From contig CAITPF010000459.1 of NCBI GenBank assembly GCA_903894155.1, forward strand, positions 1 to 59,545: a DNA stretch of 59,545 bases, written 5' to 3'. The notes under the pieces are model-generated. The model saw only the letters and a program-made list of their open reading frames with translations, did not search any database and had not been told where the DNA came from. This document shows, piece by piece, positions 1-59,545 of this stretch (the stretch's first letter is position 1; each line of letters starts with the position of its first letter). The stretch comes from an uncultured beta proteobacterium. GTDB lineage: Bacteria > Pseudomonadota > Gammaproteobacteria > Burkholderiales > Burkholderiaceae_B. The position numbers and the translations under genes were made by a program.

Positions 1-180
1 CAGATAGACGTCACCCGCCCCGATGGTGATTTCGCCGGGAAGATAGCAATTTGCCGCGCTGTTGTCGCAACAACCGCCCGACTGATGGAACATCAGGTCG
101 CCGTATTTTTCCTTGAGAAACGTCACCAGCTCCAGCGCCGCCGGCGTTGCAATCACCTTTTCAACCATGCCGCTCTCCAT
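1..180 (-). CDS. DUF779 family protein, partial (C-terminus beyond the window)
   Basis: The reverse strand reads about 60 residues of a DUF779 protein, including the family hallmark HQSGGCCDNSAANC with two adjacent cysteines and a third cysteine close by. The frame is still open at the left edge of the window. DUF779 proteins are small, of unknown biochemical role, and are typically found next to aldehyde dehydrogenases of the AldB/ExaC type, as here: the gene lies just downstream of such a dehydrogenase on the same strand. The cysteine cluster suggests metal or cofactor binding, which is inference. Start codons are possible at 180 and at 168; the longer one is given. A terminator-like hairpin sits immediately upstream. 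Confidence 0.82.
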   Translation of the reverse strand, partial: MESGMVEKVIATPAALELVTFLKEKYGDLMFHQSGGCCDNSAANCYLPGEITIGAGDVYL

Positions 181-181
181 T

Positions 182-214
182 GAAAAAGGGGCGAGATCCG
201 CGGATCTCGTCCCC
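182..214 (-). terminator. Terminator- or attenuator-like hairpin between the aldehyde dehydrogenase and DUF779 genes
   Basis: On the reverse strand an 8-bp perfect stem (192-199 with 202-209) is extended by GGGG/CCCC pairing and followed directly by a run of five T (187-183). The order stem, GC-rich base, T run is that of a rho-independent terminator. It lies 2-3 nt before the DUF779 start, so it could limit read-through into that gene. A second, looser inverted repeat pairs GGGGATG at 253-259 with CATCCCC at 273-279. Confidence 0.5.
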
Positions 215-323
215 TCAAAAGGGCGGAATCCCTGGATCCCCTCCCCCCAAAAGGGGATGAACCCATGAATCCCATCCCCTCAGCCGCGCTCGCGCTTCAT
301 CGCGCGCAGCGCGTCAGTCGCGA

Positions 324-1844
324 TCAGAAGAAGCCGAGTTTCTGCTCACTGTAGCTGACCAGAAGGTTCTTGGTTTGCTGGTAGTGATCGAGCATGACCT
401 TGTGGGTCTCGCGGCCGATGCCGGATTCCTTGTATCCGCCGAACGCGGCATGCGCGGGGTAGGCGTGATAGCAATTCGTCCAGACCCGTCCGGCCTTGAT
501 GGCGCGACCCATGCGGTAGGCAACGTTGCCGTTGCGCGACCAGACACCGGCGCCCAGGCCATAGAGCGTGTCGTTGGCGATCGCGAGCGCCTCGGCCTCG
601 TCCTTAAACGTCGTGACGGCCAGGACCGGACCGAAGATCTCTTCCTGGAAGATGCGCATCTTGTTGTGGCCCTTGAAGAGCGTCGGCTCAACGTAGTAGC
701 CGCCTTCAAGGTCGCCGCCCAGGTGTGCCTGACCGCCGCCGATCAGCACTTCGGCGCCTTCCTGCTTGCCCAGGTCAATATACGAGAGGATTTTGGTCAA
801 CTGTTCTTTCGACGCCTGGGCACCCATCATGCTGTCCGAATCGAGCGGGCTGGCATGCTTGATCGCGGCGACACGCTTGAGCACGCGCTCCATGAACTTG
901 TCGTAGATCGATTCCTGGATCAGCGCGCGCGAGGGGCACGTGCAGACTTCACCCTGGTTGAATGCGAAGAGGACCAGGCCTTCGATGGCCTTGTCCAGGA
1001 ACCCATCGTCCTTGTCCATGACGTCGGCAAAGAAAATGTTGGGCGATTTGCCGCCAAGCTCCAGGGTGGCCGGAATCAGGTTGTTGGCGGCGGCTTGCGC
1101 GATGACCCGACCGGTCGTGGTCGAACCTGTGAACGCAATCTTGGCGATCCGCTTGCTGGTGGCAAGCGGAAGCCCGGCTTCGCGGCCATAGCCGTTGACA
1201 ATGTTGAGCACGCCGGGCGGCAGGATGTCGGCGATCAGTTCGGCCAGTATCAGGATGCTGGTCGGCGTCGACTCGGCGGGCTTGAGAACCACGCAGTTGC
1301 CCGCGCCGATCGCCGGGGCCAGTTTCCAGGCGGCCATCAGGATCGGGAAGTTCCAGGGGATGATTTGCCCGACGACGCCCAGGGGTTCCTGGATGTGATA
1401 CGCGACGGTGTTTTCATCGATATTGCTCAGCGCGCCTTCCTGCGCGCGAACACAGCCCGCGAAGTATCGGAAATGGTCGATCGTCAGCGGGATATCGGCA
1501 TTGAGCGTTTCGCGGATTGCCTTGCCGTTGTCAACGGTTTCGGCGTATGCAAGCAGCTCCAGGTTCGCTTCGATGCGATCGGCGATTTTCAGCAGAACAT
1601 TGGCGCGTTCAGCGGCCGGCGTCTTTCCCCAGGCGTCGGCGGCTGCGTGCGCTGCATCCAGGGCCAGTTCGATATCTTCGGCGGTCGAGCGTGCGACCTT
1701 CGTGTAGACCTTTCCGGTGATCGGCGTGATGACGTCGAAATATTGATTCTTAACCGGGGCGACCCACTTGCCGCCAATGAAGTTGTCGTAATGCGATTTG
1801 TAGGCGACTTTGGCGCCAGCAGTACCGGGTTGTGCATAAAGCAT
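324..1844 (-). CDS. NAD(P)-dependent aldehyde dehydrogenase, AldB/ExaC type
   Basis: A 506-residue aldehyde dehydrogenase, the usual family length, oxidising an aldehyde to its carboxylate with NAD(P) in the cytoplasm. Visible catalytic features are the oxyanion Asn in PWNFP (about N165), the general base Glu in LELGGKSPN (about E262) and the nucleophile Cys in NQGEVCTC (about C301). This last motif is typical of the AldB/ExaC acetaldehyde-type group. The ATG at 1844 is chosen because GAGGAGAC precedes it by a good spacing; an in-frame ATG at 1913 overlaps the sigma-54 promoter. It is followed by a DUF779 gene and faces an AcoR-like activator gene, so regulation by that activator is likely. 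The true aldehyde is unknown; ethanol, acetoin or another alcohol pathway would fit. Confidence 0.93.
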
Positions 1845-1902
1845 GTTTTGGTCTCCTCGGATGGCAAATGAGTTCGAATTCCCTCGCGGGTCACTCACTC
1901 TA

Positions 1903-1917
1903 TCAATTTCCATGCCA
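1903..1917 (-). promoter_or_regulatory. Sigma-54 (-24/-12) promoter for the aldehyde dehydrogenase
   Basis: The reverse strand reads TGGCATGGAAATTGA. This matches the sigma-54 consensus TGGCAC-N5-TTGC at nearly every conserved position, with the GG and the downstream TTG correctly spaced. It ends 58 nt before the dehydrogenase ATG. The divergent neighbour encodes a sigma-54 activator, which supports the call. Confidence 0.72.
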
Positions 1918-2015
1918 GAGGCGGTGAAATTTTATATCCATATGATTTATAAGATGTTTTATGAATTTCTTCCGATTCGGGGGGCCGGCCGCCCGGTTTG
2001 TCGCCTGATCCAGGA

Positions 2016-2031
2016 TTGGACATCTGTCCAA
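2016..2031. promoter_or_regulatory. Palindromic upstream activator site
   Basis: A perfect inverted repeat TTGGACA-TC-TGTCCAA lies about 100 bp upstream of the sigma-54 promoter, the usual distance for an enhancer site. Two more partial copies follow: TGTGACA at 2035-2041 and GGACA at 2049-2053. The adjacent AcoR-like protein is the likely ligand. That assignment is inference. Confidence 0.55.
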
Positions 2032-2067
2032 TAATGTGACACTTGAGCGGACAGTCGGGCGTTCGCG

Positions 2068-2097
2068 TTGCATACTGCGGTAAGCGGTGCCTATACT
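2068..2097 (+). promoter_or_regulatory. Sigma-70-type promoter for the AcoR-like regulator
   Basis: TTGCAT (2068-2073) and TATACT (2092-2097) are separated by 18 nt and end about 50 nt before the regulator start. The -35 box lies close to the palindromic activator sites, so the regulator might control its own synthesis. Confidence 0.45.
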
Positions 2098-2147
2098 CGG
2101 CCGACTAATAAGGTGGGAAGCGCAGGTTCATCCCCCGGGAGACAGCT

Positions 2148-4094
2148 TTGCAAAACTCTACGCCCGCACCCGCGCTGCGTCAGGCTCGCCAGCACCTCAT
2201 GGAGTTTGGTTGCCCGCCGTCAGGGGTCGTCAATGAGCGGCTTGCACTTTCCTGGCAACGCAGTCTCGCGGCCGGCCTGCAACCGATGGGGAAATTGCTG
2301 GCGAGCGAACACGCGAGCGGCGGTGAGTTGCGCCAGACGCTCACACGCAACCACGAATTGCTCGCGCACTCGCGCCCTGTCATGGAATACCTGTTCGACC
2401 AGGTTCGACACGCGCAGAGCATCGTGATCCTTTCCGACGACCGTGGCATGTTGATGCACACGCTTGGCGACCCGTTTTTCCTGAACAAGGCCGAGCGGAT
2501 TGCACTGGCGACGGGCGCCTGCTGGCTTGAGGAGCAACGCGGCACCAACGCGATCGGCACTGCGATCGCCGAACATGAGCCTGTCCAGATCCATGGCGCC
2601 GAGCATTTTCTCGATCGCAACGGATTCCTGACGTGCTCGGCGGCGCCGATCCGGTCGTACCAGGGCGAGCTCATGGGAATCCTCGATATTTCCTGCGATC
2701 ATCGCAACGGAAATCCGCAAACACTCGGGCTGGTCTCCACGGCGGTGCGGCTGATCGAAAACCGGCTGATGATCTCTGCCCTTCGCAGAAATGTCCGCTT
2801 GCACCTCCACCGGTACGCCGAGGGGATCGGAACCGTGGCCGAGGGGATTGTTGCGGTCGCCGACGATGGCTGGATCATCGGTGCCAACCGCGCCGGGCTC
2901 ACGATGTTGCGCATGGCAGATCACCAGATCGGCGCCCGTCAGCTGACCGACATCGTCGATACCCGGCTCAACGATCTGTTGACGCGCCAGCGACGCCGAC
3001 CCGATCAGCCGGTCCAAGTGCAGCTTCGCGACGGCAGCGTTCTGTTCGTGCAAATCCATCATGAGTCGGGGCTGACAACCACCCTGGCCGCGGGCGCGGC
3101 GCCTGACGCGGCGAGCGGCCCGACCGACCCGTTGTCTGAACTCGATACCGGGGACGAAAAGTGGCGCGCCGCAGCTGCGAAAGCTCGCCGGGTGATCGAC
3201 AAGCCAATCCCGATCGTGATCCAGGGCGAATCGGGCGTGGGCAAGGAGCTGTTCGCCAGGGCAACGCACGACAGCAGCAAGCATCGGGAGGGCGCATTCG
3301 TGGCGATCAACTGTGCCGCGATGCCGGAAAGCCTGATCGAGGCCGAATTGTTCGGCTACGAATCCGGTGCCTTTACCGGTGCCAGAAAGGAAGGCAGGAT
3401 CGGGCGGATTCGCGAGGCCAATGGCGGAACCCTGTTCCTCGACGAAATCGGCGACATGCCCCACGGCATGCAAGGCCGATTGTTGCGCGTGCTCCAGGAG
3501 CGCCAGGTGACGCCGCTCGGCGGCGGACGATCGTTTCAGGTCGATTTTTCGCTCGTGTGCGCGACGAACCGCAATCTGCGTGACGAAGTCGCCAAAGGAA
3601 CGTTCCGGGAAGACCTTTTTTATCGCATCAATGGGCTGACACTGCATCTGCCGGCGCTTCGCGAGCGAACGGATTTCGCCGCGCTATCGAAGCGGTTGCT
3701 CGAGGAGTTCAACCCGGGGCGCGGCGTCTGCATCGACCCTGACCTTTTCGAGAAAATGCGCGCGCATTCCTGGCCGGGAAATATTCGGCAATTGGCCAGC
3801 GTCCTGCGCACGGCGAGCGCGATGCTTGACGATCACGAAGAGTGCATCGGCCTGCAGCATCTGCCGGATGACATCAGCGATGACCTGTTGCTTGTGCAGG
3901 CCAGGGAATCGATGCGCTGGCAGCCTCCGGAGCCCAGCAATCTGCGCGAATTGTCGCGACACGCCGTGCAGCAGGCGCTCGAGAGCAGCCGTGGCAACAT
4001 CTCGTCGGCGGCCCGCTTCCTGGGGATCAGTCGACAGACTTTGTATCGAAAAATCGGTGAATTGAAGGCGTTGCGCTCAGTCGGTGAGGTTTAG
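2148..4094 (+). CDS. Sigma-54-dependent transcriptional activator, AcoR family
   Basis: A 648-residue enhancer-binding protein. The N-terminus has the AcoR-like ALSWQRSLAAGL segment followed by a GAF sensor region with the family signature RGTNAIGTA. A likely PAS-like region lies around residues 225-300. The AAA+ domain has Walker A GESGVGKE (360-367), an intact GAFTGA loop that contacts sigma-54 (407-412) and Walker B LFLDEIG with Asp432/Glu433. The C-terminus (about 600-640) is a Fis-type helix-turn-helix ending SRQTLYRKI. The start is a TTG preceded by GGGAGAC; no better start is seen. It faces the aldehyde dehydrogenase gene, which has a sigma-54 promoter, so it most likely activates that gene in response to a small ligand bound by the GAF region. 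Confidence 0.92.
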   Translation: MQNSTPAPALRQARQHLMEFGCPPSGVVNERLALSWQRSLAAGLQPMGKLLASEHASGGELRQTLTRNHELLAHSRPVMEYLFDQVRHAQSIVILSDDRGMLMHTLGDPFFLNKAERIALATGACWLEEQRGTNAIGTAIAEHEPVQIHGAEHFLDRNGFLTCSAAPIRSYQGELMGILDISCDHRNGNPQTLGLVSTAVRLIENRLMISALRRNVRLHLHRYAEGIGTVAEGIVAVADDGWIIGANRAGLTMLRMADHQIGARQLTDIVDTRLNDLLTRQRRRPDQPVQVQLRDGSVLFVQIHHESGLTTTLAAGAAPDAASGPTDPLSELDTGDEKWRAAAAKARRVIDKPIPIVIQGESGVGKELFARATHDSSKHREGAFVAINCAAMPESLIEAELFGYESGAFTGARKEGRIGRIREANGGTLFLDEIGDMPHGMQGRLLRVLQERQVTPLGGGRSFQVDFSLVCATNRNLRDEVAKGTFREDLFYRINGLTLHLPALRERTDFAALSKRLLEEFNPGRGVCIDPDLFEKMRAHSWPGNIRQLASVLRTASAMLDDHEECIGLQHLPDDISDDLLLVQARESMRWQPPEPSNLRELSRHAVQQALESSRGNISSAARFLGISRQTLYRKIGELKALRSVGEV

Positions 4095-4137
4095 CCGGAT
4101 TTGAGCGCGGCGGCTGGCACTGATTGGGGGAGGAGCA

Positions 4138-5109
4138 ATGACACGAGTACCGTCCATTTACCGCGACCTTGCGCAGGTGCTGACTCTGATGGCCCTGGTC
4201 CTCTGCAGTGGACCTGTCCGGGCGAGCGACTGGCCTACGCAGGCAATCCGGCTCGTCGTTCCGTTTGCCCCCGGGGCCAGCAACGACATTCTCGCGCGCG
4301 CGCTTTCGAAGCCGCTCGGCGACGCCCTTGGGCAGACGGTCGTGGTGGAAAACCGCCCGGGATCGGGAGGATCCGTCGGAGCGAATTTTGTAGCGAAGTC
4401 CAGGCCGGACGGCTATACGTTGATGCTGACCAGCAATGCGCTGGCCTCGGCGAGTGCAGTCCAGGATACGCCATACGATCCGGCCCGGGATTTCGACCTG
4501 ATCGCCCGAGTGGCGAAGTCGCCCTTTGTGATCGTCACGCGCAGGGATTTGCCGGCCAGGACGATTCCCGAACTGATCCGACTGGCCAAGGCCAGCGCAG
4601 CGCCCCTGACCTACGGCACGACCGGCGTTGGCGACAATATTCATCTGGCCACGGCAATGTTCGCCAGCAGGGCGGGGATCGAAATGACTGCAATTGCGTA
4701 CAAAGGGGTATCGCCCGCGCTGTCGGATTTGCTCGCGGGGCGGATTGATTTGCTTTTTACGTCGGTGACTTCCGTCAAGAATACCGCGGCCGTGGAATTG
4801 CCGATCCTTGCGGTATCTTCCCGCGAGCGAAGCCCTTTGGTGGGGCCTTACCCCACAGTCGGCGAATCCGGCATCGATTTTGCCGCCGAAATTTGGTGGG
4901 GCGTATTCGCACCGGCGGGATTGCCCGGCGACATCCGGGGCCGCCTGCATGATGCGATTGAAAAAATACTGGCCGGCCCGGAATTTTCGGCGTTGCTGCG
5001 CAATATGGCCGCGCAGGCTCCGGAAATTTCGTATGCGCAGATGCAGAAGGCGTTCGCCGATGAAGTCGCTGCTTCCCGGGCGATCGCAATCGCTGCCGGC
5101 TTGCGCTGA
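4138..5109 (+). CDS. Bug family tripartite tricarboxylate transporter receptor (1 of 11)
   Basis: A 323-residue periplasmic solute receptor of the Bug (TctC) family. An N-terminal signal peptide ends near residue 30 (RASDWP). The family landmarks follow in order: IRLVVPFAPGASNDILAR (first ligand loop), VVVENRPGSGG, PDGYTL, the second loop YGTTGVGDNIH, and AYKGVSPAL. Such receptors bind carboxylates and related small acids and deliver them to a TctAB membrane component or a sensor; no TctAB is encoded in this window. The ATG at 4138 has GGGGGAGGAG upstream. It lies 43 nt after the AcoR-like gene on the same strand and might be co-transcribed. It is clearly paralogous to the Bug at 13960, sharing the WWGVFAPAGL segment. 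Confidence 0.93.
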   Translation: MTRVPSIYRDLAQVLTLMALVLCSGPVRASDWPTQAIRLVVPFAPGASNDILARALSKPLGDALGQTVVVENRPGSGGSVGANFVAKSRPDGYTLMLTSNALASASAVQDTPYDPARDFDLIARVAKSPFVIVTRRDLPARTIPELIRLAKASAAPLTYGTTGVGDNIHLATAMFASRAGIEMTAIAYKGVSPALSDLLAGRIDLLFTSVTSVKNTAAVELPILAVSSRERSPLVGPYPTVGESGIDFAAEIWWGVFAPAGLPGDIRGRLHDAIEKILAGPEFSALLRNMAAQAPEISYAQMQKAFADEVAASRAIAIAAGLR

Positions 5110-5883
5110 TCACCGCCCCTGGAAGACCGGCGGGCGCTTTTCGAGAAACGCACGCTGCGCCTCTTTGGCGTCTTCGGTTTTGGAAATGGCGGCTGTCATG
5201 TCCTGCTCGTAGCGGTATCCGTCGCGCAGGGTCATGTCTTCGATGGCGTTGAGCGTCTGTTTGGCCAGACAAACGGCCAGCGGGCTCTTGTCGGCGATGG
5301 TCCCGGCCAGCGCGAGCGCAGCCGACAGGAGATCCTCGGGTGGCACCACCTGATTGACCACGCCAAGGCGCAGCAACTCGTCGGCCTTGACCCGATAGCC
5401 GGTGAGCGCCATCTGGCGCAGCATCGAATGACCGAAGAGCCGGCTTGCGTGTTTGGCACCACCCATGAGGCCGACGTCGATTTCCGGGAGCCCGAGGACA
5501 GCCTTCTCGGAGGCGATCAGGATATCGGCGGATGCTGCCAGCACCAGCCCTGCGCCGAGCGCCGGACCGTTGATCGCGGCGATGACGGGTTTTGCGCATT
5601 CCCGGATGGCGTGAAAGCACTCTCTTGACCGGCGCAGATGCGCGGTCAGGTCGCCGGGACCCTTGATGACGGCGCTTCGGCCCTTGAGATCGGCGCCAGC
5701 GCAAAAGATCTTGCCTTCCCCGGTCAGAACGACCGAGCGGATGGCGTCGGTTTCTGAGAACAAGTCAAGGCAAGCGGTCAGCTCGTCGCTGAGCGTACGC
5801 GAGTACGCGTTGACCGGCGGGTAGTTGAGTTTGATCAACCCGACATGACCAATCATTTCAACAATAATCTGGGTGTATTCCAT
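5110..5883 (-). CDS. Enoyl-CoA hydratase/isomerase family protein
   Basis: A 257-residue crotonase-fold protein. It shows the oxyanion-hole segment FCAGADLKG (about 60-70), the second oxyanion region INGPALGAGLVLA, and the catalytic-loop motif LPEIDVGLMGG. The first catalytic Glu of hydratases (in PEI) is present. The second (normally A-E-x-x-x-TG) is Gln in LRQMALTG, so it may be an isomerase, or a hydratase with altered chemistry. It is the last gene of a leftward operon with Bug, CoA ligase and fused acyl-CoA dehydrogenase, consistent with a beta-oxidation-like step on a CoA ester. Its stop codon abuts the stop codon of the convergent Bug gene with no spacer. Confidence 0.9.
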   Translation of the reverse strand: MEYTQIIVEMIGHVGLIKLNYPPVNAYSRTLSDELTACLDLFSETDAIRSVVLTGEGKIFCAGADLKGRSAVIKGPGDLTAHLRRSRECFHAIRECAKPVIAAINGPALGAGLVLAASADILIASEKAVLGLPEIDVGLMGGAKHASRLFGHSMLRQMALTGYRVKADELLRLGVVNQVVPPEDLLSAALALAGTIADKSPLAVCLAKQTLNAIEDMTLRDGYRYEQDMTAAISKTEDAKEAQRAFLEKRPPVFQGR

Positions 5884-5904
5884 GTTGTGTCGACTCTCGA
5901 AAAG

Positions 5905-6867
5905 TTAGTTTGCGGAGGCGCCGGACGCCTTGACGACGGCTCCCCATTTCGCATAATCGGCCTTGACGCGCGTGAGGAATTCCTCCGGAGAAATAATGGC
6001 GGCCTCGAAGGCCTGCTGGGCCAGGCGTTGCTGGAAATCCGGTGCGCGAACCGATTCGGCGATGGCTTGGTGCAACCGGTCGATGACCTGAGGCGGTATG
6101 CCCGCGGGGCCCGCCACGCCCATCCATCCGGTGACGTCAAAGCCGGTGATGCCTTGTTCGGCCATGGTCGGAACGCCGGGTAGCAGTGCAGACCGCTTGG
6201 GCCCGCTCACGCCCAGCGCGCGCACACGTCCGGCGTCGACCGGCGGTGCGCCTGTTGAAATGACGTCGAACAGAAAGGTCAGGTTGCCTGCAATCACGTC
6301 GTTGAGCGCCGCGGCGCTGCCTTTATAGGGCGCATGCTGTGCCTTGATTCCCTGGCTTTTGCTGAAAAGCTCACCGGCGAGGTGGCTGGTTGTCCCGACG
6401 CCGCCCGATCCGAAATTCATCTTGTCCGGGTTCGCCTTGCCATAGGCAATCAGTTCCGTCAGTGTCTTCTGGGGTGTGTTGGGATTGACCAGCAACACAA
6501 GCTCATAGTTGCCGATGGTCGTGATGTACGAGAAATCCTTCAACGGGTCATACCCGATCTTGGCGAAGACGAAGGGATTGATCGTTTGCGTCCCAACGGT
6601 GATCAGCATGATGGTGTAGCCGTCGGGTGCCGAGCGGATCGTGTACTCCGCTGCCACGCTGCCGCCGGCGCCAGGGCGATTTTCCACGATCACCCGCTGC
6701 CCGATCACGTCCGTGAGTTTGGCCGCCAGCGTGCGGCCGAGCAGGTCCGTGGGGCCGCCTGCAGCAAAGGGGATGATCAAATTGATGGGCCGTGCGGGAT
6801 AGGTCTGTGCGTGGGCAACCGCACAACACAGGAGGCTCAGGATGAGTGATGTCAGGATTCGTTGCAT
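5905..6867 (-). CDS. Bug family solute receptor (2 of 11)
   Basis: A 320-residue Bug receptor. The signal peptide is MQRILTSLILSLLCCAVAHA, then mature QTYPARPINLIIPFAAGG. Landmarks: VIVENRPGAGGS, PDGYTIM, FGSGGVGTTSHLAGELF and HAPYKGSAAAL. The ATG at 6867 fits the signal peptide and has CGAGGAC upstream; a longer in-frame start at 6933 would place charged residues before the signal. It sits between the CoA ligase and the enoyl-CoA hydratase on the same strand, so its ligand is probably the acid that the ligase activates. That link is inference from position. Confidence 0.93.
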   Translation of the reverse strand: MQRILTSLILSLLCCAVAHAQTYPARPINLIIPFAAGGPTDLLGRTLAAKLTDVIGQRVIVENRPGAGGSVAAEYTIRSAPDGYTIMLITVGTQTINPFVFAKIGYDPLKDFSYITTIGNYELVLLVNPNTPQKTLTELIAYGKANPDKMNFGSGGVGTTSHLAGELFSKSQGIKAQHAPYKGSAAALNDVIAGNLTFLFDVISTGAPPVDAGRVRALGVSGPKRSALLPGVPTMAEQGITGFDVTGWMGVAGPAGIPPQVIDRLHQAIAESVRAPDFQQRLAQQAFEAAIISPEEFLTRVKADYAKWGAVVKASGASAN

Positions 6868-6955
6868 GTTGGTGTCCTCGTCCGTGTCTTCGGGTTGAAC
6901 AGAACGTGTCACGGGCAGGTTGCCGTGTGCCACGCCTGGGCTGTTGCACTTGTGA

Positions 6956-8683
6956 TTACGCTTGCTTCTGCTCCATTGCTTCGATCAAATCCTTGCGAAT
7001 CTGGGATTTCCTGACTTTGCCGGCGGCCGTGGTGGGAAGCGACTCCAGAAGCTCAAGTTGCTCCGGGAATTTCTGGCGGGCAACCCCGGCCTCCTGCAGG
7101 ATCGCCGTCATGTCGGCGAACGTGAACCCCTCTGCCGTGCGAGGCACTACGACTGCGCACACGCGTTCACCGCGCTCCCCGTCGGGCATGCCGATGACGG
7201 CGATTTCAGCCACGCCAGGGTGTCGGACAAGAATGTTCTCCAACTCCTTGGTGCTGATGTTCTCGCCCTTGCGGATCACGATATCTTTCTTGCGACCCGT
7301 GATCGTGATGTACCGATCCGCATCGAGAAATCCCAGGTCGCCCGTGCGGAACCAGCCGTCTTCGTCGAAGGCCTTGTCGTTCAGTTCGGGCCGGTGGTAT
7401 CCCATGGACATGTCAGGCCCGCGTGTCAGGATTTCACCGATTTCCCCAGACCCCAGCACCCGGGATGCGTCATCGGGGTCAACGCACTTCATCTCGATGT
7501 GGGAGTGCAGCAAACCATCAGTCGTGGCGCTTTTGGTCTCGTCGGAATAGAGTACGCCGCTGATCGTGGGGTGCTCGGTGCAACCGTAGGACCGGTATGC
7601 ACGCAGGCCGTGCGCCTGGGCGTCAAGGATGAGGCTGGGAGGGACGTCTGCGCCGCCACAGCGAAAAGAGCGCAGGCTGCTGATGTCGTGCTTCCGGGCG
7701 TCCTCGTTGTAAAGCAGGTCGCGCAGGAAGGGCGTCGCGCCCACAGTCCAGGTGCAGCGCTCCTGCTCGATGATCCGCGCAGCCTCGGCGGGAACCCAGG
7801 TGTCGAACAGGCATACTTTGTTGCCGCGGATAAACGGAAGGATCAGGGTGTAGACGAGACCCGTCACATGTGTGACGGGGGATGCACCGAAAAGCACGTC
7901 ATGATCATCGATCCGGTTCATCTCAATCATGTTGATCAGGTCGAACAGCAGAATGTTCTGCGTATGTTCAACGCCCTTCGGATCGGCCTCCGTGCCCGAC
8001 GTGTACAGGAGGTAGCTGAGCGCGTCGGGGTGGATTGAAGCGCCTTCAGGGTGCTTTCCGGCGAATTCTCGCAACAGCGTGTCGAAATGCAACAGCCCCG
8101 GCACCGGATCACCGCACACCATGATGTGCCGGGGTTTGACGTGCAGACGTGCGGCAAGCGCGGGATAGTCGAATCCGCGGTATGTGTCGGGAATGACCAG
8201 AAGCGCTGTACCCGCGTCTTCCAGGATGTAGTTGAGCTCTTTCTCGCGGTAGATGGGCACCACCGGGTTCACCACGGCGCCGATCCGCAGGCAAGCCAGG
8301 TGAAGAACCACGGCCTGCACCCAGTTGGGCAACTGGAAGGTAACGACGTCGCCCGATCCAATGCCCAGTGACTCAAGCGCGCTCGCCATCGCCTCGACGC
8401 TTTGCATCACCTGGGCAAAGGTATAACGCGCTCCCCGATCGACGACCGCAACAGCATTTGCTTTTCGCTGCAGATAGTCGCCGATGAAGTCGATCAGGTT
8501 TCGGCCCGGCCAGACGCTGCGGTAGCGGTGTGGCGTGGCTGGGTCGAAGCGCAACGGCCATCGGGTGTTGTCGGTTGAAATGCGTGACACGGCAATGAAT
8601 CCTTCGGGTGGTTGCGGCAATCGACCGCTTGGTGTGACCGGGTGCGCGGCAAGCCCCGTCGCGCAGGGCGACGGGGCGGTCAA
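6956..8683 (-). CDS. AMP-forming acyl-CoA synthetase, cyclohexanecarboxylate-CoA-ligase-like
   Basis: An adenylate-forming CoA ligase of up to 575 residues, activating a carboxylic acid to its CoA thioester with ATP. The phosphate loop reads YTSGTEADPKGVEHT; the EA replacing the common TG is, from memory, seen in AliA-like alicyclic acid ligases. Other motifs are YGCTEHP, WFRTGDLG, the hinge GRKKDIVIRKGENIS, and the C-terminal catalytic Lys in TTAAGKVRK. The start is uncertain: TTG at 8683, 2 nt after the acyl-CoA dehydrogenase stop with GGAAGA upstream, is the coupled choice; GTG at 8590 is an alternative. Together with the fused dehydrogenase upstream and the hydratase downstream it suggests degradation of a cyclic or branched acid. 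Confidence 0.88.
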   Translation of the reverse strand: MTAPSPCATGLAAHPVTPSGRLPQPPEGFIAVSRISTDNTRWPLRFDPATPHRYRSVWPGRNLIDFIGDYLQRKANAVAVVDRGARYTFAQVMQSVEAMASALESLGIGSGDVVTFQLPNWVQAVVLHLACLRIGAVVNPVVPIYREKELNYILEDAGTALLVIPDTYRGFDYPALAARLHVKPRHIMVCGDPVPGLLHFDTLLREFAGKHPEGASIHPDALSYLLYTSGTEADPKGVEHTQNILLFDLINMIEMNRIDDHDVLFGASPVTHVTGLVYTLILPFIRGNKVCLFDTWVPAEAARIIEQERCTWTVGATPFLRDLLYNEDARKHDISSLRSFRCGGADVPPSLILDAQAHGLRAYRSYGCTEHPTISGVLYSDETKSATTDGLLHSHIEMKCVDPDDASRVLGSGEIGEILTRGPDMSMGYHRPELNDKAFDEDGWFRTGDLGFLDADRYITITGRKKDIVIRKGENISTKELENILVRHPGVAEIAVIGMPDGERGERVCAVVVPRTAEGFTFADMTAILQEAGVARQKFPEQLELLESLPTTAAGKVRKSQIRKDLIEAMEQKQA

Positions 8684-8685
8684 GA

Positions 8686-10992
8686 CTATTCTTCCGGGAT
8701 GTTCAGTACATTGCGGGCAATGATCTCGCGCTGTACCTGCGAGCTTCCGCCGTAAATGGTCGCCGGAATTGCATTGAACAGAATGGGTGCCGGCGTGAGC
8801 GACGGTCGCAGCGGATCGCAGGATTCCATGATGGGTGCGGTCTCTTCGGCATATTCGTAGAGCAACAGGCAGATCTTCTGATAGGTTTCCGTGCCCCAGA
8901 TCTTGAGCAGCGATACGCTGGGCGGCAGGCTTTCCCCGCGCTTGAGCATATCGACAAAGCGCGCGTAGCCAGCGGCCTGGTCGTTGACATCGAGCAGCAG
9001 TTCGGCATAGCGGGCGCGAAATACGTCGTTTGAAAACAGGCCTTTTGACTCTGCCAGCGCATTGAGCTGGCTCAACGCGTAGCGACCCTGCTTTGGGCTG
9101 CCCAGGAAGATGCGCTCGAACCCGAGCAGCGCTTTGGCCATTGTCCAGCCTTTGTTGATTTCTCCGACGAGGTTTTCGGCGGGCACTCGGACATCTTTGA
9201 AAAACACCTCGCAGAATTCGACATGGCCACCGATATCACGGATCGGGCGGATGGTGATCCCCGGTGCGGCAAGGTCAATGAGCAGGAAGCTGATGCCAGC
9301 CTGCTTTTTTGCCTTCTTGTCCGTGCGCACCAATGCGAAACAGTGCGTGGTGTTCTGGGCCAGCGTGGTCCAGATTTTTTGCCCGTTGACGACGAAGGCA
9401 TCGCCATCGAGGATGGCCTCGGTGCTGACCGCAGCCAGATCTGATCCGGCGCCGGGCTCAGAGTAACCCTGGCACCACCGGTGCTCGGCGGTCAGGATTT
9501 TTGGCAGGAAGCGTGCCTGCTGCTCCGGTGTCCCGTGTTTGATCAACAGCGGGCCCACCATGATCGTGCCCATGTCCAGGGTACGGGCCACGCCATGCCC
9601 CTCCTGCTCTTCGACGAACGCGATGAGCTTTTCGGGCACCAGGCCCATGCCCCCGAACTGACTCGGCCAGTTCGGCGCGAGCCAGCCCTGGCGCGAAAGC
9701 ACTCCCGTCCAGTCGCGCACCTCATCCCAGTAGAGTCGTCGCTGAATGTTGCGCATCTCTTCCGGGTAATTGCGACGATAGAAGGTGCGCAGCATCCGGC
9801 GGAAGTCCTGTTCGGACATCGCATTCCAGTTTTCGTCAGCAGGGATCTCGACCTCGGCGTCGGCCGCCGTTGTGTCTCGCGCTGCCGGCTGAAGGGCAAG
9901 ATAGCGGGCACGGTGGCGGCTGGCCGAACCGAGCCAGGCCGATTCGAACATGGCACGCTTGAGGTAGAGGCCGATGTTGCATTCATCGGTGAACCCGATG
10001 GCGCCGTGGAACTGGATCGCTTCGCGGGTGACGAGCATTGCGGCGCCCGAGCAGCGAGCCTTCACGCGGCTGGCGACCAGGGCCAGTGATTCGCCGGCAG
10101 AGATCTGACGAAGGCCTTCCTCGAGGCATGCTCGCGCAATCTCGATTTGGACATAACAGTCCACGATCTTGTGCTTGAGCGCCTGAAAGCTTCCGATGGC
10201 GCGCCCAAATTGCTTGCGGATCTTCACATAGTCCAGCGTGATGGCGAACGCGCGGTCCATGGCGCCCAGCAGGTCGGCCGCGACCACGATGCGTGCGCAA
10301 TCGAGGGCGTGGTCGGTGGCTTGTCGGGCAGCGTCTCCCTCGGCCAGGAGATGGTTCTGGTCAATCACCACGTGGTCGAAACGAAGCTCGGCGAGGACGC
10401 TTCCATCGACGCTGGGCCTATCCTGGCGTGACACCCCGGCTAGCCCCGCTGCAACCCAGACCAGCAGCGGTGCGCCGTCTTCGCGGCGTGCAAGGACCAG
10501 CCATCCATCGCAGTCGAGCGCGGGCGTGACAAAGACCTTCGACCCGGTGAGCTCCAGGGCATCTCCGTTGCGGGTCGCGAGCGTTTCGATCGTGTCGCAA
10601 GCGAGCTGCCCCTCCCGCTCCTGCCAGGCGAGCCCGGCAAGCAGCTCGCCCGCCATCAATGCGTCGAGCAGGCGGGTTCTCAGCGGAGTTGCCGGACAGT
10701 CGGCGAGCGCGACAGCCATCATCGTGCTGGCGGTGATATAGGGCTCCGGCAGCAGCGATGCGCCGGCTTCGCGCGCGATCGAGACAAGTTCATTTAACCC
10801 AAGGCCCAACCCGTCGTCCTCCTCGCCGACCAGAACGGAAAACCATCCCGCCTCGGCGATCTGCCGCCAGATCGCGCGATCGACTGCGCCTGGCCGATCC
10901 CGCAGTGCGCGGGTCCTGGTTTCATTATTCAGGCGCTCAAGCAGGTCTTTCGCGCTGTCGCCAAAGGCGTCGTTGTTCTGTGCTTCGCTCAT
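8686..10992 (-). CDS. Fused two-domain acyl-CoA dehydrogenase
   Basis: A 768-residue protein, twice the normal acyl-CoA dehydrogenase length. The first half (about 1-375) has a degenerate N-terminal dehydrogenase domain and a recognisable C-terminal helical domain (KIRKQFGRAIGSFQALKH, FHGAIGFTDE). The second half (about 400-768) has the full set, including the FAD/substrate motif YSEPGAGSDLA, the WTTLAQ region and the C-terminal YGGSSQVQREIIARN. The first half lacks the EPGAGSD-type motif. This resembles heteromeric dehydrogenases (for example FadE26/FadE27) collapsed into one chain, as in mycobacterial FadE34. It is the first gene of the leftward operon. An ATG at 10992 is given; GTG at 11022 is in frame. 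The substrate is likely a bulky acyl-CoA, which is inference. Confidence 0.9.
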   Translation of the reverse strand: MSEAQNNDAFGDSAKDLLERLNNETRTRALRDRPGAVDRAIWRQIAEAGWFSVLVGEEDDGLGLGLNELVSIAREAGASLLPEPYITASTMMAVALADCPATPLRTRLLDALMAGELLAGLAWQEREGQLACDTIETLATRNGDALELTGSKVFVTPALDCDGWLVLARREDGAPLLVWVAAGLAGVSRQDRPSVDGSVLAELRFDHVVIDQNHLLAEGDAARQATDHALDCARIVVAADLLGAMDRAFAITLDYVKIRKQFGRAIGSFQALKHKIVDCYVQIEIARACLEEGLRQISAGESLALVASRVKARCSGAAMLVTREAIQFHGAIGFTDECNIGLYLKRAMFESAWLGSASRHRARYLALQPAARDTTAADAEVEIPADENWNAMSEQDFRRMLRTFYRRNYPEEMRNIQRRLYWDEVRDWTGVLSRQGWLAPNWPSQFGGMGLVPEKLIAFVEEQEGHGVARTLDMGTIMVGPLLIKHGTPEQQARFLPKILTAEHRWCQGYSEPGAGSDLAAVSTEAILDGDAFVVNGQKIWTTLAQNTTHCFALVRTDKKAKKQAGISFLLIDLAAPGITIRPIRDIGGHVEFCEVFFKDVRVPAENLVGEINKGWTMAKALLGFERIFLGSPKQGRYALSQLNALAESKGLFSNDVFRARYAELLLDVNDQAAGYARFVDMLKRGESLPPSVSLLKIWGTETYQKICLLLYEYAEETAPIMESCDPLRPSLTPAPILFNAIPATIYGGSSQVQREIIARNVLNIPEE

Positions 10993-11274
10993 GATGTGTT
11001 GCGATCCTGTTGCCGTTGTCACTGATCTGCCAACCCGAATTCCCGGGCCAGCTGTTCCTGTTTTGAATGCATGTCACGCACGCTCGCTACTGACGACGCG
11101 AACGCCTTCAAGCGCCTGATGCATAGGTAGTGTCTCCCCGCCGTGGCCAGTCCGGTTTGTAATTTTTGATTTGATTTCTCGCTAATATAGCCGTGAGCGG
11201 TACGCGATGTAAAAAAATAGAAAAGTCGTGCCAACGAGCTTGTCTCGCCATTGCCTTACCTGGAGAATTCATCG

Positions 11275-12282
11275 ATGCAACAAACGACGCCCGCAGGGCG
11301 CGACTACACGCTCAGCCGGATCGCGGTGCTGGACGACTACCAGGGCTACTCAATGGAATTGGCCGACTGGTCTGCCGTCAAGGCGCGCGCGGAGGTGGTC
11401 GTGTTTCGCCAGCACCTTCCGGAGGACGAGGCCGCCGTCGCGCTTGCTGACTTTGACGCGATTTGCTGCATCCGCGAACGCATGGCGCTGCCGGCAAGCC
11501 TCTTGCGTCGCCTGCCGCGGCTGAGGTTCATCGGCGTGACGGGCGCCGTGCACCGGACGCTGGACATGGATTGCGCGAAGGCGCAGGGCATCCTGGTCTC
11601 CAACACCCATCGCCGGGGCAGCGGCGCCTACGCGACGGCGGAACTGGCCTGGGGCATGATCCTGTCCCTGGCCCGCAATCTGCCCACCGAGATGACTGGC
11701 ATGAAAAAGGGCGGCTGGCAGACCTCTTGCGGGATTTCGGTCGGAGGGCGCACGCTGGGCGTGCTGGGCCTGGGCAGGCTGGGCAGCCACATGGTTCCTG
11801 TCGCACGCGCGTTCGGCATGAACGTGATTGCCTGGAGCCAGAATCTGACGCCCGAAAAGGCCGCAGCAGCCGGTGCGCAGTGGGTGGACAAGGACACGCT
11901 GTTTCGTGAGGCGGATTTTCTCAGCCTGCACGTGGTTCTCAGCGAAAGGACAAGGCATATCGTGGGCGCACACGAACTCGCGCTCATGAAGCCGACGGCC
12001 TATATCGTCAATACCGCACGCGGCCCGCTCATCGATCGCGATGCGCTGATTGCGGCCGTGGTGGCCAAGCGTATTGCTGGCGTGGCGCTCGATACGTTCG
12101 ATGTCGAGCCGCTGCCCGATGACGATGCCCTTCGCACGCTGGACAACGTCTGGCTTACGCCCCACCTTGGCTATACGGTGCGCGAGCTGCTCGTGCCGTT
12201 TTATGAGGACACGGTCGAGAACCTGCTGGCTTATATGGGAGGCAATCCGGTTCGGTTGCTCGGCGGCGGCGAATCGCATTGA
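11275..12282 (+). CDS. D-isomer-specific 2-hydroxyacid dehydrogenase
   Basis: A 335-residue NAD(P)-dependent 2-hydroxyacid dehydrogenase, reducing a 2-keto acid or oxidising a D-2-hydroxy acid in the cytoplasm. The Rossmann motif is GLGRLG (165-170). The catalytic set is complete: Arg in NTARGPL (R249), Glu in FDVEPLP (E278) and His in LTPHLGY (H297). The ATG at 11275 is chosen because GGAG precedes it by 9 nt; an upstream in-frame TTG at 11251 has no such support. It is divergent from the fused acyl-CoA dehydrogenase operon, with an AT-rich intergenic stretch (about 11155-11225) that probably holds promoters. It converges on an MmgE/PrpD gene. The substrate is unknown. Confidence 0.91.
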   Translation: MQQTTPAGRDYTLSRIAVLDDYQGYSMELADWSAVKARAEVVVFRQHLPEDEAAVALADFDAICCIRERMALPASLLRRLPRLRFIGVTGAVHRTLDMDCAKAQGILVSNTHRRGSGAYATAELAWGMILSLARNLPTEMTGMKKGGWQTSCGISVGGRTLGVLGLGRLGSHMVPVARAFGMNVIAWSQNLTPEKAAAAGAQWVDKDTLFREADFLSLHVVLSERTRHIVGAHELALMKPTAYIVNTARGPLIDRDALIAAVVAKRIAGVALDTFDVEPLPDDDALRTLDNVWLTPHLGYTVRELLVPFYEDTVENLLAYMGGNPVRLLGGGESH

Positions 12283-12398
12283 CCTGGTATGCACCAAGCA
12301 CTGTCGTTCGGGGCGGGGAAATGTCGACGGGTCCACGACGGCAAGGTTGAGCCGCCAGGCGCCGCGCTGCCCGGAATTCCCGCCGCGGCATGGGGTTC

Positions 12399-13787
12399 CT
12401 AGTGGTGCAGGTTCTGGATCAGCAATGACATGTCGGGGCAGTTCTCCAGGTCATGGAGAATGCCGAGCGCGCGCGCGGCGACCGTTGGGTCGATGCGCGC
12501 CTGGCGGGCGCAGTCGCTGAATTTCGCGTCGATGTCCGACCAGCCGAGTTCGCGCGAGGGGTGCCCGGGCGCCTTGGCCACGCGCGTCACATGGCGTGTG
12601 CCGTCGCGCAGGTGGACCTCGATTTCGACGAATCCGCGGCTTCCCGAACTGCGGGTGTCGAAGAGCGGATCGTCATCGCGGCACAGCGGGGTTTCGTAGG
12701 CGTCGACGCGCTTGAGCAATTCACGGATTGCAGGACGGTTGACGGCTTCATCGGTGAACGACGCGATCGAATAGTCGCCGTCGAGCAAGCCGGCGGCAAG
12801 CGCGTACTGCAGGCTGAACTTCCCTTCGAGCCCGGTCTTCGGATCCGGGTAGGTGAGCACCAGCATGCCGCCGGGCGGCATCCGGCATTCGAGCCGGGCA
12901 ACGTCATCGGCGGTGAAACCGTGTTGCTGCCTGAGCGACAGGATGCCATCCATCGGCCGATGCGTCGCGTAACAGCAGGCGAACTTCTTCAGAGCGATCC
13001 CGGGTTCGAGCAGGATCCCCGGCCCGTCAAGGGCGTCGATGGCGACCTGCGGATCGGAGGCTGCGACGCCGTACGCCGCGAAAAACCCCGATTTTGCCTC
13101 AAGCGCGTCTGTTGCAGCCGATAGCCCGCTTTGTGCCAGTCGCACTGCTTCAAAGGCGTTGCGCGCTGCGAGCCCGGTGTGAAGCGGCTTGGTCATGGTG
13201 CCGAAATTGCGTCGCAAGCCGCTGGCCATCGAGGCGGCAATCCCGAATGCCGTGCGGGTCTGGGGGACGTTCAGCCCGAAGGCCTTTGCGAGCGCGCCCA
13301 GCGCACTGAAGGTGCCCAGGGTGCCGGTTCCGTGAAAGCCGCGCTCGTAATGGCCAACCGTAATGCCCTGGGCGACGCGGGCGCCGACCTCGACGCCAAT
13401 CACATAGGCTTCTATGAAATCGCGGCCCGACATGCGCCGGCGGGGCAGATCCGCCATCAGCGCGGCAACGATGATGGCGCTAGGGTGCGCCGGCATCATG
13501 GAGAGCACGTCGTCGAAGTCGAGCGCGTGGCCAAAGGTGCCGTTGATCAGCGCAGACATCGAGGCGCTGGCGGTGCGTCCAGTCCCCAGGATCGGGGTGA
13601 TACCCTGCTCATCGGAGTGATCGAGGTAGGCGAGCAGCGGCTCTTCGACTTCGCTTCCGACGCCCGAAAGGATCACGGCGAAGGTGTCGGCGATGACTTT
13701 CAGGGCCTTCGCGATCGTACCCTCGGGGAAATCCTCCAGGCGACGCTCGACGATGAGACGCGACAATCGTTCGGTTAACCCGGCCAT
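12399..13787 (-). CDS. MmgE/PrpD family protein
   Basis: A 462-residue protein of the MmgE/PrpD family, which includes 2-methylcitrate dehydratase, cis-aconitate decarboxylase and iminodisuccinate epimerase. Family landmarks are the GTGRTASASMSALINGTFGHALDFDD region, the HPSAIIV motif after it, GYHGT-like YERGFHGTGTLGTF, and the KPLHTGLAARN stretch. The ATG at 13787 has a G-rich ribosome site. It points toward the 2-hydroxyacid dehydrogenase and away from a Bug gene. The usual role is dehydration, decarboxylation or epimerisation of a polycarboxylate; the specific substrate cannot be read. A second, only distantly similar member is encoded at 28172. Confidence 0.91.
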   Translation of the reverse strand: MAGLTERLSRLIVERRLEDFPEGTIAKALKVIADTFAVILSGVGSEVEEPLLAYLDHSDEQGITPILGTGRTASASMSALINGTFGHALDFDDVLSMMPAHPSAIIVAALMADLPRRRMSGRDFIEAYVIGVEVGARVAQGITVGHYERGFHGTGTLGTFSALGALAKAFGLNVPQTRTAFGIAASMASGLRRNFGTMTKPLHTGLAARNAFEAVRLAQSGLSAATDALEAKSGFFAAYGVAASDPQVAIDALDGPGILLEPGIALKKFACCYATHRPMDGILSLRQQHGFTADDVARLECRMPPGGMLVLTYPDPKTGLEGKFSLQYALAAGLLDGDYSIASFTDEAVNRPAIRELLKRVDAYETPLCRDDDPLFDTRSSGSRGFVEIEVHLRDGTRHVTRVAKAPGHPSRELGWSDIDAKFSDCARQARIDPTVAARALGILHDLENCPDMSLLIQNLHH

Positions 13788-13959
13788 GCTGCCCCCGTTT
13801 CAGACTGAGTGTCTTATGGATCTGTGGCGCTTTATAGCAAATGCCAACTTGCCATGCGAGTCATTTTCGGATCGAATCGGGGGGCGGCTTCCTGCGGATC
13901 AGCCAGGTGCCTGTCGCGAATGGCCGTCCGTCCCGCGCTGGCGTCACAGGAGATGAGAA

Positions 13960-14931
13960 ATGAGCATGAGAATCAACCTCCGGTCATCGCTTGCCGTTGC
14001 GGTAATCTGGGCATTGTGTGGCCTATCCGCTGTCATGGCCGCGGATTGGCCTTCGGGGCCGGTTCACCTGATCGTGCCGTTTCCACCCGGGGGCAGCAAC
14101 GATGTGATCGCCCGCAGGCTGGCGGAGCAGTTGACGAAGTCGCTTGGGCAATCCGTCATCGTGGAAAACAAGGCGGGAGGCGCCGGCACCATCGGTTCGC
14201 AGGCCGTTGCGAGCGCCGCGCCCGACGGAAAAACATTCCTGTTCATCTCGAATTCGATCGCGACCTCGGCGGCGGTGCAGCAAACGCCCTACAACGCAGT
14301 GACGGCATTTACCGCGATTACGCCCGTTGCGCAGGCACCGTTCGTGATCATCACCCGCACCGGATTTCCGGCCCGGACGGTTCCGGAACTGGTCGAAATC
14401 GCGAAACGCAATCCCGGTTCGCTCAATTACGGCAGCGCGGGCCTCGGCGACACGACGCAGATGACCACGGAGCTGTTTGGTGACATCGTGGGTGTCAGGA
14501 TGACCGGGGTCAATTACAAAGGGATATCGCCCGCGCAGCTTGATCTCGTTGCCGGAAGGCTGGACCTCATGATCACCACGATGGCGTCGATCCGCGGGAC
14601 GGCGGCAGATCAGCTGCCCAAGCTGGCCTTCACGAGCGCGAAGCGAGATCCGGATTATCCGGATGTTCCAACGGTGCTGGAGCAGGGCATCGATTATGTC
14701 GTGGATGTCTGGTGGGGTGTCTTTGCGCCGGCCGGGCTTGCGCCTGCGATCCGCGATCGCATGAACCGCGAGATCGCGGCGATCGTGGCGACCCCGGATT
14801 TTGCACAGTTCCTGAAGAATTTCGGGGCTTCCCCGGTGTCATCGAGTCCCGCGGAATTTCAGGCCGTGCTTGCCAGCGATGTTGAGCGCTGGAAGCATAT
14901 CGCGCAGCGTGCGGGAATTCACATGCAGTAA
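13960..14931 (+). CDS. Bug family solute receptor (3 of 11)
   Basis: A 323-residue Bug receptor with signal peptide ending near AVMAADWP. Landmarks: VHLIVPFPPGGSNDVIAR, VIVENKAGGAG, PDGKTFLF, YGSAGLGDTTQM and NYKGISPAQ. It is the same length as the Bug at 4138 and aligns with it along its full length (shared TPY, PARTVPEL/PARTIPEL and WWGVFAPAGL segments), so the two are recent paralogues that probably bind related ligands. GGAGATGAGAA precedes the ATG. It is the first gene of a rightward group with an amidase and an HpcH/CitE-like lyase, so the imported compound may carry an amide. Confidence 0.94.
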   Translation: MSMRINLRSSLAVAVIWALCGLSAVMAADWPSGPVHLIVPFPPGGSNDVIARRLAEQLTKSLGQSVIVENKAGGAGTIGSQAVASAAPDGKTFLFISNSIATSAAVQQTPYNAVTAFTAITPVAQAPFVIITRTGFPARTVPELVEIAKRNPGSLNYGSAGLGDTTQMTTELFGDIVGVRMTGVNYKGISPAQLDLVAGRLDLMITTMASIRGTAADQLPKLAFTSAKRDPDYPDVPTVLEQGIDYVVDVWWGVFAPAGLAPAIRDRMNREIAAIVATPDFAQFLKNFGASPVSSSPAEFQAVLASDVERWKHIAQRAGIHMQ

Positions 14932-14976
14932 CCCCGAGTGCCGTCATGACATTCGGTGAAGAAAATGGAGCGGTGA

Positions 14977-16725
14977 ATGAATAATGACCAGGCAGATTCC
15001 GGCGAAATCAATGTGCACGCTGACCATGAACGCGTCAGTGAGTTCGTCGAATTCGCGACGCGACGACTGCACGGGATTGAATCGAGGACACAGGCGAGCC
15101 AGGTCGCATCCGAGGTGCTGCGACTGAACGATGCCGTGCGGCGCGGCGCGCACGGGCGCATTGATTTCCGCCAGCATCCGCAGGATTTCGCGGCGGTGCT
15201 GATTGCCAATGCGGATTCGACCAATGCGAATGCGACCAATGCGAATGCGGCCAATGCACACACGGCCGATGGGAAGACTCGCCTGCCGGCCGGGACCGAA
15301 AAGGACGGTGAATTGCTCGAGCGGTCAATTCTGGAGATCGCCGCGATGCTGCGCGCGGGTCAATTAAGCAGCGAACAGTTGACCAGGCTTTCCATCGCGC
15401 GTGCAAAGGCGTTGCAACCCGTCATCAACGCCTTCATTGCCATCCACGAAGAGAAGGCCTTGCAGGCGGCGCGGGTCCTGGACCGTGAACTTGCCGAGGG
15501 CCATGATCGCGGGCCTTTGCACGGGATTCCCCTGGCGCACAAGGATTGCTTCGAGCGCACCGGCGAGTCGATGACGGTGGGATCCATCGTGACGGGGCAA
15601 ACGCCGGGATTGCGTGACGCGACCATCTTGCAGTCTTTCGAGGCCGCGGGAGCCGTCGACATCGGCCCGTTGAACATGAACGAAATGGTGGCGGGGCCGA
15701 CCGGAAGGAATCCGCACTTCGGCGATTGCTGCAACAGCTGGGATCCGGACCGGATTTCCGGCGGCTCGTCGAGCGGTTCGGGTGCGGCGGTCGGTGCCGG
15801 CATCGTGTTTGGCTCGATCGGCTCGGATACCGGGGGCTCGATACGGCTACCGGCATCGATGAACGGATTGTTCGGCATGAAGCCGACCTACGGCCGCGTG
15901 TCGCGCGCCGGTTGTTTCCCACGCGCGTTTTCACTGGATTGCGCGGGTCCGCTCACGCGCAGCGCCGAGGATTGCGCCGTAATGCTGCGAGCGATCGCAG
16001 GTCGTGACACGCGCGACCCATCCAGCCTGGACGTGTCTGTTCCCGATTACGTCGCGGCGCTGCAGCAAGCGCACGTCGGAAGTCGAATCGCGGTTCTTGG
16101 CGGGATGGGCGAGTTTCATCCGGAGATCGCACAGGCGTTTGGGGCGTTTGTCGACTTGCTGGCGCAATCCTTTGGCCGGGTCACGCAGGTGGAGTCTGGC
16201 TTGTTTGAGACTTGCTACGCGATGGCGGATGTCATGTCCAAGGTCGAGGCGGCGACGCTACACGGCGACTGGATGCGCGAGCGCGGGAGCCAGTATTCGC
16301 AGGGCGTCTTTTCGAGGACAGAGCCGGGGTTGCATATCCCGGCGGCACGGTATCTGGAATCGTTGCAGGTACGGGCGGAGATTACCCAGGAGTTCATCGA
16401 CACGTGTTTCGCCGATGTGGACGTCCTGGTGTGCCCGACGATGCCGATCCCCGTGCCCACCCGTGAGGAGGCCGATGTCGAGCGTCCGGGCCAGGTGTTC
16501 GGGGTGGTCGCGGCCATCACGCCGCTGACGCGGCCGTTCAATTACCTTGGGCTGCCCGTGCTGACGATGCCGATCGGCGTTGACGCCAACGGCATGCCGA
16601 TTGGCGCGCAGCTGGTGGGCCGTCCGTTTGGCGAGGCGAGGCTGCTGGCCATTGCGCATCACGCGAGCGCGGCGATGGGGTGGAATCGATTGGCGCGCAT
16701 GCACGAACTGCAAGCACGCAACTAA
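14977..16725 (+). CDS. Amidase (amidase signature family) with an unusual N-terminal extension
   Basis: A 582-residue amidase-signature hydrolase that cleaves an amide with release of ammonia or an amine. The Ser-cisSer-Lys triad is complete: Lys189 in AHKDCF, cis-Ser264 in GGSSSGSG, and the nucleophile Ser288 in DTGGSIRLPA, with the classic spacing of 75 and 24 residues. The first 105 residues or so precede the amidase domain. They contain an unrecognised helical stretch and a five-residue repeat rich in Asn, Ala and Thr (see the repeat at 15211). Family members are usually 450-500 residues, so the extension is real excess length unless translation begins later. It lies 45 nt after a Bug gene and 22 nt before an HpcH/CitE-like gene. 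Confidence 0.9.
   Translation: MNNDQADSGEINVHADHERVSEFVEFATRRLHGIESRTQASQVASEVLRLNDAVRRGAHGRIDFRQHPQDFAAVLIANADSTNANATNANAANAHTADGKTRLPAGTEKDGELLERSILEIAAMLRAGQLSSEQLTRLSIARAKALQPVINAFIAIHEEKALQAARVLDRELAEGHDRGPLHGIPLAHKDCFERTGESMTVGSIVTGQTPGLRDATILQSFEAAGAVDIGPLNMNEMVAGPTGRNPHFGDCCNSWDPDRISGGSSSGSGAAVGAGIVFGSIGSDTGGSIRLPASMNGLFGMKPTYGRVSRAGCFPRAFSLDCAGPLTRSAEDCAVMLRAIAGRDTRDPSSLDVSVPDYVAALQQAHVGSRIAVLGGMGEFHPEIAQAFGAFVDLLAQSFGRVTQVESGLFETCYAMADVMSKVEAATLHGDWMRERGSQYSQGVFSRTEPGLHIPAARYLESLQVRAEITQEFIDTCFADVDVLVCPTMPIPVPTREEADVERPGQVFGVVAAITPLTRPFNYLGLPVLTMPIGVDANGMPIGAQLVGRPFGEARLLAIAHHASAAMGWNRLARMHELQARN
15211..15270 (+). repeat. 15-bp tandem repeat in the amidase N-terminal linker
   Basis: Four consecutive 15-bp units (15211, 15226, 15241, 15256) resemble GCGAATGCGACCAAT; the middle two are almost identical. 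They encode the five-residue units ADSTN, ANATN, ANAAN and AHTAD. Because the unit is a multiple of three, gain or loss of copies would change linker length without breaking the frame. Confidence 0.8.
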
Positions 16726-16747
16726 ACCAACGGAATCGAACCACATC

Positions 16748-17653
16748 ATGACCAGACTCGAGATGCCTGTCTTGCGCATGCGCAGCAAGTTGTTCGTTCC
16801 CGCTTCGCGGCCGGAGCTGTTTGACAAGGCCATGCGCAGCGAGGCGGACGCGCTGTCGTTCGACCTCGAGGATGCGGTCGAGGAGTCCCGCAAGGGCGAA
16901 GCGCGCCACCTGCTGGCCGATTTCTTTGCTTCGTTGCCGCCAGAGAACACGCGGCAAATGCTCGTGCGCGTCAATGGCGTGCGCACGGCGCATTTTGACC
17001 AGGACATGGCGATGGTGGTGGCAGGACGCGCCCAGGTGGTCAATGTCCCGATGCTGGAAAGCGGCGACGATGTGGTTCATGCGGCGCAGACGCTGGCGCG
17101 GCTTGAGCGGGAAACCGGGCGCAGCGCTCCGGTGGGCATCCTCGCCAATATCGAGTCACCCCGCGCGTTGCGATTCGTGGCCGAGATTGCTCTGGCGCAC
17201 CCTCGGGTCATTGGCCTGCAAATCGGTTTCGGGGATCTCTTTTCGCCCTACGGAATCGATTCGCGTGACGAAGCTGCCGCGCAATCGGTGCGCCTTGCAG
17301 TGCGGCTCGCGGCTGCGGAGGCTGGCATTTCAGCCTACGACGGCGCTTTCGTGAACATTGCCGATCCGCAAGGGTTTCGCGCCGACGCGATGGCGGCGCT
17401 GCGCATGGGGTTCTCTGGCAAGAGCTGCATTCACCCCACGCAGATCGCCTTGGCCAACGAAGTGTTCAGGCCGACGGATGCGCAGATCGCGCAGGCCGTG
17501 AAGGTCGTCGAGGCAGCCAGGGAGGCGCTTGGCCGGGGTGTCGGCGCATTCGTCGTGGACGGCAAGCTGGTCGACGGCCCCTTCATTGCGGAGGCTCAAC
17601 GCATTTTATCGATCGCCGGGTGGCCGGCGGTCGACGCTCAGCGCAGGGAATGA
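16748..17653 (+). CDS. HpcH/HpaI aldolase / CitE-like citrate lyase beta family protein
   Basis: A 301-residue TIM-barrel lyase of the CitE/HpcH group. The N-terminus reads SKLFVPASRPELFDKA followed by SFDLEDAVEESRKGEAR, which carries the conserved acidic metal-binding and Arg residues of CitE-like proteins. Later landmarks are ILANIESPRAL and SGKSCIHPTQIA. Members cleave or form C-C bonds of citramalyl-, malyl- or citryl-CoA and related compounds. The ATG at 16748 aligns with the usual family start. It lies 22 nt after the amidase on the same strand, so the three-gene set Bug-amidase-lyase is probably one operon that frees an acid from an amide and then splits it. Confidence 0.9.
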   Translation: MTRLEMPVLRMRSKLFVPASRPELFDKAMRSEADALSFDLEDAVEESRKGEARHLLADFFASLPPENTRQMLVRVNGVRTAHFDQDMAMVVAGRAQVVNVPMLESGDDVVHAAQTLARLERETGRSAPVGILANIESPRALRFVAEIALAHPRVIGLQIGFGDLFSPYGIDSRDEAAAQSVRLAVRLAAAEAGISAYDGAFVNIADPQGFRADAMAALRMGFSGKSCIHPTQIALANEVFRPTDAQIAQAVKVVEAAREALGRGVGAFVVDGKLVDGPFIAEAQRILSIAGWPAVDAQRRE

Positions 17654-17698
17654 AGCCAGTCTCATCACGCGCGCCTTGCAACGCGGCGGGGATTCCCG

Positions 17699-18412
17699 CT
17701 AGCGTCGGTTGCCCATCAGGCGCAGCAGCATCATGAACAGGTTAATGAAGTCGAGGTATAACGTCAGCGCGCCAATCACGACTTTTCGGCCGGTGGTGGT
17801 TTCGTCGTCGTTACTGTCGTAGATTGCCTTGAGGCGCTGGGTATCGTAGGCTGTGAGACCCGCGAAAACGCCGACGCCAATCACGGATATTGTCCAGTCC
17901 AGAGCGCTCGATTTCAGGAACAGGTTGACCAGGCTTGCAATCACAATGCCGACCAAACCCATGAACAGGAACGTGCCGAATCCCGAGAGGTCGCGCTTGG
18001 TGGTATACCCCCAGGCGCTGAGCGCAGCGAAACTTGCTGCCGAGATGAAGAACACTTGCGTAATCGAGGTTTCGGTGTAGACGTGGAAGATGGTGGAGAG
18101 CGATACGCCTACCAGGCCTGCATAGACGAAAAACAACATTCGCGCCGTTTGTGCCGAAAGCGTGTTGATCCGTGCACTGATGAAAAACACCAGTCCCAGC
18201 GGCGCCAGCATGAACACCCACATCAACGGGCTCGCAAGCAGCGCTGGCCCGGTGAATTGAAAGGTCAGCATTGCGACGAGGCCGGTCAGGGCAACGCCCA
18301 TGGCCATGTAATTGTAGATATTCAGCATATAGGCGCGCAGGCCAGCTTCAGCCGCGCCCGAACGATTGCCCGGCGTGCCGGGAATAGCTGCATTTCGATC
18401 AAAATTGGACAT
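17699..18412 (-). CDS. BAX inhibitor-1 family membrane protein (YbhL/YccA type)
   Basis: A 237-residue integral membrane protein with about seven hydrophobic segments and the family C-terminal region containing AYDTQRLK and YLDFINLFMMLLRLMG. Bacterial BI-1 proteins are inner-membrane proteins, some of which act as pH-sensitive calcium leak channels or interact with FtsH; the physiological role here is unknown. The ATG at 18412 is preceded by AGGAAGA and is preferred over an in-frame upstream start at 18484. It is monocistronic in appearance, convergent with the HpcH/CitE gene. It looks like a conserved housekeeping gene rather than part of the catabolic clusters. Confidence 0.93.
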   Translation of the reverse strand: MSNFDRNAAIPGTPGNRSGAAEAGLRAYMLNIYNYMAMGVALTGLVAMLTFQFTGPALLASPLMWVFMLAPLGLVFFISARINTLSAQTARMLFFVYAGLVGVSLSTIFHVYTETSITQVFFISAASFAALSAWGYTTKRDLSGFGTFLFMGLVGIVIASLVNLFLKSSALDWTISVIGVGVFAGLTAYDTQRLKAIYDSNDDETTTGRKVVIGALTLYLDFINLFMMLLRLMGNRR

Positions 18413-18809
18413 CGAATGATTCTTCCTGGTGATGGGTTCCTGACGAACCCACCTTGCGCCGGGTTCGTGGAACAGGCCGGTCAAACAAACCGGTCATGAA
18501 GCTGCTCGGGGGATGATAGCGGAAAAAGAGTGAGGTCTGGCAAGCGGATGCTGATGGATATGTGCTGGATTAACTGTATTGGACGTGACTTGCACGGACG
18601 GTAGCCGTCCGTATTGAACCCGCAACTGCTTCTGCTAATCGCTGTGGCATGGATCGGAGAAGGACGGTCTGCAGCCGCCGAAATCAAGGGGTTGAACTAC
18701 AACAATCGGCCACGAGCGGGCGGACGCATCAACGATTCTGTACGTGCGAGCCTCGCTGGTCGCAGTAGAAGCTCACTAGGTGTCAGCGACTTGCCGCTGG
18801 TTCCTGCGA
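18413..18809. other. Gene-free stretch of about 400 bp with one hairpin
   Basis: No convincing gene is seen. A perfect 8-bp inverted repeat, ACGGACGG-TAG-CCGTCCGT, lies at 18594-18612 without a T run. Short open frames here (for example 18614-18865) have no recognisable protein features. The stretch should hold the promoter of the BI-1 gene and the 3' end signals of the leftward spermidine-synthase-like pair. Confidence 0.5.
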
Positions 18810-20363
18810 TTAATACCCGGCTTCATCCGCCGCGAACCGGCGTCCCAGATGAATCCCGTACTTGAATTCGGTGATCATGTTCTGGTCAGTAATGATTTCA
18901 AGTTTGCGCGGGGTTTTTGCGATGACCTGATCGATGGTCTCGGTCGGCTTGTTGATCAAAGCCGCGATGGCGACCTGATCGCCCTTCGAGTTCGGGTCGA
19001 ATACCGGCACACCATGATCTGTAAGCTCCAGCAGACGCTCTTTCGCCTGCGGGATGCGCGGCAGCAACTCGTGATCGGCGGCATACACAAAGTTGCCGTA
19101 GACGAAGGCGTATTTGAATACCGAGCTGACCGTAAAGAAGGCATCCGGCGACCAAGTCGAATTAAAGGCAAACACGCCATCCGGATTCAGCTTGGCCTTG
19201 ACCATCCGCTCGAAATCCACTGACAGCAGGTTTGTTGCATAGGCACGCCAGTTCCACGTCGTGTTCATCAGGATGAGGTCGAAATGATCTTCGGTCGCAC
19301 GCAAATAGTGCCTTCCATCCGTGATGTGGATGTGTACCCGGGGATCCTCAAAAATTGACTTTAGCCCCGGATAGTTGCGTGTGATGTCGCGGTAGGCGGG
19401 ATTGATCTCGACCACGTCGATCCGCTCAATTTTTGGGTCCATGGTCAGCACCTTCACCCATGCACCAGTCGCAAGCCCGATTACCAGAACCCTTTTCGGG
19501 CTTGGCTTAAGCGCATGCAACAGGTAGGCACGATCCATGCCATTGATGTTTAGGTGCAGATCCGTGGTCGTGTGGCCATCGTAGACGTTGCCGCCGTAGA
19601 CCTTGTCGGCGTTGTTTTCGCCTTTCACGACGTGGATAAGGCCGTGGCGGTTTTCCACCAGATAGCGGATGCTGTCGGGCTTGGCTCCCGTGATCGCATA
19701 TATCAACGCATGGTTGTCTTTATCGATACTGGCCAGCGTGCCGATGCACAGAACGGCCATGACGGCAAAGGCGGCCTTGGTCAACACGCCCCGTCCGGAT
19801 TTGACCCGAAACAACGTGATCGCGGCCAGTGCCAGTGTGCAGGCGGCAATCGCGCGCAGGGCGTTCGCCGAAGAGAGGAAATCCAGTAGCACGAGTCCTG
19901 TGATCAGGGGGCCGGTCGCTGAACCCGCGATGTTGGCAAAGTAAACCGTCGAAACGGATCGTCCAAGGTGGTCGTTGAGCGATGACCCCATGTGGTGAAC
20001 GACGGGAAACAGCACGGATTTGGCGGTGGCCGTGAGGACGATCAGGGCTGAAAGCAACCCTAGCCGCAAGTAGGTCGCTTCAAGCGAGAACAGATGGGGG
20101 AGATACAGCAGCACCCCCAAATCGACCAGTCCTGCAATGAAAAGTGCCCAACCAGCAATGCCGACGATGTTCTTGAACCGCTCGCACGCCTTTTTGCCAA
20201 GATAGGCACCCAGCGCGATGCCGGCAAGGAACATCACCAGAACGTAGGCGAACCCTTGCGGTTTTCCGGCATAAACGAAGCCGACGATACGCACCCAGAC
20301 GATCTCCTGGGAAAGGCTGAGAAACCCCATCGAGAACGACAGCAGAATGGCAAGTAATCTCAT
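18810..20363 (-). CDS. Membrane-anchored spermidine-synthase-like protein (C-terminal partner of a split pair)
   Basis: A 517-residue protein. Residues 1-215 hold about six hydrophobic segments, beginning with SMGFLSLSQEIVWVRIVGF, a motif typical of fused MFS/spermidine synthases. Residues about 235-460 form a spermidine-synthase-like Rossmann domain with the AdoMet loop VLVIGLATGAW (293-302), the acidic IDVVEINP strand (E319) and DGRHYL (D349). The catalytic Asp expected after the next strand (usually I-x-x-D) is Asn in LILMNTTW. Polyamine aminopropyl transfer is therefore doubtful. The start at 20363 overlaps the stop of the upstream gene as ATGA, so the two are translationally coupled. Together they equal one fused family member. 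Confidence 0.85.
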   Translation of the reverse strand: MRLLAILLSFSMGFLSLSQEIVWVRIVGFVYAGKPQGFAYVLVMFLAGIALGAYLGKKACERFKNIVGIAGWALFIAGLVDLGVLLYLPHLFSLEATYLRLGLLSALIVLTATAKSVLFPVVHHMGSSLNDHLGRSVSTVYFANIAGSATGPLITGLVLLDFLSSANALRAIAACTLALAAITLFRVKSGRGVLTKAAFAVMAVLCIGTLASIDKDNHALIYAITGAKPDSIRYLVENRHGLIHVVKGENNADKVYGGNVYDGHTTTDLHLNINGMDRAYLLHALKPSPKRVLVIGLATGAWVKVLTMDPKIERIDVVEINPAYRDITRNYPGLKSIFEDPRVHIHITDGRHYLRATEDHFDLILMNTTWNWRAYATNLLSVDFERMVKAKLNPDGVFAFNSTWSPDAFFTVSSVFKYAFVYGNFVYAADHELLPRIPQAKERLLELTDHGVPVFDPNSKGDQVAIAALINKPTETIDQVIAKTPRKLEIITDQNMITEFKYGIHLGRRFAADEAGY

Positions 20364-20974
20364 TGTTCGCTGCTCAGCAGGAAGTAGACGGTAGCCGCGA
20401 CCAGGATGTTGATGCAGGCCGCCATGTAAATGACGGCATTCAGACCGACATAGTTGAACAGGATAAAACTGGTGACGAGCGCGCCGAACATGGCCCCGAC
20501 TGTGTTGATCGAGTAGAGCCATCCCGTGGAGCGGCCCACGTTGCGCCAGGTGCGTGTCAGGTGAACGATCAGGATCGGCAGCGTCGCGCCCATCAGCGAG
20601 GTGGGAATGAGCACCAGCAGGAAATTGACCACACCGATGACAAAGATCGACTGATCGTAAAACGCGTCGCTGGCCCAGCGCAAGACGAAGGGGCTGAGAA
20701 ACCCGAAGATGCCGATGCTGGCTTCGCTGAGCGCAAACAGCAGGAGCGCGTGGCTGGGATGGCGATCAACGATCCGCCCGCCCGCGATGGCTCCGATGCC
20801 AAGTCCGAGCATGAAAGCCGAGACGATGACGGTGACCGAAACGAGGTCAATGCCAAAGGCCGAGAACAAAATGCGCTGCCACGCCACCTGATAAATAAGG
20901 CCTGCGCCCCCTGAAAGAAAGAACGCAAAACTTAGGATTGGAAGTTGGGTAGCAAAACGGTTGTTTGGTTGCAT
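20360..20974 (-). CDS. Six-TM membrane protein, N-terminal half of a fused MFS/spermidine-synthase family protein
   Basis: A 204-residue, strongly hydrophobic protein. It begins with the segment LSGGAGLIYQVAWQRIL, which is the hallmark opening of fused MFS/spermidine synthases, and continues with LMGATLPIL and the GWLYSINTVGAMFGA segment. In most relatives this half is joined to a second transmembrane block plus a spermidine-synthase domain. Here those parts are encoded by the next gene, whose ATG overlaps this TGA. The function of the family is poorly known. Low GC content relative to neighbours is evident by eye. A true split gene is favoured over a frameshift because the overlap is an exact ATGA and both products are complete domains. 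Confidence 0.82.
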   Translation of the reverse strand: MQPNNRFATQLPILSFAFFLSGGAGLIYQVAWQRILFSAFGIDLVSVTVIVSAFMLGLGIGAIAGGRIVDRHPSHALLLFALSEASIGIFGFLSPFVLRWASDAFYDQSIFVIGVVNFLLVLIPTSLMGATLPILIVHLTRTWRNVGRSTGWLYSINTVGAMFGALVTSFILFNYVGLNAVIYMAACINILVAATVYFLLSSEQ

Positions 20975-21303
20975 CTGATCAAGATTTTGGTGCCTGGCGC
21001 AAGCACCAATAGTTAAATATTCGTTAATTCTAGATCGTGTAACGTAAGGTAACAGGGAATCGGCAAATGCGACGCGTTAACGAACTGAATTTCGGCGAAT
21101 GCATACTTTGACTTTGAAATCACTCAACGAAGAAAGCCACGTGAGTAGCTTATCAATATGGCAAGCGACTCGATTGCTGAACACTGGATTGATGTGTCCG
21201 GCCAATTCGGTGGGAGGCCATCGACTAGCGAAAAGTGCGAGATCTTTCAATTTTGGCTGGCAGACTGCGTAGACCGCTTGGGGTTGAGTCCGACCCTCTA
21301 TAT
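20975..21303. other. AT-rich intergenic stretch of about 330 bp
   Basis: No confident gene. The stretch is AT-rich near 21010-21050, where a promoter for the leftward membrane-protein pair probably lies. A short reverse-strand frame (21077-21334) ends in a segment faintly like the C-terminus of HigA-type antitoxins, but it overlaps the J-domain gene end and lacks a helix-turn-helix, so it is not called. Confidence 0.4.
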
Positions 21304-22362
21304 TTAAACGAATTCTGCCTGTTCTTTCAGCCATCTTTTCAGGCCAGCACTGGTGGTCATGGTGACCATGTCTGCTTTGAGATCATTGATGTTGCTTTGC
21401 AAATCGCGCTGAGTCTTGGTCAGATGCAATTTCAGCAAGGGCGCCGTGATCGATACGGCGGATGGCAGAACGAACTCGGCAACCGTTTCGATCTCCAGAT
21501 CGCGATGGGCTCTTTGCAGGTGATGCAGTTTTTGCTGCAACAGGAGGGAAAGCGCAGAAATTCTATCTGCAGCCAGGCTGGCTGAAATTTGTGCTTCGCT
21601 TAAATTGGCTTTCATTTGCAATTGCAAAAGTGCAAATAAATCTCCGCTGCTATAGGCCGTATTGGCCGCGCTCATTAATTTTGTTTTTTGCGACCTTTTT
21701 GACGGATCGATTTCACGATCCGGGTGTAAAGCACTGGCGAGTTGCCGATAGATTGCACGCAGGCTTTCCTTGGTGCCAAATGCAAGGGCATCCAGTCCAG
21801 AGTCGGATGCAGATTTACCAGATCGCTTGCGTCGCTTCTCTTTGACTTTTTCGCGCGCCTGCGCTTGTTTGCGCATGCGTTCAATGCCGGCGTGCAGTAC
21901 GTCATCAATGTTGTCGAACGCCTCTTCGCCGTCCAGCGACTCGCCCATCATTTGCTCAAAGTACGCTTTTGCCTCTTCGGCTTGCGCTTTTTCGATTTCG
22001 GTCAGCGTTTCTTCAGAGTGCTTGTCATGCAAGATGCGCATGTCATCGTCGCCTTGCATCGCAAAATCTTTGGCGGTTCGACAGATCGTGCGTTTTAACA
22101 AACGTTGCTGCTTGGCGGAAAGCGCAAACTCGGTGAGTTTGTTATCCAGCATGACCACGATGGCTCGCTTTAGTCCTGCCTGACGCTGTTGTAGTGGTCT
22201 GATGACACCCCAGTATGTCACGCGATAATGATCCACCAGGGCACGTAAGGCAGTGGTCTTATCCGAGAATGCTTTTGCATCGTCAATGAGGGCAAAGAAC
22301 GCTAAATGTTCGGGACTGATTGGGCCGGTGGTCTGGCGGGTCGTGATAACGCGACTAGTCAT
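21304..22362 (-). CDS. J-domain (DnaJ-like) protein
   Basis: A 352-residue cytosolic protein, not closely recognised. A J-domain-like segment lies around residues 195-250: ESLRAIYRQLASALHPDRE contains the invariant HPD tripeptide, followed by a helix with MSAANTAYSSGD. J-domains stimulate DnaK ATPase, so it is probably a specialised Hsp70 co-chaperone. The N-terminal part has a charged, probably coiled-coil region (about 105-185) rich in Glu, Lys and Arg (EKVKEKRRKR); the C-terminal 90 residues are helical with heptad-like Leu. The gene is clearly more AT-rich than the flanking catabolic genes. It stands alone, 188 bp from the next Bug gene. The client is unknown. Confidence 0.72.
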   Translation of the reverse strand: MTSRVITTRQTTGPISPEHLAFFALIDDAKAFSDKTTALRALVDHYRVTYWGVIRPLQQRQAGLKRAIVVMLDNKLTEFALSAKQQRLLKRTICRTAKDFAMQGDDDMRILHDKHSEETLTEIEKAQAEEAKAYFEQMMGESLDGEEAFDNIDDVLHAGIERMRKQAQAREKVKEKRRKRSGKSASDSGLDALAFGTKESLRAIYRQLASALHPDREIDPSKRSQKTKLMSAANTAYSSGDLFALLQLQMKANLSEAQISASLAADRISALSLLLQQKLHHLQRAHRDLEIETVAEFVLPSAVSITAPLLKLHLTKTQRDLQSNINDLKADMVTMTTSAGLKRWLKEQAEFV

Positions 22363-22550
22363 TCAAACTTTACACAAGGTGTTTTTGTAATTTGGGTCAC
22401 TTTTTTTGATCAATGCGATGCTCGAGAGACCAACAGGATACTAGACAGGCAAGCGTTACCGCTGACGGTTCCGTGAATTTTGGGCTTCCTCAGGGCAATC
22501 TTGGTTCCTTTCTCGTGTTCTGTTGTGTTCTCGAGAGCGAAGTCTGGTTG

Positions 22551-23570
22551 TTATTCAACCTCTACCTTTGACTGCGCGATCAGCGTTTTCCACTTTTCAC
22601 GTTCCGACTGCGCCATTTCCTTCAACCCCTGCGGCGTGCCCGTGCGCGCCTCGACGCCGTAACCGAGCACTTTCTCGGCCACGTCCGGCCGGGCCATCGC
22701 CTTGTTCATAACGCTGTTGATGCGATCCACGATGGCATCCGGGGTGCCGGCCGGGGCCAGCATGGCGAACCAGCCCGTCACCTCGAAGCGCTTGAGGCCC
22801 GAACCCTCGGGCGCCGCTTCTGCAACGGTGGGAACGTCAGGGTAGCGGCTCGCACGCGTCGCCGTTGAAACCGCCAGCGCGCGCAATTTGCCGGAACCCG
22901 CGTGCTGCATGCCCGTCATGTCGCTGAACATCATCGAGATCTGCCCGCCCATCAGGTCCGCGAGCGCGGGCGCGGATCCCTTGTAGGGCACGTGGACCAT
23001 CTTTACGCCTGCAAGGGTCTGGAAGAGTTCGCCGGCCAGGTGGCTCGCGCTTCCATTGCCATAGGAGCCGAAGTTGAGTTCGCCCGGCTTGGACTTGATC
23101 CACTCCACAAGCTGCGCGACGTTGCCCGCCGGAGATTGCGCGTTGACCAGCAAAGGCAGCGGTGTCCAGGCAACCAGACCCACCGGGGCGAAATCGCGCT
23201 CGGGATCGTAAGACAGTTTGTACAGGAGCGGATTGATCACGTGGGTGCTCGACGCCGCCAAAAGGAGTGTGTAGCCATCCGGCGCGGCTTTGGCGACCGC
23301 ATCGGAGCCGAGCGCCCCGCCGCCGCCAGCCTTGTTGTCGATGATGACCGATTGGCCGAATTCTTCGCTCATCGCCGCGGCGAGCGTGCGCCCGAGCAGG
23401 TCGGAAACCCCGCCGGGCGGGTAGGGGACCACCACGCGGATCGGGCGACTCGGGTAAGGCTGCCCTTGCGCCAGCGCTTTTCCGTCGACGACCAGACTGA
23501 GCCAAAATGACGCAAAAAGCATGGCCGCTCGTCGCCAGTACCACCGTGCCGATGATTGTCCGAAGCGCAT
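22551..23570 (-). CDS. Bug family solute receptor (4 of 11)
   Basis: A 339-residue Bug receptor with a long signal region ending near GKALAQGQPYPSRP. Landmarks: IRVVVPYPPGGVSDLLGR, VIIDNKAGGGG, PDGYTLL, FGSYGNGSASHLAGELF and VPYKGSAPAL. GAGGGAGACAAG precedes the ATG at 23570. It is divergent from an SDR gene, with 113 bp between the two starts that must contain both promoters; a GGTGCACC palindrome lies there at 23654. The neighbouring SDR and TcuA-like dehydrogenase suggest that the ligand is a carboxylate substrate of that pathway. Confidence 0.93.
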   Translation of the reverse strand: MRFGQSSARWYWRRAAMLFASFWLSLVVDGKALAQGQPYPSRPIRVVVPYPPGGVSDLLGRTLAAAMSEEFGQSVIIDNKAGGGGALGSDAVAKAAPDGYTLLLAASSTHVINPLLYKLSYDPERDFAPVGLVAWTPLPLLVNAQSPAGNVAQLVEWIKSKPGELNFGSYGNGSASHLAGELFQTLAGVKMVHVPYKGSAPALADLMGGQISMMFSDMTGMQHAGSGKLRALAVSTATRASRYPDVPTVAEAAPEGSGLKRFEVTGWFAMLAPAGTPDAIVDRINSVMNKAMARPDVAEKVLGYGVEARTGTPQGLKEMAQSEREKWKTLIAQSKVEVE

Positions 23571-23683
23571 GTTCTTGTCTCCCTCTGGAACAACTTCATT
23601 TTTTTGATCTTTCGTTGTACCTTAGCTTCGACCTGACGTGTACCCCCGCTGGCGGTGCACCATAACAACGAGTGGGGACAAAG

Positions 23684-24454
23684 ATGCGCTTAACAGGGCG
23701 TGCAGCGATTGTGACGGGTGCCGCCGGGGGGCTGGGCAGTGAGATCTGCCGCCGGTTCGCAGCGGAAGGCGCCAGCGTCTGCCTGGTCGACCGCGTCGAT
23801 ACAAGCGTGACCATGTCTTGCCTGCAAGGCGTCGACCCCGCGCAACAATTCATCGGCGCGCGCGCCGACGTGTCGGACAGCGTCGACGTCGCCGCGCTGG
23901 TCGAGCGCGCGATGGCCGCGTTCGGACGCATCGATCTCCTGGTCAACGTCGCCGGGATCAGTTCTCACGGATCGTCCGACGACGTCACGGAGGCCGTCTG
24001 GGATGAAGTCCTGAAGATCAATCTCAAGAGCGTATTCCTGTGCTGCAAGGCCGTGCTGCCGCATATGCGGGAGCGCCGCTATGGCCGGATTGTCAATATC
24101 GGCTCGGTGCTCGGCAAGAACGGCGGCAACCCGCGCCCGTGGATCGACAAGGGCGAGCAGACCCGCGCGGGAAGCCTGGCCTACGGCGCCTCAAAAGCGG
24201 GCGTGCATGCGGTGACGATGTACCTGGCCAAGGAAAACGCGTCCGACGGCATTACCGTCAATTGCGTGGCCCCGGGGCCGATCGCTACCCACATGACGCG
24301 AAATTTTTCACAGACGCTGCGTAACCTGTTGCCCGTCGGGCGCATGGGTACGCCCGAGGATGTCGCCGATGCGGTGGCTTACCTTGCGGGCGAGCAGGCC
24401 GGGTTCGTCACCGGCGAGGTGCTCGACGTCAACGGAGGGCTCTGGGGCGACTGA
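23684..24454 (+). CDS. Short-chain dehydrogenase/reductase (SDR) family oxidoreductase
   Basis: A 256-residue classical SDR: NAD(P)-binding TGAAGGLG (11-18), acidic ADVSD, NVAGISS, active-site Ser141, Tyr167 and Lys171 in YGASK, and the C-terminal GEVLDVNGG. The Ser-to-Tyr distance is 26 residues, about twice the usual, because of an insertion containing NGGNPRPWID. That could form part of the substrate pocket. The ATG at 23684 follows GTGGGGACAAAG; an in-frame GTG at 23672 is less likely. Its stop is followed by a 14-bp tandem repeat and then the TcuA-like dehydrogenase, on the same strand. It probably acts on a hydroxy or keto acid of the same pathway. Confidence 0.92.
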   Translation: MRLTGRAAIVTGAAGGLGSEICRRFAAEGASVCLVDRVDTSVTMSCLQGVDPAQQFIGARADVSDSVDVAALVERAMAAFGRIDLLVNVAGISSHGSSDDVTEAVWDEVLKINLKSVFLCCKAVLPHMRERRYGRIVNIGSVLGKNGGNPRPWIDKGEQTRAGSLAYGASKAGVHAVTMYLAKENASDGITVNCVAPGPIATHMTRNFSQTLRNLLPVGRMGTPEDVADAVAYLAGEQAGFVTGEVLDVNGGLWGD

Positions 24455-24530
24455 TGCGTGTGCGTTGCAGTCAACCGATCAAAAGGGCAACGCAACAAGA
24501 GGCCATGACATTGCGTCAAGCCCTTCACGG

Positions 24531-24642
24531 GCAACGCATGAGGGGCGACGCAAAAGCTGCAACGCAAAAGGTGCAACGCAAAAGGTGCAACTCAAGAGGG
24601 GCAACGCAAAAGCTGCAACGCAAAAGGTGCAACGCATCAGGG
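24531..24642 (+). repeat. Tandem array of eight 14-bp units
   Basis: Eight head-to-tail 14-bp units start at 24531, 24545, 24559, 24573, 24587, 24601, 24615 and 24629; the consensus is GCAACGCAAAAGGT. Four units are identical and the rest differ at 1-4 positions. Degenerate copies flank it (24486-24500 and 24643-24650). The array ends about 30 nt before the ribosome-binding site of the TcuA-like dehydrogenase. Fourteen bp is not a multiple of three, which fits a non-coding leader. There are no spacers, so it is not a CRISPR. Confidence 0.9.
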
Positions 24643-24671
24643 ACAACGATTCACTGCGGGAGGAAGGGCAA

Positions 24672-26153
24672 GTGTCAGTATCGGAAAATCAGTACGACGT
24701 AGTTGTGGTGGGCTGCGGGATCGCGGGGCTTTCCGCCGCCGTGGCCGCGCAGGAGGGCGGGGCGCGCGTCTGTGTTCTGGAGCGATCCGTGTTCGAGGAG
24801 CGCGGGGGCAACACGCGCTACACCGGCGCCTGGCTCCGGATGAAAACCGAATCCGCGGTCACCGATGACTTCGAGGAGCATTTCGCCGAGAACTCCGGGG
24901 GTTACCTCGACCCGGCCCTGACCTCAGAGGTCGTCCATGACCCGAGTCACTGGCCGGCATCACTGAAGGCGCTGAGCTTCGTCGACCCGAACGTGATCGC
25001 GACCCTGGCCGAGAATGCGCCCCAGACGCTTGCATGGTTGACCGGGTTCGGCGTGCGCTTCCAGCAGCTCGAGGTGCCGTTTCCGACTTCGCGACAGCCG
25101 CGCTGGGCTCCCAGCGGAGGCGGGCTTGCTTTGATCGAGGCGCTTGCCAGGCGCTTTGAGGACAACGGTGGAACCATCGTCTATGAAACAGCGGCGCAAA
25201 GCCTCATCCAGGACGACGAAAACCGCGTGATCGGGGTCAGGGCGGTCGGCCCGGGCAACCGACCAGTCCAGTTTCGCGGCAATGCGGTCGTTCTCGGTTG
25301 CGGCGGGTTCCAGGGCAACGCAGAGATGCTCACGCGCTACATCGGGCCTCGCGCGCTCTACCTTCGCACCATGTCGGTCGGTTGCCACGCCAACAAAGGC
25401 GAGGGGATCCGCATGGCGCTCGACATCGGCGCGGCGCCTTGCGGGGATTTCGGCAGCTGGCATGCATCGCCTGCCGATCCGCGCTCGAATCGCCCGGGCC
25501 CGTCGATGTATGTCTACCCTTATGGCGTACTGGTCAATCTCAACGGCCAGCGCTTCGTTGACGAAGGCCCGGGGCATACGGATGCGACCTATGAAAGCGT
25601 GACGCGGGAAATCTATGCGCAACCCAAGGGGATTGCCTACGTGATCCTCGATGCTGGCTTGCAGGATGTACCGAACCTGTCGGTCGCGATCCGCACGGAG
25701 CAGCCAGCGATCGAGGCCCCGACGCTCGCCGAACTGGCCGTGAAGCTCGAGATCGCCCCAGAAGTGCTTGAGCGCACCATCAGCGAGTACAACGCCGCCT
25801 GCCGCCCGGGGTTATTTGACCCGCGCGCGCTCGACGGCTTGCGCACCGAGGGGATCACGCCCAGGAAGTCGAACTGGGCGCGTCCGATCGCGCGCGGGCC
25901 CTTCAAGGCCTACCCGATCATCTCGACCATCGTGTTCACGTTCGGGGGATTGAAGGTCAACACGCGTGCCCAGGTCCTCAACACGCAGGGCGAGGTGATC
26001 GGCGGTCTGTATGCGGCCGGCGAGACGATGGGGATTTATTACGGCACCTATACGGGCGCGACTTCGGTCATGAAGGGCGCGGTGTTCGGACGGATCGCCG
26101 GATCCGATGCCGCCAGCCGTCTGGCGTCGGCCGGCGCTGCCGAAAATAACTGA
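24672..26153 (+). CDS. FAD-dependent dehydrogenase, TcuA/fumarate-reductase flavoprotein family
   Basis: A 493-residue flavoprotein. The N-terminal dinucleotide fold is YDVVVVGCGIAGLSAA, followed by the FAD-contacting VLERSVFEERGGNTRYT. This RGGNTR segment and the length match tricarballylate dehydrogenase TcuA/CobZ-like proteins. The C-terminal FAD region is FTFGGLKVN ... GLYAAGETMG. TcuA oxidises tricarballylate to cis-aconitate; here the substrate can only be inferred as a polycarboxylate. The start is a GTG at 24672 preceded by GGGAGGAAGGG; the frame is open further upstream through the 14-bp repeat, but that sequence is repeat-derived. It is followed closely by two Bug receptors and an MmgE/PrpD gene. 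Confidence 0.88.
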   Translation: MSVSENQYDVVVVGCGIAGLSAAVAAQEGGARVCVLERSVFEERGGNTRYTGAWLRMKTESAVTDDFEEHFAENSGGYLDPALTSEVVHDPSHWPASLKALSFVDPNVIATLAENAPQTLAWLTGFGVRFQQLEVPFPTSRQPRWAPSGGGLALIEALARRFEDNGGTIVYETAAQSLIQDDENRVIGVRAVGPGNRPVQFRGNAVVLGCGGFQGNAEMLTRYIGPRALYLRTMSVGCHANKGEGIRMALDIGAAPCGDFGSWHASPADPRSNRPGPSMYVYPYGVLVNLNGQRFVDEGPGHTDATYESVTREIYAQPKGIAYVILDAGLQDVPNLSVAIRTEQPAIEAPTLAELAVKLEIAPEVLERTISEYNAACRPGLFDPRALDGLRTEGITPRKSNWARPIARGPFKAYPIISTIVFTFGGLKVNTRAQVLNTQGEVIGGLYAAGETMGIYYGTYTGATSVMKGAVFGRIAGSDAASRLASAGAAENN

Positions 26154-26165
26154 TCAGGGGGCACC

Positions 26166-27152
26166 ATGCAGCAATTGACACGCAGGCTGGCCAGACGAAT
26201 GGGCGCGATCATGGCGATCGTGCTGGCGTGCGGGCCGTTCACGACCGCGTTGGGCGAGTCGTTTCCGGATCGACCGATCAGGCTCATCATCCCCTTCCCG
26301 CCCGGCGGCTCGACCGACGTGATCGCGCGCTTGCTGGCGCAGGAACTCGGCAATCAGTTGCACCAGAAAGTCATTGCCGAGAACAAGGCAGGTGCCTCGG
26401 GTGCGATCGCGACGCAGGCGCTCGCGACCGCCAAGCCTGACGGCTATACCCTTTGCTACTGCACGACAGGCTCGATCGTCATCCTGCCGCTGATCGATCG
26501 GCAGCTGCCCTACAAGCCCGGCGATGTGGTGCCCGTGACGCACCTGGTCAATCAACCGTTCGGCGTGGTCGTGCGCAGCAACCTCGGGGTGAACACGATG
26601 GCTGACCTGGTTGCACTGGCGCGCAAGGAGCCCGGCAAGATCACGTTCGGCTCGCCGGGGACAAGCACCCCGAGCCACCTGACCGGCGAACTGCTCAACG
26701 AGGCCGCTGGTATCAAGCTCACCCACGTGCCCTACCGGGGCGATACGCCCGCGGTGGCCGATCTGCTGGGCGGCCAGATTGACGCGATGTTCGCCTCGGC
26801 GGTGATCCTCAAGCAGTTGATGTCCACCGGCAAGGTCAAGCTGATCGCGATGACGAGCACCGAGCGGCTGAAGGATTTCCCGGATGTGCCGACCATTGCC
26901 GAATCAGGGTATCCTGGCTTCCAGACCTACAACTTTGGCGGCCTGTTCGCGCCGGCGCATACGCCGGCAAGCGTGCTCGATACCCTGCATCGCGCCGCGC
27001 TGGCCTCAATGCAGTCACCCTCGCTGCGCGAGCGCATGGTGGGCGACGGGCTTGTGGTGGTCGGCGACGGCACGCAGGCGTTTTCGGCGACGCTCAGGAG
27101 CGAACAGGTACGCTGGGGTCGCGTGGCTGCGTCGTCCGCGCAGAACAATTAG
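26166..27152 (+). CDS. Bug family solute receptor (5 of 11)
   Basis: A 328-residue Bug receptor, signal peptide ending near TTALGES. Landmarks: IRLIIPFPPGGSTDVIAR, VIAENKAGASGA, PDGYTLCY, FGSPGTSTPSHLTGELL and VPYRGDTPAV. It starts 12 nt after the TcuA-like gene and ends immediately before the next Bug reading frame, so the dehydrogenase and both receptors are one operon. Two receptors side by side may bind substrate and a related intermediate, or extend the ligand range; this is inference. Confidence 0.93.
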   Translation: MQQLTRRLARRMGAIMAIVLACGPFTTALGESFPDRPIRLIIPFPPGGSTDVIARLLAQELGNQLHQKVIAENKAGASGAIATQALATAKPDGYTLCYCTTGSIVILPLIDRQLPYKPGDVVPVTHLVNQPFGVVVRSNLGVNTMADLVALARKEPGKITFGSPGTSTPSHLTGELLNEAAGIKLTHVPYRGDTPAVADLLGGQIDAMFASAVILKQLMSTGKVKLIAMTSTERLKDFPDVPTIAESGYPGFQTYNFGGLFAPAHTPASVLDTLHRAALASMQSPSLRERMVGDGLVVVGDGTQAFSATLRSEQVRWGRVAASSAQNN

Positions 27153-27167
27153 GTGGCGGGGGCGCTC

Positions 27168-28148
27168 ATGCCAATGTGCCGAATTGCAAGATACGGGATC
27201 GGCTTGCTGTGCTGGCTGGCCTGTGCGGGCGGCGCACTGGCGCAGCCATATCCGAGCGCGCCGATCCGCCTGGTCGTCGGTTACCCGCCGGGTGGCGCCA
27301 ACGATATCATCGCCAGGCAGTTTGCCCCGCGGCTCGGGGTCGAGCTTGGCACGCAGGTCGTGGTGGAAAACAAGGGCGGCGCCAACGCAATCCTTGGCGC
27401 CGAGGCGGTGGCCCGGGCAACGCCTGACGGCTACACGCTGCTCTTCGCCGGGCTGACGTCGCTGGTATTCAACACACTCACGTACCCGCGCCTTCCGTAT
27501 GACGCCGTCAAGGATTTCGAGGGGATCGGCGTGATTGCCTCCAACCCTGTCGTCTTCGCGGTGCGCCCCTCGCTCGGCGTCGGCTCGTTGCCAGAGCTTG
27601 TGGCGCTTGCCAAGGGCTCCCCGGGCAAGCTCAACTTCGCCACGGTCGGCGCGGGCGGCAGCACCCGGGTGTGGTTTGAGCTGCTGAAATCCGCAGCACA
27701 GATCGACCTCAGTTATGTTCCCTACAAGGGCGGCGCGCAGGCGATCACCGACTTGATGGGCAATCAGGTCGACGGCATCGGGATTGATTTGCCGGCGGTT
27801 CTGGGATTTGTGCGCGACGGCAAGTTGCGGGCAATCGCTGTCACGGGAGAAGAGCGCCACCCCTTGCTGCCGGAGGTCGGAACCGCGCACGAGCAGGGCC
27901 TGGCGGGGCTGACTGCCGGCAACTGGTATGCGCTGCTCGCGCCGGCGGGCACGCCCGCGCCCATCCTTCAGCGGTTGGACCGCGCCACGCGCGCCGTGAT
28001 GGCGGACCCGGGCTTCGCGGCGCAACTGCTCAAGCTCGGCGTCCAGGTGTCGCCGCAAGCTCTGGCGGGCGACTACGACCGATTCCTGCGCGCCGAGATG
28101 GAGCGCTGGGCTCCCATCGTGCGCAGCGCGCGCATCCAGGCGGATTGA
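27168..28148 (+). CDS. Bug family solute receptor (6 of 11)
   Basis: A 326-residue Bug receptor with signal peptide ending LACAGGALAQPYPSAP. Landmarks: IRLVVGYPPGGANDIIAR, VVVENKGGANA, PDGYTLL, FATVGAGGSTRVWFELL and VPYKGGAQAI. The second ligand loop (ATVGAGGSTR) lacks the His found at the end of this loop in most neighbours, so its ligand probably differs from that of the adjacent receptor. The start is taken at ATG 27168; GTG 27153, directly after the previous stop, is also possible. It is followed by an MmgE/PrpD gene. Confidence 0.92.
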   Translation: MPMCRIARYGIGLLCWLACAGGALAQPYPSAPIRLVVGYPPGGANDIIARQFAPRLGVELGTQVVVENKGGANAILGAEAVARATPDGYTLLFAGLTSLVFNTLTYPRLPYDAVKDFEGIGVIASNPVVFAVRPSLGVGSLPELVALAKGSPGKLNFATVGAGGSTRVWFELLKSAAQIDLSYVPYKGGAQAITDLMGNQVDGIGIDLPAVLGFVRDGKLRAIAVTGEERHPLLPEVGTAHEQGLAGLTAGNWYALLAPAGTPAPILQRLDRATRAVMADPGFAAQLLKLGVQVSPQALAGDYDRFLRAEMERWAPIVRSARIQAD

Positions 28149-28171
28149 ACAGGATGGGAAAGGCAATCGCA

Positions 28172-29503
28172 ATGGACGCGGGCGCACGCATCGCGCGCTT
28201 TGCCGCAGGATTTGGTCGCCGGCAACTGACCGGGGCGCAGTGCAAGGTGGCCTATCGCGCGCTGCTCGACACGGTGGCGGTTGCCGCGGCCGGGATCAAC
28301 GAGCCCGCCGTGACGATCGTGCGCGACTACGTCACGCGCGCAGGCGGCGGCGGACCTTCGCGGGCGTGGGTCACCGGCGAGCGCCTAGCGCCCGAATCCG
28401 CCGCCTTGCTCAATGCCGTCGCGGCGCATGTGCTCGACTACGACGATGTCATGACGCCGATGCGCGCGCATGTCAGCGCCACGCTGGTGCCTGCGCTGAC
28501 GGCGCTCGCGGGCGTGCGCGAGGTGACGGGCGGGCAATATGCCGCCGCGTTCATCGCCGGGTTCGAGGTGATGGCGAAGTTTGCGCATGTCATGGCACTG
28601 GATCACTACAGCAAGGGATGGCACTCGACGTCTGCGCTCGGCGTGCTGGGCACCACCACGGCGTGTGCGGTGTTGCTCGGATTGGACGAGACGCAGATCG
28701 TCAACGCCCTGGGGCTTGCCGTTGCGCAGGCTGCGGGCTCGCGCGAGAATTTCGGCTTCATGGCCAAATCCTTCCAGGCGGCGCAATGCGCGCAGGCGGC
28801 GGTGCGCGCCGCACTGCTCGCGCAGGCCGGGTTTGACGCCGCCCCCACGGCCATCGATGGTCGCTACGGCTACATGAGCCTGTATGCAGGGCGCGAGGAC
28901 ATGGGCCCGGCGCTGTCGCAGCTTGGCGAGGGCGAGCTGGAAATCGTGCGCACTGGTCTGGACGTCAAGAAGTATCCCTGCTGTTACGCGTTGCACCGCG
29001 GCCTGGACGCCCTGTTTACATTGCGTCGTGAACACGGGCTCACGCTGGATGCCGTCGAGCGCATTGACGTGCTCACGAGTGCCCGTGGCCTTGAGGCGCT
29101 GATCACGGGCGAGCCCTTGACCGGACTTGAGGCGAAGTTCAGCATGCCGTATGCGCTGACGGTGGGATTGCGCGATGGGGCGATCGACTTTGCAGCGTTC
29201 GCCGATGCCGCGCTCGCGCTTCCTGAACCGCATGCCTGGTTTGACCGGATCCATGTCGTCGAGGCGGCGGGCCCGGTGCTTCCGCGCTGGACGGAAATCC
29301 GTTTGACGTTGCGCGATGGCCGGGAGCTCGCCCTGCGAGTGCAGGTCGCGCATGGCGACGCGCCGGATCCGCTGACCGACGACGAATTGACGCAAAAGGC
29401 CAGGGATTGTTTCGCGTTGGCACAGCTGGACATGGATGCGGGCGCTTGGTCGCACCGCGTCCTGAACATGACGGATCTCGCGCTCGGCGAGGTTCTCATT
29501 TAA
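28172..29503 (+). CDS. MmgE/PrpD family protein
   Basis: A 443-residue MmgE/PrpD protein (2-methylcitrate dehydratase, cis-aconitate decarboxylase and epimerase superfamily). Family landmarks: the N-terminal GRRQLTGAQCKVAYRALLDTV, AHVLDYDDV with its Asp pair, a KGWHSTSALGVLG segment around the conserved His, and DVKKYPCCYALHRG. The ATG at 28172 has GGGAAAGG at good spacing; ATG 28154 is an alternative. It is distant in sequence from the member at 12399, so the two are not a recent duplication. Position after the TcuA-like dehydrogenase and two receptors suggests action on an unsaturated or hydroxylated polycarboxylate. Confidence 0.91.
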   Translation: MDAGARIARFAAGFGRRQLTGAQCKVAYRALLDTVAVAAAGINEPAVTIVRDYVTRAGGGGPSRAWVTGERLAPESAALLNAVAAHVLDYDDVMTPMRAHVSATLVPALTALAGVREVTGGQYAAAFIAGFEVMAKFAHVMALDHYSKGWHSTSALGVLGTTTACAVLLGLDETQIVNALGLAVAQAAGSRENFGFMAKSFQAAQCAQAAVRAALLAQAGFDAAPTAIDGRYGYMSLYAGREDMGPALSQLGEGELEIVRTGLDVKKYPCCYALHRGLDALFTLRREHGLTLDAVERIDVLTSARGLEALITGEPLTGLEAKFSMPYALTVGLRDGAIDFAAFADAALALPEPHAWFDRIHVVEAAGPVLPRWTEIRLTLRDGRELALRVQVAHGDAPDPLTDDELTQKARDCFALAQLDMDAGAWSHRVLNMTDLALGEVLI

Positions 29504-29531
29504 TGACAATCCGTAGATTGGGAGTCCTCGT

Positions 29532-30347
29532 ATGGCAATGAAAATCTGGCACCAGAGTTTTACGACGCTCGCCCGGGTCCCCGAATATGACGCGGCGCTT
29601 CGCAAGCACATCAAAGCGGTCGTGCGGCCCGACACCGAAGTGGCCGTGCATGGCACGCACCCCGGCACCCACGGCCACAAGAAGACCGACGGCCCGAGCA
29701 CGGATGTCGGGTTCGCCTACTTCCAGTCGCTGCACATGCATCAGTTCGCGTATGCCGCGATCATGGCCGAAGAGCAGGGGTTCGACGCCTTCGCGCTGTG
29801 CACCCTGCCGGAACCGGGCCTGCAGGAAATCAAGAGCCTGGTGAACATTCCGGTCGTGGGCTATGGCGAATCGGCGATGTATACGGCCTGCCAGCTTGGG
29901 CGCAAGTTCGGGGTGCTGCTGTTCATCAAGGAGATGATCCCGCAGATCGAGAACAACGTGCGCCTGCTGGGTCTGGAGAAGCGTTGCGCGGCGATCCGGT
30001 ACGTCGGGTTCCCCTCGAGCGAGGTGATCCCGGCTGCGGGCGTTCCGGAGCATGTCATCGATATTTTCATGGATAACGCGAGGCAACTGATCGCCGATGG
30101 CGCGGACGTGATCATCGCCGGCGAGGTGCCGCTGAGCCTGCTGCTGCAGCGCGCGGGCATCAATCGCGTGGACGACGTGCCTGTGATCGATGCGGTGGCC
30201 TGTACGCTGAAGTCGGCCGAGGTGCTGGTCGACCTCAAGCGCCAACTCGGCATCTCGCGCAGTACGCAAGGCTACTACCAGGCGTTGCCGCCGCGCGATC
30301 GGGTCAAGGAGCTGGCTGAGCTCTACGGGATCTCGAAGCTCTTCTGA
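29532..30347 (+). CDS. Asp/Glu/hydantoin racemase-like protein lacking one catalytic cysteine
   Basis: A 271-residue protein of the Asp/Glu/hydantoin racemase superfamily. The first active-site cysteine is recognisable in FALCTLPEPGL (C90), followed by IPVVGYGESA. At the position where the second cysteine normally occurs (usually LGCxG or GCTE) this protein reads IIAGEVPLSL, with Glu198 instead of Cys. A further Cys (C224) lies in DAVACTL but is later than the canonical site. A one-cysteine active site recalls arylmalonate decarboxylase and maleate isomerase relatives, so it may not be a racemase. GGGAG precedes the ATG. It lies between MmgE/PrpD and Bug genes on the same strand. Confidence 0.82.
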   Translation: MAMKIWHQSFTTLARVPEYDAALRKHIKAVVRPDTEVAVHGTHPGTHGHKKTDGPSTDVGFAYFQSLHMHQFAYAAIMAEEQGFDAFALCTLPEPGLQEIKSLVNIPVVGYGESAMYTACQLGRKFGVLLFIKEMIPQIENNVRLLGLEKRCAAIRYVGFPSSEVIPAAGVPEHVIDIFMDNARQLIADGADVIIAGEVPLSLLLQRAGINRVDDVPVIDAVACTLKSAEVLVDLKRQLGISRSTQGYYQALPPRDRVKELAELYGISKLF

Positions 30348-30357
30348 ACGGCCTGGT

Positions 30358-31380
30358 ATGCGGCTGAATCCGAGGCAGGGCCTGAGAACGATGTGCCGCG
30401 CGGGCCCATGCAATCGCTGGGTGCGGATCCTGGCGCTCGCCCTTGCACTGTGGCTTTCGGGGTGGGGATGCGCGTTCGCCGCCTACCCGGATCGCCCGGT
30501 GCGCATCGTCGTGCCCTATACGGCGGGTGGTCCTGCGGATCTCCTGGCGCGCTACATCGCGGGCCGCCTCACGCAGTCCACGGGCCAGTCGTTCGTGGTC
30601 GAAAATAGACCGGGTGCAGGGCTCGTGATCGGTGCGGATGCGGTCGCGAAGGCCGATGCTGATGGCTATACGCTGCTGGTCAATGCTTCGTCGATGCTGA
30701 TCCCGGGCCAGGGCACGTCGCGCTCGCCCGAAGACAACCTGCGCGATTTCGCGCCCGTGACGCTGATTGGCACGCTGCCGATGGTGCTGCTGGTGTCGCC
30801 AGACCTGCACGTCGACAATCTGGCGCAGTTGGGTGCATACGCGTTGCAGCGGCCGGGCCAGGTCAACTATGGCTCTTCGGGTTCCGGCAGCCTCACGCAT
30901 TTGTCGGGCGCCTTGCTGGCCAGCATGATGGGGCTCGATCTCGTGCATGTTCCGTATAAGGGAATCTCGCCTGCGCTGACCGATCTTGCCGCAGGTCGGG
31001 TGCAACTGGTTTTCGCGGGCGCGCCCATCGCGGTGCCCTTCGTGCGCGACGGCCGCTTCGTCGCGCTTGGCCTGACCGGAACGCGGCCGCTCCCGATGTT
31101 GCCCGGCGTGCAGACTCTGGCTGACCTTGGCCTGGCCGGGTACGACGTCCCGTCCTGGTATGGCATCGTCGCGCCCGTCGGGACCCCGACGGACATTCTT
31201 GGCTTCCTGCACCAGGAGATCGCCGCGGTCCTGCGCACAGAGAAGGCACGCACGCAGTGGACGCAATGGGGCGCTGAGCCGACCGTCAGCGAGAATCCGT
31301 CCCAGTTCTCCGAATTGATGCGCAACGACGTGCGCAAATGGGCGGAGCTTGTCGGCAGCGGAAGACTGAAACTGCAGTGA
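30358..31380 (+). CDS. Bug family solute receptor (7 of 11)
   Basis: A 340-residue Bug receptor. The signal peptide hydrophobic core ILALALALWLSGW ends near AFAAYPDRP. Landmarks: VRIVVPYTAGGPADLLAR, FVVENRPGAGL, ADGYTLL, YGSSGSGSLTHLSGALL and VPYKGISPAL. An alternative start at ATG 30391 would shorten the unusually long n-region and has GAGAA upstream. It is 10 nt after the racemase-like gene and is the last gene before a 148-bp gap, so it probably closes the operon that starts at the SDR or the TcuA-like gene. Confidence 0.92.
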   Translation: MRLNPRQGLRTMCRAGPCNRWVRILALALALWLSGWGCAFAAYPDRPVRIVVPYTAGGPADLLARYIAGRLTQSTGQSFVVENRPGAGLVIGADAVAKADADGYTLLVNASSMLIPGQGTSRSPEDNLRDFAPVTLIGTLPMVLLVSPDLHVDNLAQLGAYALQRPGQVNYGSSGSGSLTHLSGALLASMMGLDLVHVPYKGISPALTDLAAGRVQLVFAGAPIAVPFVRDGRFVALGLTGTRPLPMLPGVQTLADLGLAGYDVPSWYGIVAPVGTPTDILGFLHQEIAAVLRTEKARTQWTQWGAEPTVSENPSQFSELMRNDVRKWAELVGSGRLKLQ

Positions 31381-31528
31381 GCGAACACGGGCCTGGATCG
31401 GGTGACCCTGCGCCCGGCCCGGTCATCATGAGCATATAGCCATTTGATCTTGGGCCCAGGCCAGATCCGGCTTGCAGCGCAAGGCAAAGCCGGTATCATC
31501 GCCGGATCATTTCTGAAAAGCCAACGCC

Positions 31529-33043
31529 ATGTCCGAATTCAAGCCCGACGCCAGGCCAGAATCCGTTGCCAGCCCCGCCGGTTTGCCCGCGCTTGAAGAC
31601 CGGGTGCGCCAGGATCTTGCCTGGCTGGATTTGCCCGCCAAGCCGTGGATCATTCCACGCGAGCATGAAGGGCAGCCTGTGCTGGAGGTCGCCATCATCG
31701 GTGCCGGAATGGCGGGCATGACGGCGGCGATTGCGCTGCGATTTCTCGGGATCCCGGCGGTCCTGTTCGACCGCGCACCCGCTGGCGTCGAGGGCCCGTG
31801 GGTGACGACCGCCCGCATGGATACTCTGCGCTCGCCCAAACAACTCGCCGGCCCCGCGCTCGGAGTGCCGTCGCTGACCTTTCGCGCGTGGTTCGAGGCG
31901 CAGTTCGGCCTTGAGGCCTGGGAGGCGCTGGACAAGATCACCCGCGTGCAATGGATGGATTACCTGCGCTGGTACCGTCAGGTGCTCGCGCCGGACGTGC
32001 GCAACGATCATGAGGTGCTTCGCGTCGAGCCGCGCGGCGATGGGCTCGTGGCTCTGCGGATTCGTACCCCGGATGGCGAGCGCACGACCTACGCGCGGCG
32101 TGTGGTGATCGCCAGCGGCCGCGACGGCATCGGTGGCCCGTACGTCCCGGCGATTGCCAGCGACATCCCGCGAAAATTCTGGGCGCACTCCTCCGACGAA
32201 ATGGATTATGCGTTGCTCGCGGGCAAGCGCGTTGGCGTGGTCGGCGCAGGCGCTTCCGCCATGGACAGCGCCGGGACCGCGCTCGAGTGCGGCGCCGCCC
32301 GCGTCGAGATGCTGATTCGCCGCACGGAAATTCCGCGCGTCAACAAGGGCAAGGGCGCGGGCAACCCGGGGCTGGTGCACGGCCACGTGACACTGCCCGA
32401 TGACTGGAAGTGGCGGATCCGGCACCACATCAATGCGGCGCAGGTGCCCCCGCCGCGCGGCAGCACGCTGCGCGTTTCGCAGCACCCAAACGTCCGGTTC
32501 AACGTGGGTTGCCCGCTCGAGTCGATTGATGTGCACGGCGACGCCTTGCGTGTGCACACCCCGCTTGGCGTCTTCGACCTGGACTTCCTGATCTTTTCGA
32601 CCGGCTTCAGGATCGACTGGGGCCTGCGGCCCGAATACGGCGCGTTTGCGCCCCACGTGCGCGCCTGGAAGCATGGCTTTGCGCCTCCCGAAGGCCTCGA
32701 CGACGTCGAACTGTCGGATTCCCCGTACCTGGGGCCGGCCTTCGAGTTGCAGGATCGTGATCCGGGCTCTTGCCCCGGCATCGACAGGATCCACTGCTTC
32801 TGCTATCCCGCCGCGCTGAGCCACGGCACTGTGTCGGGCGATATCCCGGCGATCAGCGATGGCGCGCGCCGGATGGCGCAGGCGATGGCTGCCCTTTTTT
32901 ACCGTGAGGATATTGACGCGCATTTTGAAAGGTTGCGGCAATATGACGAGCCCGAACTGCTCGGCGATGAAATCGGCGCTGCGCAATGGGTGAGGACGCG
33001 CGCCGAGCGCGACGGACGTGAACCGATCGAGGACGAAGCATGA
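31529..33043 (+). CDS. Flavin-containing monooxygenase-like NAD(P)-binding protein
   Basis: A 504-residue two-dinucleotide-domain flavoprotein. The FAD site is VAIIGAGMAGM (about 54-64) and the NADPH site is VGVVGAGASAM (about 235-245). The linker segment around PRKFWAHSSDEMDY resembles the FMO/Baeyer-Villiger fingerprint FxGxxxHS, with the His kept and the Gly missing. A C-terminal IFSTGF completes the FAD fold. Such enzymes insert oxygen at N, S or ketone carbons, but this cannot be assigned here. It heads an operon in which the next three genes each overlap by ATGA, beginning with its own stop at 33043. A hairpin-capable GC-rich sequence at 31468-31494 precedes it. Confidence 0.87.
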   Translation: MSEFKPDARPESVASPAGLPALEDRVRQDLAWLDLPAKPWIIPREHEGQPVLEVAIIGAGMAGMTAAIALRFLGIPAVLFDRAPAGVEGPWVTTARMDTLRSPKQLAGPALGVPSLTFRAWFEAQFGLEAWEALDKITRVQWMDYLRWYRQVLAPDVRNDHEVLRVEPRGDGLVALRIRTPDGERTTYARRVVIASGRDGIGGPYVPAIASDIPRKFWAHSSDEMDYALLAGKRVGVVGAGASAMDSAGTALECGAARVEMLIRRTEIPRVNKGKGAGNPGLVHGHVTLPDDWKWRIRHHINAAQVPPPRGSTLRVSQHPNVRFNVGCPLESIDVHGDALRVHTPLGVFDLDFLIFSTGFRIDWGLRPEYGAFAPHVRAWKHGFAPPEGLDDVELSDSPYLGPAFELQDRDPGSCPGIDRIHCFCYPAALSHGTVSGDIPAISDGARRMAQAMAALFYREDIDAHFERLRQYDEPELLGDEIGAAQWVRTRAERDGREPIEDEA

Positions 33044-33555
33044 AAGACACCGAAATTCATGACACTGTGGACCACGTGGTCGGTTACGCCGATGGCTCGC
33101 CCACCCATGCGATCCGGCACGCGCGCGCCAAGGTCGTCGCCGCCACGCAAGGCAGCGAGGATGGGCTTTTCGACCCGGCGTTGCCAGGGCTTACCGTGCA
33201 GGAGCGCCTGCTGGTGGCGATCCTGGCGTGCGCTCTCGCGCCTGCGGCGGCGCTGGTCAGCGAGTACCGTGCCCGGCTTGAGTCGCTCGGCGCGGATCCG
33301 GCGCTCATCGAATCCGTCGCGCGCGGTGAAGTGCCTGCGGCGGCAAGCCAGCGCCTCGCGGCGATCCTGCGCTTTGCCCACACGTTGACCACGGATCCGG
33401 TCAAGGCCGACAAGGCCGCCCTGCTGCGCTTGAAGGAGTCCGGGCTATCGACGCCGGAGATCGTGACGCTCGCGCAGCTGATCGCGTTCGTTTCCTACCA
33501 GACCCGCGTTGTCGCGGGCTTGCGGGCGATGCGGCAAGCGGAGGCACGGGCATGA
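33040..33555 (+). CDS. CMD-domain protein, Avi_7170-like
   Basis: A 171-residue, mostly helical protein related to carboxymuconolactone decarboxylase/AhpD-like proteins; it resembles the small CMD protein that is habitually encoded next to an Avi_7169-type alkylhydroperoxidase-domain protein. The CxxC redox pair of AhpD is absent: only one Cys is present, in AILACALAP. It may therefore be a structural or regulatory partner of the next protein, which keeps CxxC. ATGA overlaps link it to the monooxygenase upstream and to the CMD protein downstream. The identification rests on family resemblance and pairing, not on catalytic residues. Confidence 0.8.
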   Translation: MKDTEIHDTVDHVVGYADGSPTHAIRHARAKVVAATQGSEDGLFDPALPGLTVQERLLVAILACALAPAAALVSEYRARLESLGADPALIESVARGEVPAAASQRLAAILRFAHTLTTDPVKADKAALLRLKESGLSTPEIVTLAQLIAFVSYQTRVVAGLRAMRQAEARA

Positions 33556-34157
33556 GCGAACTCATCAATATCAAGGGGTTTACCAACGCGACACTCGGTT
33601 GGGATGCGTGGCTTGATGTGGTCGCGCTCGACGCGGCCACGCCCGGGCAGATCAAGGTGCTCGAGGAAAGCCACCCGAAGGCCAAAGAGTCTGATTACTA
33701 CCTGTTTCTCGTTCACCAGCCGGAGATCCTGCGCCAGCGGTCCGATGCGTTCAACGCGATCATGTACGCGCCAGGCGGATTGCCGCGCGCAGAGCGCGAA
33801 CTGGCCTCCACCGTCGTTTCGCGCATCAATGGGTGCGTGTATTGCGCCTCGGTGCACGCACAGCGCTTCGAGCAGCTCGCCAAACGCGACGACGCGATCC
33901 GCGAAGTGTTCGAGGATCCCGCCACCGCCGGCACGACGGACCGCGAGCGGGCGATCGTACGGTTTTCGATCGACCTGACTGTCGCGCCGGACAGCGTGGA
34001 TGCGCAGGCTATCCAGCGCTTGCGCGATGTCGGGCTCACCGACGCCGAAATTCTCGACCTGATGCATTCGGTCGCGATCTTTGCCTGGGCCAACCGCCTC
34101 ATGCTCAATCTGGGCGAGCCGGTGTTCCCGTCGCTCCACACAGGCGAGGTTAAATGA
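33552..34157 (+). CDS. Alkylhydroperoxidase-domain (CMD) protein, Avi_7169-like
   Basis: A 201-residue AhpD-like protein with the redox centre NGCVYCASVHA (C95, C98, H102), the motif of alkylhydroperoxidase/carboxymuconolactone-decarboxylase folds. It is likely to reduce a peroxide or act as a thiol oxidoreductase in the cytoplasm. It is preceded by the cysteine-poor CMD protein and followed by a Bug receptor, each overlapping as ATGA. Pairing with a flavin monooxygenase suggests protection from, or processing of, a peroxide formed by that enzyme; this is inference. Confidence 0.86.
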   Translation: MSELINIKGFTNATLGWDAWLDVVALDAATPGQIKVLEESHPKAKESDYYLFLVHQPEILRQRSDAFNAIMYAPGGLPRAERELASTVVSRINGCVYCASVHAQRFEQLAKRDDAIREVFEDPATAGTTDRERAIVRFSIDLTVAPDSVDAQAIQRLRDVGLTDAEILDLMHSVAIFAWANRLMLNLGEPVFPSLHTGEVK

Positions 34158-35173
34158 AGACGCACGTATTGCGACGCCGCCTGGTGCGTGGCGCAGCGCT
34201 ATTGCCGCTGATCGCGGCTGCGCCGCTCATGACCCTGGCCGCCGATGGCAATGTCAACGCGGGGAGCTGGCCCGTGTTGGACAAGGCGATCCAGATTACA
34301 GTGCCGGGCCCGGGCGGCGGGGGCACGGGCGACACGCTGGCGCGTATGGTGGCCGAGCAGCTTGCGACGCGCCTGAAGACCAGTGTCGTCATCGAAAACA
34401 AGCCTGGCGCCAACGGGAATATCGGCGCAGCGGCTGCGGCAAAGTATGCCCCCGATGGCTATCGTTTCCTGTTTTCCTGGGCGGGTACGCTTGCCGTCAG
34501 CCCGGCGCTCTACGCATCGACAGGATTCGATTCCCAGAAGGATTTCGAACCCATCGGCCTGATCTGCGATGTCCCGAATATCCTTGTGGTCAACAACCAG
34601 CAACCGGTCAGGGACATCAACGAATTCATCGCCTACGCCAGGAATCATCCCGGCAAGCTCAACTTCGGGTCGACGGGCATTGGCAGTTCGATGCACCTCG
34701 CGGGCGAGTTGTTCATGGTCGAGACCGGCACGAAGATGGTTCACGTGCCGTACAACGCGCCAGCCACGGCGACCACCAACATGATGGCCAACGACATTCA
34801 GCTGATGTTCCAGTTGATCCCCGGAATTGCAACCCAGGTCAGGGGTGGCAAGGTCCACGCCATCGCGATCATGTCGCCCGAACGATCGCCGGCGCTGCCG
34901 GATGTGCCCACGATGAAGGAACTCGGCTTTCCAAAGCTGATGTCCTCGACCTGGTTTGCGTTGCTTGCGCCCAGAGGGACTCCCGCGCCGATCATCGAGC
35001 GGATGAACGCCGAAATCAACGCGATGTTGCATGACCAGGATTTTCGCCAAAAACTTGCCGATGTGGGCGCCACGCCCATCGGCGGCACGCCGGACGATCT
35101 GAGCAAATACCTTGCATCCGAGATCGACAAATGGGGCGCGGTCGTCAAAGCGGCTGGCATCACCATCCAATAA
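34154..35173 (+). CDS. Bug family solute receptor (8 of 11)
   Basis: A 339-residue Bug receptor. The N-terminus MKTHVLRRRLVRGAALLPL is Arg-rich and followed by a hydrophobic core, ending near LAADGNV. Landmarks: IQITVPGPGGGGTGDTLAR, an unusually glycine-rich first loop, then VVIENKPGANG, PDGYRFL, FGSTGIGSSMHLAGELF and VPYNAPATAT. The Tyr-Lys-Gly usual after VP is YNA, so the binding site differs from other Bugs here. It overlaps the CMD gene by ATGA and stops 3 nt before the aconitase ATG, so the receptor is produced with both enzymes. Confidence 0.92.
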   Translation: MKTHVLRRRLVRGAALLPLIAAAPLMTLAADGNVNAGSWPVLDKAIQITVPGPGGGGTGDTLARMVAEQLATRLKTSVVIENKPGANGNIGAAAAAKYAPDGYRFLFSWAGTLAVSPALYASTGFDSQKDFEPIGLICDVPNILVVNNQQPVRDINEFIAYARNHPGKLNFGSTGIGSSMHLAGELFMVETGTKMVHVPYNAPATATTNMMANDIQLMFQLIPGIATQVRGGKVHAIAIMSPERSPALPDVPTMKELGFPKLMSSTWFALLAPRGTPAPIIERMNAEINAMLHDQDFRQKLADVGATPIGGTPDDLSKYLASEIDKWGAVVKAAGITIQ

Positions 35174-35176
35174 GTC

Positions 35177-37846
35177 ATGACATTGCAGCGTATCGACCTG
35201 GCCGGCGTTGCCCGGCGCTTCGGCAGGGACATCTCGGCCTATCCCTATGTCATCCGCATTCTGCTGGAAAACCTTTGCCGCAATCAGGCGTGGGGCGCTC
35301 CAATCAGCGACACGGAAATTTCGGCGTTGATCGACTGGCGCAATCACATCGACGCAGACCTTCCGCTTTATGTGACCCGGGTGATCCTTCCAGACTCCAG
35401 CGGACTTCCGGTGCTGCAGGATCTTGCCGCCCTGCGCGACGCCGTCGCCGACGCGGGGGGTGACCCTGCGCGCGTGGAGACGAGCCTGCCGGTCGATGTG
35501 ATCGTCGATCATTCATTGCAGGTCGACTTCGCGGGATCCGCGGATGCCCAACCGAGGAATCTGGCGCGGGAATACGAGCGCAACGCCGAGCGCTACCAGT
35601 TCCTGAAGTGGGCGCAGCAGGCGTTTAGAGGCGTGACGATTCATCCGCCCGGCAGCGGCATCATCCACCAGGTCAATCTGGAGAAAATCGCGCGCGTGGT
35701 CCAGACGTGCGAGCGGGCCGATGGCCTCTGGGCGTACCCGGAGTTCGTGATCGGGGGAGACTCGCACACCCCGATGATCAACGCGCTGGGTGTGCTGGGC
35801 TGGGGCGTGGGCGGCATCGACGCCGAGGCTGCGCTGCTTGGTCAGGCGTACACGTTTCCGGTGCCCGAAGTGGTTGGCGTGCGCCTTGTGGGCGAGATCG
35901 TCGAACCTGCGCTGACGACGGATGCCGCGCTGCTCGTGACGCAGATTTTGCGGGGCGCGCGCGTCGCAGGCGCGATGGTGGAGTTTTTCGGCCCTGCGGT
36001 CTCATCGTTGCTTTTGCAGGAAAGGGCCACGATTGCCAACATGGCGCCTGAATACGGCGCGACCTGTGGCTTCTTCCCGGTGGACGACCGCACGATCGAC
36101 TATCTGCGCGCGACGGCGCGCGACGCGGAGCAGGTCGAACTGGTCTGCGGGTATTGCAGCGGCAATCACCTGTTTCGCCATCCCGATGCACCCGAGCCGC
36201 AGTACAGCCGCGTCATCGAGATCGATCTCTCGCGAGCCTGTCAGAGCATGGCGGGGCCGCGACGTCCCCAGGAGCGCTTGCCGATCGGGGAGATCGGTGC
36301 GGATTTTCATCGCAGGTTGCCCCTGCCGATTGCCGACGACGGCTTTGCCGTCGTGGCGGCATCGACTGACGGTGCGCTCGCTGGCCGGTCGACGACGTCC
36401 GCGCAGGGCGAGGCCGCCGCAACGCTGGCGCACGGATCGGTCGTGCTGGCCGCGATCACTTCCTGTACCAATACCTCGAACCCGGTCGTGATGCTGGCCG
36501 CAGGGCTGCTGGCACGCAACGCGGTCGCGCGCGGACTTTCGTGCGCCCCGTGGGTCAAGACTTCGCTGGCGCCGGGTTCGCGCGCGGTCACCGGATACCT
36601 GCAGGACGCGGGCCTGACCGCAGGGCTTGAGGCACTTGGCTTCTACACGATCGGGTATGGTTGCACCACGTGCGGCGGGAAGTCCGGGCCCCTTCCCGCC
36701 GAAGTGTTGCGCCAGATTCAGGATCAGTCGCTGGTCACGGTCGCGGTGCTTTCGGGCAATCGCAATTTCGAGGGGCGCATTCACAAGGCAATCAGGGCCA
36801 ATTACATTGGCTCGCCCCCCATGGTGGTGGCCTACGCGCTGGCTGGTCGTATCGACATCGATTTCGACGCCGAGCCGATCGGCTTGGATACGGATGGCCA
36901 GGCCGTCTTCCTGCGCGAGCTGTGGCCGTCGCGCGAAGAGATCGCCGCCTTGCTCCCTCTGGCCAATCACCCTCCAACGTTTGCCGATGCCTATCGTCGC
37001 GAGACCCCGGAATGGAATGCGCTCCAGGCGCCGACCGGACCGAGGTTCAGCTGGAACCCGGCCTCGACCTACCTGGTAGAGCCTCCGTTCTTTCGGCAGG
37101 ATCCTGAAGGCGGCACCGTCGGTGAACTGTCGCGCGCACTGGGCGAGGCGCGGGTGCTCGCCGCCTTTGGCGACGGCGTGACGACCGACCATATTTCCCC
37201 GGGAGGCGAGATCCCGGTCGATACACCGGCCGGGCTGTACCTCCAGTCACTCGGCGTGCAGCCGAAGGACTTCAATTCGTACGTGGGCCGGCGCTGCAAT
37301 TTTGAGGTCATGACGCGAGCGACGTTTGCCAACATCCGGATCCGGAATGCGCTCACGCCCGATGTCGAAGGCGGCGTCACGCAACACTTCCCGACGGGCG
37401 AGATCCTCACGATCCATGAGGCTGCCGAGCGTTACCGGCGCGCCGGGATCACGACGATCGTGCTGGCGGGAAAGGAGTACGGGACAGGCAGCAGCCGCGA
37501 TTGGGCGGCAAAGGGTTCCCAGCTGCTGGGTGTGCGCGCCGTGATTGCCGAGGGATTCGAGCGCATCCATCGCGCCAACCTGATCGGCATGGGGGTGCTG
37601 CCGCTGGCGTTTTCCGCCGGTCAGGGATGGCGCGCGCTTGGGCTGGAGGGAAGCGAGGTGCTTTGTCTGCAGAACGTCGAAGGCGCGATCCTGCGGGATG
37701 AATCGGTGCACGTCATTGCGAAAGGGCCGAAGGGCGAAGTGCGCTTTGACGTGCGCGCCCAGATCCTGACGGACGCCGAGCGCGCCCTGATGCGCGCGGG
37801 AGGCATCCCGCGCAGCGTGTTGCGGGGATTGCTTACTCCAGCTTGA
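35177..37846 (+). CDS. Aconitase family hydratase (AcnA-like) with an altered cluster loop
   Basis: An 889-residue, full-length aconitase with all four domains. The 4Fe-4S ligands are present: C430 in ITSCTNTSNP and C496/C499 in GCTTCGGKSG. GGDSHTP, the swivel-domain GKEYGTGSSRDWAAKG and the C-terminal GFERIHRANLIGMGVLPL are recognisable. Housekeeping AcnA normally has GCTTCIGNSG; here GGKSG follows the second Cys, which could alter substrate recognition. It is the last gene of a monooxygenase-CMD-CMD-Bug operon, so it is more likely a catabolic isomerase or hydratase for an aconitate-like acid than the TCA-cycle enzyme. It overlaps the convergent Bug gene by 14 bp. Confidence 0.9.
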   Translation: MTLQRIDLAGVARRFGRDISAYPYVIRILLENLCRNQAWGAPISDTEISALIDWRNHIDADLPLYVTRVILPDSSGLPVLQDLAALRDAVADAGGDPARVETSLPVDVIVDHSLQVDFAGSADAQPRNLAREYERNAERYQFLKWAQQAFRGVTIHPPGSGIIHQVNLEKIARVVQTCERADGLWAYPEFVIGGDSHTPMINALGVLGWGVGGIDAEAALLGQAYTFPVPEVVGVRLVGEIVEPALTTDAALLVTQILRGARVAGAMVEFFGPAVSSLLLQERATIANMAPEYGATCGFFPVDDRTIDYLRATARDAEQVELVCGYCSGNHLFRHPDAPEPQYSRVIEIDLSRACQSMAGPRRPQERLPIGEIGADFHRRLPLPIADDGFAVVAASTDGALAGRSTTSAQGEAAATLAHGSVVLAAITSCTNTSNPVVMLAAGLLARNAVARGLSCAPWVKTSLAPGSRAVTGYLQDAGLTAGLEALGFYTIGYGCTTCGGKSGPLPAEVLRQIQDQSLVTVAVLSGNRNFEGRIHKAIRANYIGSPPMVVAYALAGRIDIDFDAEPIGLDTDGQAVFLRELWPSREEIAALLPLANHPPTFADAYRRETPEWNALQAPTGPRFSWNPASTYLVEPPFFRQDPEGGTVGELSRALGEARVLAAFGDGVTTDHISPGGEIPVDTPAGLYLQSLGVQPKDFNSYVGRRCNFEVMTRATFANIRIRNALTPDVEGGVTQHFPTGEILTIHEAAERYRRAGITTIVLAGKEYGTGSSRDWAAKGSQLLGVRAVIAEGFERIHRANLIGMGVLPLAFSAGQGWRALGLEGSEVLCLQNVEGAILRDESVHVIAKGPKGEVRFDVRAQILTDAERALMRAGGIPRSVLRGLLTPA

Positions 37847-38810
37847 CCTTTGACAGCGCGACGAATTTTTTCCAGCCTGCGATGTCCTGCTCGATGAGGT
37901 CCATCATGTGCTGGGGTGATCCGCCGATGATCAGCGTGCCTTCCGCGGTGAAGCGCTCGATGACAGCCTTGGTCTTGAGCACCTTGTTGAGTTCTTCGTT
38001 CAGGTACTGGACCACGTCTGGCGGTATGCCTTTTGGCCCGCCCCAGGCTTTCCAGTCGCCGACGTTGTAGCCCTTGATGCCCTGCTCGTCGAACGTCTGG
38101 ACGTCGGGCAGCGTAGGCAGGCGTTCGGTTCCCGTCATGCCAAGCGCCCGCACGCGGCCCGAGGCAATATAGGGCGTGAGGAAGGTCGCGCTCGACAGCA
38201 CCATATCGACGCTGCCCCCGAGCAGATCGTTCATGGCCTGCGAGGATCCCTTGTAGGGTACGTGCACGAGCTTGATCCCAGCCAGGAAGGCGAAGTATTC
38301 GACCCCGAGGTGGGCAATGGAGCCAACGCCCGCCGATCCGTGCGTGTAGCGGTCGGGATCCCGGTTCGCGGCCGCGATGAGCTCCTGCGCATTGTGGAAA
38401 GGCGAGTCTTTGCGCACCACGAGGACGTTCGGCGTGCGGGCGACCATGATGATGGGTTGAAGATCGCGGATCGGATCGAAGGGCAATTGTGGCGTGACAG
38501 CGGCCTGTATCGCGTAGCTGTTTGACATGTTCAGCAGCGTGTAGCCGTCCGGCGCCGATTTCAGCACGTAGCTCGATCCGACAACCCCGGCTGCGCCCGG
38601 CCGGTTTTCGACAACGACCGAGGCGCCCGTCATTTCGGCCAGTCCCTGGCCCATGACGCGTGCGACTGTGTCGCCGCCCCCGCCCGCGGCGAAGGGCACG
38701 ACGACCTTGATCGGCTGCGCGGGATATTGTCCAGGCCGGGCCCAGGGGCTTGTGGCGAGCGATGCGAGGCCCAGCCCGAGGCCGGAACGTAAGACATCCC
38801 TGCGGTTCAT
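37833..38810 (-). CDS. Bug family solute receptor, Tat-type signal (9 of 11)
   Basis: A 325-residue Bug receptor. The N-terminus MNRRDVLRSGLGLGLASLA has a twin-arginine motif and hydrophobic stretch, so export may be by Tat rather than Sec. Landmarks: IKVVVPFAAGGGGDTVAR, VVVENRPGAAG, PDGYTLL, HGSAGVGSIAHLGVEYF and VPYKGSSQAM. AGGTGAAAGA precedes the ATG. It converges with the aconitase gene, and its 3' end overlaps that gene's 3' end by 14 bp. Its own operon partner is not obvious; a PuuE-like gene lies upstream on the same strand (63 bp). Confidence 0.92.
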   Translation of the reverse strand: MNRRDVLRSGLGLGLASLATSPWARPGQYPAQPIKVVVPFAAGGGGDTVARVMGQGLAEMTGASVVVENRPGAAGVVGSSYVLKSAPDGYTLLNMSNSYAIQAAVTPQLPFDPIRDLQPIIMVARTPNVLVVRKDSPFHNAQELIAAANRDPDRYTHGSAGVGSIAHLGVEYFAFLAGIKLVHVPYKGSSQAMNDLLGGSVDMVLSSATFLTPYIASGRVRALGMTGTERLPTLPDVQTFDEQGIKGYNVGDWKAWGGPKGIPPDVVQYLNEELNKVLKTKAVIERFTAEGTLIIGGSPQHMMDLIEQDIAGWKKFVALSKVKLE

Positions 38811-38873
38811 TCTTTCACCTGCGACGATTGTGGTCGGGAATGGCTCGTATTATGCCTCCCGGCGCAGATGGCG

Positions 38874-39821
38874 TCAGGCCGGCCGGGGATGCACGGATTT
38901 CCAGTGGCGGGCGATATCGATGCGCCGGCAGATCCAGACGCGGTCGTGGCGCTCCAGGTGATCCAGGAACCGTTGCAGGGCGGCGAAGCGCCCTGGCCTG
39001 CCCAGCAGCCTGCAGTGCATTCCGATGGACATCATTTTGGGGTTGTCCGCGCCTTCGGCATACAGAACGTCGAACGTGTCGCGCAGGTATTCGAAAAAAT
39101 GCCCTGCCGTGTTGAACCCCTGCGGCGTGGCGAAGCGCATGTCGTTCGCGTCGAGCGTGTAGGGCACGACGAGATGTGGCGCATCCGTCCCATCCGCAAG
39201 CTGCACAGATGTCCAGAAGGGCAGGTCGTCGCCATAGTAATCCGCGTCATATTCGTACCCGCCGTGCTCGACGACCAGACGCCGGGTATTCGGGCTGTCG
39301 CGACCGGTATACCAGCCGAGCGGCCACTCGCCATGTGTCAGGTTCCGGATCATCGCTGTGGCCAGGCGCATGTGCTCACGCTCGGTGGCCTCGTCGACCG
39401 CCTGGTAGTGGAGCCAGCGCAAGCCATGCGAGGCGATCTCGTGCCCGGCCTCGAGGAACGCGGCGCAGGCCTGAGGATTGCGCTGCAGCGCGAGCGCAAC
39501 GCCGAATACCGTCAGCGGCAGCTTGCGGCGCTCGAATTCGCGCAGGATGCGCCATACGCCAGCGCGCGATCCGTACTCGTAGATCGACTCCATGCTCATG
39601 TGGCGGGCAGGGAAGCTTTCCGCGCCGACGATTTCCGAAAGAAACCGCTCGGATCCGGAGTCGCCGTCGAGAACGCAGTTCTCGGAGCCTTCCTCGTAGT
39701 TGAGGACGAACTGAACCGCGATCCGTGCGCCGCCGGGCCACGCGGCAGGCGGGGGCACGCGACCGTGGCCGACGAGATCGCGCGGGTAATCGGTGCGGAA
39801 AGGGGGGCGTTGTGCGTCCAT
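38874..39821 (-). CDS. PuuE-like polysaccharide-deacetylase-family hydrolase (allantoinase-like)
   Basis: A 315-residue (from 39821) NodB-fold protein close to PuuE, the cofactor-independent allantoinase. Typical PuuE segments are YPRDLVGHG, ARIAVQFVLNYEEGSE, GHEIASHGLRWLHYQ, GWYTGRDSPNTRRLV, EYDADYYGDDLPFW and the terminal GMHCRLLGRPGRF. PuuE opens the hydantoin ring of allantoin; related enzymes act on other cyclic or amide substrates. The start is uncertain: ATG 39821 aligns with family starts, but 39854 and 39857 are possible. It faces the amidase-ABC operon across about 270 bp, and a second, more divergent PuuE-like gene closes that operon. Confidence 0.87.
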   Translation of the reverse strand: MDAQRPPFRTDYPRDLVGHGRVPPPAAWPGGARIAVQFVLNYEEGSENCVLDGDSGSERFLSEIVGAESFPARHMSMESIYEYGSRAGVWRILREFERRKLPLTVFGVALALQRNPQACAAFLEAGHEIASHGLRWLHYQAVDEATEREHMRLATAMIRNLTHGEWPLGWYTGRDSPNTRRLVVEHGGYEYDADYYGDDLPFWTSVQLADGTDAPHLVVPYTLDANDMRFATPQGFNTAGHFFEYLRDTFDVLYAEGADNPKMMSIGMHCRLLGRPGRFAALQRFLDHLERHDRVWICRRIDIARHWKSVHPRPA

Positions 39822-40093
39822 GCCGTGGTTCGCTTCAAGGTCGGAACGGGCCATCATCTCAAAACGCCGACGGCTTGTCAGCAATTACGATCCCTGCCCG
39901 GACTGCGCCGTGTCCCCGCCAGGGATCGCCGCGTGGTGCAGGCCAATGCACCCCGATAGTGCGCCCGCCCGCTTTGCACCAAACGGGTGCGTGCTGCGTT
40001 CGGAGGAATCGATGCGAGCGCCCGGATTCAGGCACGCCGCGCCGCGCGCGCTCCGGGTTGCCGGCTGGCATGCCACTTGCTTTCAATCCCCGT

Positions 40094-41578
40094 ATGAACC
40101 GTCAATTGCCCCCCGTATCGGATTGGAGAGCCAGGCATCTCGCCCTAGGCGTGACGCACGGCGACTATTCGCCCCAGGATATCGTCCAGACAGTGATCGC
40201 CCGGGTTCGGGCGTTTAATCCAGTGCTCAACGCGCTGGTCGATATTGACGAGGCGGGTGCGCTTGACCAGGCGACGGCGTTGCGTTCGCGGCTTGACGCC
40301 GGTGAGCATTTGCCGATGGCTGGCGTACCCTTTACCGTCAAGGACAACCTCTGGGTTGATGGCAGGCCGGCGACGCAGGGCTCACTGCTGTTTCGCGACC
40401 AGGTCGCACCGCGCGATAGCTGGCCGGTAGAGCGGTTGCGCCAGGCGGGCGCCATCTGCATCGGCATCACCAACACGCCGGAGTTTGCCTGCAAGGGAAT
40501 GACCGATAACCTCCTGCACGGCGTGACGCGCAACCCCTGGGATACGCGCCTGACGCCGGGTGGTTCGTCGGGCGGAGCCGTGGCGGCTGTCGCAGCCGGC
40601 CTTGGCCCCGTGGCGCTTGGAACCGACGCGGGCGGGTCGACGCGCCGGCCAGCGGCGCACACCGGGCTGGTCGGATTCAAGTGCACGCTGGGGTTGATCC
40701 CGAACCCGTGGGGCTTTGAGGATCCGAGCCACGACCTTTCCTCTGTCGGGCTGATCGCACGCGATGTCGAGGATATCGCGCTGATGCTCGACACGCTGGC
40801 GCAATATCACCCCGGCGATCCGCTATCGCACCCATTGCCACGATCGATGCAGGTTGCGGATCCCTTCATGGGCGCCGTGACGGGGGTGCGTCTTAGTCGC
40901 GCCCCTCGCGTGGCGTTCAGCCCTGACCTGGGTTGCGGCTTCGCGGTGGATGACGACGTGGCGCGGGCCGTGCAGGATGCCGTCGATGCGATCGCGGCCA
41001 CGGGGATCGAGGTCGAGTCCGCCCAGCCCCGCTGGTCGCCCGGAACATTCGAATATCCGCTGGTCGCCGTGCAACAGGCAGGCCTCGCCGCGCTCTATGG
41101 CGATGCCTGGCGTGCGGCCCCGGATCGCTTTGACCCGGATATCGCCGCACAGATCGAGGCCGGGCTGAGTCGGTCGGGCGCCGATATCGCGCGCATGGCG
41201 ATGCGACGCAATGAAATGCGCGTCACAGTGCAACGATTTTTCGAACAGTTCGATTTTCTCCTGTGCCCTACGGTGCCCGTCGAGGCCTGGCCCTGTGAAG
41301 GCGGCGCGCCGCGGTCGATCGGAGGCCGGCCGGCTTCCGCGCGCGGCCACGCGGCGTTCACACCTCTGTTCAATTATGCGGATGTCCCGGCGATTTCAGT
41401 GCCGTGCGGCGTCGGGCGCAACGGCCTGCCTGTTGGCTTGCAGATCATTGCGCCCAGGTATGGCGATGCGGAATTGATCGGCTTCGCCGCGCAGGTGCAG
41501 TCGATCCTCGGGGTGCGGCTGGATTCTCCGATGATCCTGTCGCAGCCTGCGGCCACGATTGGCGCAACGCTCGAATGA
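40094..41578 (+). CDS. Amidase (amidase signature family)
   Basis: A 494-residue amidase-signature enzyme with a complete triad: Lys83 in FTVKDN, cis-Ser158 in TPGGSSGGAVAA and nucleophile Ser182 in GTDAGGSTR, at the usual spacing. The C-terminus has LPVGLQIIAPRYGDAELI. ATG 40094 gives the standard family start; ATG 40070 is in frame. Its stop overlaps the next gene's start as ATGA, coupling it to the ABC ATPase. Beside a dedicated importer and an ATZ/TRZ-type amidohydrolase it probably releases ammonia or an amine from an intermediate. Allophanate hydrolase-type activity is possible but not shown. Confidence 0.9.
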   Translation: MNRQLPPVSDWRARHLALGVTHGDYSPQDIVQTVIARVRAFNPVLNALVDIDEAGALDQATALRSRLDAGEHLPMAGVPFTVKDNLWVDGRPATQGSLLFRDQVAPRDSWPVERLRQAGAICIGITNTPEFACKGMTDNLLHGVTRNPWDTRLTPGGSSGGAVAAVAAGLGPVALGTDAGGSTRRPAAHTGLVGFKCTLGLIPNPWGFEDPSHDLSSVGLIARDVEDIALMLDTLAQYHPGDPLSHPLPRSMQVADPFMGAVTGVRLSRAPRVAFSPDLGCGFAVDDDVARAVQDAVDAIAATGIEVESAQPRWSPGTFEYPLVAVQQAGLAALYGDAWRAAPDRFDPDIAAQIEAGLSRSGADIARMAMRRNEMRVTVQRFFEQFDFLLCPTVPVEAWPCEGGAPRSIGGRPASARGHAAFTPLFNYADVPAISVPCGVGRNGLPVGLQIIAPRYGDAELIGFAAQVQSILGVRLDSPMILSQPAATIGATLE

Positions 41579-42693
41579 CCGGGCCCGTGTCAAGCCCGGC
41601 CGCAGGCGCGCGACTGGAGCTGGAGTCGGTGGGCCATCTCTACGGTCAGACCCGCGCGGTGAGCGACGTGTCGCTCAGGATCGAACCCGGGGAGTTCGTC
41701 ACGCTGCTGGGGCCGTCGGGGTGCGGCAAGAGTACGTTGCTGAGGATTCTGGCGGGCCTCATGCAGCAATCCGAAGGGCAGATTCGCATCGACGGCCAGG
41801 ATGTCAGCGGTCTCAGCCCCGCCGAACGGGACGTCGGGATCGTCTTTCAGAACTACGCGCTGTTCCCGCACATGACGGTCGCTTCGAACATCGCCTACGG
41901 GCTGGAGGCGCGGCACATGGGCAACCGCGCGCAGATCCGTGCGCGGGTGCGCGAGATGATCGACACGGTGCGACTGACCGGCCTGGAGAATCGCTATCCG
42001 CGCGAACTTTCGGGTGGCCAGCAACAGCGGGTGGCGCTTGCGCGCACGCTTGCCGTGAGCCCGCGCATCCTGCTGCTTGACGAACCGCTGGGCGCGCTCG
42101 ACAAGAACCTTCGACTCGATATGCAACTGGAGATCAAGCGTCTGCAGCGCGCATTCGCCATCACCACGGTGATGGTGACGCATGACCAGGAAGAGGCGTT
42201 GAGCATGTCGGACCGGGTCGCCGTCATGAACGCGGGTTGTCTGGAGCAGTTCGATACGCCCACCCAGATTTATGACCGTCCGTCGACCGCGTTCGTCGCG
42301 ACGTTCGTGGGGACAGCCTGCCTGCTGGATGCGCGGCTCGAGCGCGATCTTCAGCGCTTTGTCGCCTATCCGCAAGTCGGCGGAGGGATCGCGCTTGACG
42401 AGCCGGCGCCGTGTTCGCGCGTTGGCGCGGTGCGGGTGGCCGTGCGACCGGAGCAGTGGGAACTGTCCACCGATCGGGAGGATTCCTGGGCGCTGGACGC
42501 GACGGTCGAGCTGGTGATGCCGCTCGGGCCCACGCTGATCATCGATTTGATGGCGAGCAACGGGGCCAGCCTGAAGCTCGCCCTGCCGCGCGCCAATGCC
42601 CCGACCCTGACGCATGGGATGCCGGTGCGCGTTCGGGTCAAGCCGGGCGCCAACCCGCCGGTCTTTCTCGGCGGAGCAAGTCGAATTGACTGA
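41575..42693 (+). CDS. ABC transporter ATP-binding protein, spermidine/putrescine (PotA) type
   Basis: A 372-residue ABC ATPase: Walker A GPSGCGKST (46-54), signature LSGGQQQR (145-152), Walker B RILLLDEP (164-171), H-loop VTHDQEEAL, and a C-terminal TOBE-like region (about 290-370). The PotA/FbpC-type length and TOBE domain mark it as energiser of an importer. It overlaps the amidase stop (ATGA) and is followed, after a hairpin, by receptor and two permeases, giving a complete system. The substrate is unlikely to be a simple polyamine given the hydrolases in the operon; this is inference. Confidence 0.94.
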   Translation: MTGPVSSPAAGARLELESVGHLYGQTRAVSDVSLRIEPGEFVTLLGPSGCGKSTLLRILAGLMQQSEGQIRIDGQDVSGLSPAERDVGIVFQNYALFPHMTVASNIAYGLEARHMGNRAQIRARVREMIDTVRLTGLENRYPRELSGGQQQRVALARTLAVSPRILLLDEPLGALDKNLRLDMQLEIKRLQRAFAITTVMVTHDQEEALSMSDRVAVMNAGCLEQFDTPTQIYDRPSTAFVATFVGTACLLDARLERDLQRFVAYPQVGGGIALDEPAPCSRVGAVRVAVRPEQWELSTDREDSWALDATVELVMPLGPTLIIDLMASNGASLKLALPRANAPTLTHGMPVRVRVKPGANPPVFLGGASRID

Positions 42694-42707
42694 ATCGATT
42701 TTTCAAC

Positions 42708-42725
42708 CGGCCCTGATCGGGGCCG
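42708..42725 (+). terminator. Intra-operon hairpin before the ABC receptor
   Basis: CGGCCC-TGATCG-GGGCCG forms a perfect 6-bp GC stem followed by AACTTTT. It lies in the 57-bp gap between ATPase and receptor genes. It could partially terminate, or stabilise the receptor message so that more receptor than ATPase is made, as in other importer operons. Confidence 0.4.
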
Positions 42726-42750
42726 AACTTTTCAAACAACAGGAGCAGTC

Positions 42751-43803
42751 ATGAAGATGCAACGCCGCAACATACTGAAAGCTTTGGGCGCTGCCGGCGC
42801 GGCAGGCGTCGCAGCCGGAATCCCGGGATTGTCGCTCGCGCAGGAAAAATCGCTTGCGGCGACGACGTTCCCCGGTGCCTGGGAGGAGTCCCATCGCGCC
42901 ATCCTGCTGCCGGCATTTCGCAAGGCCACGGGCGTGCAGGCCAACCTGGTGGCGTCCCTGGCTGTCGACACCGTGGCGAAAATCAACGCATCACGCGCGG
43001 CACCTCCGTTCGACGTCGTGTTGCTTGACGAGGGCCCATACCTGGCGACGCGCAGCGAAGGCATCTACGAAAAAATGCCGGTTGGCAGGATTCCCAACCT
43101 GAAGGATCTGCCCGATAAGTTCATTGATCCGACCGGGCAGGGCGCTTTCGTCTCGGCGCAGATCTACGGGATCGCCTACAACACCGAGCGCATCAAGACC
43201 GCGCCGACGTCCTGGAGCGACATGCTCAAGCCTGAGTTCAAGGGCCGCATCGGTCTTGTGTCGATGGGCTCGACGCTTGGGTCGGCCTGGATGGCAGAGC
43301 TTGCACGCATCAACGGGGGCAGCGAGGACAACAGGGAGCCCGCGTTCGAGTTCATCAAGAAGGTGCTGCCCAACGTCGGCGCGGTGGCGGCCAACCCTGG
43401 CGTTCTGGCGACGCTTTTCCAGCAAGGGCAAATCGATTTTTCGGTGCACTACATCAACAATATCGAAGCGTTGCGTGCCAAGGGCGTCCCGGTCGCGCTC
43501 GCGCGGCCCGATAGCAACTGGGGCCTGGTGCGCAGCACGATGCACATTGTCAAGAACACCAAGTCGCCCGATCTGGCCGCCGCCTACATCAACGAGGCGC
43601 TCAGCCTCGAGGTGCAGCAGAAGATGAGCGAGGCGCCCTATTTCGTCGCACCGACGAACAAGAACGCGAAGTTCACGGGAGCCCTCGCGGCGATTGCCAA
43701 GGACATGAGCGAACTGGAGGCGTTCCGCCAGACAGACTGGATCAAGCTCAATCCGCGGCGTGCCGAGTACATCGACAGGTTCAACCGCGAGGTCAAGGTC
43801 TAG
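42751..43803 (+). CDS. ABC transporter periplasmic receptor, PotD-like, Tat-type signal
   Basis: A 350-residue extracellular solute-binding protein of the PotD/spermidine group. The N-terminus MKMQRRNILKALGAAGAAG carries a twin-arginine signal, cleaved near LSLAQEK. The mature part shows FPGAWEESHRAILLPAFRKATG, FDVVLLDEGPY, AYNTERIKTAPTSWSDML and VALARPDSNW, typical of this receptor family. AGGAG precedes the ATG. It is followed by the two permease genes. Tat export suggests folding in the cytoplasm before export. Confidence 0.92.
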   Translation: MKMQRRNILKALGAAGAAGVAAGIPGLSLAQEKSLAATTFPGAWEESHRAILLPAFRKATGVQANLVASLAVDTVAKINASRAAPPFDVVLLDEGPYLATRSEGIYEKMPVGRIPNLKDLPDKFIDPTGQGAFVSAQIYGIAYNTERIKTAPTSWSDMLKPEFKGRIGLVSMGSTLGSAWMAELARINGGSEDNREPAFEFIKKVLPNVGAVAANPGVLATLFQQGQIDFSVHYINNIEALRAKGVPVALARPDSNWGLVRSTMHIVKNTKSPDLAAAYINEALSLEVQQKMSEAPYFVAPTNKNAKFTGALAAIAKDMSELEAFRQTDWIKLNPRRAEYIDRFNREVKV

Positions 43804-43846
43804 GCGCGCGGCGGGGCTGGCGTCCGGGCGAAGAAGGGGCGAATCG

Positions 43847-44686
43847 ATGCACACGAGGCAAGACCGTTGGCTGCTGGCGCCGTTAGTGGCGTTTTTCGCC
43901 TTGTTCGTTGTCGCCCCGCTCGGGTTGGTGCTGGGCGTGAGCCTGTACACCGACCCGTCGATGACGTCGATGGGCGCCGGTCAGTACGTGAAGTTCCTCG
44001 GTGATCCCTTCAATCGCCAGATTCTTTTCGAAACCCTGGCCCAGGCGCTGGGCGCCGTGGTGCTGTCGATGGCGTTCGGCTATCCGATCGCCTACCTCTA
44101 TACGCTGTTGACCCGCGGCTGGCAGCGGATCCTGCTTTTCGCGATCCTGCTGCCGATGCTCACCAGCTCTGTCGTGCGCACGTTCGCCTGGGTGGTGATT
44201 CTCGGCCGCGAGGGGCTGGTCAACCAGCTGGTGCTCGGCGCCGGCTGGGTCGAACAGCCGCTGACGTTGCTCTACACGCAGGGTGCGGTGCTGGTGGCCG
44301 TGTCGCAGATCGAGATGCCCATGATGATCCTGCCGCTGATTTCATCGCTGGCAGCCGTCGATCCGCGTTTGCGCGACGCGTCGATGGCGCTGGGCGCCGG
44401 GCGTTGGCGAACCTTCTTCAAGGTGATCCTGCCGTTGTCCGTGCCGGGGTTGCTGGCGGGATCGCTGCTGGTGTTTGCCGCCTCGGCCAGTGCGTTCGTG
44501 ACGCAGACACTGGTCGGGGGAGGCCGCTTGATGTTCATGCCGTTCTACATCTACCAGCAAGCGATTCAGTCTCAGGATTACCCGTTCTCGGCTGCGATTG
44601 CCATGGTGTTGCTTGCCGCAGTCCTGCTCGTCGTGGTGACGATCAATACGCTGGGCCGGCGCAGCCGGGGGTTCGTCCATGGCTGA
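43847..44686 (+). CDS. ABC transporter permease, PotB-like
   Basis: A 279-residue inner-membrane permease with six predicted TM segments and the cytoplasmic EAA-type loop DPRLRDASMALGAGRWRTFFKVILPLS that contacts the ATPase. The start at 43847 follows AAGAAGGGG and gives an N-terminus (DRWLLAPLVAFFALF) standard for PotB-type permeases. It overlaps the next permease by 8 bp. Confidence 0.94.
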   Translation: MHTRQDRWLLAPLVAFFALFVVAPLGLVLGVSLYTDPSMTSMGAGQYVKFLGDPFNRQILFETLAQALGAVVLSMAFGYPIAYLYTLLTRGWQRILLFAILLPMLTSSVVRTFAWVVILGREGLVNQLVLGAGWVEQPLTLLYTQGAVLVAVSQIEMPMMILPLISSLAAVDPRLRDASMALGAGRWRTFFKVILPLSVPGLLAGSLLVFAASASAFVTQTLVGGGRLMFMPFYIYQQAIQSQDYPFSAAIAMVLLAAVLLVVVTINTLGRRSRGFVHG

Positions 44687-45533
44687 CCTTTCCACGTTGC
44701 GCACGGCCCGTCGTGCGACGGTGCGCCGGGGTCAGCGGTTCGACCGCATGACGTTCGGTGCGGCACTGGCGATCGGGGCGATCGTGGGCGTATCGCTATT
44801 GGTCTTTCCATCCGTGATTGTGGTGATCACTTCCTTCACCTCCGGCTATTCCCTGAAGTTTCCGCCCCCGGGATACTCCGCGCGATGGTATCAGGCGCTG
44901 TTTCTGGATTCCCCGGAAATCATCGATGCGTTCATTCTGAGCCTGAAGCTTGCGGCAAGCGCCACAGTGGTCGCGACGCTGTTCTCCACGGCGGGTGCGC
45001 TGGCGCTGGCGCGCAATCCGGCGCGCTGGGCCCGGCTGCTCGATGCTGTCCTGATGTCGCCACTGATGCTGCCGAGCCTCGCACTCGGGCTGGGGATCCT
45101 GATGCTGTTCAATATGGCCGCCCAGGGTCTTTCATTTACGACGCTCCTGATCGGTCACGTCGCGATCTGTTCGCCCTATATCCTGCGTACGGCGAGCGCG
45201 AGCTACGCGCAACTCGATCCCGTGCTGCTCGATTGCTCCTTCAGCCTTGGCGCAAGCCGCTGGCATACCTTCGTGCGTGTCGAACTGCCCGCGATCTTTC
45301 CGGGCATCGCCACGGGGGCCTTCATCTCCTTCATGGTGTCGCTCGACAATGTGGCGATGTCGCTCTTTCTGTCGGATGCGCGATCGGAGGTGTTGCCCAT
45401 CCGCCTCTGGCACATCATCGAGGACAGTCTGGACGTGCGCGCCGCCGCAGCGTCGGGCGCGCTGATCGCGGCAACCCTGATCCTGCTGCTGGTCATGGAA
45501 AAAGTCGCCGGAATATCACGGCACATGAAATAG
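44679..45533 (+). CDS. ABC transporter permease, PotC-like
   Basis: A 284-residue second permease with six TM segments and the loop DPVLLDCSFSLGASRWHTFVRVELPA (EAA-like, ATPase contact). It overlaps the first permease by 8 bp and ends 7 nt before the amidohydrolase. With ATPase, receptor and first permease it completes one importer. Confidence 0.94.
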   Translation: MADLSTLRTARRATVRRGQRFDRMTFGAALAIGAIVGVSLLVFPSVIVVITSFTSGYSLKFPPPGYSARWYQALFLDSPEIIDAFILSLKLAASATVVATLFSTAGALALARNPARWARLLDAVLMSPLMLPSLALGLGILMLFNMAAQGLSFTTLLIGHVAICSPYILRTASASYAQLDPVLLDCSFSLGASRWHTFVRVELPAIFPGIATGAFISFMVSLDNVAMSLFLSDARSEVLPIRLWHIIEDSLDVRAAAASGALIAATLILLLVMEKVAGISRHMK

Positions 45534-45540
45534 GATCGAC

Positions 45541-47046
45541 ATGGCAAGGACCATACTGCGCGGTGTGCGCGCGCTGCTCGGCCCGGAGCAGCGCTACGAG
45601 GCGCGCCCCCTGGATATCGTGGTGGAAGGGGACCGCATCGCCGCGATCATGCCCGAGGGGCAGGCCTGCGAAGGCGAGGTCTTGCTGATGCCGGATCGGC
45701 TGGTCGCCCCTGGCCTGGTCGACGGGCACCTGCATTCGCACGAGCATTTTCAGAAAGGCCGGTTCGAGAATCTGCCCCTCGAATTGTGGATGAACTATGT
45801 GCGCACCGTTCGCCCCGTCACGCTGACGCCGCGCCAGGTTTACCTGCGCACGCTGATCGGCGCGATCGAGTCGCTGCGCAGCGGCGCGACCACGATCGTC
45901 GATGACATGTCCACCGGAGGCGTGCTGGATCCCGCGCTGATTGAGGCGGCGTTCCAGGCGTACGAGGATGCGGGCATCCGGGCCGTCGTGGGATTTTCGA
46001 TGATGGATCGTGCCGTGGTCGACAACTATCTGGATGTCGACGCCGTCTTTCCTCCCGAACTGGCGGCGCAGCTGCGTGGCCTGCCCCGGCCCGAGCCCAC
46101 GGCAGTGCTCGACATGGTGCGCCGGTTCGCCGGGCATCGGCACCCTTCGCGCGACCGGGTCGGCGTGATGGTGTCGCCCTCCGCGCCGCACCGCTGCACC
46201 CCGGAGTTCCTGGCCCGCTGTCGTGCCCTTGCCGACGAGCTTGACCTGCCGGCGGCGATCCATGCACAGGAAACCCGCTTGCAGGTGGTGACCGGCCAGG
46301 GCTTCTATGGCAAGACCATGATCGCGCGACTGCACGAACTCGGGTTCCTGAAGCCCAAGACGACTCTGATCCACGCCGTGTGGCTTAGCCCGGAAGAACT
46401 CGCCATGATCGCCGACGCCGGGGCGACGGTGCAGCACAATGCCTGGAGCAACCTGATGCTGGGTTCGGGCGCACAACCGGTTCGTCGGGTGCTCGAGGCG
46501 GGCATCAACCTGAGCATGGGCGCTGATGGCTGTGCCTCGACTGTGACCTGCAACATGCTCAATGTCGTGGGCACCGCCGCGGCGTTGTCGAAGATCCGTG
46601 GCGACGATTACACGCGATGGCTCTCGGCTGCCGAGGCATTGCGTGCCGCAACGATCGGGGGCGCGACGGCGCTCGGCCTTGGGGGCTCGCTTGGCCAGGT
46701 GGCCGTGGGCATGCTGGCCGACCTTGTGGTGTACCGGCTCGACACGCCCGCATTTACCCCGCTGGGCGATCCCATTCGGCAACTTGTCTATGCCGAGCGC
46801 GGCGCTTCGATCGATGCAGTCATGGTCGCGGGACGGCTCCTGATGCGCGGCGGGCGCATCACGCAGTTCGACGAAACCGCGCTGTTGCGCGAGATCCAGC
46901 AGGCCTACGAGGCGCTCAGCCCGGAGTTTGATGCGGCTGAGGCGTCCGTGGGCCCGATGCGCACGGCGATGGAGGAAATTTACCGACGCAGCCTCGCGCT
47001 CGGCCTGCCACGCGCGACCTTCCCCGCGAGATTTCCAGATGACTGA
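45541..47046 (+). CDS. ATZ/TRZ-type metal-dependent amidohydrolase (cytosine-deaminase/8-oxoguanine-deaminase-like)
   Basis: A 501-residue amidohydrolase of subtype III: metal ligands His63 and His65 in DGHLHSHEHF, His241 in AIHAQETR, His278 in LIHAVWLSP, and Asp329 in GADGCAS. The C-terminal beta-sandwich includes GQVAVGMLADLVVY. Members deaminate or dechlorinate triazines, pyrimidines, purines and related rings. It follows the permease by 7 nt and overlaps the PuuE-like gene by 8 bp. A deaminase plus a ring-opening PuuE-like protein plus an amidase suggests stepwise breakdown of a nitrogen heterocycle brought in by the importer. The substrate is not determined. Confidence 0.9.
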   Translation: MARTILRGVRALLGPEQRYEARPLDIVVEGDRIAAIMPEGQACEGEVLLMPDRLVAPGLVDGHLHSHEHFQKGRFENLPLELWMNYVRTVRPVTLTPRQVYLRTLIGAIESLRSGATTIVDDMSTGGVLDPALIEAAFQAYEDAGIRAVVGFSMMDRAVVDNYLDVDAVFPPELAAQLRGLPRPEPTAVLDMVRRFAGHRHPSRDRVGVMVSPSAPHRCTPEFLARCRALADELDLPAAIHAQETRLQVVTGQGFYGKTMIARLHELGFLKPKTTLIHAVWLSPEELAMIADAGATVQHNAWSNLMLGSGAQPVRRVLEAGINLSMGADGCASTVTCNMLNVVGTAAALSKIRGDDYTRWLSAAEALRAATIGGATALGLGGSLGQVAVGMLADLVVYRLDTPAFTPLGDPIRQLVYAERGASIDAVMVAGRLLMRGGRITQFDETALLREIQQAYEALSPEFDAAEASVGPMRTAMEEIYRRSLALGLPRATFPARFPDD

Positions 47047-47932
47047 AGCACGCGATTTCATGGGCTATGGCAAGGACGCGCCGAGCGTGGCGTGGCCACG
47101 GGACGGGCAGCTTGCCGTGTCGTTCGTATTGAATATCGAGGAGGGTGCCGAGTTTACGGTCACCGCGGGCGATCCATTCAACGAAGACACCCACGAGGTA
47201 CGCAACCGCATCGAGGGTGCGCCGGATTTGTGCATGGAATCGCACTTCGAGTATGGTGCCCGCGCAGGCTATTGGCGGATCCTGCGGCTATTCGACGAAT
47301 TCAGGGTGCCGTTGACGCTGAATGTCTGTGCGAGAGCCTTGCGCACCACCCCCTGGATTGCGCACGAGGCCCGCGCGCGCGGCGACGAGCTTTGCTGTCA
47401 CGGCTGGCGATGGCAGGCCCACGCTGGCATGCCAGAGCAGGAGGAGCGCGCGCTGATCGCGCGCTGTGTCGATACGTTCACCGAGATCGCCGGGTATCCG
47501 CCCGTCGGCTGGCACACCAAATCGTCGGCTTCCGTCAATACGCGACGCCTGCTCGTCGAACACGGCGGGTTTCTCTACGATAGCGACGCCTATAACGACG
47601 ACATGCCGTATTACCGTCGCGTCGGCGATAAACCGCATCTCGTGTTGCCGTATGGCTTCGATACGAACGACATGCGTTTTTTTGTCTCGCACGATTTCGT
47701 TCGAGGACACGACTTCTGCGACTACACGATGGACGCGGCACGCGAACTGATTTCCGAAGGTCGTCATGCGCCGCGGATGATCACGATCGGGCTGCACACG
47801 CGCATCATCGGCCGCCCGGGGCGAATCGCAGGCCTGCGCTCGCTATTGCGTGCGCTGTCGAGCGCGCCGGTGTGGTTCGCAAAGCGCGAGGACATCGCGC
47901 GTCACTGGCTGGCGCATTGCCCGCCGGCGTGA
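47039..47932 (+). CDS. Second PuuE-like polysaccharide-deacetylase-family hydrolase
   Basis: A 297-residue NodB-fold protein of the PuuE group, shorter than and clearly divergent from the one at 38874. Shared segments: QLAVSFVLNIEEGAE, CCHGWRW, VNTRRLLVEHGGF, SDAYNDDMPYY and IGLHTRIIGRPGR. In this copy HYQ after RW is QAH and the Gly-Tyr-Thr-Gly loop is KSSASVNT, so substrate preference probably differs. The ATG at 47039 overlaps the amidohydrolase stop by 8 bp, which supports co-translation. It is the last gene of the importer operon. Confidence 0.88.
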   Translation: MTEARDFMGYGKDAPSVAWPRDGQLAVSFVLNIEEGAEFTVTAGDPFNEDTHEVRNRIEGAPDLCMESHFEYGARAGYWRILRLFDEFRVPLTLNVCARALRTTPWIAHEARARGDELCCHGWRWQAHAGMPEQEERALIARCVDTFTEIAGYPPVGWHTKSSASVNTRRLLVEHGGFLYDSDAYNDDMPYYRRVGDKPHLVLPYGFDTNDMRFFVSHDFVRGHDFCDYTMDAARELISEGRHAPRMITIGLHTRIIGRPGRIAGLRSLLRALSSAPVWFAKREDIARHWLAHCPPA

Positions 47933-48073
47933 ATGCCGGCTTGTCTGCGATTGCCCGAAAGAGATGCCTGCGTGCTGGTGCGCATCTGTGCCGCGTTCGA
48001 CGGCATCGTCAGACAGGGTGACCCTGCGCTTGAAACGCGCCATGCGATCGAGCAGGCGCTGGCGCAGCGAACG

Positions 48074-49603
48074 CTAGCGGGTGCTTTGCATGGCCGCGTT
48101 TCTTCCTGCCACGCGGCCCGAGACGAACGCCCAGCCGAGATGGTGGCCGTGGCCTTCCAGCAATTGACCGCCCTGGCCGTTCGATCCTGCGGCATAGAGC
48201 CCCGGGATGATCGAGCCATCGGGGCGAAGCACCTCGAGCCGGGTCGATACGCGCAGGCCGCCGTTGGTGAAGACGACGTACGCCTTGGCGGGGCCCAGGG
48301 AGAAAAATGGTGCGCGTGTTAGTTGAAGCGAGGCCGTCCGGGGGTCGGAGGCGAGTTGTGCGTTGTGCGTCGCGACCGACGCGACGAAGCGCCCGGGATC
48401 CATGCCGAGTCGTCGTGCGAGTTCCTCAAGCGTCGGCGCCGTGAAATAGATATCGCCGCGCGTGCGACGGTAGTCGTCCAGGTAGGCGTAGGCAACGCCC
48501 GGCGCAGTCGATATGAAATGCGGCCATTGCCGGAACTGCGTCGCGATGCGCTGATCCATGACGATGTAGCCCAGGCCGCCGGGTGCACGGGCCGCGGCCA
48601 GGTGCGGATTGACGCGCGCGCCCTCAATCAAGCCACCGTCTCGATCGACCAGCGCAGAGCCTTCGCGAAACAAGCCTGCATCGGGCGCGAGGGTGGTTGT
48701 CAGGAACTTCATCATCACCGGGCGCAACAGCGCGGGCGCGAGATTCTCGTAACCCCATCGCATCAGGCGCGTCACGATGCGCCATGCGGGCAACCGTGCC
48801 AGCAGCCCCGCGCGTGCCGGGGGCACGAACCGCAGGAACGGGCCGCGCACATAGTCGCCATTGAGTACCTCTCCACCCGCTTCCAGCCCGAGGCGAATGC
48901 CCTCGCCGGTGGCGAGCGGGTTGACCGGATCGGCCATGGCCGCCTCGGGTGACGCGAACCGCGTTTTCAGCTCCTTGCTGGCGCTGTAGTCACCGCCCGC
49001 CAGAACGATGCCGCCGCGCGCGAGCCACGTCTGCACGCCCGCAACGCCGCTGGTGCGCACGCCGGTCGCACGATCCTGATCCAGGATAAGAGCATCGGCG
49101 CGCGTGTCCGTCAGAATCCTGACGCCCTGTTTGCGGCAAAGTTTTCCAAGACGGTAGGCGAACGCGCGCGAGTTGGGCAGCACGTTGTGCATGCGGGGCC
49201 GGCGATGGGGCGGCTCGGGCATGGGGCCAACGAAATCGATGCCGGCCGATAGCAGCCACGCGAACATGTCGGGTGATCCTTCGGCCAGAATGCGTCCAAG
49301 CTCGGGGTTGTCGGGATGGGGATGTGGCGCCGAGAATTTTTGAATGTCTTCCCAGTGATCCTGCGGGTTGTCGAGGATCCCCGCGCGAAACTGGTGCGGC
49401 GTGGCCGTGGCCGACACCGACCCGACGGACCAACTCGTGCTGCCGCCGGGTTCGCGATCTTTTTCAAGCAACACGACCGATCGCCCACAGGTCGCTGCCA
49501 TGCTGGCCGCAGCCAGGCCAGCGGCGCCCCCACCGATCACGATCACGTCGACGGTCTGCGCCTGGGCATCGGGAGGCCCGGCGTGTCCCTCCGTGTTGCC
49601 CAT
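48074..49603 (-). CDS. FAD-binding dehydrogenase, fumarate reductase/3-ketosteroid-dehydrogenase-like
   Basis: A 509-residue flavoprotein. The FAD fold begins VDVIVIGGGAAGLAAASMA (about 18-36) and VLLEKDREPGGSTSWSVGS; the C-terminus has YVVFTNGGLRVSTR and GLYAAGSNGQGGQLLEGHGHH. It resembles soluble fumarate-reductase-type and ketosteroid-type dehydrogenases that introduce or reduce an alpha,beta double bond. It is the last gene of a leftward operon with Bug, PcaC-like protein, a second FAD dehydrogenase and a small membrane protein, starting 5 nt after the Bug stop. The substrate is unknown. Confidence 0.87.
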   Translation of the reverse strand: MGNTEGHAGPPDAQAQTVDVIVIGGGAAGLAAASMAATCGRSVVLLEKDREPGGSTSWSVGSVSATATPHQFRAGILDNPQDHWEDIQKFSAPHPHPDNPELGRILAEGSPDMFAWLLSAGIDFVGPMPEPPHRRPRMHNVLPNSRAFAYRLGKLCRKQGVRILTDTRADALILDQDRATGVRTSGVAGVQTWLARGGIVLAGGDYSASKELKTRFASPEAAMADPVNPLATGEGIRLGLEAGGEVLNGDYVRGPFLRFVPPARAGLLARLPAWRIVTRLMRWGYENLAPALLRPVMMKFLTTTLAPDAGLFREGSALVDRDGGLIEGARVNPHLAAARAPGGLGYIVMDQRIATQFRQWPHFISTAPGVAYAYLDDYRRTRGDIYFTAPTLEELARRLGMDPGRFVASVATHNAQLASDPRTASLQLTRAPFFSLGPAKAYVVFTNGGLRVSTRLEVLRPDGSIIPGLYAAGSNGQGGQLLEGHGHHLGWAFVSGRVAGRNAAMQSTR

Positions 49604-49608
49604 GACAG

Positions 49609-50592
49609 CTATTCGACCTTGACGTTGGCTTTTCGCACCACATCGGCCCAGAGTTTGGTTTGCGTCTTGAGGAACTCCCCAAACTCTTCTGGCGTATCGC
49701 CGACCGGCTCGACCCCCTCGGCGATCAGCCTGGCCTTCATTGCCGGTGTGCTGATGACCTTGCGGACGGTTTGCTGGAGCTTTTGCCGGATCGCAAGCGG
49801 CGTGCCGGCGGGCGCCATCATGGCGTACCAGTTCGTGACGTCATAGCCGGGCAGTGCCTCGCTCATCGACGGTACGTCCGGCATCAGGGGGGAGCGTGGA
49901 TTGTTCAGGACCGCCAGCGCGCGCAGTTGACCGTTGCGCACGTAGGGCAAGCCTTGCACCACACTGTCGAAATCCGCCGCCACCTGCGCACCGAGCAGCG
50001 CGGCGTACGCCGGGCCGCTGCCCTTGAACGGGATGTGCATCATGTTGGCGCCGCTCGCAGCAATGAACAGCTCTCCCGCCAGGTGCGGCCCACCGCCCGT
50101 GCCGCTCGACGAATAGGGGACCGGTGCCGGCTGCGCCTTGGTATACGCGATGAACTCCTGAACAGTCTTGGCCGGTATGGACGGATGGATGATCAGCATG
50201 AGGGGAACTGACACGACGTTGGTCACGGGTGCCAGGTTCTTCTCGACGCTAAAAGGCATGTTGGGGTAGATCGCCGGGTTGATCGCGAAGTTGCCCATCG
50301 TGCTCATGACGACGGTGTAGCCGTCGGGTGGCGCCTTGGCGACGAAGTCGGCGCCGACGATGCCGTTGGCACCCGCCTTGTTTTCAACGATGACGGATTG
50401 CCCGAGTTCGCGCGACATCTCGTTGGCGACGATGCGGGCCACGATGTCCGTGCCGCCTCCCGCAGGGAAAGGCACGATCAGTCGGATGGGCCTGGACGGG
50501 TAGGTCTGGGCAAGCGCGTCGGTCGCCGCGACCAGGCAAATCGACGTGAGCGCGATGCGCGCAAGCTGACGCCAGCAGTGAGTGATTGCCAT
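49609..50592 (-). CDS. Bug family solute receptor (10 of 11)
   Basis: A 327-residue Bug receptor with signal peptide ending LVAATDALAQTYPSRP. Landmarks: IRLIVPFPAGGGTDIVAR, VIVENKAGANG, PDGYTVVM, YSSSGTGGGPHLAGELF and IPFKGSGPAY. The ATG at 50592 is preceded by GGAGGAGAATC; the frame is open further upstream, but that would precede the signal peptide. It lies between the PcaC-like gene and the FAD dehydrogenase. Confidence 0.93.
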   Translation of the reverse strand: MAITHCWRQLARIALTSICLVAATDALAQTYPSRPIRLIVPFPAGGGTDIVARIVANEMSRELGQSVIVENKAGANGIVGADFVAKAPPDGYTVVMSTMGNFAINPAIYPNMPFSVEKNLAPVTNVVSVPLMLIIHPSIPAKTVQEFIAYTKAQPAPVPYSSSGTGGGPHLAGELFIAASGANMMHIPFKGSGPAYAALLGAQVAADFDSVVQGLPYVRNGQLRALAVLNNPRSPLMPDVPSMSEALPGYDVTNWYAMMAPAGTPLAIRQKLQQTVRKVISTPAMKARLIAEGVEPVGDTPEEFGEFLKTQTKLWADVVRKANVKVE

Positions 50593-50710
50593 GAGAGATT
50601 CTCCTCCGGATACTGCGTGCGACCGGGAGCCCGCCGTGCAACAACGGGCTCGAGGTCTGTCGTGGTCCTGCCCTGGGGCCGCAGTCACACGGCGCCTATG
50701 TTGCAGCCAC

Positions 50711-51190
50711 CTACTTTGCGGGGGCCGTCTTTGCCGGTGCCTTCTTTGCGGAAACCTTCTTTGCGGAAGCCTTCTTCCTGGGCGCTTCCAGTTCGGTCAG
50801 CAGCTTCGGGGCGCGGCCGATCTCCGCCAGCGTCTTCTTGGCTTCGGCAAATGCGTTGTTGCCAGCTGGCACGCCGCAATAGCAGGCGGCATGGAAAATG
50901 ATTTCCTTGATGTCGTTTTCATCAAGACCATTGTTGAACGCGGCAACCACGTGCAGGTTGAACTCCTCCCAGCGACCCAGCGCGATCATGAGTGCAAGCG
51001 TCATGTACGAGCGGATCTCGCGCTTGAGGCCGGGGCGAGTCCAGACTTCACCCCAGGCGAACTGGGTGATGTGTGCCTGCCATTCCTCATCAAACGTGGT
51101 GCGCGCGGCGGTGGCCTTCTTGACCCATTTGTCGCCGAGAACGGCGCGGCGTACTTTCATGCCGGCTGCGTAGCGCTTGTCGTCTTTCAT
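50711..51190 (-). CDS. Carboxymuconolactone-decarboxylase family protein (PcaC-like) with a Lys/Ala repeat tail
   Basis: A 159-residue helical protein close to 4-carboxymuconolactone decarboxylase: YAAGMKVRRAVLGDKWV, FAWGEVWTRPGLKREIRS, then HVVAAFNNGLDENDIKEIIFHAACYCGVPAG. PcaC decarboxylates 4-carboxymuconolactone in the protocatechuate pathway, but the family also serves other lyase or peroxidase roles. After about residue 135 it gains a basic tail of repeated A-S/P-A-K-K units, unlike ordinary PcaC (about 125-135 residues). AAGGAGCAG precedes the ATG. The gene is in the middle of the FAD dehydrogenase/Bug operon; no other protocatechuate genes are here. Confidence 0.85.
   Translation of the reverse strand: MKDDKRYAAGMKVRRAVLGDKWVKKATAARTTFDEEWQAHITQFAWGEVWTRPGLKREIRSYMTLALMIALGRWEEFNLHVVAAFNNGLDENDIKEIIFHAACYCGVPAGNNAFAEAKKTLAEIGRAPKLLTELEAPRKKASAKKVSAKKAPAKTAPAK
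50724..50783 (-). repeat. 15-bp tandem repeat encoding the basic tail
   Basis: Four adjacent 15-bp units (50724, 50739, 50754, 50769) resemble GCCTTCTTTGCGGAA on the top strand. On the coding strand they give the five-residue units ASAKK, VSAKK and APAKT at the C-terminus of the PcaC-like protein. Copy-number change would stay in frame. Confidence 0.75.
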
Positions 51191-51256
51191 AATGACTGCT
51201 CCTTTAGGTAAAGAAAAAAGCGGTGGATCCGCTCGGGATAATTGCTTGGCGTCGAA

Positions 51257-52696
51257 CTAAGGGATTTCCTCGGCCATCGCCTGGGCGGCGACATGTTCTG
51301 CCGCACGCAGGCCAGTGACCCCGCATTTCACGAGACCGCCAACATAGCCGGTGCGCGGCCCGCCCTCAAGCCCGCCGGTGCAGGCGCCAGTGGCGTAGAG
51401 GCCTGGTATCGGGCGGCCGGTTTCGTCAAGCGCGCGCGCGTGCTCGTCGATGCGGATGCCGCCCATCGTGTAGGTAATGCCCGCGACAACGGGCAAAGCA
51501 TGGAAGGGTGCCTGCCGGATCGGCCAGGGCTTGTAACGATCCGTTGAGCGGGGCGGCGAGCGTTGCCCGGACGACTCACGCTCGAGTGATTCGTTGTGGT
51601 CGGCGACTTCAGCGGTGAGGGCGTCCGCAGGCAAGCCCGCCCTGGCTGCGAGCTCGGCAATCGAGTGTGCGCTGTGCAGTGTGGCGCCGCCGCGCACGAG
51701 GTAGGGATTCGCGGACAAGGCGCGCGCGCAGCCGGGGCCTTGCCAGATCGCGTCGTCGAAGATGGCCACGCATGCCCCCGGGTCTTGCTGGCGCGCAATC
51801 GCGTTGGCCATGTCGACGCCGCCGCGACCTTCGTCGGTAAAGCGTCGCGCGTCTGGTCCGACCAGGATGCCGCTGCGCGCGAGCTCGTCGGCCCAGGGAT
51901 AGGGCCAGAGATTTTCGTTGGTGAGGGCGTCGCGTGACATCACGTGGCCGTAGAACTGGTGCAACCCGGTGACGGCGGCGCCGATCTCGCGCGCCAGACG
52001 CATGCCGTCCCCGGTGCTTGCCCGCGCGTTGCGCTGGCAAAGCAAATCGGGTCGGGGTGAAACGTGTTCCGCAAGCGCCGCGGGGTTTGCCTGGAACCCC
52101 CCGTCTGCGATGACCACGGCACGTGCGTCGATGAAGAACGCCTCCCCGGTTTGGTCGGTTCCACGTAATCCGACGCAGCAACCGTCGCGCTCGGTCAGTT
52201 CATGCACGGCATAGCCACGCTTGACGGCGCCGCTCTTGCGATTGAGCTCTGCCTCGAGCGTGCGCAACATCACGTCACCGCCGCGTCCCTCCCATTGCCT
52301 GCCGAACTGTGGCAGCGCCGGCGGCGCAAGCGTGTAGGCCTGATAGGGCTCCGCGCCCGAGCAGATGAAGCGGATGCCCGCATCCTGCAGCCAGCGGATG
52401 AGTCGCATGGCGTCGTCGGATATGGCGCGCGCAAGCCCCGGATGGGCGGTGCCGTCGGTCGCTGCGTCGATCCGCTCGGCCAGTGTCTGCGCGGGATCGT
52501 CGATCCGGTTAAGGGCAACGTGAAAAATGCCCCCCGTCAGTCGGGAGTTGCAGACATAGCGATCTTCGGGCAAGCGCTCGAATACACGGACGATGAGCCC
52601 GAGTTGCGCGGCGCGCAATGCAGTGACCAATCCGGCCAGACCGCCCCCCATGACCGCGAGATCGCAAAAAAAACGTCTTGCCGGGGCGTTGGCCAT
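51257..52696 (-). CDS. FAD-dependent dehydrogenase, fumarate-reductase flavoprotein-like
   Basis: A 479-residue flavoprotein: CDLAVMGGGLAGLVTALRA (FAD Rossmann), VRVFERLPEDRY, GGFQANPAALAEH, and the C-terminal YTMGGIRIDEHAR ... GLYATGACTGG region. It is about as related to the dehydrogenase at 48074 as to the TcuA-like one, so the three serve different substrates. It starts 4 nt after a small two-TM protein, which may anchor it to the membrane or link it to quinone, as the Cob/TcuB-type partners do in other systems; this is inference. AT-rich operator-like repeats lie upstream of the pair. Confidence 0.87.
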   Translation of the reverse strand: MANAPARRFFCDLAVMGGGLAGLVTALRAAQLGLIVRVFERLPEDRYVCNSRLTGGIFHVALNRIDDPAQTLAERIDAATDGTAHPGLARAISDDAMRLIRWLQDAGIRFICSGAEPYQAYTLAPPALPQFGRQWEGRGGDVMLRTLEAELNRKSGAVKRGYAVHELTERDGCCVGLRGTDQTGEAFFIDARAVVIADGGFQANPAALAEHVSPRPDLLCQRNARASTGDGMRLAREIGAAVTGLHQFYGHVMSRDALTNENLWPYPWADELARSGILVGPDARRFTDEGRGGVDMANAIARQQDPGACVAIFDDAIWQGPGCARALSANPYLVRGGATLHSAHSIAELAARAGLPADALTAEVADHNESLERESSGQRSPPRSTDRYKPWPIRQAPFHALPVVAGITYTMGGIRIDEHARALDETGRPIPGLYATGACTGGLEGGPRTGYVGGLVKCGVTGLRAAEHVAAQAMAEEIP

Positions 52697-52699
52697 GGA

Positions 52700-52930
52700 T
52701 CAGCGCGGCAGCAGTGTTTCGGCCACCAGGTCGACGACTTCAACCGCGACGCGCAGCACGACAAACAGCGCCAGACTCAGCACGATGCCCGCGACGGCCC
52801 AGGGCACGCTGGCTTCGCGCCAGGCGAACCAGCCGCACGACAGCAGGGCGATGCCGGCGATGATCCACGGCACCAGGACACCATGGCGCACGACCAACCG
52901 GATGGCGATGAATCGGTCTGGGTTTTTCAC
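52700..52930 (-). CDS. Small two-TM membrane protein
   Basis: A 76-residue protein with two hydrophobic segments (about 15-35 and 42-65), a basic N-terminus (NPDRFIAIRLVVRH) and an acidic-then-basic C-terminus (VEVVDLVAETLLPR). No family is recognised. The start is a GTG at 52930; no ATG is available in frame. Its stop is 4 nt before the FAD dehydrogenase ATG, so it is the first gene of that operon. A membrane anchor or electron-transfer partner for the dehydrogenase is the natural guess. The short length lowers certainty, but hydrophobicity, spacing and position support a real gene. Confidence 0.7.
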   Translation of the reverse strand: MKNPDRFIAIRLVVRHGVLVPWIIAGIALLSCGWFAWREASVPWAVAGIVLSLALFVVLRVAVEVVDLVAETLLPR

Positions 52931-52934
52931 GATA

Positions 52935-52968
52935 ATGAAATGAAATTTAGCGCAATCAAAATGAAATT
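52935..52968. promoter_or_regulatory. TGAAAT repeat site C (upstream of the membrane protein/FAD dehydrogenase operon)
   Basis: ATGAAAT occurs at 52935-52941, with ATGAAATT at 52940-52947 and again at 52961-52968, a spacing of 21 bp between the two octamers. The same element occurs in three other sites of this window (53058, 58003, 58151). It lies at or just upstream of the GTG start of the leftward operon, a position expected for a repressor. Confidence 0.5.
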
Positions 52969-53057
52969 GTGGTTTCGTTCCTGCTGGGCTCTTTCATAAA
53001 TGGCGCAGTCAATCATACATAAACCAACAAAATTATCTACTTGTTTTTCTTGCCTAA

Positions 53058-53090
53058 ATATGAAATTCATATCAGCATACTGAAATCATT
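53058..53090. promoter_or_regulatory. TGAAAT repeat site D with palindrome (upstream of Bug 11)
   Basis: ATATGAA-A-TTCATAT (53058-53072) is a perfect 7-bp-arm palindrome. A second half-site TGAAATCATT starts at 53081, 20 bp after TGAAATTCAT at 53061. The arrangement (two half-sites two helical turns apart) equals that of sites A and B near 58000. It lies 41 nt before the Bug start at 53132. Confidence 0.5.
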
Positions 53091-53131
53091 GCGGCGGGGA
53101 CCACTCCGCCCGTTCAGGCTTGGGAGGATCC

Positions 53132-54175
53132 ATGAAGAGACACGTTGTCCGTTTGCTTTGCGCGGCGGTGCGTCCGTTGCGAGTCCTGCTTTCCCGCCCC
53201 CATTCGGGGCGCGCGGTGGCACTCGCGATGCTGCTGTCGATGACGGGCGCGCAGGCCCTGGCACAGGGGGCCTCGCAAGCCTATCCGAGTCGCCCCATCC
53301 GGATGATCGTGACGTTCGCCCCCGGTAGCGCGACAGATACGGTCGCCCGTATCTATGGCCAGAAGATGGCCGAAATCCTGGGCCAACCCGTGATTGTCGA
53401 AAACAGGCCCGGCGCGGTCGGCACGATCGGCGCCGACGCGGTGGCGAAGGCCGAACCCGACGGCTATACCCTGCTTGTGGGCACCAACACCACCAACGCC
53501 GCGGTGCTGTCGCTGCTCAAGCACGTGCCTTACGATCCGCGGCGCGACTTCACGCCGATTACGTTTCTTGGCGTGCTTCCGCAGGTGCTCATCGTCAACA
53601 AGGATCTCCCGTTCACGAACGTGGTCGACTTCGTGGCCTACGCGCGCGCCAATCCCGACAAGCTGAGCTACGGATGGACGAACTCCGTCTCTCGCGTGTC
53701 GGCCGAATTGCTTGCGCAGATGGCGGACGTCAGGTTTTTCAATGTCCCGTACAAGTCCGGTTCGACGTCGATTGCGGACCTCATCAGCGGGCAGATCAAC
53801 TTCACGATCATTGACATGATCGTGGCTCTGCCGCAGATTCAGTCGGGCACGGTGCGCGCGCTGGCAGTGACGACGCCGCAGCGGATTACCCAGTTGCCGG
53901 AGGTGCCCAGCATCGCGGAGGCGCTGAAGCTACCCGGTTACGAGATGATGGGCATCTTCGCACTCTTCGGGCCTGCGAACATGCCGCGCGATATCGTCGC
54001 AAAGCTCAATGCCGCCGTCATCCGCGCGAGCGAGGATCCTGAATTGCGCAGCCGCTTCGACAGGATGTCGCTTAACGTGCAGACCACCACACCCGAGCAA
54101 TTGCGCCAGCGGTTCGATCGCGAAATTGCCGTGTGGACCGAGATCGCCGGCAAGGCGGGCATCAAGCCCGAGTAG
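53132..54175 (+). CDS. Bug family solute receptor (11 of 11), divergent second loop
   Basis: A 347-residue Bug receptor with a long signal region ending GAQALAQGASQAYPSRP. Landmarks: IRMIVTFAPGSATDTVAR, VIVENRPGAVG, PDGYTLL and VPYKSGSTSI. The second ligand loop, GSxGxGSxxHL in most Bugs, reads GWTNSVSRVSAELL, so the ligand contact differs. The ATG at 53132 follows GGGAGGATCC. It is divergent from the membrane protein/FAD dehydrogenase operon across a shared regulatory region, and converges with the EthD-like gene. Confidence 0.91.
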   Translation: MKRHVVRLLCAAVRPLRVLLSRPHSGRAVALAMLLSMTGAQALAQGASQAYPSRPIRMIVTFAPGSATDTVARIYGQKMAEILGQPVIVENRPGAVGTIGADAVAKAEPDGYTLLVGTNTTNAAVLSLLKHVPYDPRRDFTPITFLGVLPQVLIVNKDLPFTNVVDFVAYARANPDKLSYGWTNSVSRVSAELLAQMADVRFFNVPYKSGSTSIADLISGQINFTIIDMIVALPQIQSGTVRALAVTTPQRITQLPEVPSIAEALKLPGYEMMGIFALFGPANMPRDIVAKLNAAVIRASEDPELRSRFDRMSLNVQTTTPEQLRQRFDREIAVWTEIAGKAGIKPE

Positions 54176-54181
54176 CGCGCC

Positions 54182-54826
54182 TCAGGCGAGTATGCGGTGC
54201 AACACGCGGTACTCGCCGCGGAACCACCGTTCGATGGCGAGCCGGTCCCGCCAGGGCGTGGCGCGAGCCGCGTCGCGCTCGGGCGACGTGAGTGCGGCAA
54301 TCCCGGCCAGGTAGTGCAGCGCGAGGTGTGTGAAGCCTGCCGGATGCGGCGACGCGATCCGGAAGCGTCGACACGCGAGCCAATCCGGACACCCCAGCAG
54401 GATGCCGAGGTGTTCCTCGTCGTACCAGCGGTTGAACTCTTCTTCGCGCGCTTCAGGCACCGCGAAGAAAACGGGGTATGCGATGGGCGCGCTTCGCGCC
54501 GTGGCATGGATGTCGATTGCCTCGGGTCTTGACTGCCAGCCGATGGATCGCCCGATGAACTGTTCCGTGCGGGCGACGCCCGCGCCGAGTTCGCCGGAGG
54601 TTTCCACCATGCTTGAGTCGTTCTCGACGCTATCAATTTCGAGAATCGCGGTGAGGCTGGCGCACGAGGCGCTGGCGTAGACGCGGCACGCCAGCGGGGC
54701 AAATTCGCGGCGCAATGCGGGTAGATGCCGCGCAGCGTACCAAACGTCGAAGTTCACGCCATGCCCGACGCCGGCGATGGCGGTGTCGAACAGGATCGTA
54801 TCGCTGCAAAGGCCGGGTGGCGTCAT
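54182..54826 (-). CDS. EthD-like / dimeric alpha-beta-barrel protein with two repeats
   Basis: A 214-residue protein of unassigned function. Two internally similar segments, NFDVWYAARHLPALRR (about 25-40) and EFNRWYDEEHLGILL (about 125-140), carry the F-x-x-W-Y-x-x-x-HL motif of EthD/antibiotic-biosynthesis-monooxygenase-like ferredoxin folds, so it is probably a tandem two-barrel protein. Such proteins assist oxidative or isomerisation steps in aromatic and sterol catabolism. It is the last gene of the leftward operon with the dienoyl-CoA-reductase-like and acyl-CoA dehydrogenase genes. The role is inferred from context only. Confidence 0.72.
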   Translation of the reverse strand: MTPPGLCSDTILFDTAIAGVGHGVNFDVWYAARHLPALRREFAPLACRVYASASCASLTAILEIDSVENDSSMVETSGELGAGVARTEQFIGRSIGWQSRPEAIDIHATARSAPIAYPVFFAVPEAREEEFNRWYDEEHLGILLGCPDWLACRRFRIASPHPAGFTHLALHYLAGIAALTSPERDAARATPWRDRLAIERWFRGEYRVLHRILA

Positions 54827-54868
54827 GGCTCGGAAGTCGGATGGTCGGTCGTGGTCGGCGCGCTCGCC

Positions 54869-56749
54869 TCAGGTCGCAAGCGCAAGGTCTGCGGCTTCGT
54901 AGACGGTGCGCGTGAGAACGTTAGGCTCGTAGGCATCGTCGATCCAGTGGTCGACACGCGCGGGCGAGAACGGGATCGTCCACTGTGCATCGGGCGTGTC
55001 GATCGCGGCGGCGGCCCCGATTTCTCCGATCACCAGTGTGCCCTCGCACTGCGCGATCTCGCCCTTGAAGGATGTTTCGACGGTGACCCCAAGTTGCTTG
55101 TAGGCCTTCAGGGTTGATTCGCGATAGCCGGGATGCCCGTCGAGCGCAATGAATCGGGTCGGGCAGCGCAGCGTGACGCGCTTGCCGTGTGAGGCCAGCA
55201 GGAGTGCAGCCTCAGCCGTGGCGAGATCCTGGCCGATCAGGGTGACCTCGTCGCCCTGGATGCGCCCCGGGGCCGCCAGGACTTCGTAGCTTGACAGTGC
55301 GTCGCGCCCGCCCGTCAGGGCATTTGCCGCGAACGGTGTATAGCGGCGCACCGCCCACACGAGGTCGCAGTCGGCCGGTTCGCTGGTGTCCAGCACGAAG
55401 CGCACACCGGCGCGCTTTGCACGCCCGACGAGCGCGGCCGTCGAATCGGCGAACTCCTCAAGGCCCGGCACGCGGGCGCGCCAGTCCTGGATGCCCCCCA
55501 GGCCGTTCGACGCGTCGTACACCGTGACACGGTGACCGCGACTTGCCGCAGCCCAGGCCGCGGTCAGGCAAGCCCAGCCCGAGCCGACGATCGCGATGCG
55601 CAGGGGCTGCGCTGCAGGCCGGAATTCGAACATCGCTTCGCGTCCGACCGCAGGGTTGACCGGGCAGATCGTTTCCGGGCGGGCCGAGCGGCCAAGGCAG
55701 ATGTTGCAGCTATTGCACCAGATGATGTCGTCGCTGCGACCGTTGGCAATCTTGTTGGGCAACTCGGGGTCGGCAAACGACGCCCGTCCGAAGAGCGGGA
55801 TGTCGACCTGGTCGCGTTCGAGCGCCTGCTCGGCAACTTCGGCGCGCTTGATGCGGCCCACGCCCATGACGGGCAGCCGCGTATGGCGTCGCACCTGGTC
55901 GGCCATGTCGAGCCACTGGCCTTCCGGGTCGCCGGTGATCATCGACAGGCGGTTGAAGGATTCGTAGACGCCAACCGACAGGGAGATTGCGTCGATCCCC
56001 GCCGCTTCGAGTCGCTTGACGATCTCTATCGCTTCGGGAATGGCGATCCCCTCCGGCACGAATTCCTGGGCGCTGATGCGCACGCAGAGCGCGAAATCCG
56101 GCGGGCACGCGGCGCGGATGCCGCGCACGATGTTGAGCAGAAACCGCATGCGGTTCTCGAGCGGGCCGCCATAGATATCGGTGCGCTTGTTTGAATAGCA
56201 GGAGAGGAATTCGGCGATCAGGTAGCCGTGCGCGCCATGCAGTTCCACGCCGTCGAATCCGCTCTTGTGCAGGCGGCACGCCGCATCGATATAGAACTGT
56301 TCGAATTGGCGCACGCTGTCGAGGGTGAGTTCGACAGGCATTTCGCGATTGAGCGGGCAGGGGATGGGCGAGGGCGCGACCAGCGGCAGGCCCGTGGTTG
56401 CTGTCTTGGTCTGGCGTCCCGCGTGACTGATCTGGCCCACGACTTTCGAGCCGGCGGCGTGGATCGACGCGGCCAGACGTTTGAGGCCGGGCAGCATGCT
56501 GTCGTCATGCCCCATCAGCATGCGGGGCATCACGCGACCGCTCGGATGCACGCCGATATTCTCGGTGATGACCAGCGCGAAGCCGCCGCGCGCGCGCGCC
56601 ACCAGGTAATCATGCACCGAGTCGGAGACGGATCCGTCCGCGTTGGCGAAATTGGTGGTCATCGGCGCCACCACGAACCGGTTGGGCAGGGTGATCGGGC
56701 CCAGGGTTACTGGTGTAAACAACTTGGGGAACTGCGCGTTTCCTTGCAT
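54869..56749 (-). CDS. NADH:flavin oxidoreductase/2,4-dienoyl-CoA-reductase family protein (BaiCD/FadH-like) with a Fe-S site
   Basis: A 626-residue three-part enzyme. The N-terminal old-yellow-enzyme TIM barrel (about 1-340) has GVELHGAHGYLIAEFLS and the NRFVVAPMT loop. The 4Fe-4S ligands are C345, C348, C351 and C362 (Cx2Cx2Cx10C, as in trimethylamine dehydrogenase). The C-terminal FAD/NAD domain starts IAIVGSGWACLTAA. In that last motif the third glycine of GxGxxG is Cys (C394), an unusual change. The family reduces dienoyl- or enoyl-CoA (FadH, BaiCD/BaiH) with flavins. ATG 56749 is given; TTG 56755 is possible. It starts 14 nt after the acyl-CoA dehydrogenase stop and acts in the same operon. 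Confidence 0.89.
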   Translation of the reverse strand: MQGNAQFPKLFTPVTLGPITLPNRFVVAPMTTNFANADGSVSDSVHDYLVARARGGFALVITENIGVHPSGRVMPRMLMGHDDSMLPGLKRLAASIHAAGSKVVGQISHAGRQTKTATTGLPLVAPSPIPCPLNREMPVELTLDSVRQFEQFYIDAACRLHKSGFDGVELHGAHGYLIAEFLSCYSNKRTDIYGGPLENRMRFLLNIVRGIRAACPPDFALCVRISAQEFVPEGIAIPEAIEIVKRLEAAGIDAISLSVGVYESFNRLSMITGDPEGQWLDMADQVRRHTRLPVMGVGRIKRAEVAEQALERDQVDIPLFGRASFADPELPNKIANGRSDDIIWCNSCNICLGRSARPETICPVNPAVGREAMFEFRPAAQPLRIAIVGSGWACLTAAWAAASRGHRVTVYDASNGLGGIQDWRARVPGLEEFADSTAALVGRAKRAGVRFVLDTSEPADCDLVWAVRRYTPFAANALTGGRDALSSYEVLAAPGRIQGDEVTLIGQDLATAEAALLLASHGKRVTLRCPTRFIALDGHPGYRESTLKAYKQLGVTVETSFKGEIAQCEGTLVIGEIGAAAAIDTPDAQWTIPFSPARVDHWIDDAYEPNVLTRTVYEAADLALAT

Positions 56750-56762
56750 GTGCAAACAATCC

Positions 56763-57956
56763 TCAGCAATGCATGCCCATCTGGCGGGCGATGATTCTCA
56801 ATTGAATGTCGGGGGTGCCCTCGCCGATATACGACTCGGGGCCATCGCGAAAGAGGCGGGCGATTCCGCTTTCTTCCATGTATCCGTAGCCGCCGTGCAG
56901 GGAAACCGCGTGCTGGGTGGCAAAGATGACCGCATCGGCCGTCATGAACTTCGCCATCGACGCGGCCTGGCTACAGGGCCGGCCGGCCATGTAATCGCGC
57001 GCAGCGCTGTACACCATCATTCGGGCAGCCTCGATGCGCGAGGCCATCTCCGCGACACGGAAGCCGACGGCCTGGAATTCGCCGATCGGGCGACCGAACG
57101 CCTGGCGCTCACGGGCATATTGAAGGGTCTTTTCCATCGCAACCTGGGCGATGCCCAGACCGCGTGTGGCCTGGATGATGCGCCCTGACGTCAGCGTGTC
57201 CTTCAGTTGCGCAAGGCCGGATCCGATTTTTCCGAGCAGGGCGTTCTCCGGCACGCGAACCCCGTCCAGGCTGATCAGGGCCGTCGAAGACGAGTGGTTG
57301 CCAAGTTTGTCCAGCGCGCGCGCTTCGAGGCCGACGCTGTCGCGCTCGACCAGGAAGAGCGACAGCGCATCCGGTTTGCGTTCGGGCGACGTACGTGCGG
57401 CAAGCACGTAGTAGTCGGCGATTGTTCCGTTGGTGATGTAGACCTTGCTGCCGTCGAGTACCCATCCCTGCGCATCACGCGTCGCTCGCGACCGAATGCC
57501 CTGGACATCGCTGCCCGCGTCCGGTTCGGTCAGGGCGAATGCCCCGATGCGCTCGGCCCGCAGTGCTGGCGCGAGATAGCGTGCGCGCTGCTCGTCGGTG
57601 CCAAGTTCGAGGATGGGGCGGATCGCCAGGTGCTGGTGCGCGAAAACGCCTGCCGATACGCCGGCCGGGATTCGGGTCAGTTCTTCGTAGTAGACGCAGG
57701 CCGACAGGATGTCGCCCCCGCCGCCGCCGAGCGCCTCCGGGTAATCCGGTGCGAGGTAACCTGCATCGCGCAGCAGCGTGTAGACCTCGGCCGGGAAGAC
57801 GCGTTCGCGCTCCCCGCGCGCCGCGGGCTCGGCCAGGCGCGACAGGACAAAACGCCGGAAGTGCGTGCGGAATTCGATATGCGTCGAATCCAGCAGGGTA
57901 TCGGCCGAGAACCGCACTTGCTGGCCCGAGGCATCCATGTTGTCGTTGGCGGGCAT
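56763..57956 (-). CDS. Acyl-CoA dehydrogenase
   Basis: A 397-residue single-domain acyl-CoA dehydrogenase: LTEPDAGSDVQGI (FAD and substrate contact), VYITNGTIADYY, RQAFGRPIGEFQAV, HGGYGYMEE and the C-terminal YIGEGTPDIQLRIIAR with a catalytic-region Glu. It introduces an alpha,beta double bond into an acyl-CoA with electron transfer to ETF. It is the first gene of a leftward operon with the OYE-type reductase and EthD-like protein, and is divergent from a DECR-like SDR across a region with repeated operator-like elements. Initial dehydrogenation of an activated acid is the likely role. Confidence 0.92.
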   Translation of the reverse strand: MPANDNMDASGQQVRFSADTLLDSTHIEFRTHFRRFVLSRLAEPAARGERERVFPAEVYTLLRDAGYLAPDYPEALGGGGGDILSACVYYEELTRIPAGVSAGVFAHQHLAIRPILELGTDEQRARYLAPALRAERIGAFALTEPDAGSDVQGIRSRATRDAQGWVLDGSKVYITNGTIADYYVLAARTSPERKPDALSLFLVERDSVGLEARALDKLGNHSSSTALISLDGVRVPENALLGKIGSGLAQLKDTLTSGRIIQATRGLGIAQVAMEKTLQYARERQAFGRPIGEFQAVGFRVAEMASRIEAARMMVYSAARDYMAGRPCSQAASMAKFMTADAVIFATQHAVSLHGGYGYMEESGIARLFRDGPESYIGEGTPDIQLRIIARQMGMHC

Positions 57957-58002
57957 GGCTGGGTTCGGTTGAATTGAGTCCGCTGCAATAATAGCAGTGT
58001 TA

Positions 58003-58031
58003 TTTTCATTTCGAAATTTGTAATTTCATTA
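58003..58031. promoter_or_regulatory. TGAAAT/ATTTCA repeat site A (acyl-CoA dehydrogenase side)
   Basis: A 29-bp element contains TTTCATT at 58004 and again at 58024, exactly 20 bp apart, around a central ATTTCGAAAT palindrome. It matches site B (58151-58179) at 25 of 29 positions. It lies 47 nt upstream of the acyl-CoA dehydrogenase start. Confidence 0.65.
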
Positions 58032-58150
58032 TAGAGCAGGTGATCCGCGTGCGTGTCGGCCTGAGCGGAAGCTGCCGCCGACAGCATTGCGAAAATGGAG
58101 CTTTTTTTGGCGTTACGCTTGTGTTTGACTTGACCTTCGAATCTCTCTAT

Positions 58151-58179
58151 ATTTCATTTCGGAATTTTGAATTTCATTA
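58151..58179. promoter_or_regulatory. TGAAAT/ATTTCA repeat site B (SDR side)
   Basis: A near copy of site A: TTTCATT at 58152 and 58172, 20 bp apart, separated by TCGGAATTTTGAA. It ends 17 nt before the SDR start codon, overlapping where its transcript would begin. The duplication in one divergent promoter and the related sites near 53000 mark it as the operator of a shared regulator. Confidence 0.65.
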
Positions 58180-58196
58180 AAATAGCGGAGACGGTG

Positions 58197-59009
58197 ATGC
58201 TGAGTTCTGATACCTTTGCCGGCAAGACGTTCTATGTGACTGGCGCCGGGACCGGGCTCGGGCAGCGGTTTGCGACGCGCGCGGCGGAGCTCGGCGCCAC
58301 GGTCGCCGTGGCGGGCAGGCGCGAGAGCCTTTTGCAGGAAACCGCCGACCTCATCACCCGCGCGGGGGGGCGCGCGCTGGTCTGCAAGGTCGATATCCGC
58401 AAGCCCGATGAGGTCCAGGCCAGCATTGACTCGGTCGTGGCGCAGACCGGCGGCATCGACGTGCTCATCAACAATGCGGCCGGCAACTTTGTCGCCCGTG
58501 CCGAGGAGATTTCCCCGAACGGGTGGAACGCCGTCATCAACGTGGTGCTCAACGGCACAGCGTATTGCACGCTCGCCGCCGGTCGCCACATGCTCGGGCA
58601 GGGTCGTGGCAAGGTGCTCAGCATCTCGGCCGCCTATGCCTGGTACGGCGGCCCGGGTACCGCGCACTCGGCGGCTGCCAAGGCCGGCGTGATTGCGATG
58701 TCGCAGTCGCTTGCCGTCGAGTGGGGCCCGCGCAACGTGCAGGTCAACTGCCTCTGCCCCGGCTTCGTCGATACCGAGCAATCGCGCACAGCGCTCTGGC
58801 CGACCGTGGAGGGGCAGCAACGCATCCTCTCGTCAGTCCCCGCAGGGCGCTTCGGCACGATCGACGAGACGGTCGAGGCTGGCCTCTTCATGTGTTCTCC
58901 CATGGCGGATTACATTAACGGTGAGGTGCTGGTGATCGACGGCGCCCAGTGGCTGAACAAGGGCGTTTTCGTACTGCCCGAACCCGGCCAGCGCTACCAG
59001 AAAGTATGA
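58197..59009 (+). CDS. SDR family oxidoreductase, 2,4-dienoyl-CoA-reductase (DECR)-like
   Basis: A 270-residue SDR: NAD(P)-binding TGAGTGLG (15-22), NNAAGNF (92-98) and AAAKAG with Lys162. The canonical YxxxK Tyr is replaced (HSAAAK). Tyr147 lies 15 residues before Lys162, the same Tyr-to-Lys offset as in mitochondrial 2,4-dienoyl-CoA reductase (Tyr199/Lys214), and NNAAGNF also fits that subgroup. It is therefore likely to reduce a CoA-bound dienoyl or related compound, though a different substrate is possible. GGAG precedes ATG 58197. It is followed by a CoA ligase gene, and faces the acyl-CoA dehydrogenase. Confidence 0.88.
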   Translation: MLSSDTFAGKTFYVTGAGTGLGQRFATRAAELGATVAVAGRRESLLQETADLITRAGGRALVCKVDIRKPDEVQASIDSVVAQTGGIDVLINNAAGNFVARAEEISPNGWNAVINVVLNGTAYCTLAAGRHMLGQGRGKVLSISAAYAWYGGPGTAHSAAAKAGVIAMSQSLAVEWGPRNVQVNCLCPGFVDTEQSRTALWPTVEGQQRILSSVPAGRFGTIDETVEAGLFMCSPMADYINGEVLVIDGAQWLNKGVFVLPEPGQRYQKV

Positions 59010-59109
59010 ATATTGACCCGCGCATTCCCCTTGCTGGTCCGGCTGGCTCGCGCCTGGAGCGAACCCCCGGGCGGGCCGACTGCCGCAGCGCGCCGGAGAT
59101 CATGCAAAG

Positions 59110-59545
59110 ATGACCGCAGCATTGAACCGCATCGATGCCCTGTTCGAGCACAACGCCAGGACGCTGCCGCGCAAAGCGCACCTCATTGACGTTTCTGGCG
59201 TGGCGCAGACCTATGAACAGACCTGGCTTCGCGCGCAGCGCCTCGCGGGCGTCATGGTGCAGGCGGGCGTGCCTCCAGGTGCGCGCGTGCTGGCCCTGAT
59301 GGGCAATTCATTCGAACTGGTCGAACTCTATGTTGCCTGTAGCCTGGCCAATGTGATCTGCGTGCCGGTCAATCTCATGAGCACCGGCCATGAGGTATCG
59401 CGCATCAAGGCGGATTGCGCGCCCGACGCGGTGGTCATCCAGAACGCATTGCTTGACCGGATCCTTCCCGATTTCGGCGCCGAGTCGTTGCGGCTGCGCA
59501 TTGTCACGGAAGGCTCGGCGCCGGGATGGGATTCATATGACGAGG
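59110..59545 (+). CDS. AMP-forming acyl-CoA synthetase, partial (C-terminus beyond the window)
   Basis: About 145 residues of the N-terminal domain of an adenylate-forming CoA ligase: LNRIDALFEHNARTLPRKAHL, TYEQTWLRAQRLAGVMVQAGV, RVLALMGNSFELVELYVACSLANVICVPVN. The catalytic motifs lie beyond the right edge. The ATG at 59110 aligns with normal family starts. It follows the DECR-like SDR by 100 bp on the same strand, so the ligase probably activates the acid that the surrounding acyl-CoA dehydrogenase and reductases process. Confidence 0.88.
   Translation, partial: MTAALNRIDALFEHNARTLPRKAHLIDVSGVAQTYEQTWLRAQRLAGVMVQAGVPPGARVLALMGNSFELVELYVACSLANVICVPVNLMSTGHEVSRIKADCAPDAVVIQNALLDRILPDFGAESLRLRIVTEGSAPGWDSYDE

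Follow-up and report, generated by a model that had tools for sequence, protein, structure and literature searches.

The right-hand part of the window, by which we mean the whole stretch analyzed (59,545 nucleotides), holds a block of catabolic genes with two divergent promoter regions. The window is contig C459 of an uncultured beta proteobacterium whose genome (G000) comprises 5,146,619 bases, and as it is the entire contig, the sequence past position 59545 is unreadable in this assembly. The genes of the block are as follows:

48074..49603, minus strand: FAD_binding_2 flavoprotein (FAD509)
49609..50688, minus strand: Bug/TctC solute-binding protein (BugB)
50711..51190, minus strand: carboxymuconolactone decarboxylase-like protein
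51257..52696, minus strand: FAD_binding_2 flavoprotein (FAD479)
52700..52930, minus strand: short hydrophobic protein with a GTG start (TM76), called by eye, first in the leftward operon
53132..54175, plus strand: TctC/Bug solute-binding protein (BugA; domain scan started from 53120)
54182..54826, minus strand: 214-aa protein with a 55% ortholog in the relative G264
54869..56755, minus strand: OYE-type FMN oxidoreductase with an NAD(P)-binding domain
56763..57956, minus strand: acyl-CoA dehydrogenase (ACAD)
58197..59009, plus strand: SDR oxidoreductase with an ATG start
59110..59545, plus strand: 5' part of an acyl-CoA ligase that continues past the contig end, 81% to the gene of the relative G248

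The 214-aa protein has no Pfam match at E 0.001, the G264 ortholog of the acyl-CoA ligase has an AMP-binding domain, and a TM76-like stretch was also read by eye in G264.

A sequence-only reading of this DNA had pointed to paired TTTCATT repeats in both promoter regions. A recount confirms that two elements near 58 kb each carry two such units exactly 20 bp apart and agree at 25 of 29 positions; the related elements reported near 52930-53132, spaced by 20-21 bp and accompanied by a 15-bp palindrome, were found as well. We list them as candidate operators:

58004..58030, plus strand: operator 1, TTTCATTTCGAAATTTGTAATTTCATT, in the leftward ACAD promoter, conserved in G248
58152..58178, plus strand: operator 2, TTTCATTTCGGAATTTTGAATTTCATT, in the rightward SDR promoter, conserved in G248 and G264
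52939..52966, minus strand: operator 3, TTTCATT-N14-TTTCATT, spacing 21 bp, conserved in G264 (L054:1816)
53059..53085, minus strand: weak operator 4, TTTCAGT..TTTCATA, matching at 12/14 positions, spacing 20 bp, upstream of BugA
53058..53072, strand-neutral: 15-bp palindrome ATATGAAATTCATAT

Operators 1 and 2 are identical at 24/27 positions (the count over 29, made by hand, includes the next two bases). The GTG start of TM76 lies 8 bp downstream of operator 3, and the palindrome overlaps weak operator 4. Judged by eye, the units are direct repeats that are at most pseudo-palindromic.

Such pairs are rare. In the window, TTTCAT-N13-16-TTTCAT occurs three times, with 0.02 expected. A scan of the 5.15-Mb genome, a check that the sequence-only reading had proposed, returned three copies of the strict TTTCATT-N12-14-TTTCATT motif, all within the two divergent promoters of the window, while the reversed control returned none. 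With up to three mismatches, the 27-bp consensus matches only the two 58-kb elements genome-wide. The looser TTTCATTTN10AATTTCATT, again with up to three mismatches, has 20 matches in G000 versus one for its control, and seven of these lie inside the proposed regulon (3/3 at one mismatch or fewer, 4/6 at two or fewer). Among the 13 outside it, nine are inside called reading frames and four near gene starts; the latter (L118, L132, L133, and L134) were excluded from the regulon because they carry two to three mismatches. Two of these, in L118 and L133, directly adjoin the beginning of a called frame. The lone hexamer TTTCAT is over-represented in the window, with 35 copies where 19.5 are expected.

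The looser search also found two further sites in G000, located on contig C194 where an ECH operon and an AtuA operon diverge; the corresponding region of G248 likewise has two. The ECH operon on C194 encodes two tandem IclR-family paralogues:

C194:5567-6304 (G000), minus strand: IclR1, IclR-family paralogue
C194:4774-5517 (G000), minus strand: IclR2, paralogue co-encoded with IclR1

This own-genome pair was assigned by similarity, at 59% (IclR1) and 56% (IclR2) to the G264 counterparts by profile and BLAST match. The Pfam domain scan covered four pair members from relatives, and PF09339 (HTH_IclR) and PF01614 (IclR_C) scored above cutoff in all of them (G264 IclR1, G264 IclR2, G008 IclR1, and G041 IclR2). 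In G000, with a listed contamination of 5.57%, and in G248, the pair and the window locus are on different contigs of the metagenome-assembled genome (MAG). The sequence-only reading had proposed one motif common to both divergent promoters and a regulator outside the window, and had named IclR among four candidate families; the pair on C194 fits that family, and the comparative data given below support the proposal. Its picture of a four-transcript regulon holds for the shared regulon and fails on size, since about six transcripts are now predicted in G000. The BugA limb depends on the 12/14 site, for which no clear conservation was seen in G264, and control of BugA by the shared operator is weakly supported.

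The arrangement recurs among relatives, of which 268 genomes of the same family were compared. In G248 (ACAD 94% and SDR 95% identical) both 58-kb elements are kept, whereas the intervening sequence has diverged. G264 retains the SDR and TM76/BugA sites and encodes the IclR pair within the same 20 kb, and a perfect AATGAAATTTCATT was seen by eye at its ECH promoter. A Ramlibacter MAG (ACAD 73%) has 20-bp-spaced units in the corresponding promoter; its IclR pair is on a contig of 53,124, equal in size to the contig bearing the operator. With presence of IclR1 set at more than 340 bits, 23/268 genomes have it, 45/268 have the motif at one mismatch or fewer, and 17 have both; the motif is thus present in 17/23 IclR1 genomes versus 28/245 others (p=1.8e-10), counts that are not independent events because the genomes are related. 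In IclR1 genomes, every match (23/23) precedes a pathway gene: AtuA, SDR, ACAD, ECH, or, at G190:C12, a short gene with an ACAD3 ortholog (79%) after it. Conversely, 0/32 matches in the 28 IclR1-negative genomes are near a regulon-like gene (at least 50% identity, mostly within about 4 kb on each side, with a short stretch on one side for G218). Of these 32, 18 are inside frames and 14 between them as called in the relatives' loci by a simple GC-by-codon-position script, and the reversed control gave 13. The background matches of G046, G047, and G052 are identical.

A similar contrast is seen at AtuA itself. A site of at least 12/14 lies upstream of AtuA in 19/22 IclR1 genomes versus 0/8 homologues from genomes without IclR1 (p=2.8e-5; 30 loci, one per genome, of 138 genomes matching at E 1e-60, with G264 scored as a miss at 8/14). 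Six of the 23 IclR1 genomes have no site at one mismatch or fewer (G042, G075, G187, G188, G196, and G204). Four of them have weaker sites of 11-12/14 before AtuA; G187 has none of at least 12/14 in the 20 kb examined, and no close AtuA ortholog was found in G042. Among 27 promoter regions, a set that omits G042 and the G264 AtuA gene (inside an operon), 21 have a pair of at least 13/14 at a spacing of 20, with 0-5 at every other spacing in the range 10-41, and 25 exceed their own shuffles (p 0.023 or less). At 12/14 more peaks appear (24 regions at 20, 21 at 15, 18 at 25, and 17 at 14) because the element itself contains AT-rich repeats. In 19/22 typed sites both units have the form TTYCRTT; the 22 do not include sites spaced by 21 bp, the sites of BugA and Ramlibacter, or a number of identical repeats, and one sequence is entered twice, being identical in G000 and G248. 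The tandem arrangement of IclR1 and IclR2 is constant (24/24 IclR1 genomes examined), and the recognition-helix segment PTVSR of IclR1 is invariant in 8/8 lineage representatives while that of IclR2 varies.

Core promoter elements were located beneath the two 58-kb operators:

58125..58153, plus strand: sigma70-like promoter of the SDR operon, TTGACT-N17-TATATT, with the same boxes in G248 and G264
58028..58033, minus strand: TATAAT, likely -10 of the ACAD operon, without a good -35

Operator 1 overlaps the ACAD TATAAT and operator 2 overlaps the SDR -10 (TATATT, 58148-58153); the SDR overlap was set by coordinates in G000 and G248, where the script had picked an equal-scoring site on the ACAD side. 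Outside the genus of the window, the -10 overlaps the operator or lies within 3 bp of it in 17/19 AtuA promoters, a count without L148, whose 'operator' is only 7/14. On their own sequence, the SDR promoters and the majority of the AtuA promoters reach 10-11 of 12. At the ACAD, ECH, TM76, and BugA operators, no convincing sigma70 promoter was found.

We consider it probable that the elements are operators of one catabolic regulon controlled by an IclR-family protein, with IclR1 as the most likely regulator. The two TTYCRTT units, 20-21 bp or two helical turns apart, would present the same DNA face, and an IclR-type regulator, probably a tetramer, would bind both. Repression is suggested by the position of the operator over the -10 in the SDR promoter and in most AtuA promoters; the bound protein would cover the -10 box and start region and block RNA polymerase until an acid or acyl-CoA of the pathway relieves the block. 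Since the motif also stands before the IclR-ECH operon and before the AtuA-acyl-CoA carboxylase operon divergent from it, the circuit is probably autoregulated. The available text of PMC8222616 describes IclR tandem sites with a spacing of 18-22 nt and a TYCRY box (group 1 consensus). The present sites resemble these in having two units about 20 bp apart just upstream of a start codon, at a spacing (20 or 21 bp) within the published range, and their TTYCRTT unit contains the TYCRY box. The sites published there are palindromic, however, in contrast to the direct repeats found here.

The direction of control could be the opposite. PcaU and PobR are activators, and TIGR02431 (PcaR/PcaU/PobR) is the best NCBIfam match for IclR1 and IclR2 of G264, though at 106.0 and 103.0 bits both fall well short of its curated cutoff of 284.75. 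Activated promoters often lack a good -35, as do the ACAD, ECH, and TM76 promoters at the operator. Against this, the SDR and most AtuA promoters score highly unaided and have the operator over the -10 and start, where a bound protein should block the polymerase. We regard activation by the IclR pair as unlikely. As a system, the present one differs from PcaU/PobR/PcaR in its target genes and in having two paralogues instead of one, and no GTNCG-type palindrome was seen. Somewhat less likely still than activation is that another regulator (LysR-like, PrpR-like, or an unseen factor) binds the operators and the IclR pair is a mere neighbor in the pathway. A LysR-like gene, identified by eye, adjoins the site in G190 and G195, and in G123 a motif match lies between prpR and prpB. 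However, G123 is without IclR1, the LysR-like gene in question (91-100%) occurs in G190 and G195 only, with other LysR-like genes at 28-30% among the 32 loci searched, and the 20-bp tandem spacing and TYCRY unit suit the IclR family. Present beside the AtuA site in 2/24 IclR1 genomes, that LysR-like gene was set aside.

It is very improbable that the repeats arose as a side effect of AT-rich promoters and ATGAAA starts. The AT content of most of the promoter regions is indeed high for genomes of this kind, the window has an excess of single TTTCAT, and looser matches occur at other spacings too, but the genome-wide rarity, the region shuffles, the spacing peak at 13/14, the cross-genus conservation, and the lack of pathway genes beside any of the 32 background matches all oppose it. 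Control by an AtuR-like TetR protein was weighed because AtuA genes had turned up. In Pseudomonas, an acyl-CoA carboxylase is among the products of the atu operon. As described in the available portion of PMC9973270, AtuR represses this acyclic terpene operon, which starts with the AtuA gene. AtuR is of the TetR family with the box AGCAAGCGCTTGG, in contrast to the IclR-family regulators and TTTCATT direct repeats linked here. The AtuR box is absent from the operators, its best matches in three own-genome promoter regions being 7-8/13, and control of this type was rejected. One match to AGCAAGCGCTTGG at two mismatches or fewer occurs elsewhere in the window.

What the second paralogue does is a more tentative matter. 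Possibly, IclR1 and IclR2 are an old paralogue pair that acts on the direct-repeat operator as a single heteromeric switch, although we would not put this at even odds. DNA recognition would fall to IclR1, whose recognition-helix segment does not vary where the operator is conserved, and a second effector input would come from IclR2. The literature searched yielded no report of paired or tandem IclR regulators, or of IclR with AtuA or with geranyl-CoA carboxylase; the heterotetramer in the accessible part of PMC12543098 is a dehydrogenase.

The promoter pattern noticed by eye now has a candidate regulator and operator to go with it; the catabolic pathway concerned is found in several related genera. 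The SDR-ligase, ACAD-OYE, flavoprotein, AtuA-carboxylase, and ECH-IclR operons are predicted to serve this one pathway. It is unusual for two IclR paralogues to be so constantly paired, which makes hetero-oligomeric control conceivable.

The window, which is the entire contig C459, contains two divergent promoter regions in which paired TTTCATT-like units lie 20–21 bp apart, and on re-reading every element sits where the sequence-only reading had placed it. Sites are scored as matched unit bases out of 14.

Transcripts and candidate operator elements in the window
From 52930, leftward: short hydrophobic protein (TM76), then FAD_binding_2, CMD, Bug and FAD_binding_2 proteins, in that order
From 53132, rightward: Bug protein
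From 57956, leftward: acyl-CoA dehydrogenase (ACAD), then OYE-type reductase, then 214-aa protein
From 58197, rightward: SDR, then acyl-CoA ligase truncated at the contig end
52939-52966, minus strand: TTTCATT-unit pair, spacing 21 bp
53059-53085, minus strand: weaker unit pair (12/14)
58004-58030, plus strand: TTTCATT pair, spacing 20 bp
58152-58178, plus strand: TTTCATT pair, spacing 20 bp

Nine more Bug/TctC-like genes lie at 4138-38810 of this 59.5 kb contig, besides BugA and BugB.

Such pairs are rare. TTTCAT-N13-16-TTTCAT occurs three times in the window against 0.02 expected, and in the whole-genome scan that the sequence-only reading had proposed as a check (5,146,619 bases, 502 contigs), TTTCATT-N12-14-TTTCATT was found at the 58004, 58152 and 52939 sites only, with none in the control. 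With up to three mismatches, a 27-bp consensus matched just the two 58-kb elements, and TTTCATTTN10AATTTCATT gave 20 matches against one in the control; the latter pattern hit the two window elements exactly and, at one mismatch, a single site on contig C194 of the same genome. G248, of the same genus, has the ACAD/SDR locus (proteins 94% and 95% identical) with both elements kept and the stretch between them diverged. G264, also of this genus, has a 21-bp-spaced site in the flavoprotein/BugA promoter, a 20-bp-spaced site in the SDR promoter together with the TTGACT-N17-TATATT that the window has there, and on the ECH side a site of 13/14; it shows no clear counterpart of the BugA-side site (best 12/14, at different spacing, in a region of 76% AT whose shuffles average 11.1). 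The corresponding region of a Ramlibacter MAG (ACAD 73%) carries 20-bp-spaced units of 13/14 and 12/14.

The block in G264 points to a candidate regulator: after its OYE gene lie two IclR-family genes that share 8 bp, IclR1 (285 aa) and IclR2 (270 aa). Two additional flavoproteins in this block (L054:4741-6198 and 7212-8717) are 40% and 49% identical to the flavoprotein encoded at 51257..52696 of the window, indicating duplication there. An IclR1 profile picks out a single gene in each of four genomes, the window's own (C194:5567-6304, 353 bits), G248 (348), G264 (481) and Ramlibacter (284), far above the remaining matches (next 120 bits), and IclR2 adjoins it in each. None of the six IclR-like matches that this profile gives in the window's own genome falls inside the window, where two scans covering 10 + 10 of its proteins recognised one other regulator gene, a sigma54-dependent activator with a GAF domain at the far left end (2148-4094). 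On C194 the IclR pair lies behind an ECH gene, with an AtuA-carboxylase operon transcribed divergently; between ECH and AtuA stand two sites, of 13/14 and 12/14, which recur in G248.

The motif and IclR1 tend to occur together. IclR1 exceeds 340 bits in 23 of 268 family genomes (next score 251 bits), and the motif with at most one mismatch has 55 matches in 45 of the 268; 17 genomes have both (Fisher p=1.8e-10, counts inflated by kinship among genomes). All 23 matches in those 17 genomes lie upstream of pathway genes, namely AtuA, SDR, ACAD, ECH or, in G190 (C12:169695, L213:3996), a 148-aa frame with an ACAD3 ortholog (79%) after it, likely an additional regulon member there. The 28 IclR1-negative genomes hold 32 matches, 18 within called frames and 14 between frames, and none has a regulon-like gene (at least 50% identity) nearby in the stretches read. 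Among 32 genomes of the window's genus, IclR1 occurs in G000 (the window's own), G248 and G264 only, and the motif in these plus G238, G240, G250 and G257; of the matches in the latter four, three fall within frames and one has no regulon-like gene nearby. Three genomes of another genus (G046, G047 and G052; L057, L185 and L189) share an identical TTTCATTTCGAACCGACATATTTCATT; they have neither IclR1 above 340 bits nor a regulon-like gene near it. In G123, TTTCATT-N13-TTTCATT lies between prpR (a sigma54 activator) and prpB (L009:9790-9816), and may, we presume, be a PrpR-type site rather than an operator of the IclR regulon.

All IclR1 genomes but G042 (22 of 23) have an AtuA orthologue (69–100% identity), as does G102. 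A site of at least 12/14 stands upstream of AtuA in 19 of the 22 versus none of the eight homologues without IclR1 among the loci returned (p=2.8e-5; 2.2e-4 for the six of 58–70% identity), counts again inflated by relatedness. The misses are G187 (7/14), G204 (11/14) and G264, whose AtuA lies within the SDR operon. The G102 orthologue (C23:1164770-1166131, 70%) lacks the operator, and a more distant IclR (240 bits) is encoded some 5.5 kb away; the G102 operator may have changed.

At a spacing of 20 bp, 21 of 27 promoter regions reach at least 13/14, against 0–5 regions at each of the other spacings tried (10 to 41), and the further peaks at the 12/14 level (14, 15, 25 and 26) arise from repeats within the element. 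All regions except G204 (p 0.39) and G187 (p 0.98), that is 25 of 27, beat their 300 first-order shuffles (p ≤0.023). All 22 typed sites share TT.C in each unit and an A at position 19; position 20 is A in 21 of them, and both units are TTYCRTT in 19. In 17 of 19 AtuA promoters from other genera, the best sigma70-like -10 overlaps the operator or lies within 3 bp of it; the same holds for both AtuA promoters of the window's own type and, judged from coordinates, for all three SDR promoters. For ACAD, a TATAAT without a good -35 overlaps the site; the ECH, TM76 and BugA sites yielded no convincing promoter. Which way the repeat points with respect to its gene varies among promoters, and its location over the -10 is constant.

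IclR1 and IclR2 are overlapping or adjacent on the same strand in 24 of 24 genomes (the 23 and Ramlibacter), and a FastTree tree splits them as paralogues with support 1.000. Across eight lineage representatives, PTVSR in the recognition-helix segment of IclR1 is kept in all eight, and mean pairwise identity of the HTH is 0.65 for IclR1 versus 0.48 for IclR2, a difference that partly reflects overall rate since the effector domains also differ (0.50 versus 0.40). The invariant PTVSR and better-conserved HTH favour IclR1 as the DNA reader of the pair, and we hypothesize an IclR1-IclR2 hetero-oligomer. Both G264 proteins have the PcaR/PcaU/PobR model as best match, far below its cutoff, and are therefore not assigned to that family. 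According to a comparative study of the IclR family, its sites have a box of the TYCRY type and, in 94 orthologous groups, stand as tandem palindromes mostly 19–21 nt apart, with binding as a tetramer with dimers on the same DNA face, and an external direct half-site for PcaU, PobR and HmgR (PMC8222616). The window-type operators resemble the tandem sites described there in spacing and box, and differ in being direct repeats with no clear palindrome.

The rarity of the motif, its conservation and its co-occurrence with IclR1 support the shared regulon that had been proposed, with its size raised from four transcripts to about six. As judged from sequence, these operators would define an IclR-controlled catabolic regulon in which the regulator probably represses at the -10 and probably also controls its own operon. 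Control by two IclR paralogues is possibly a new twist on a known kind of regulon.
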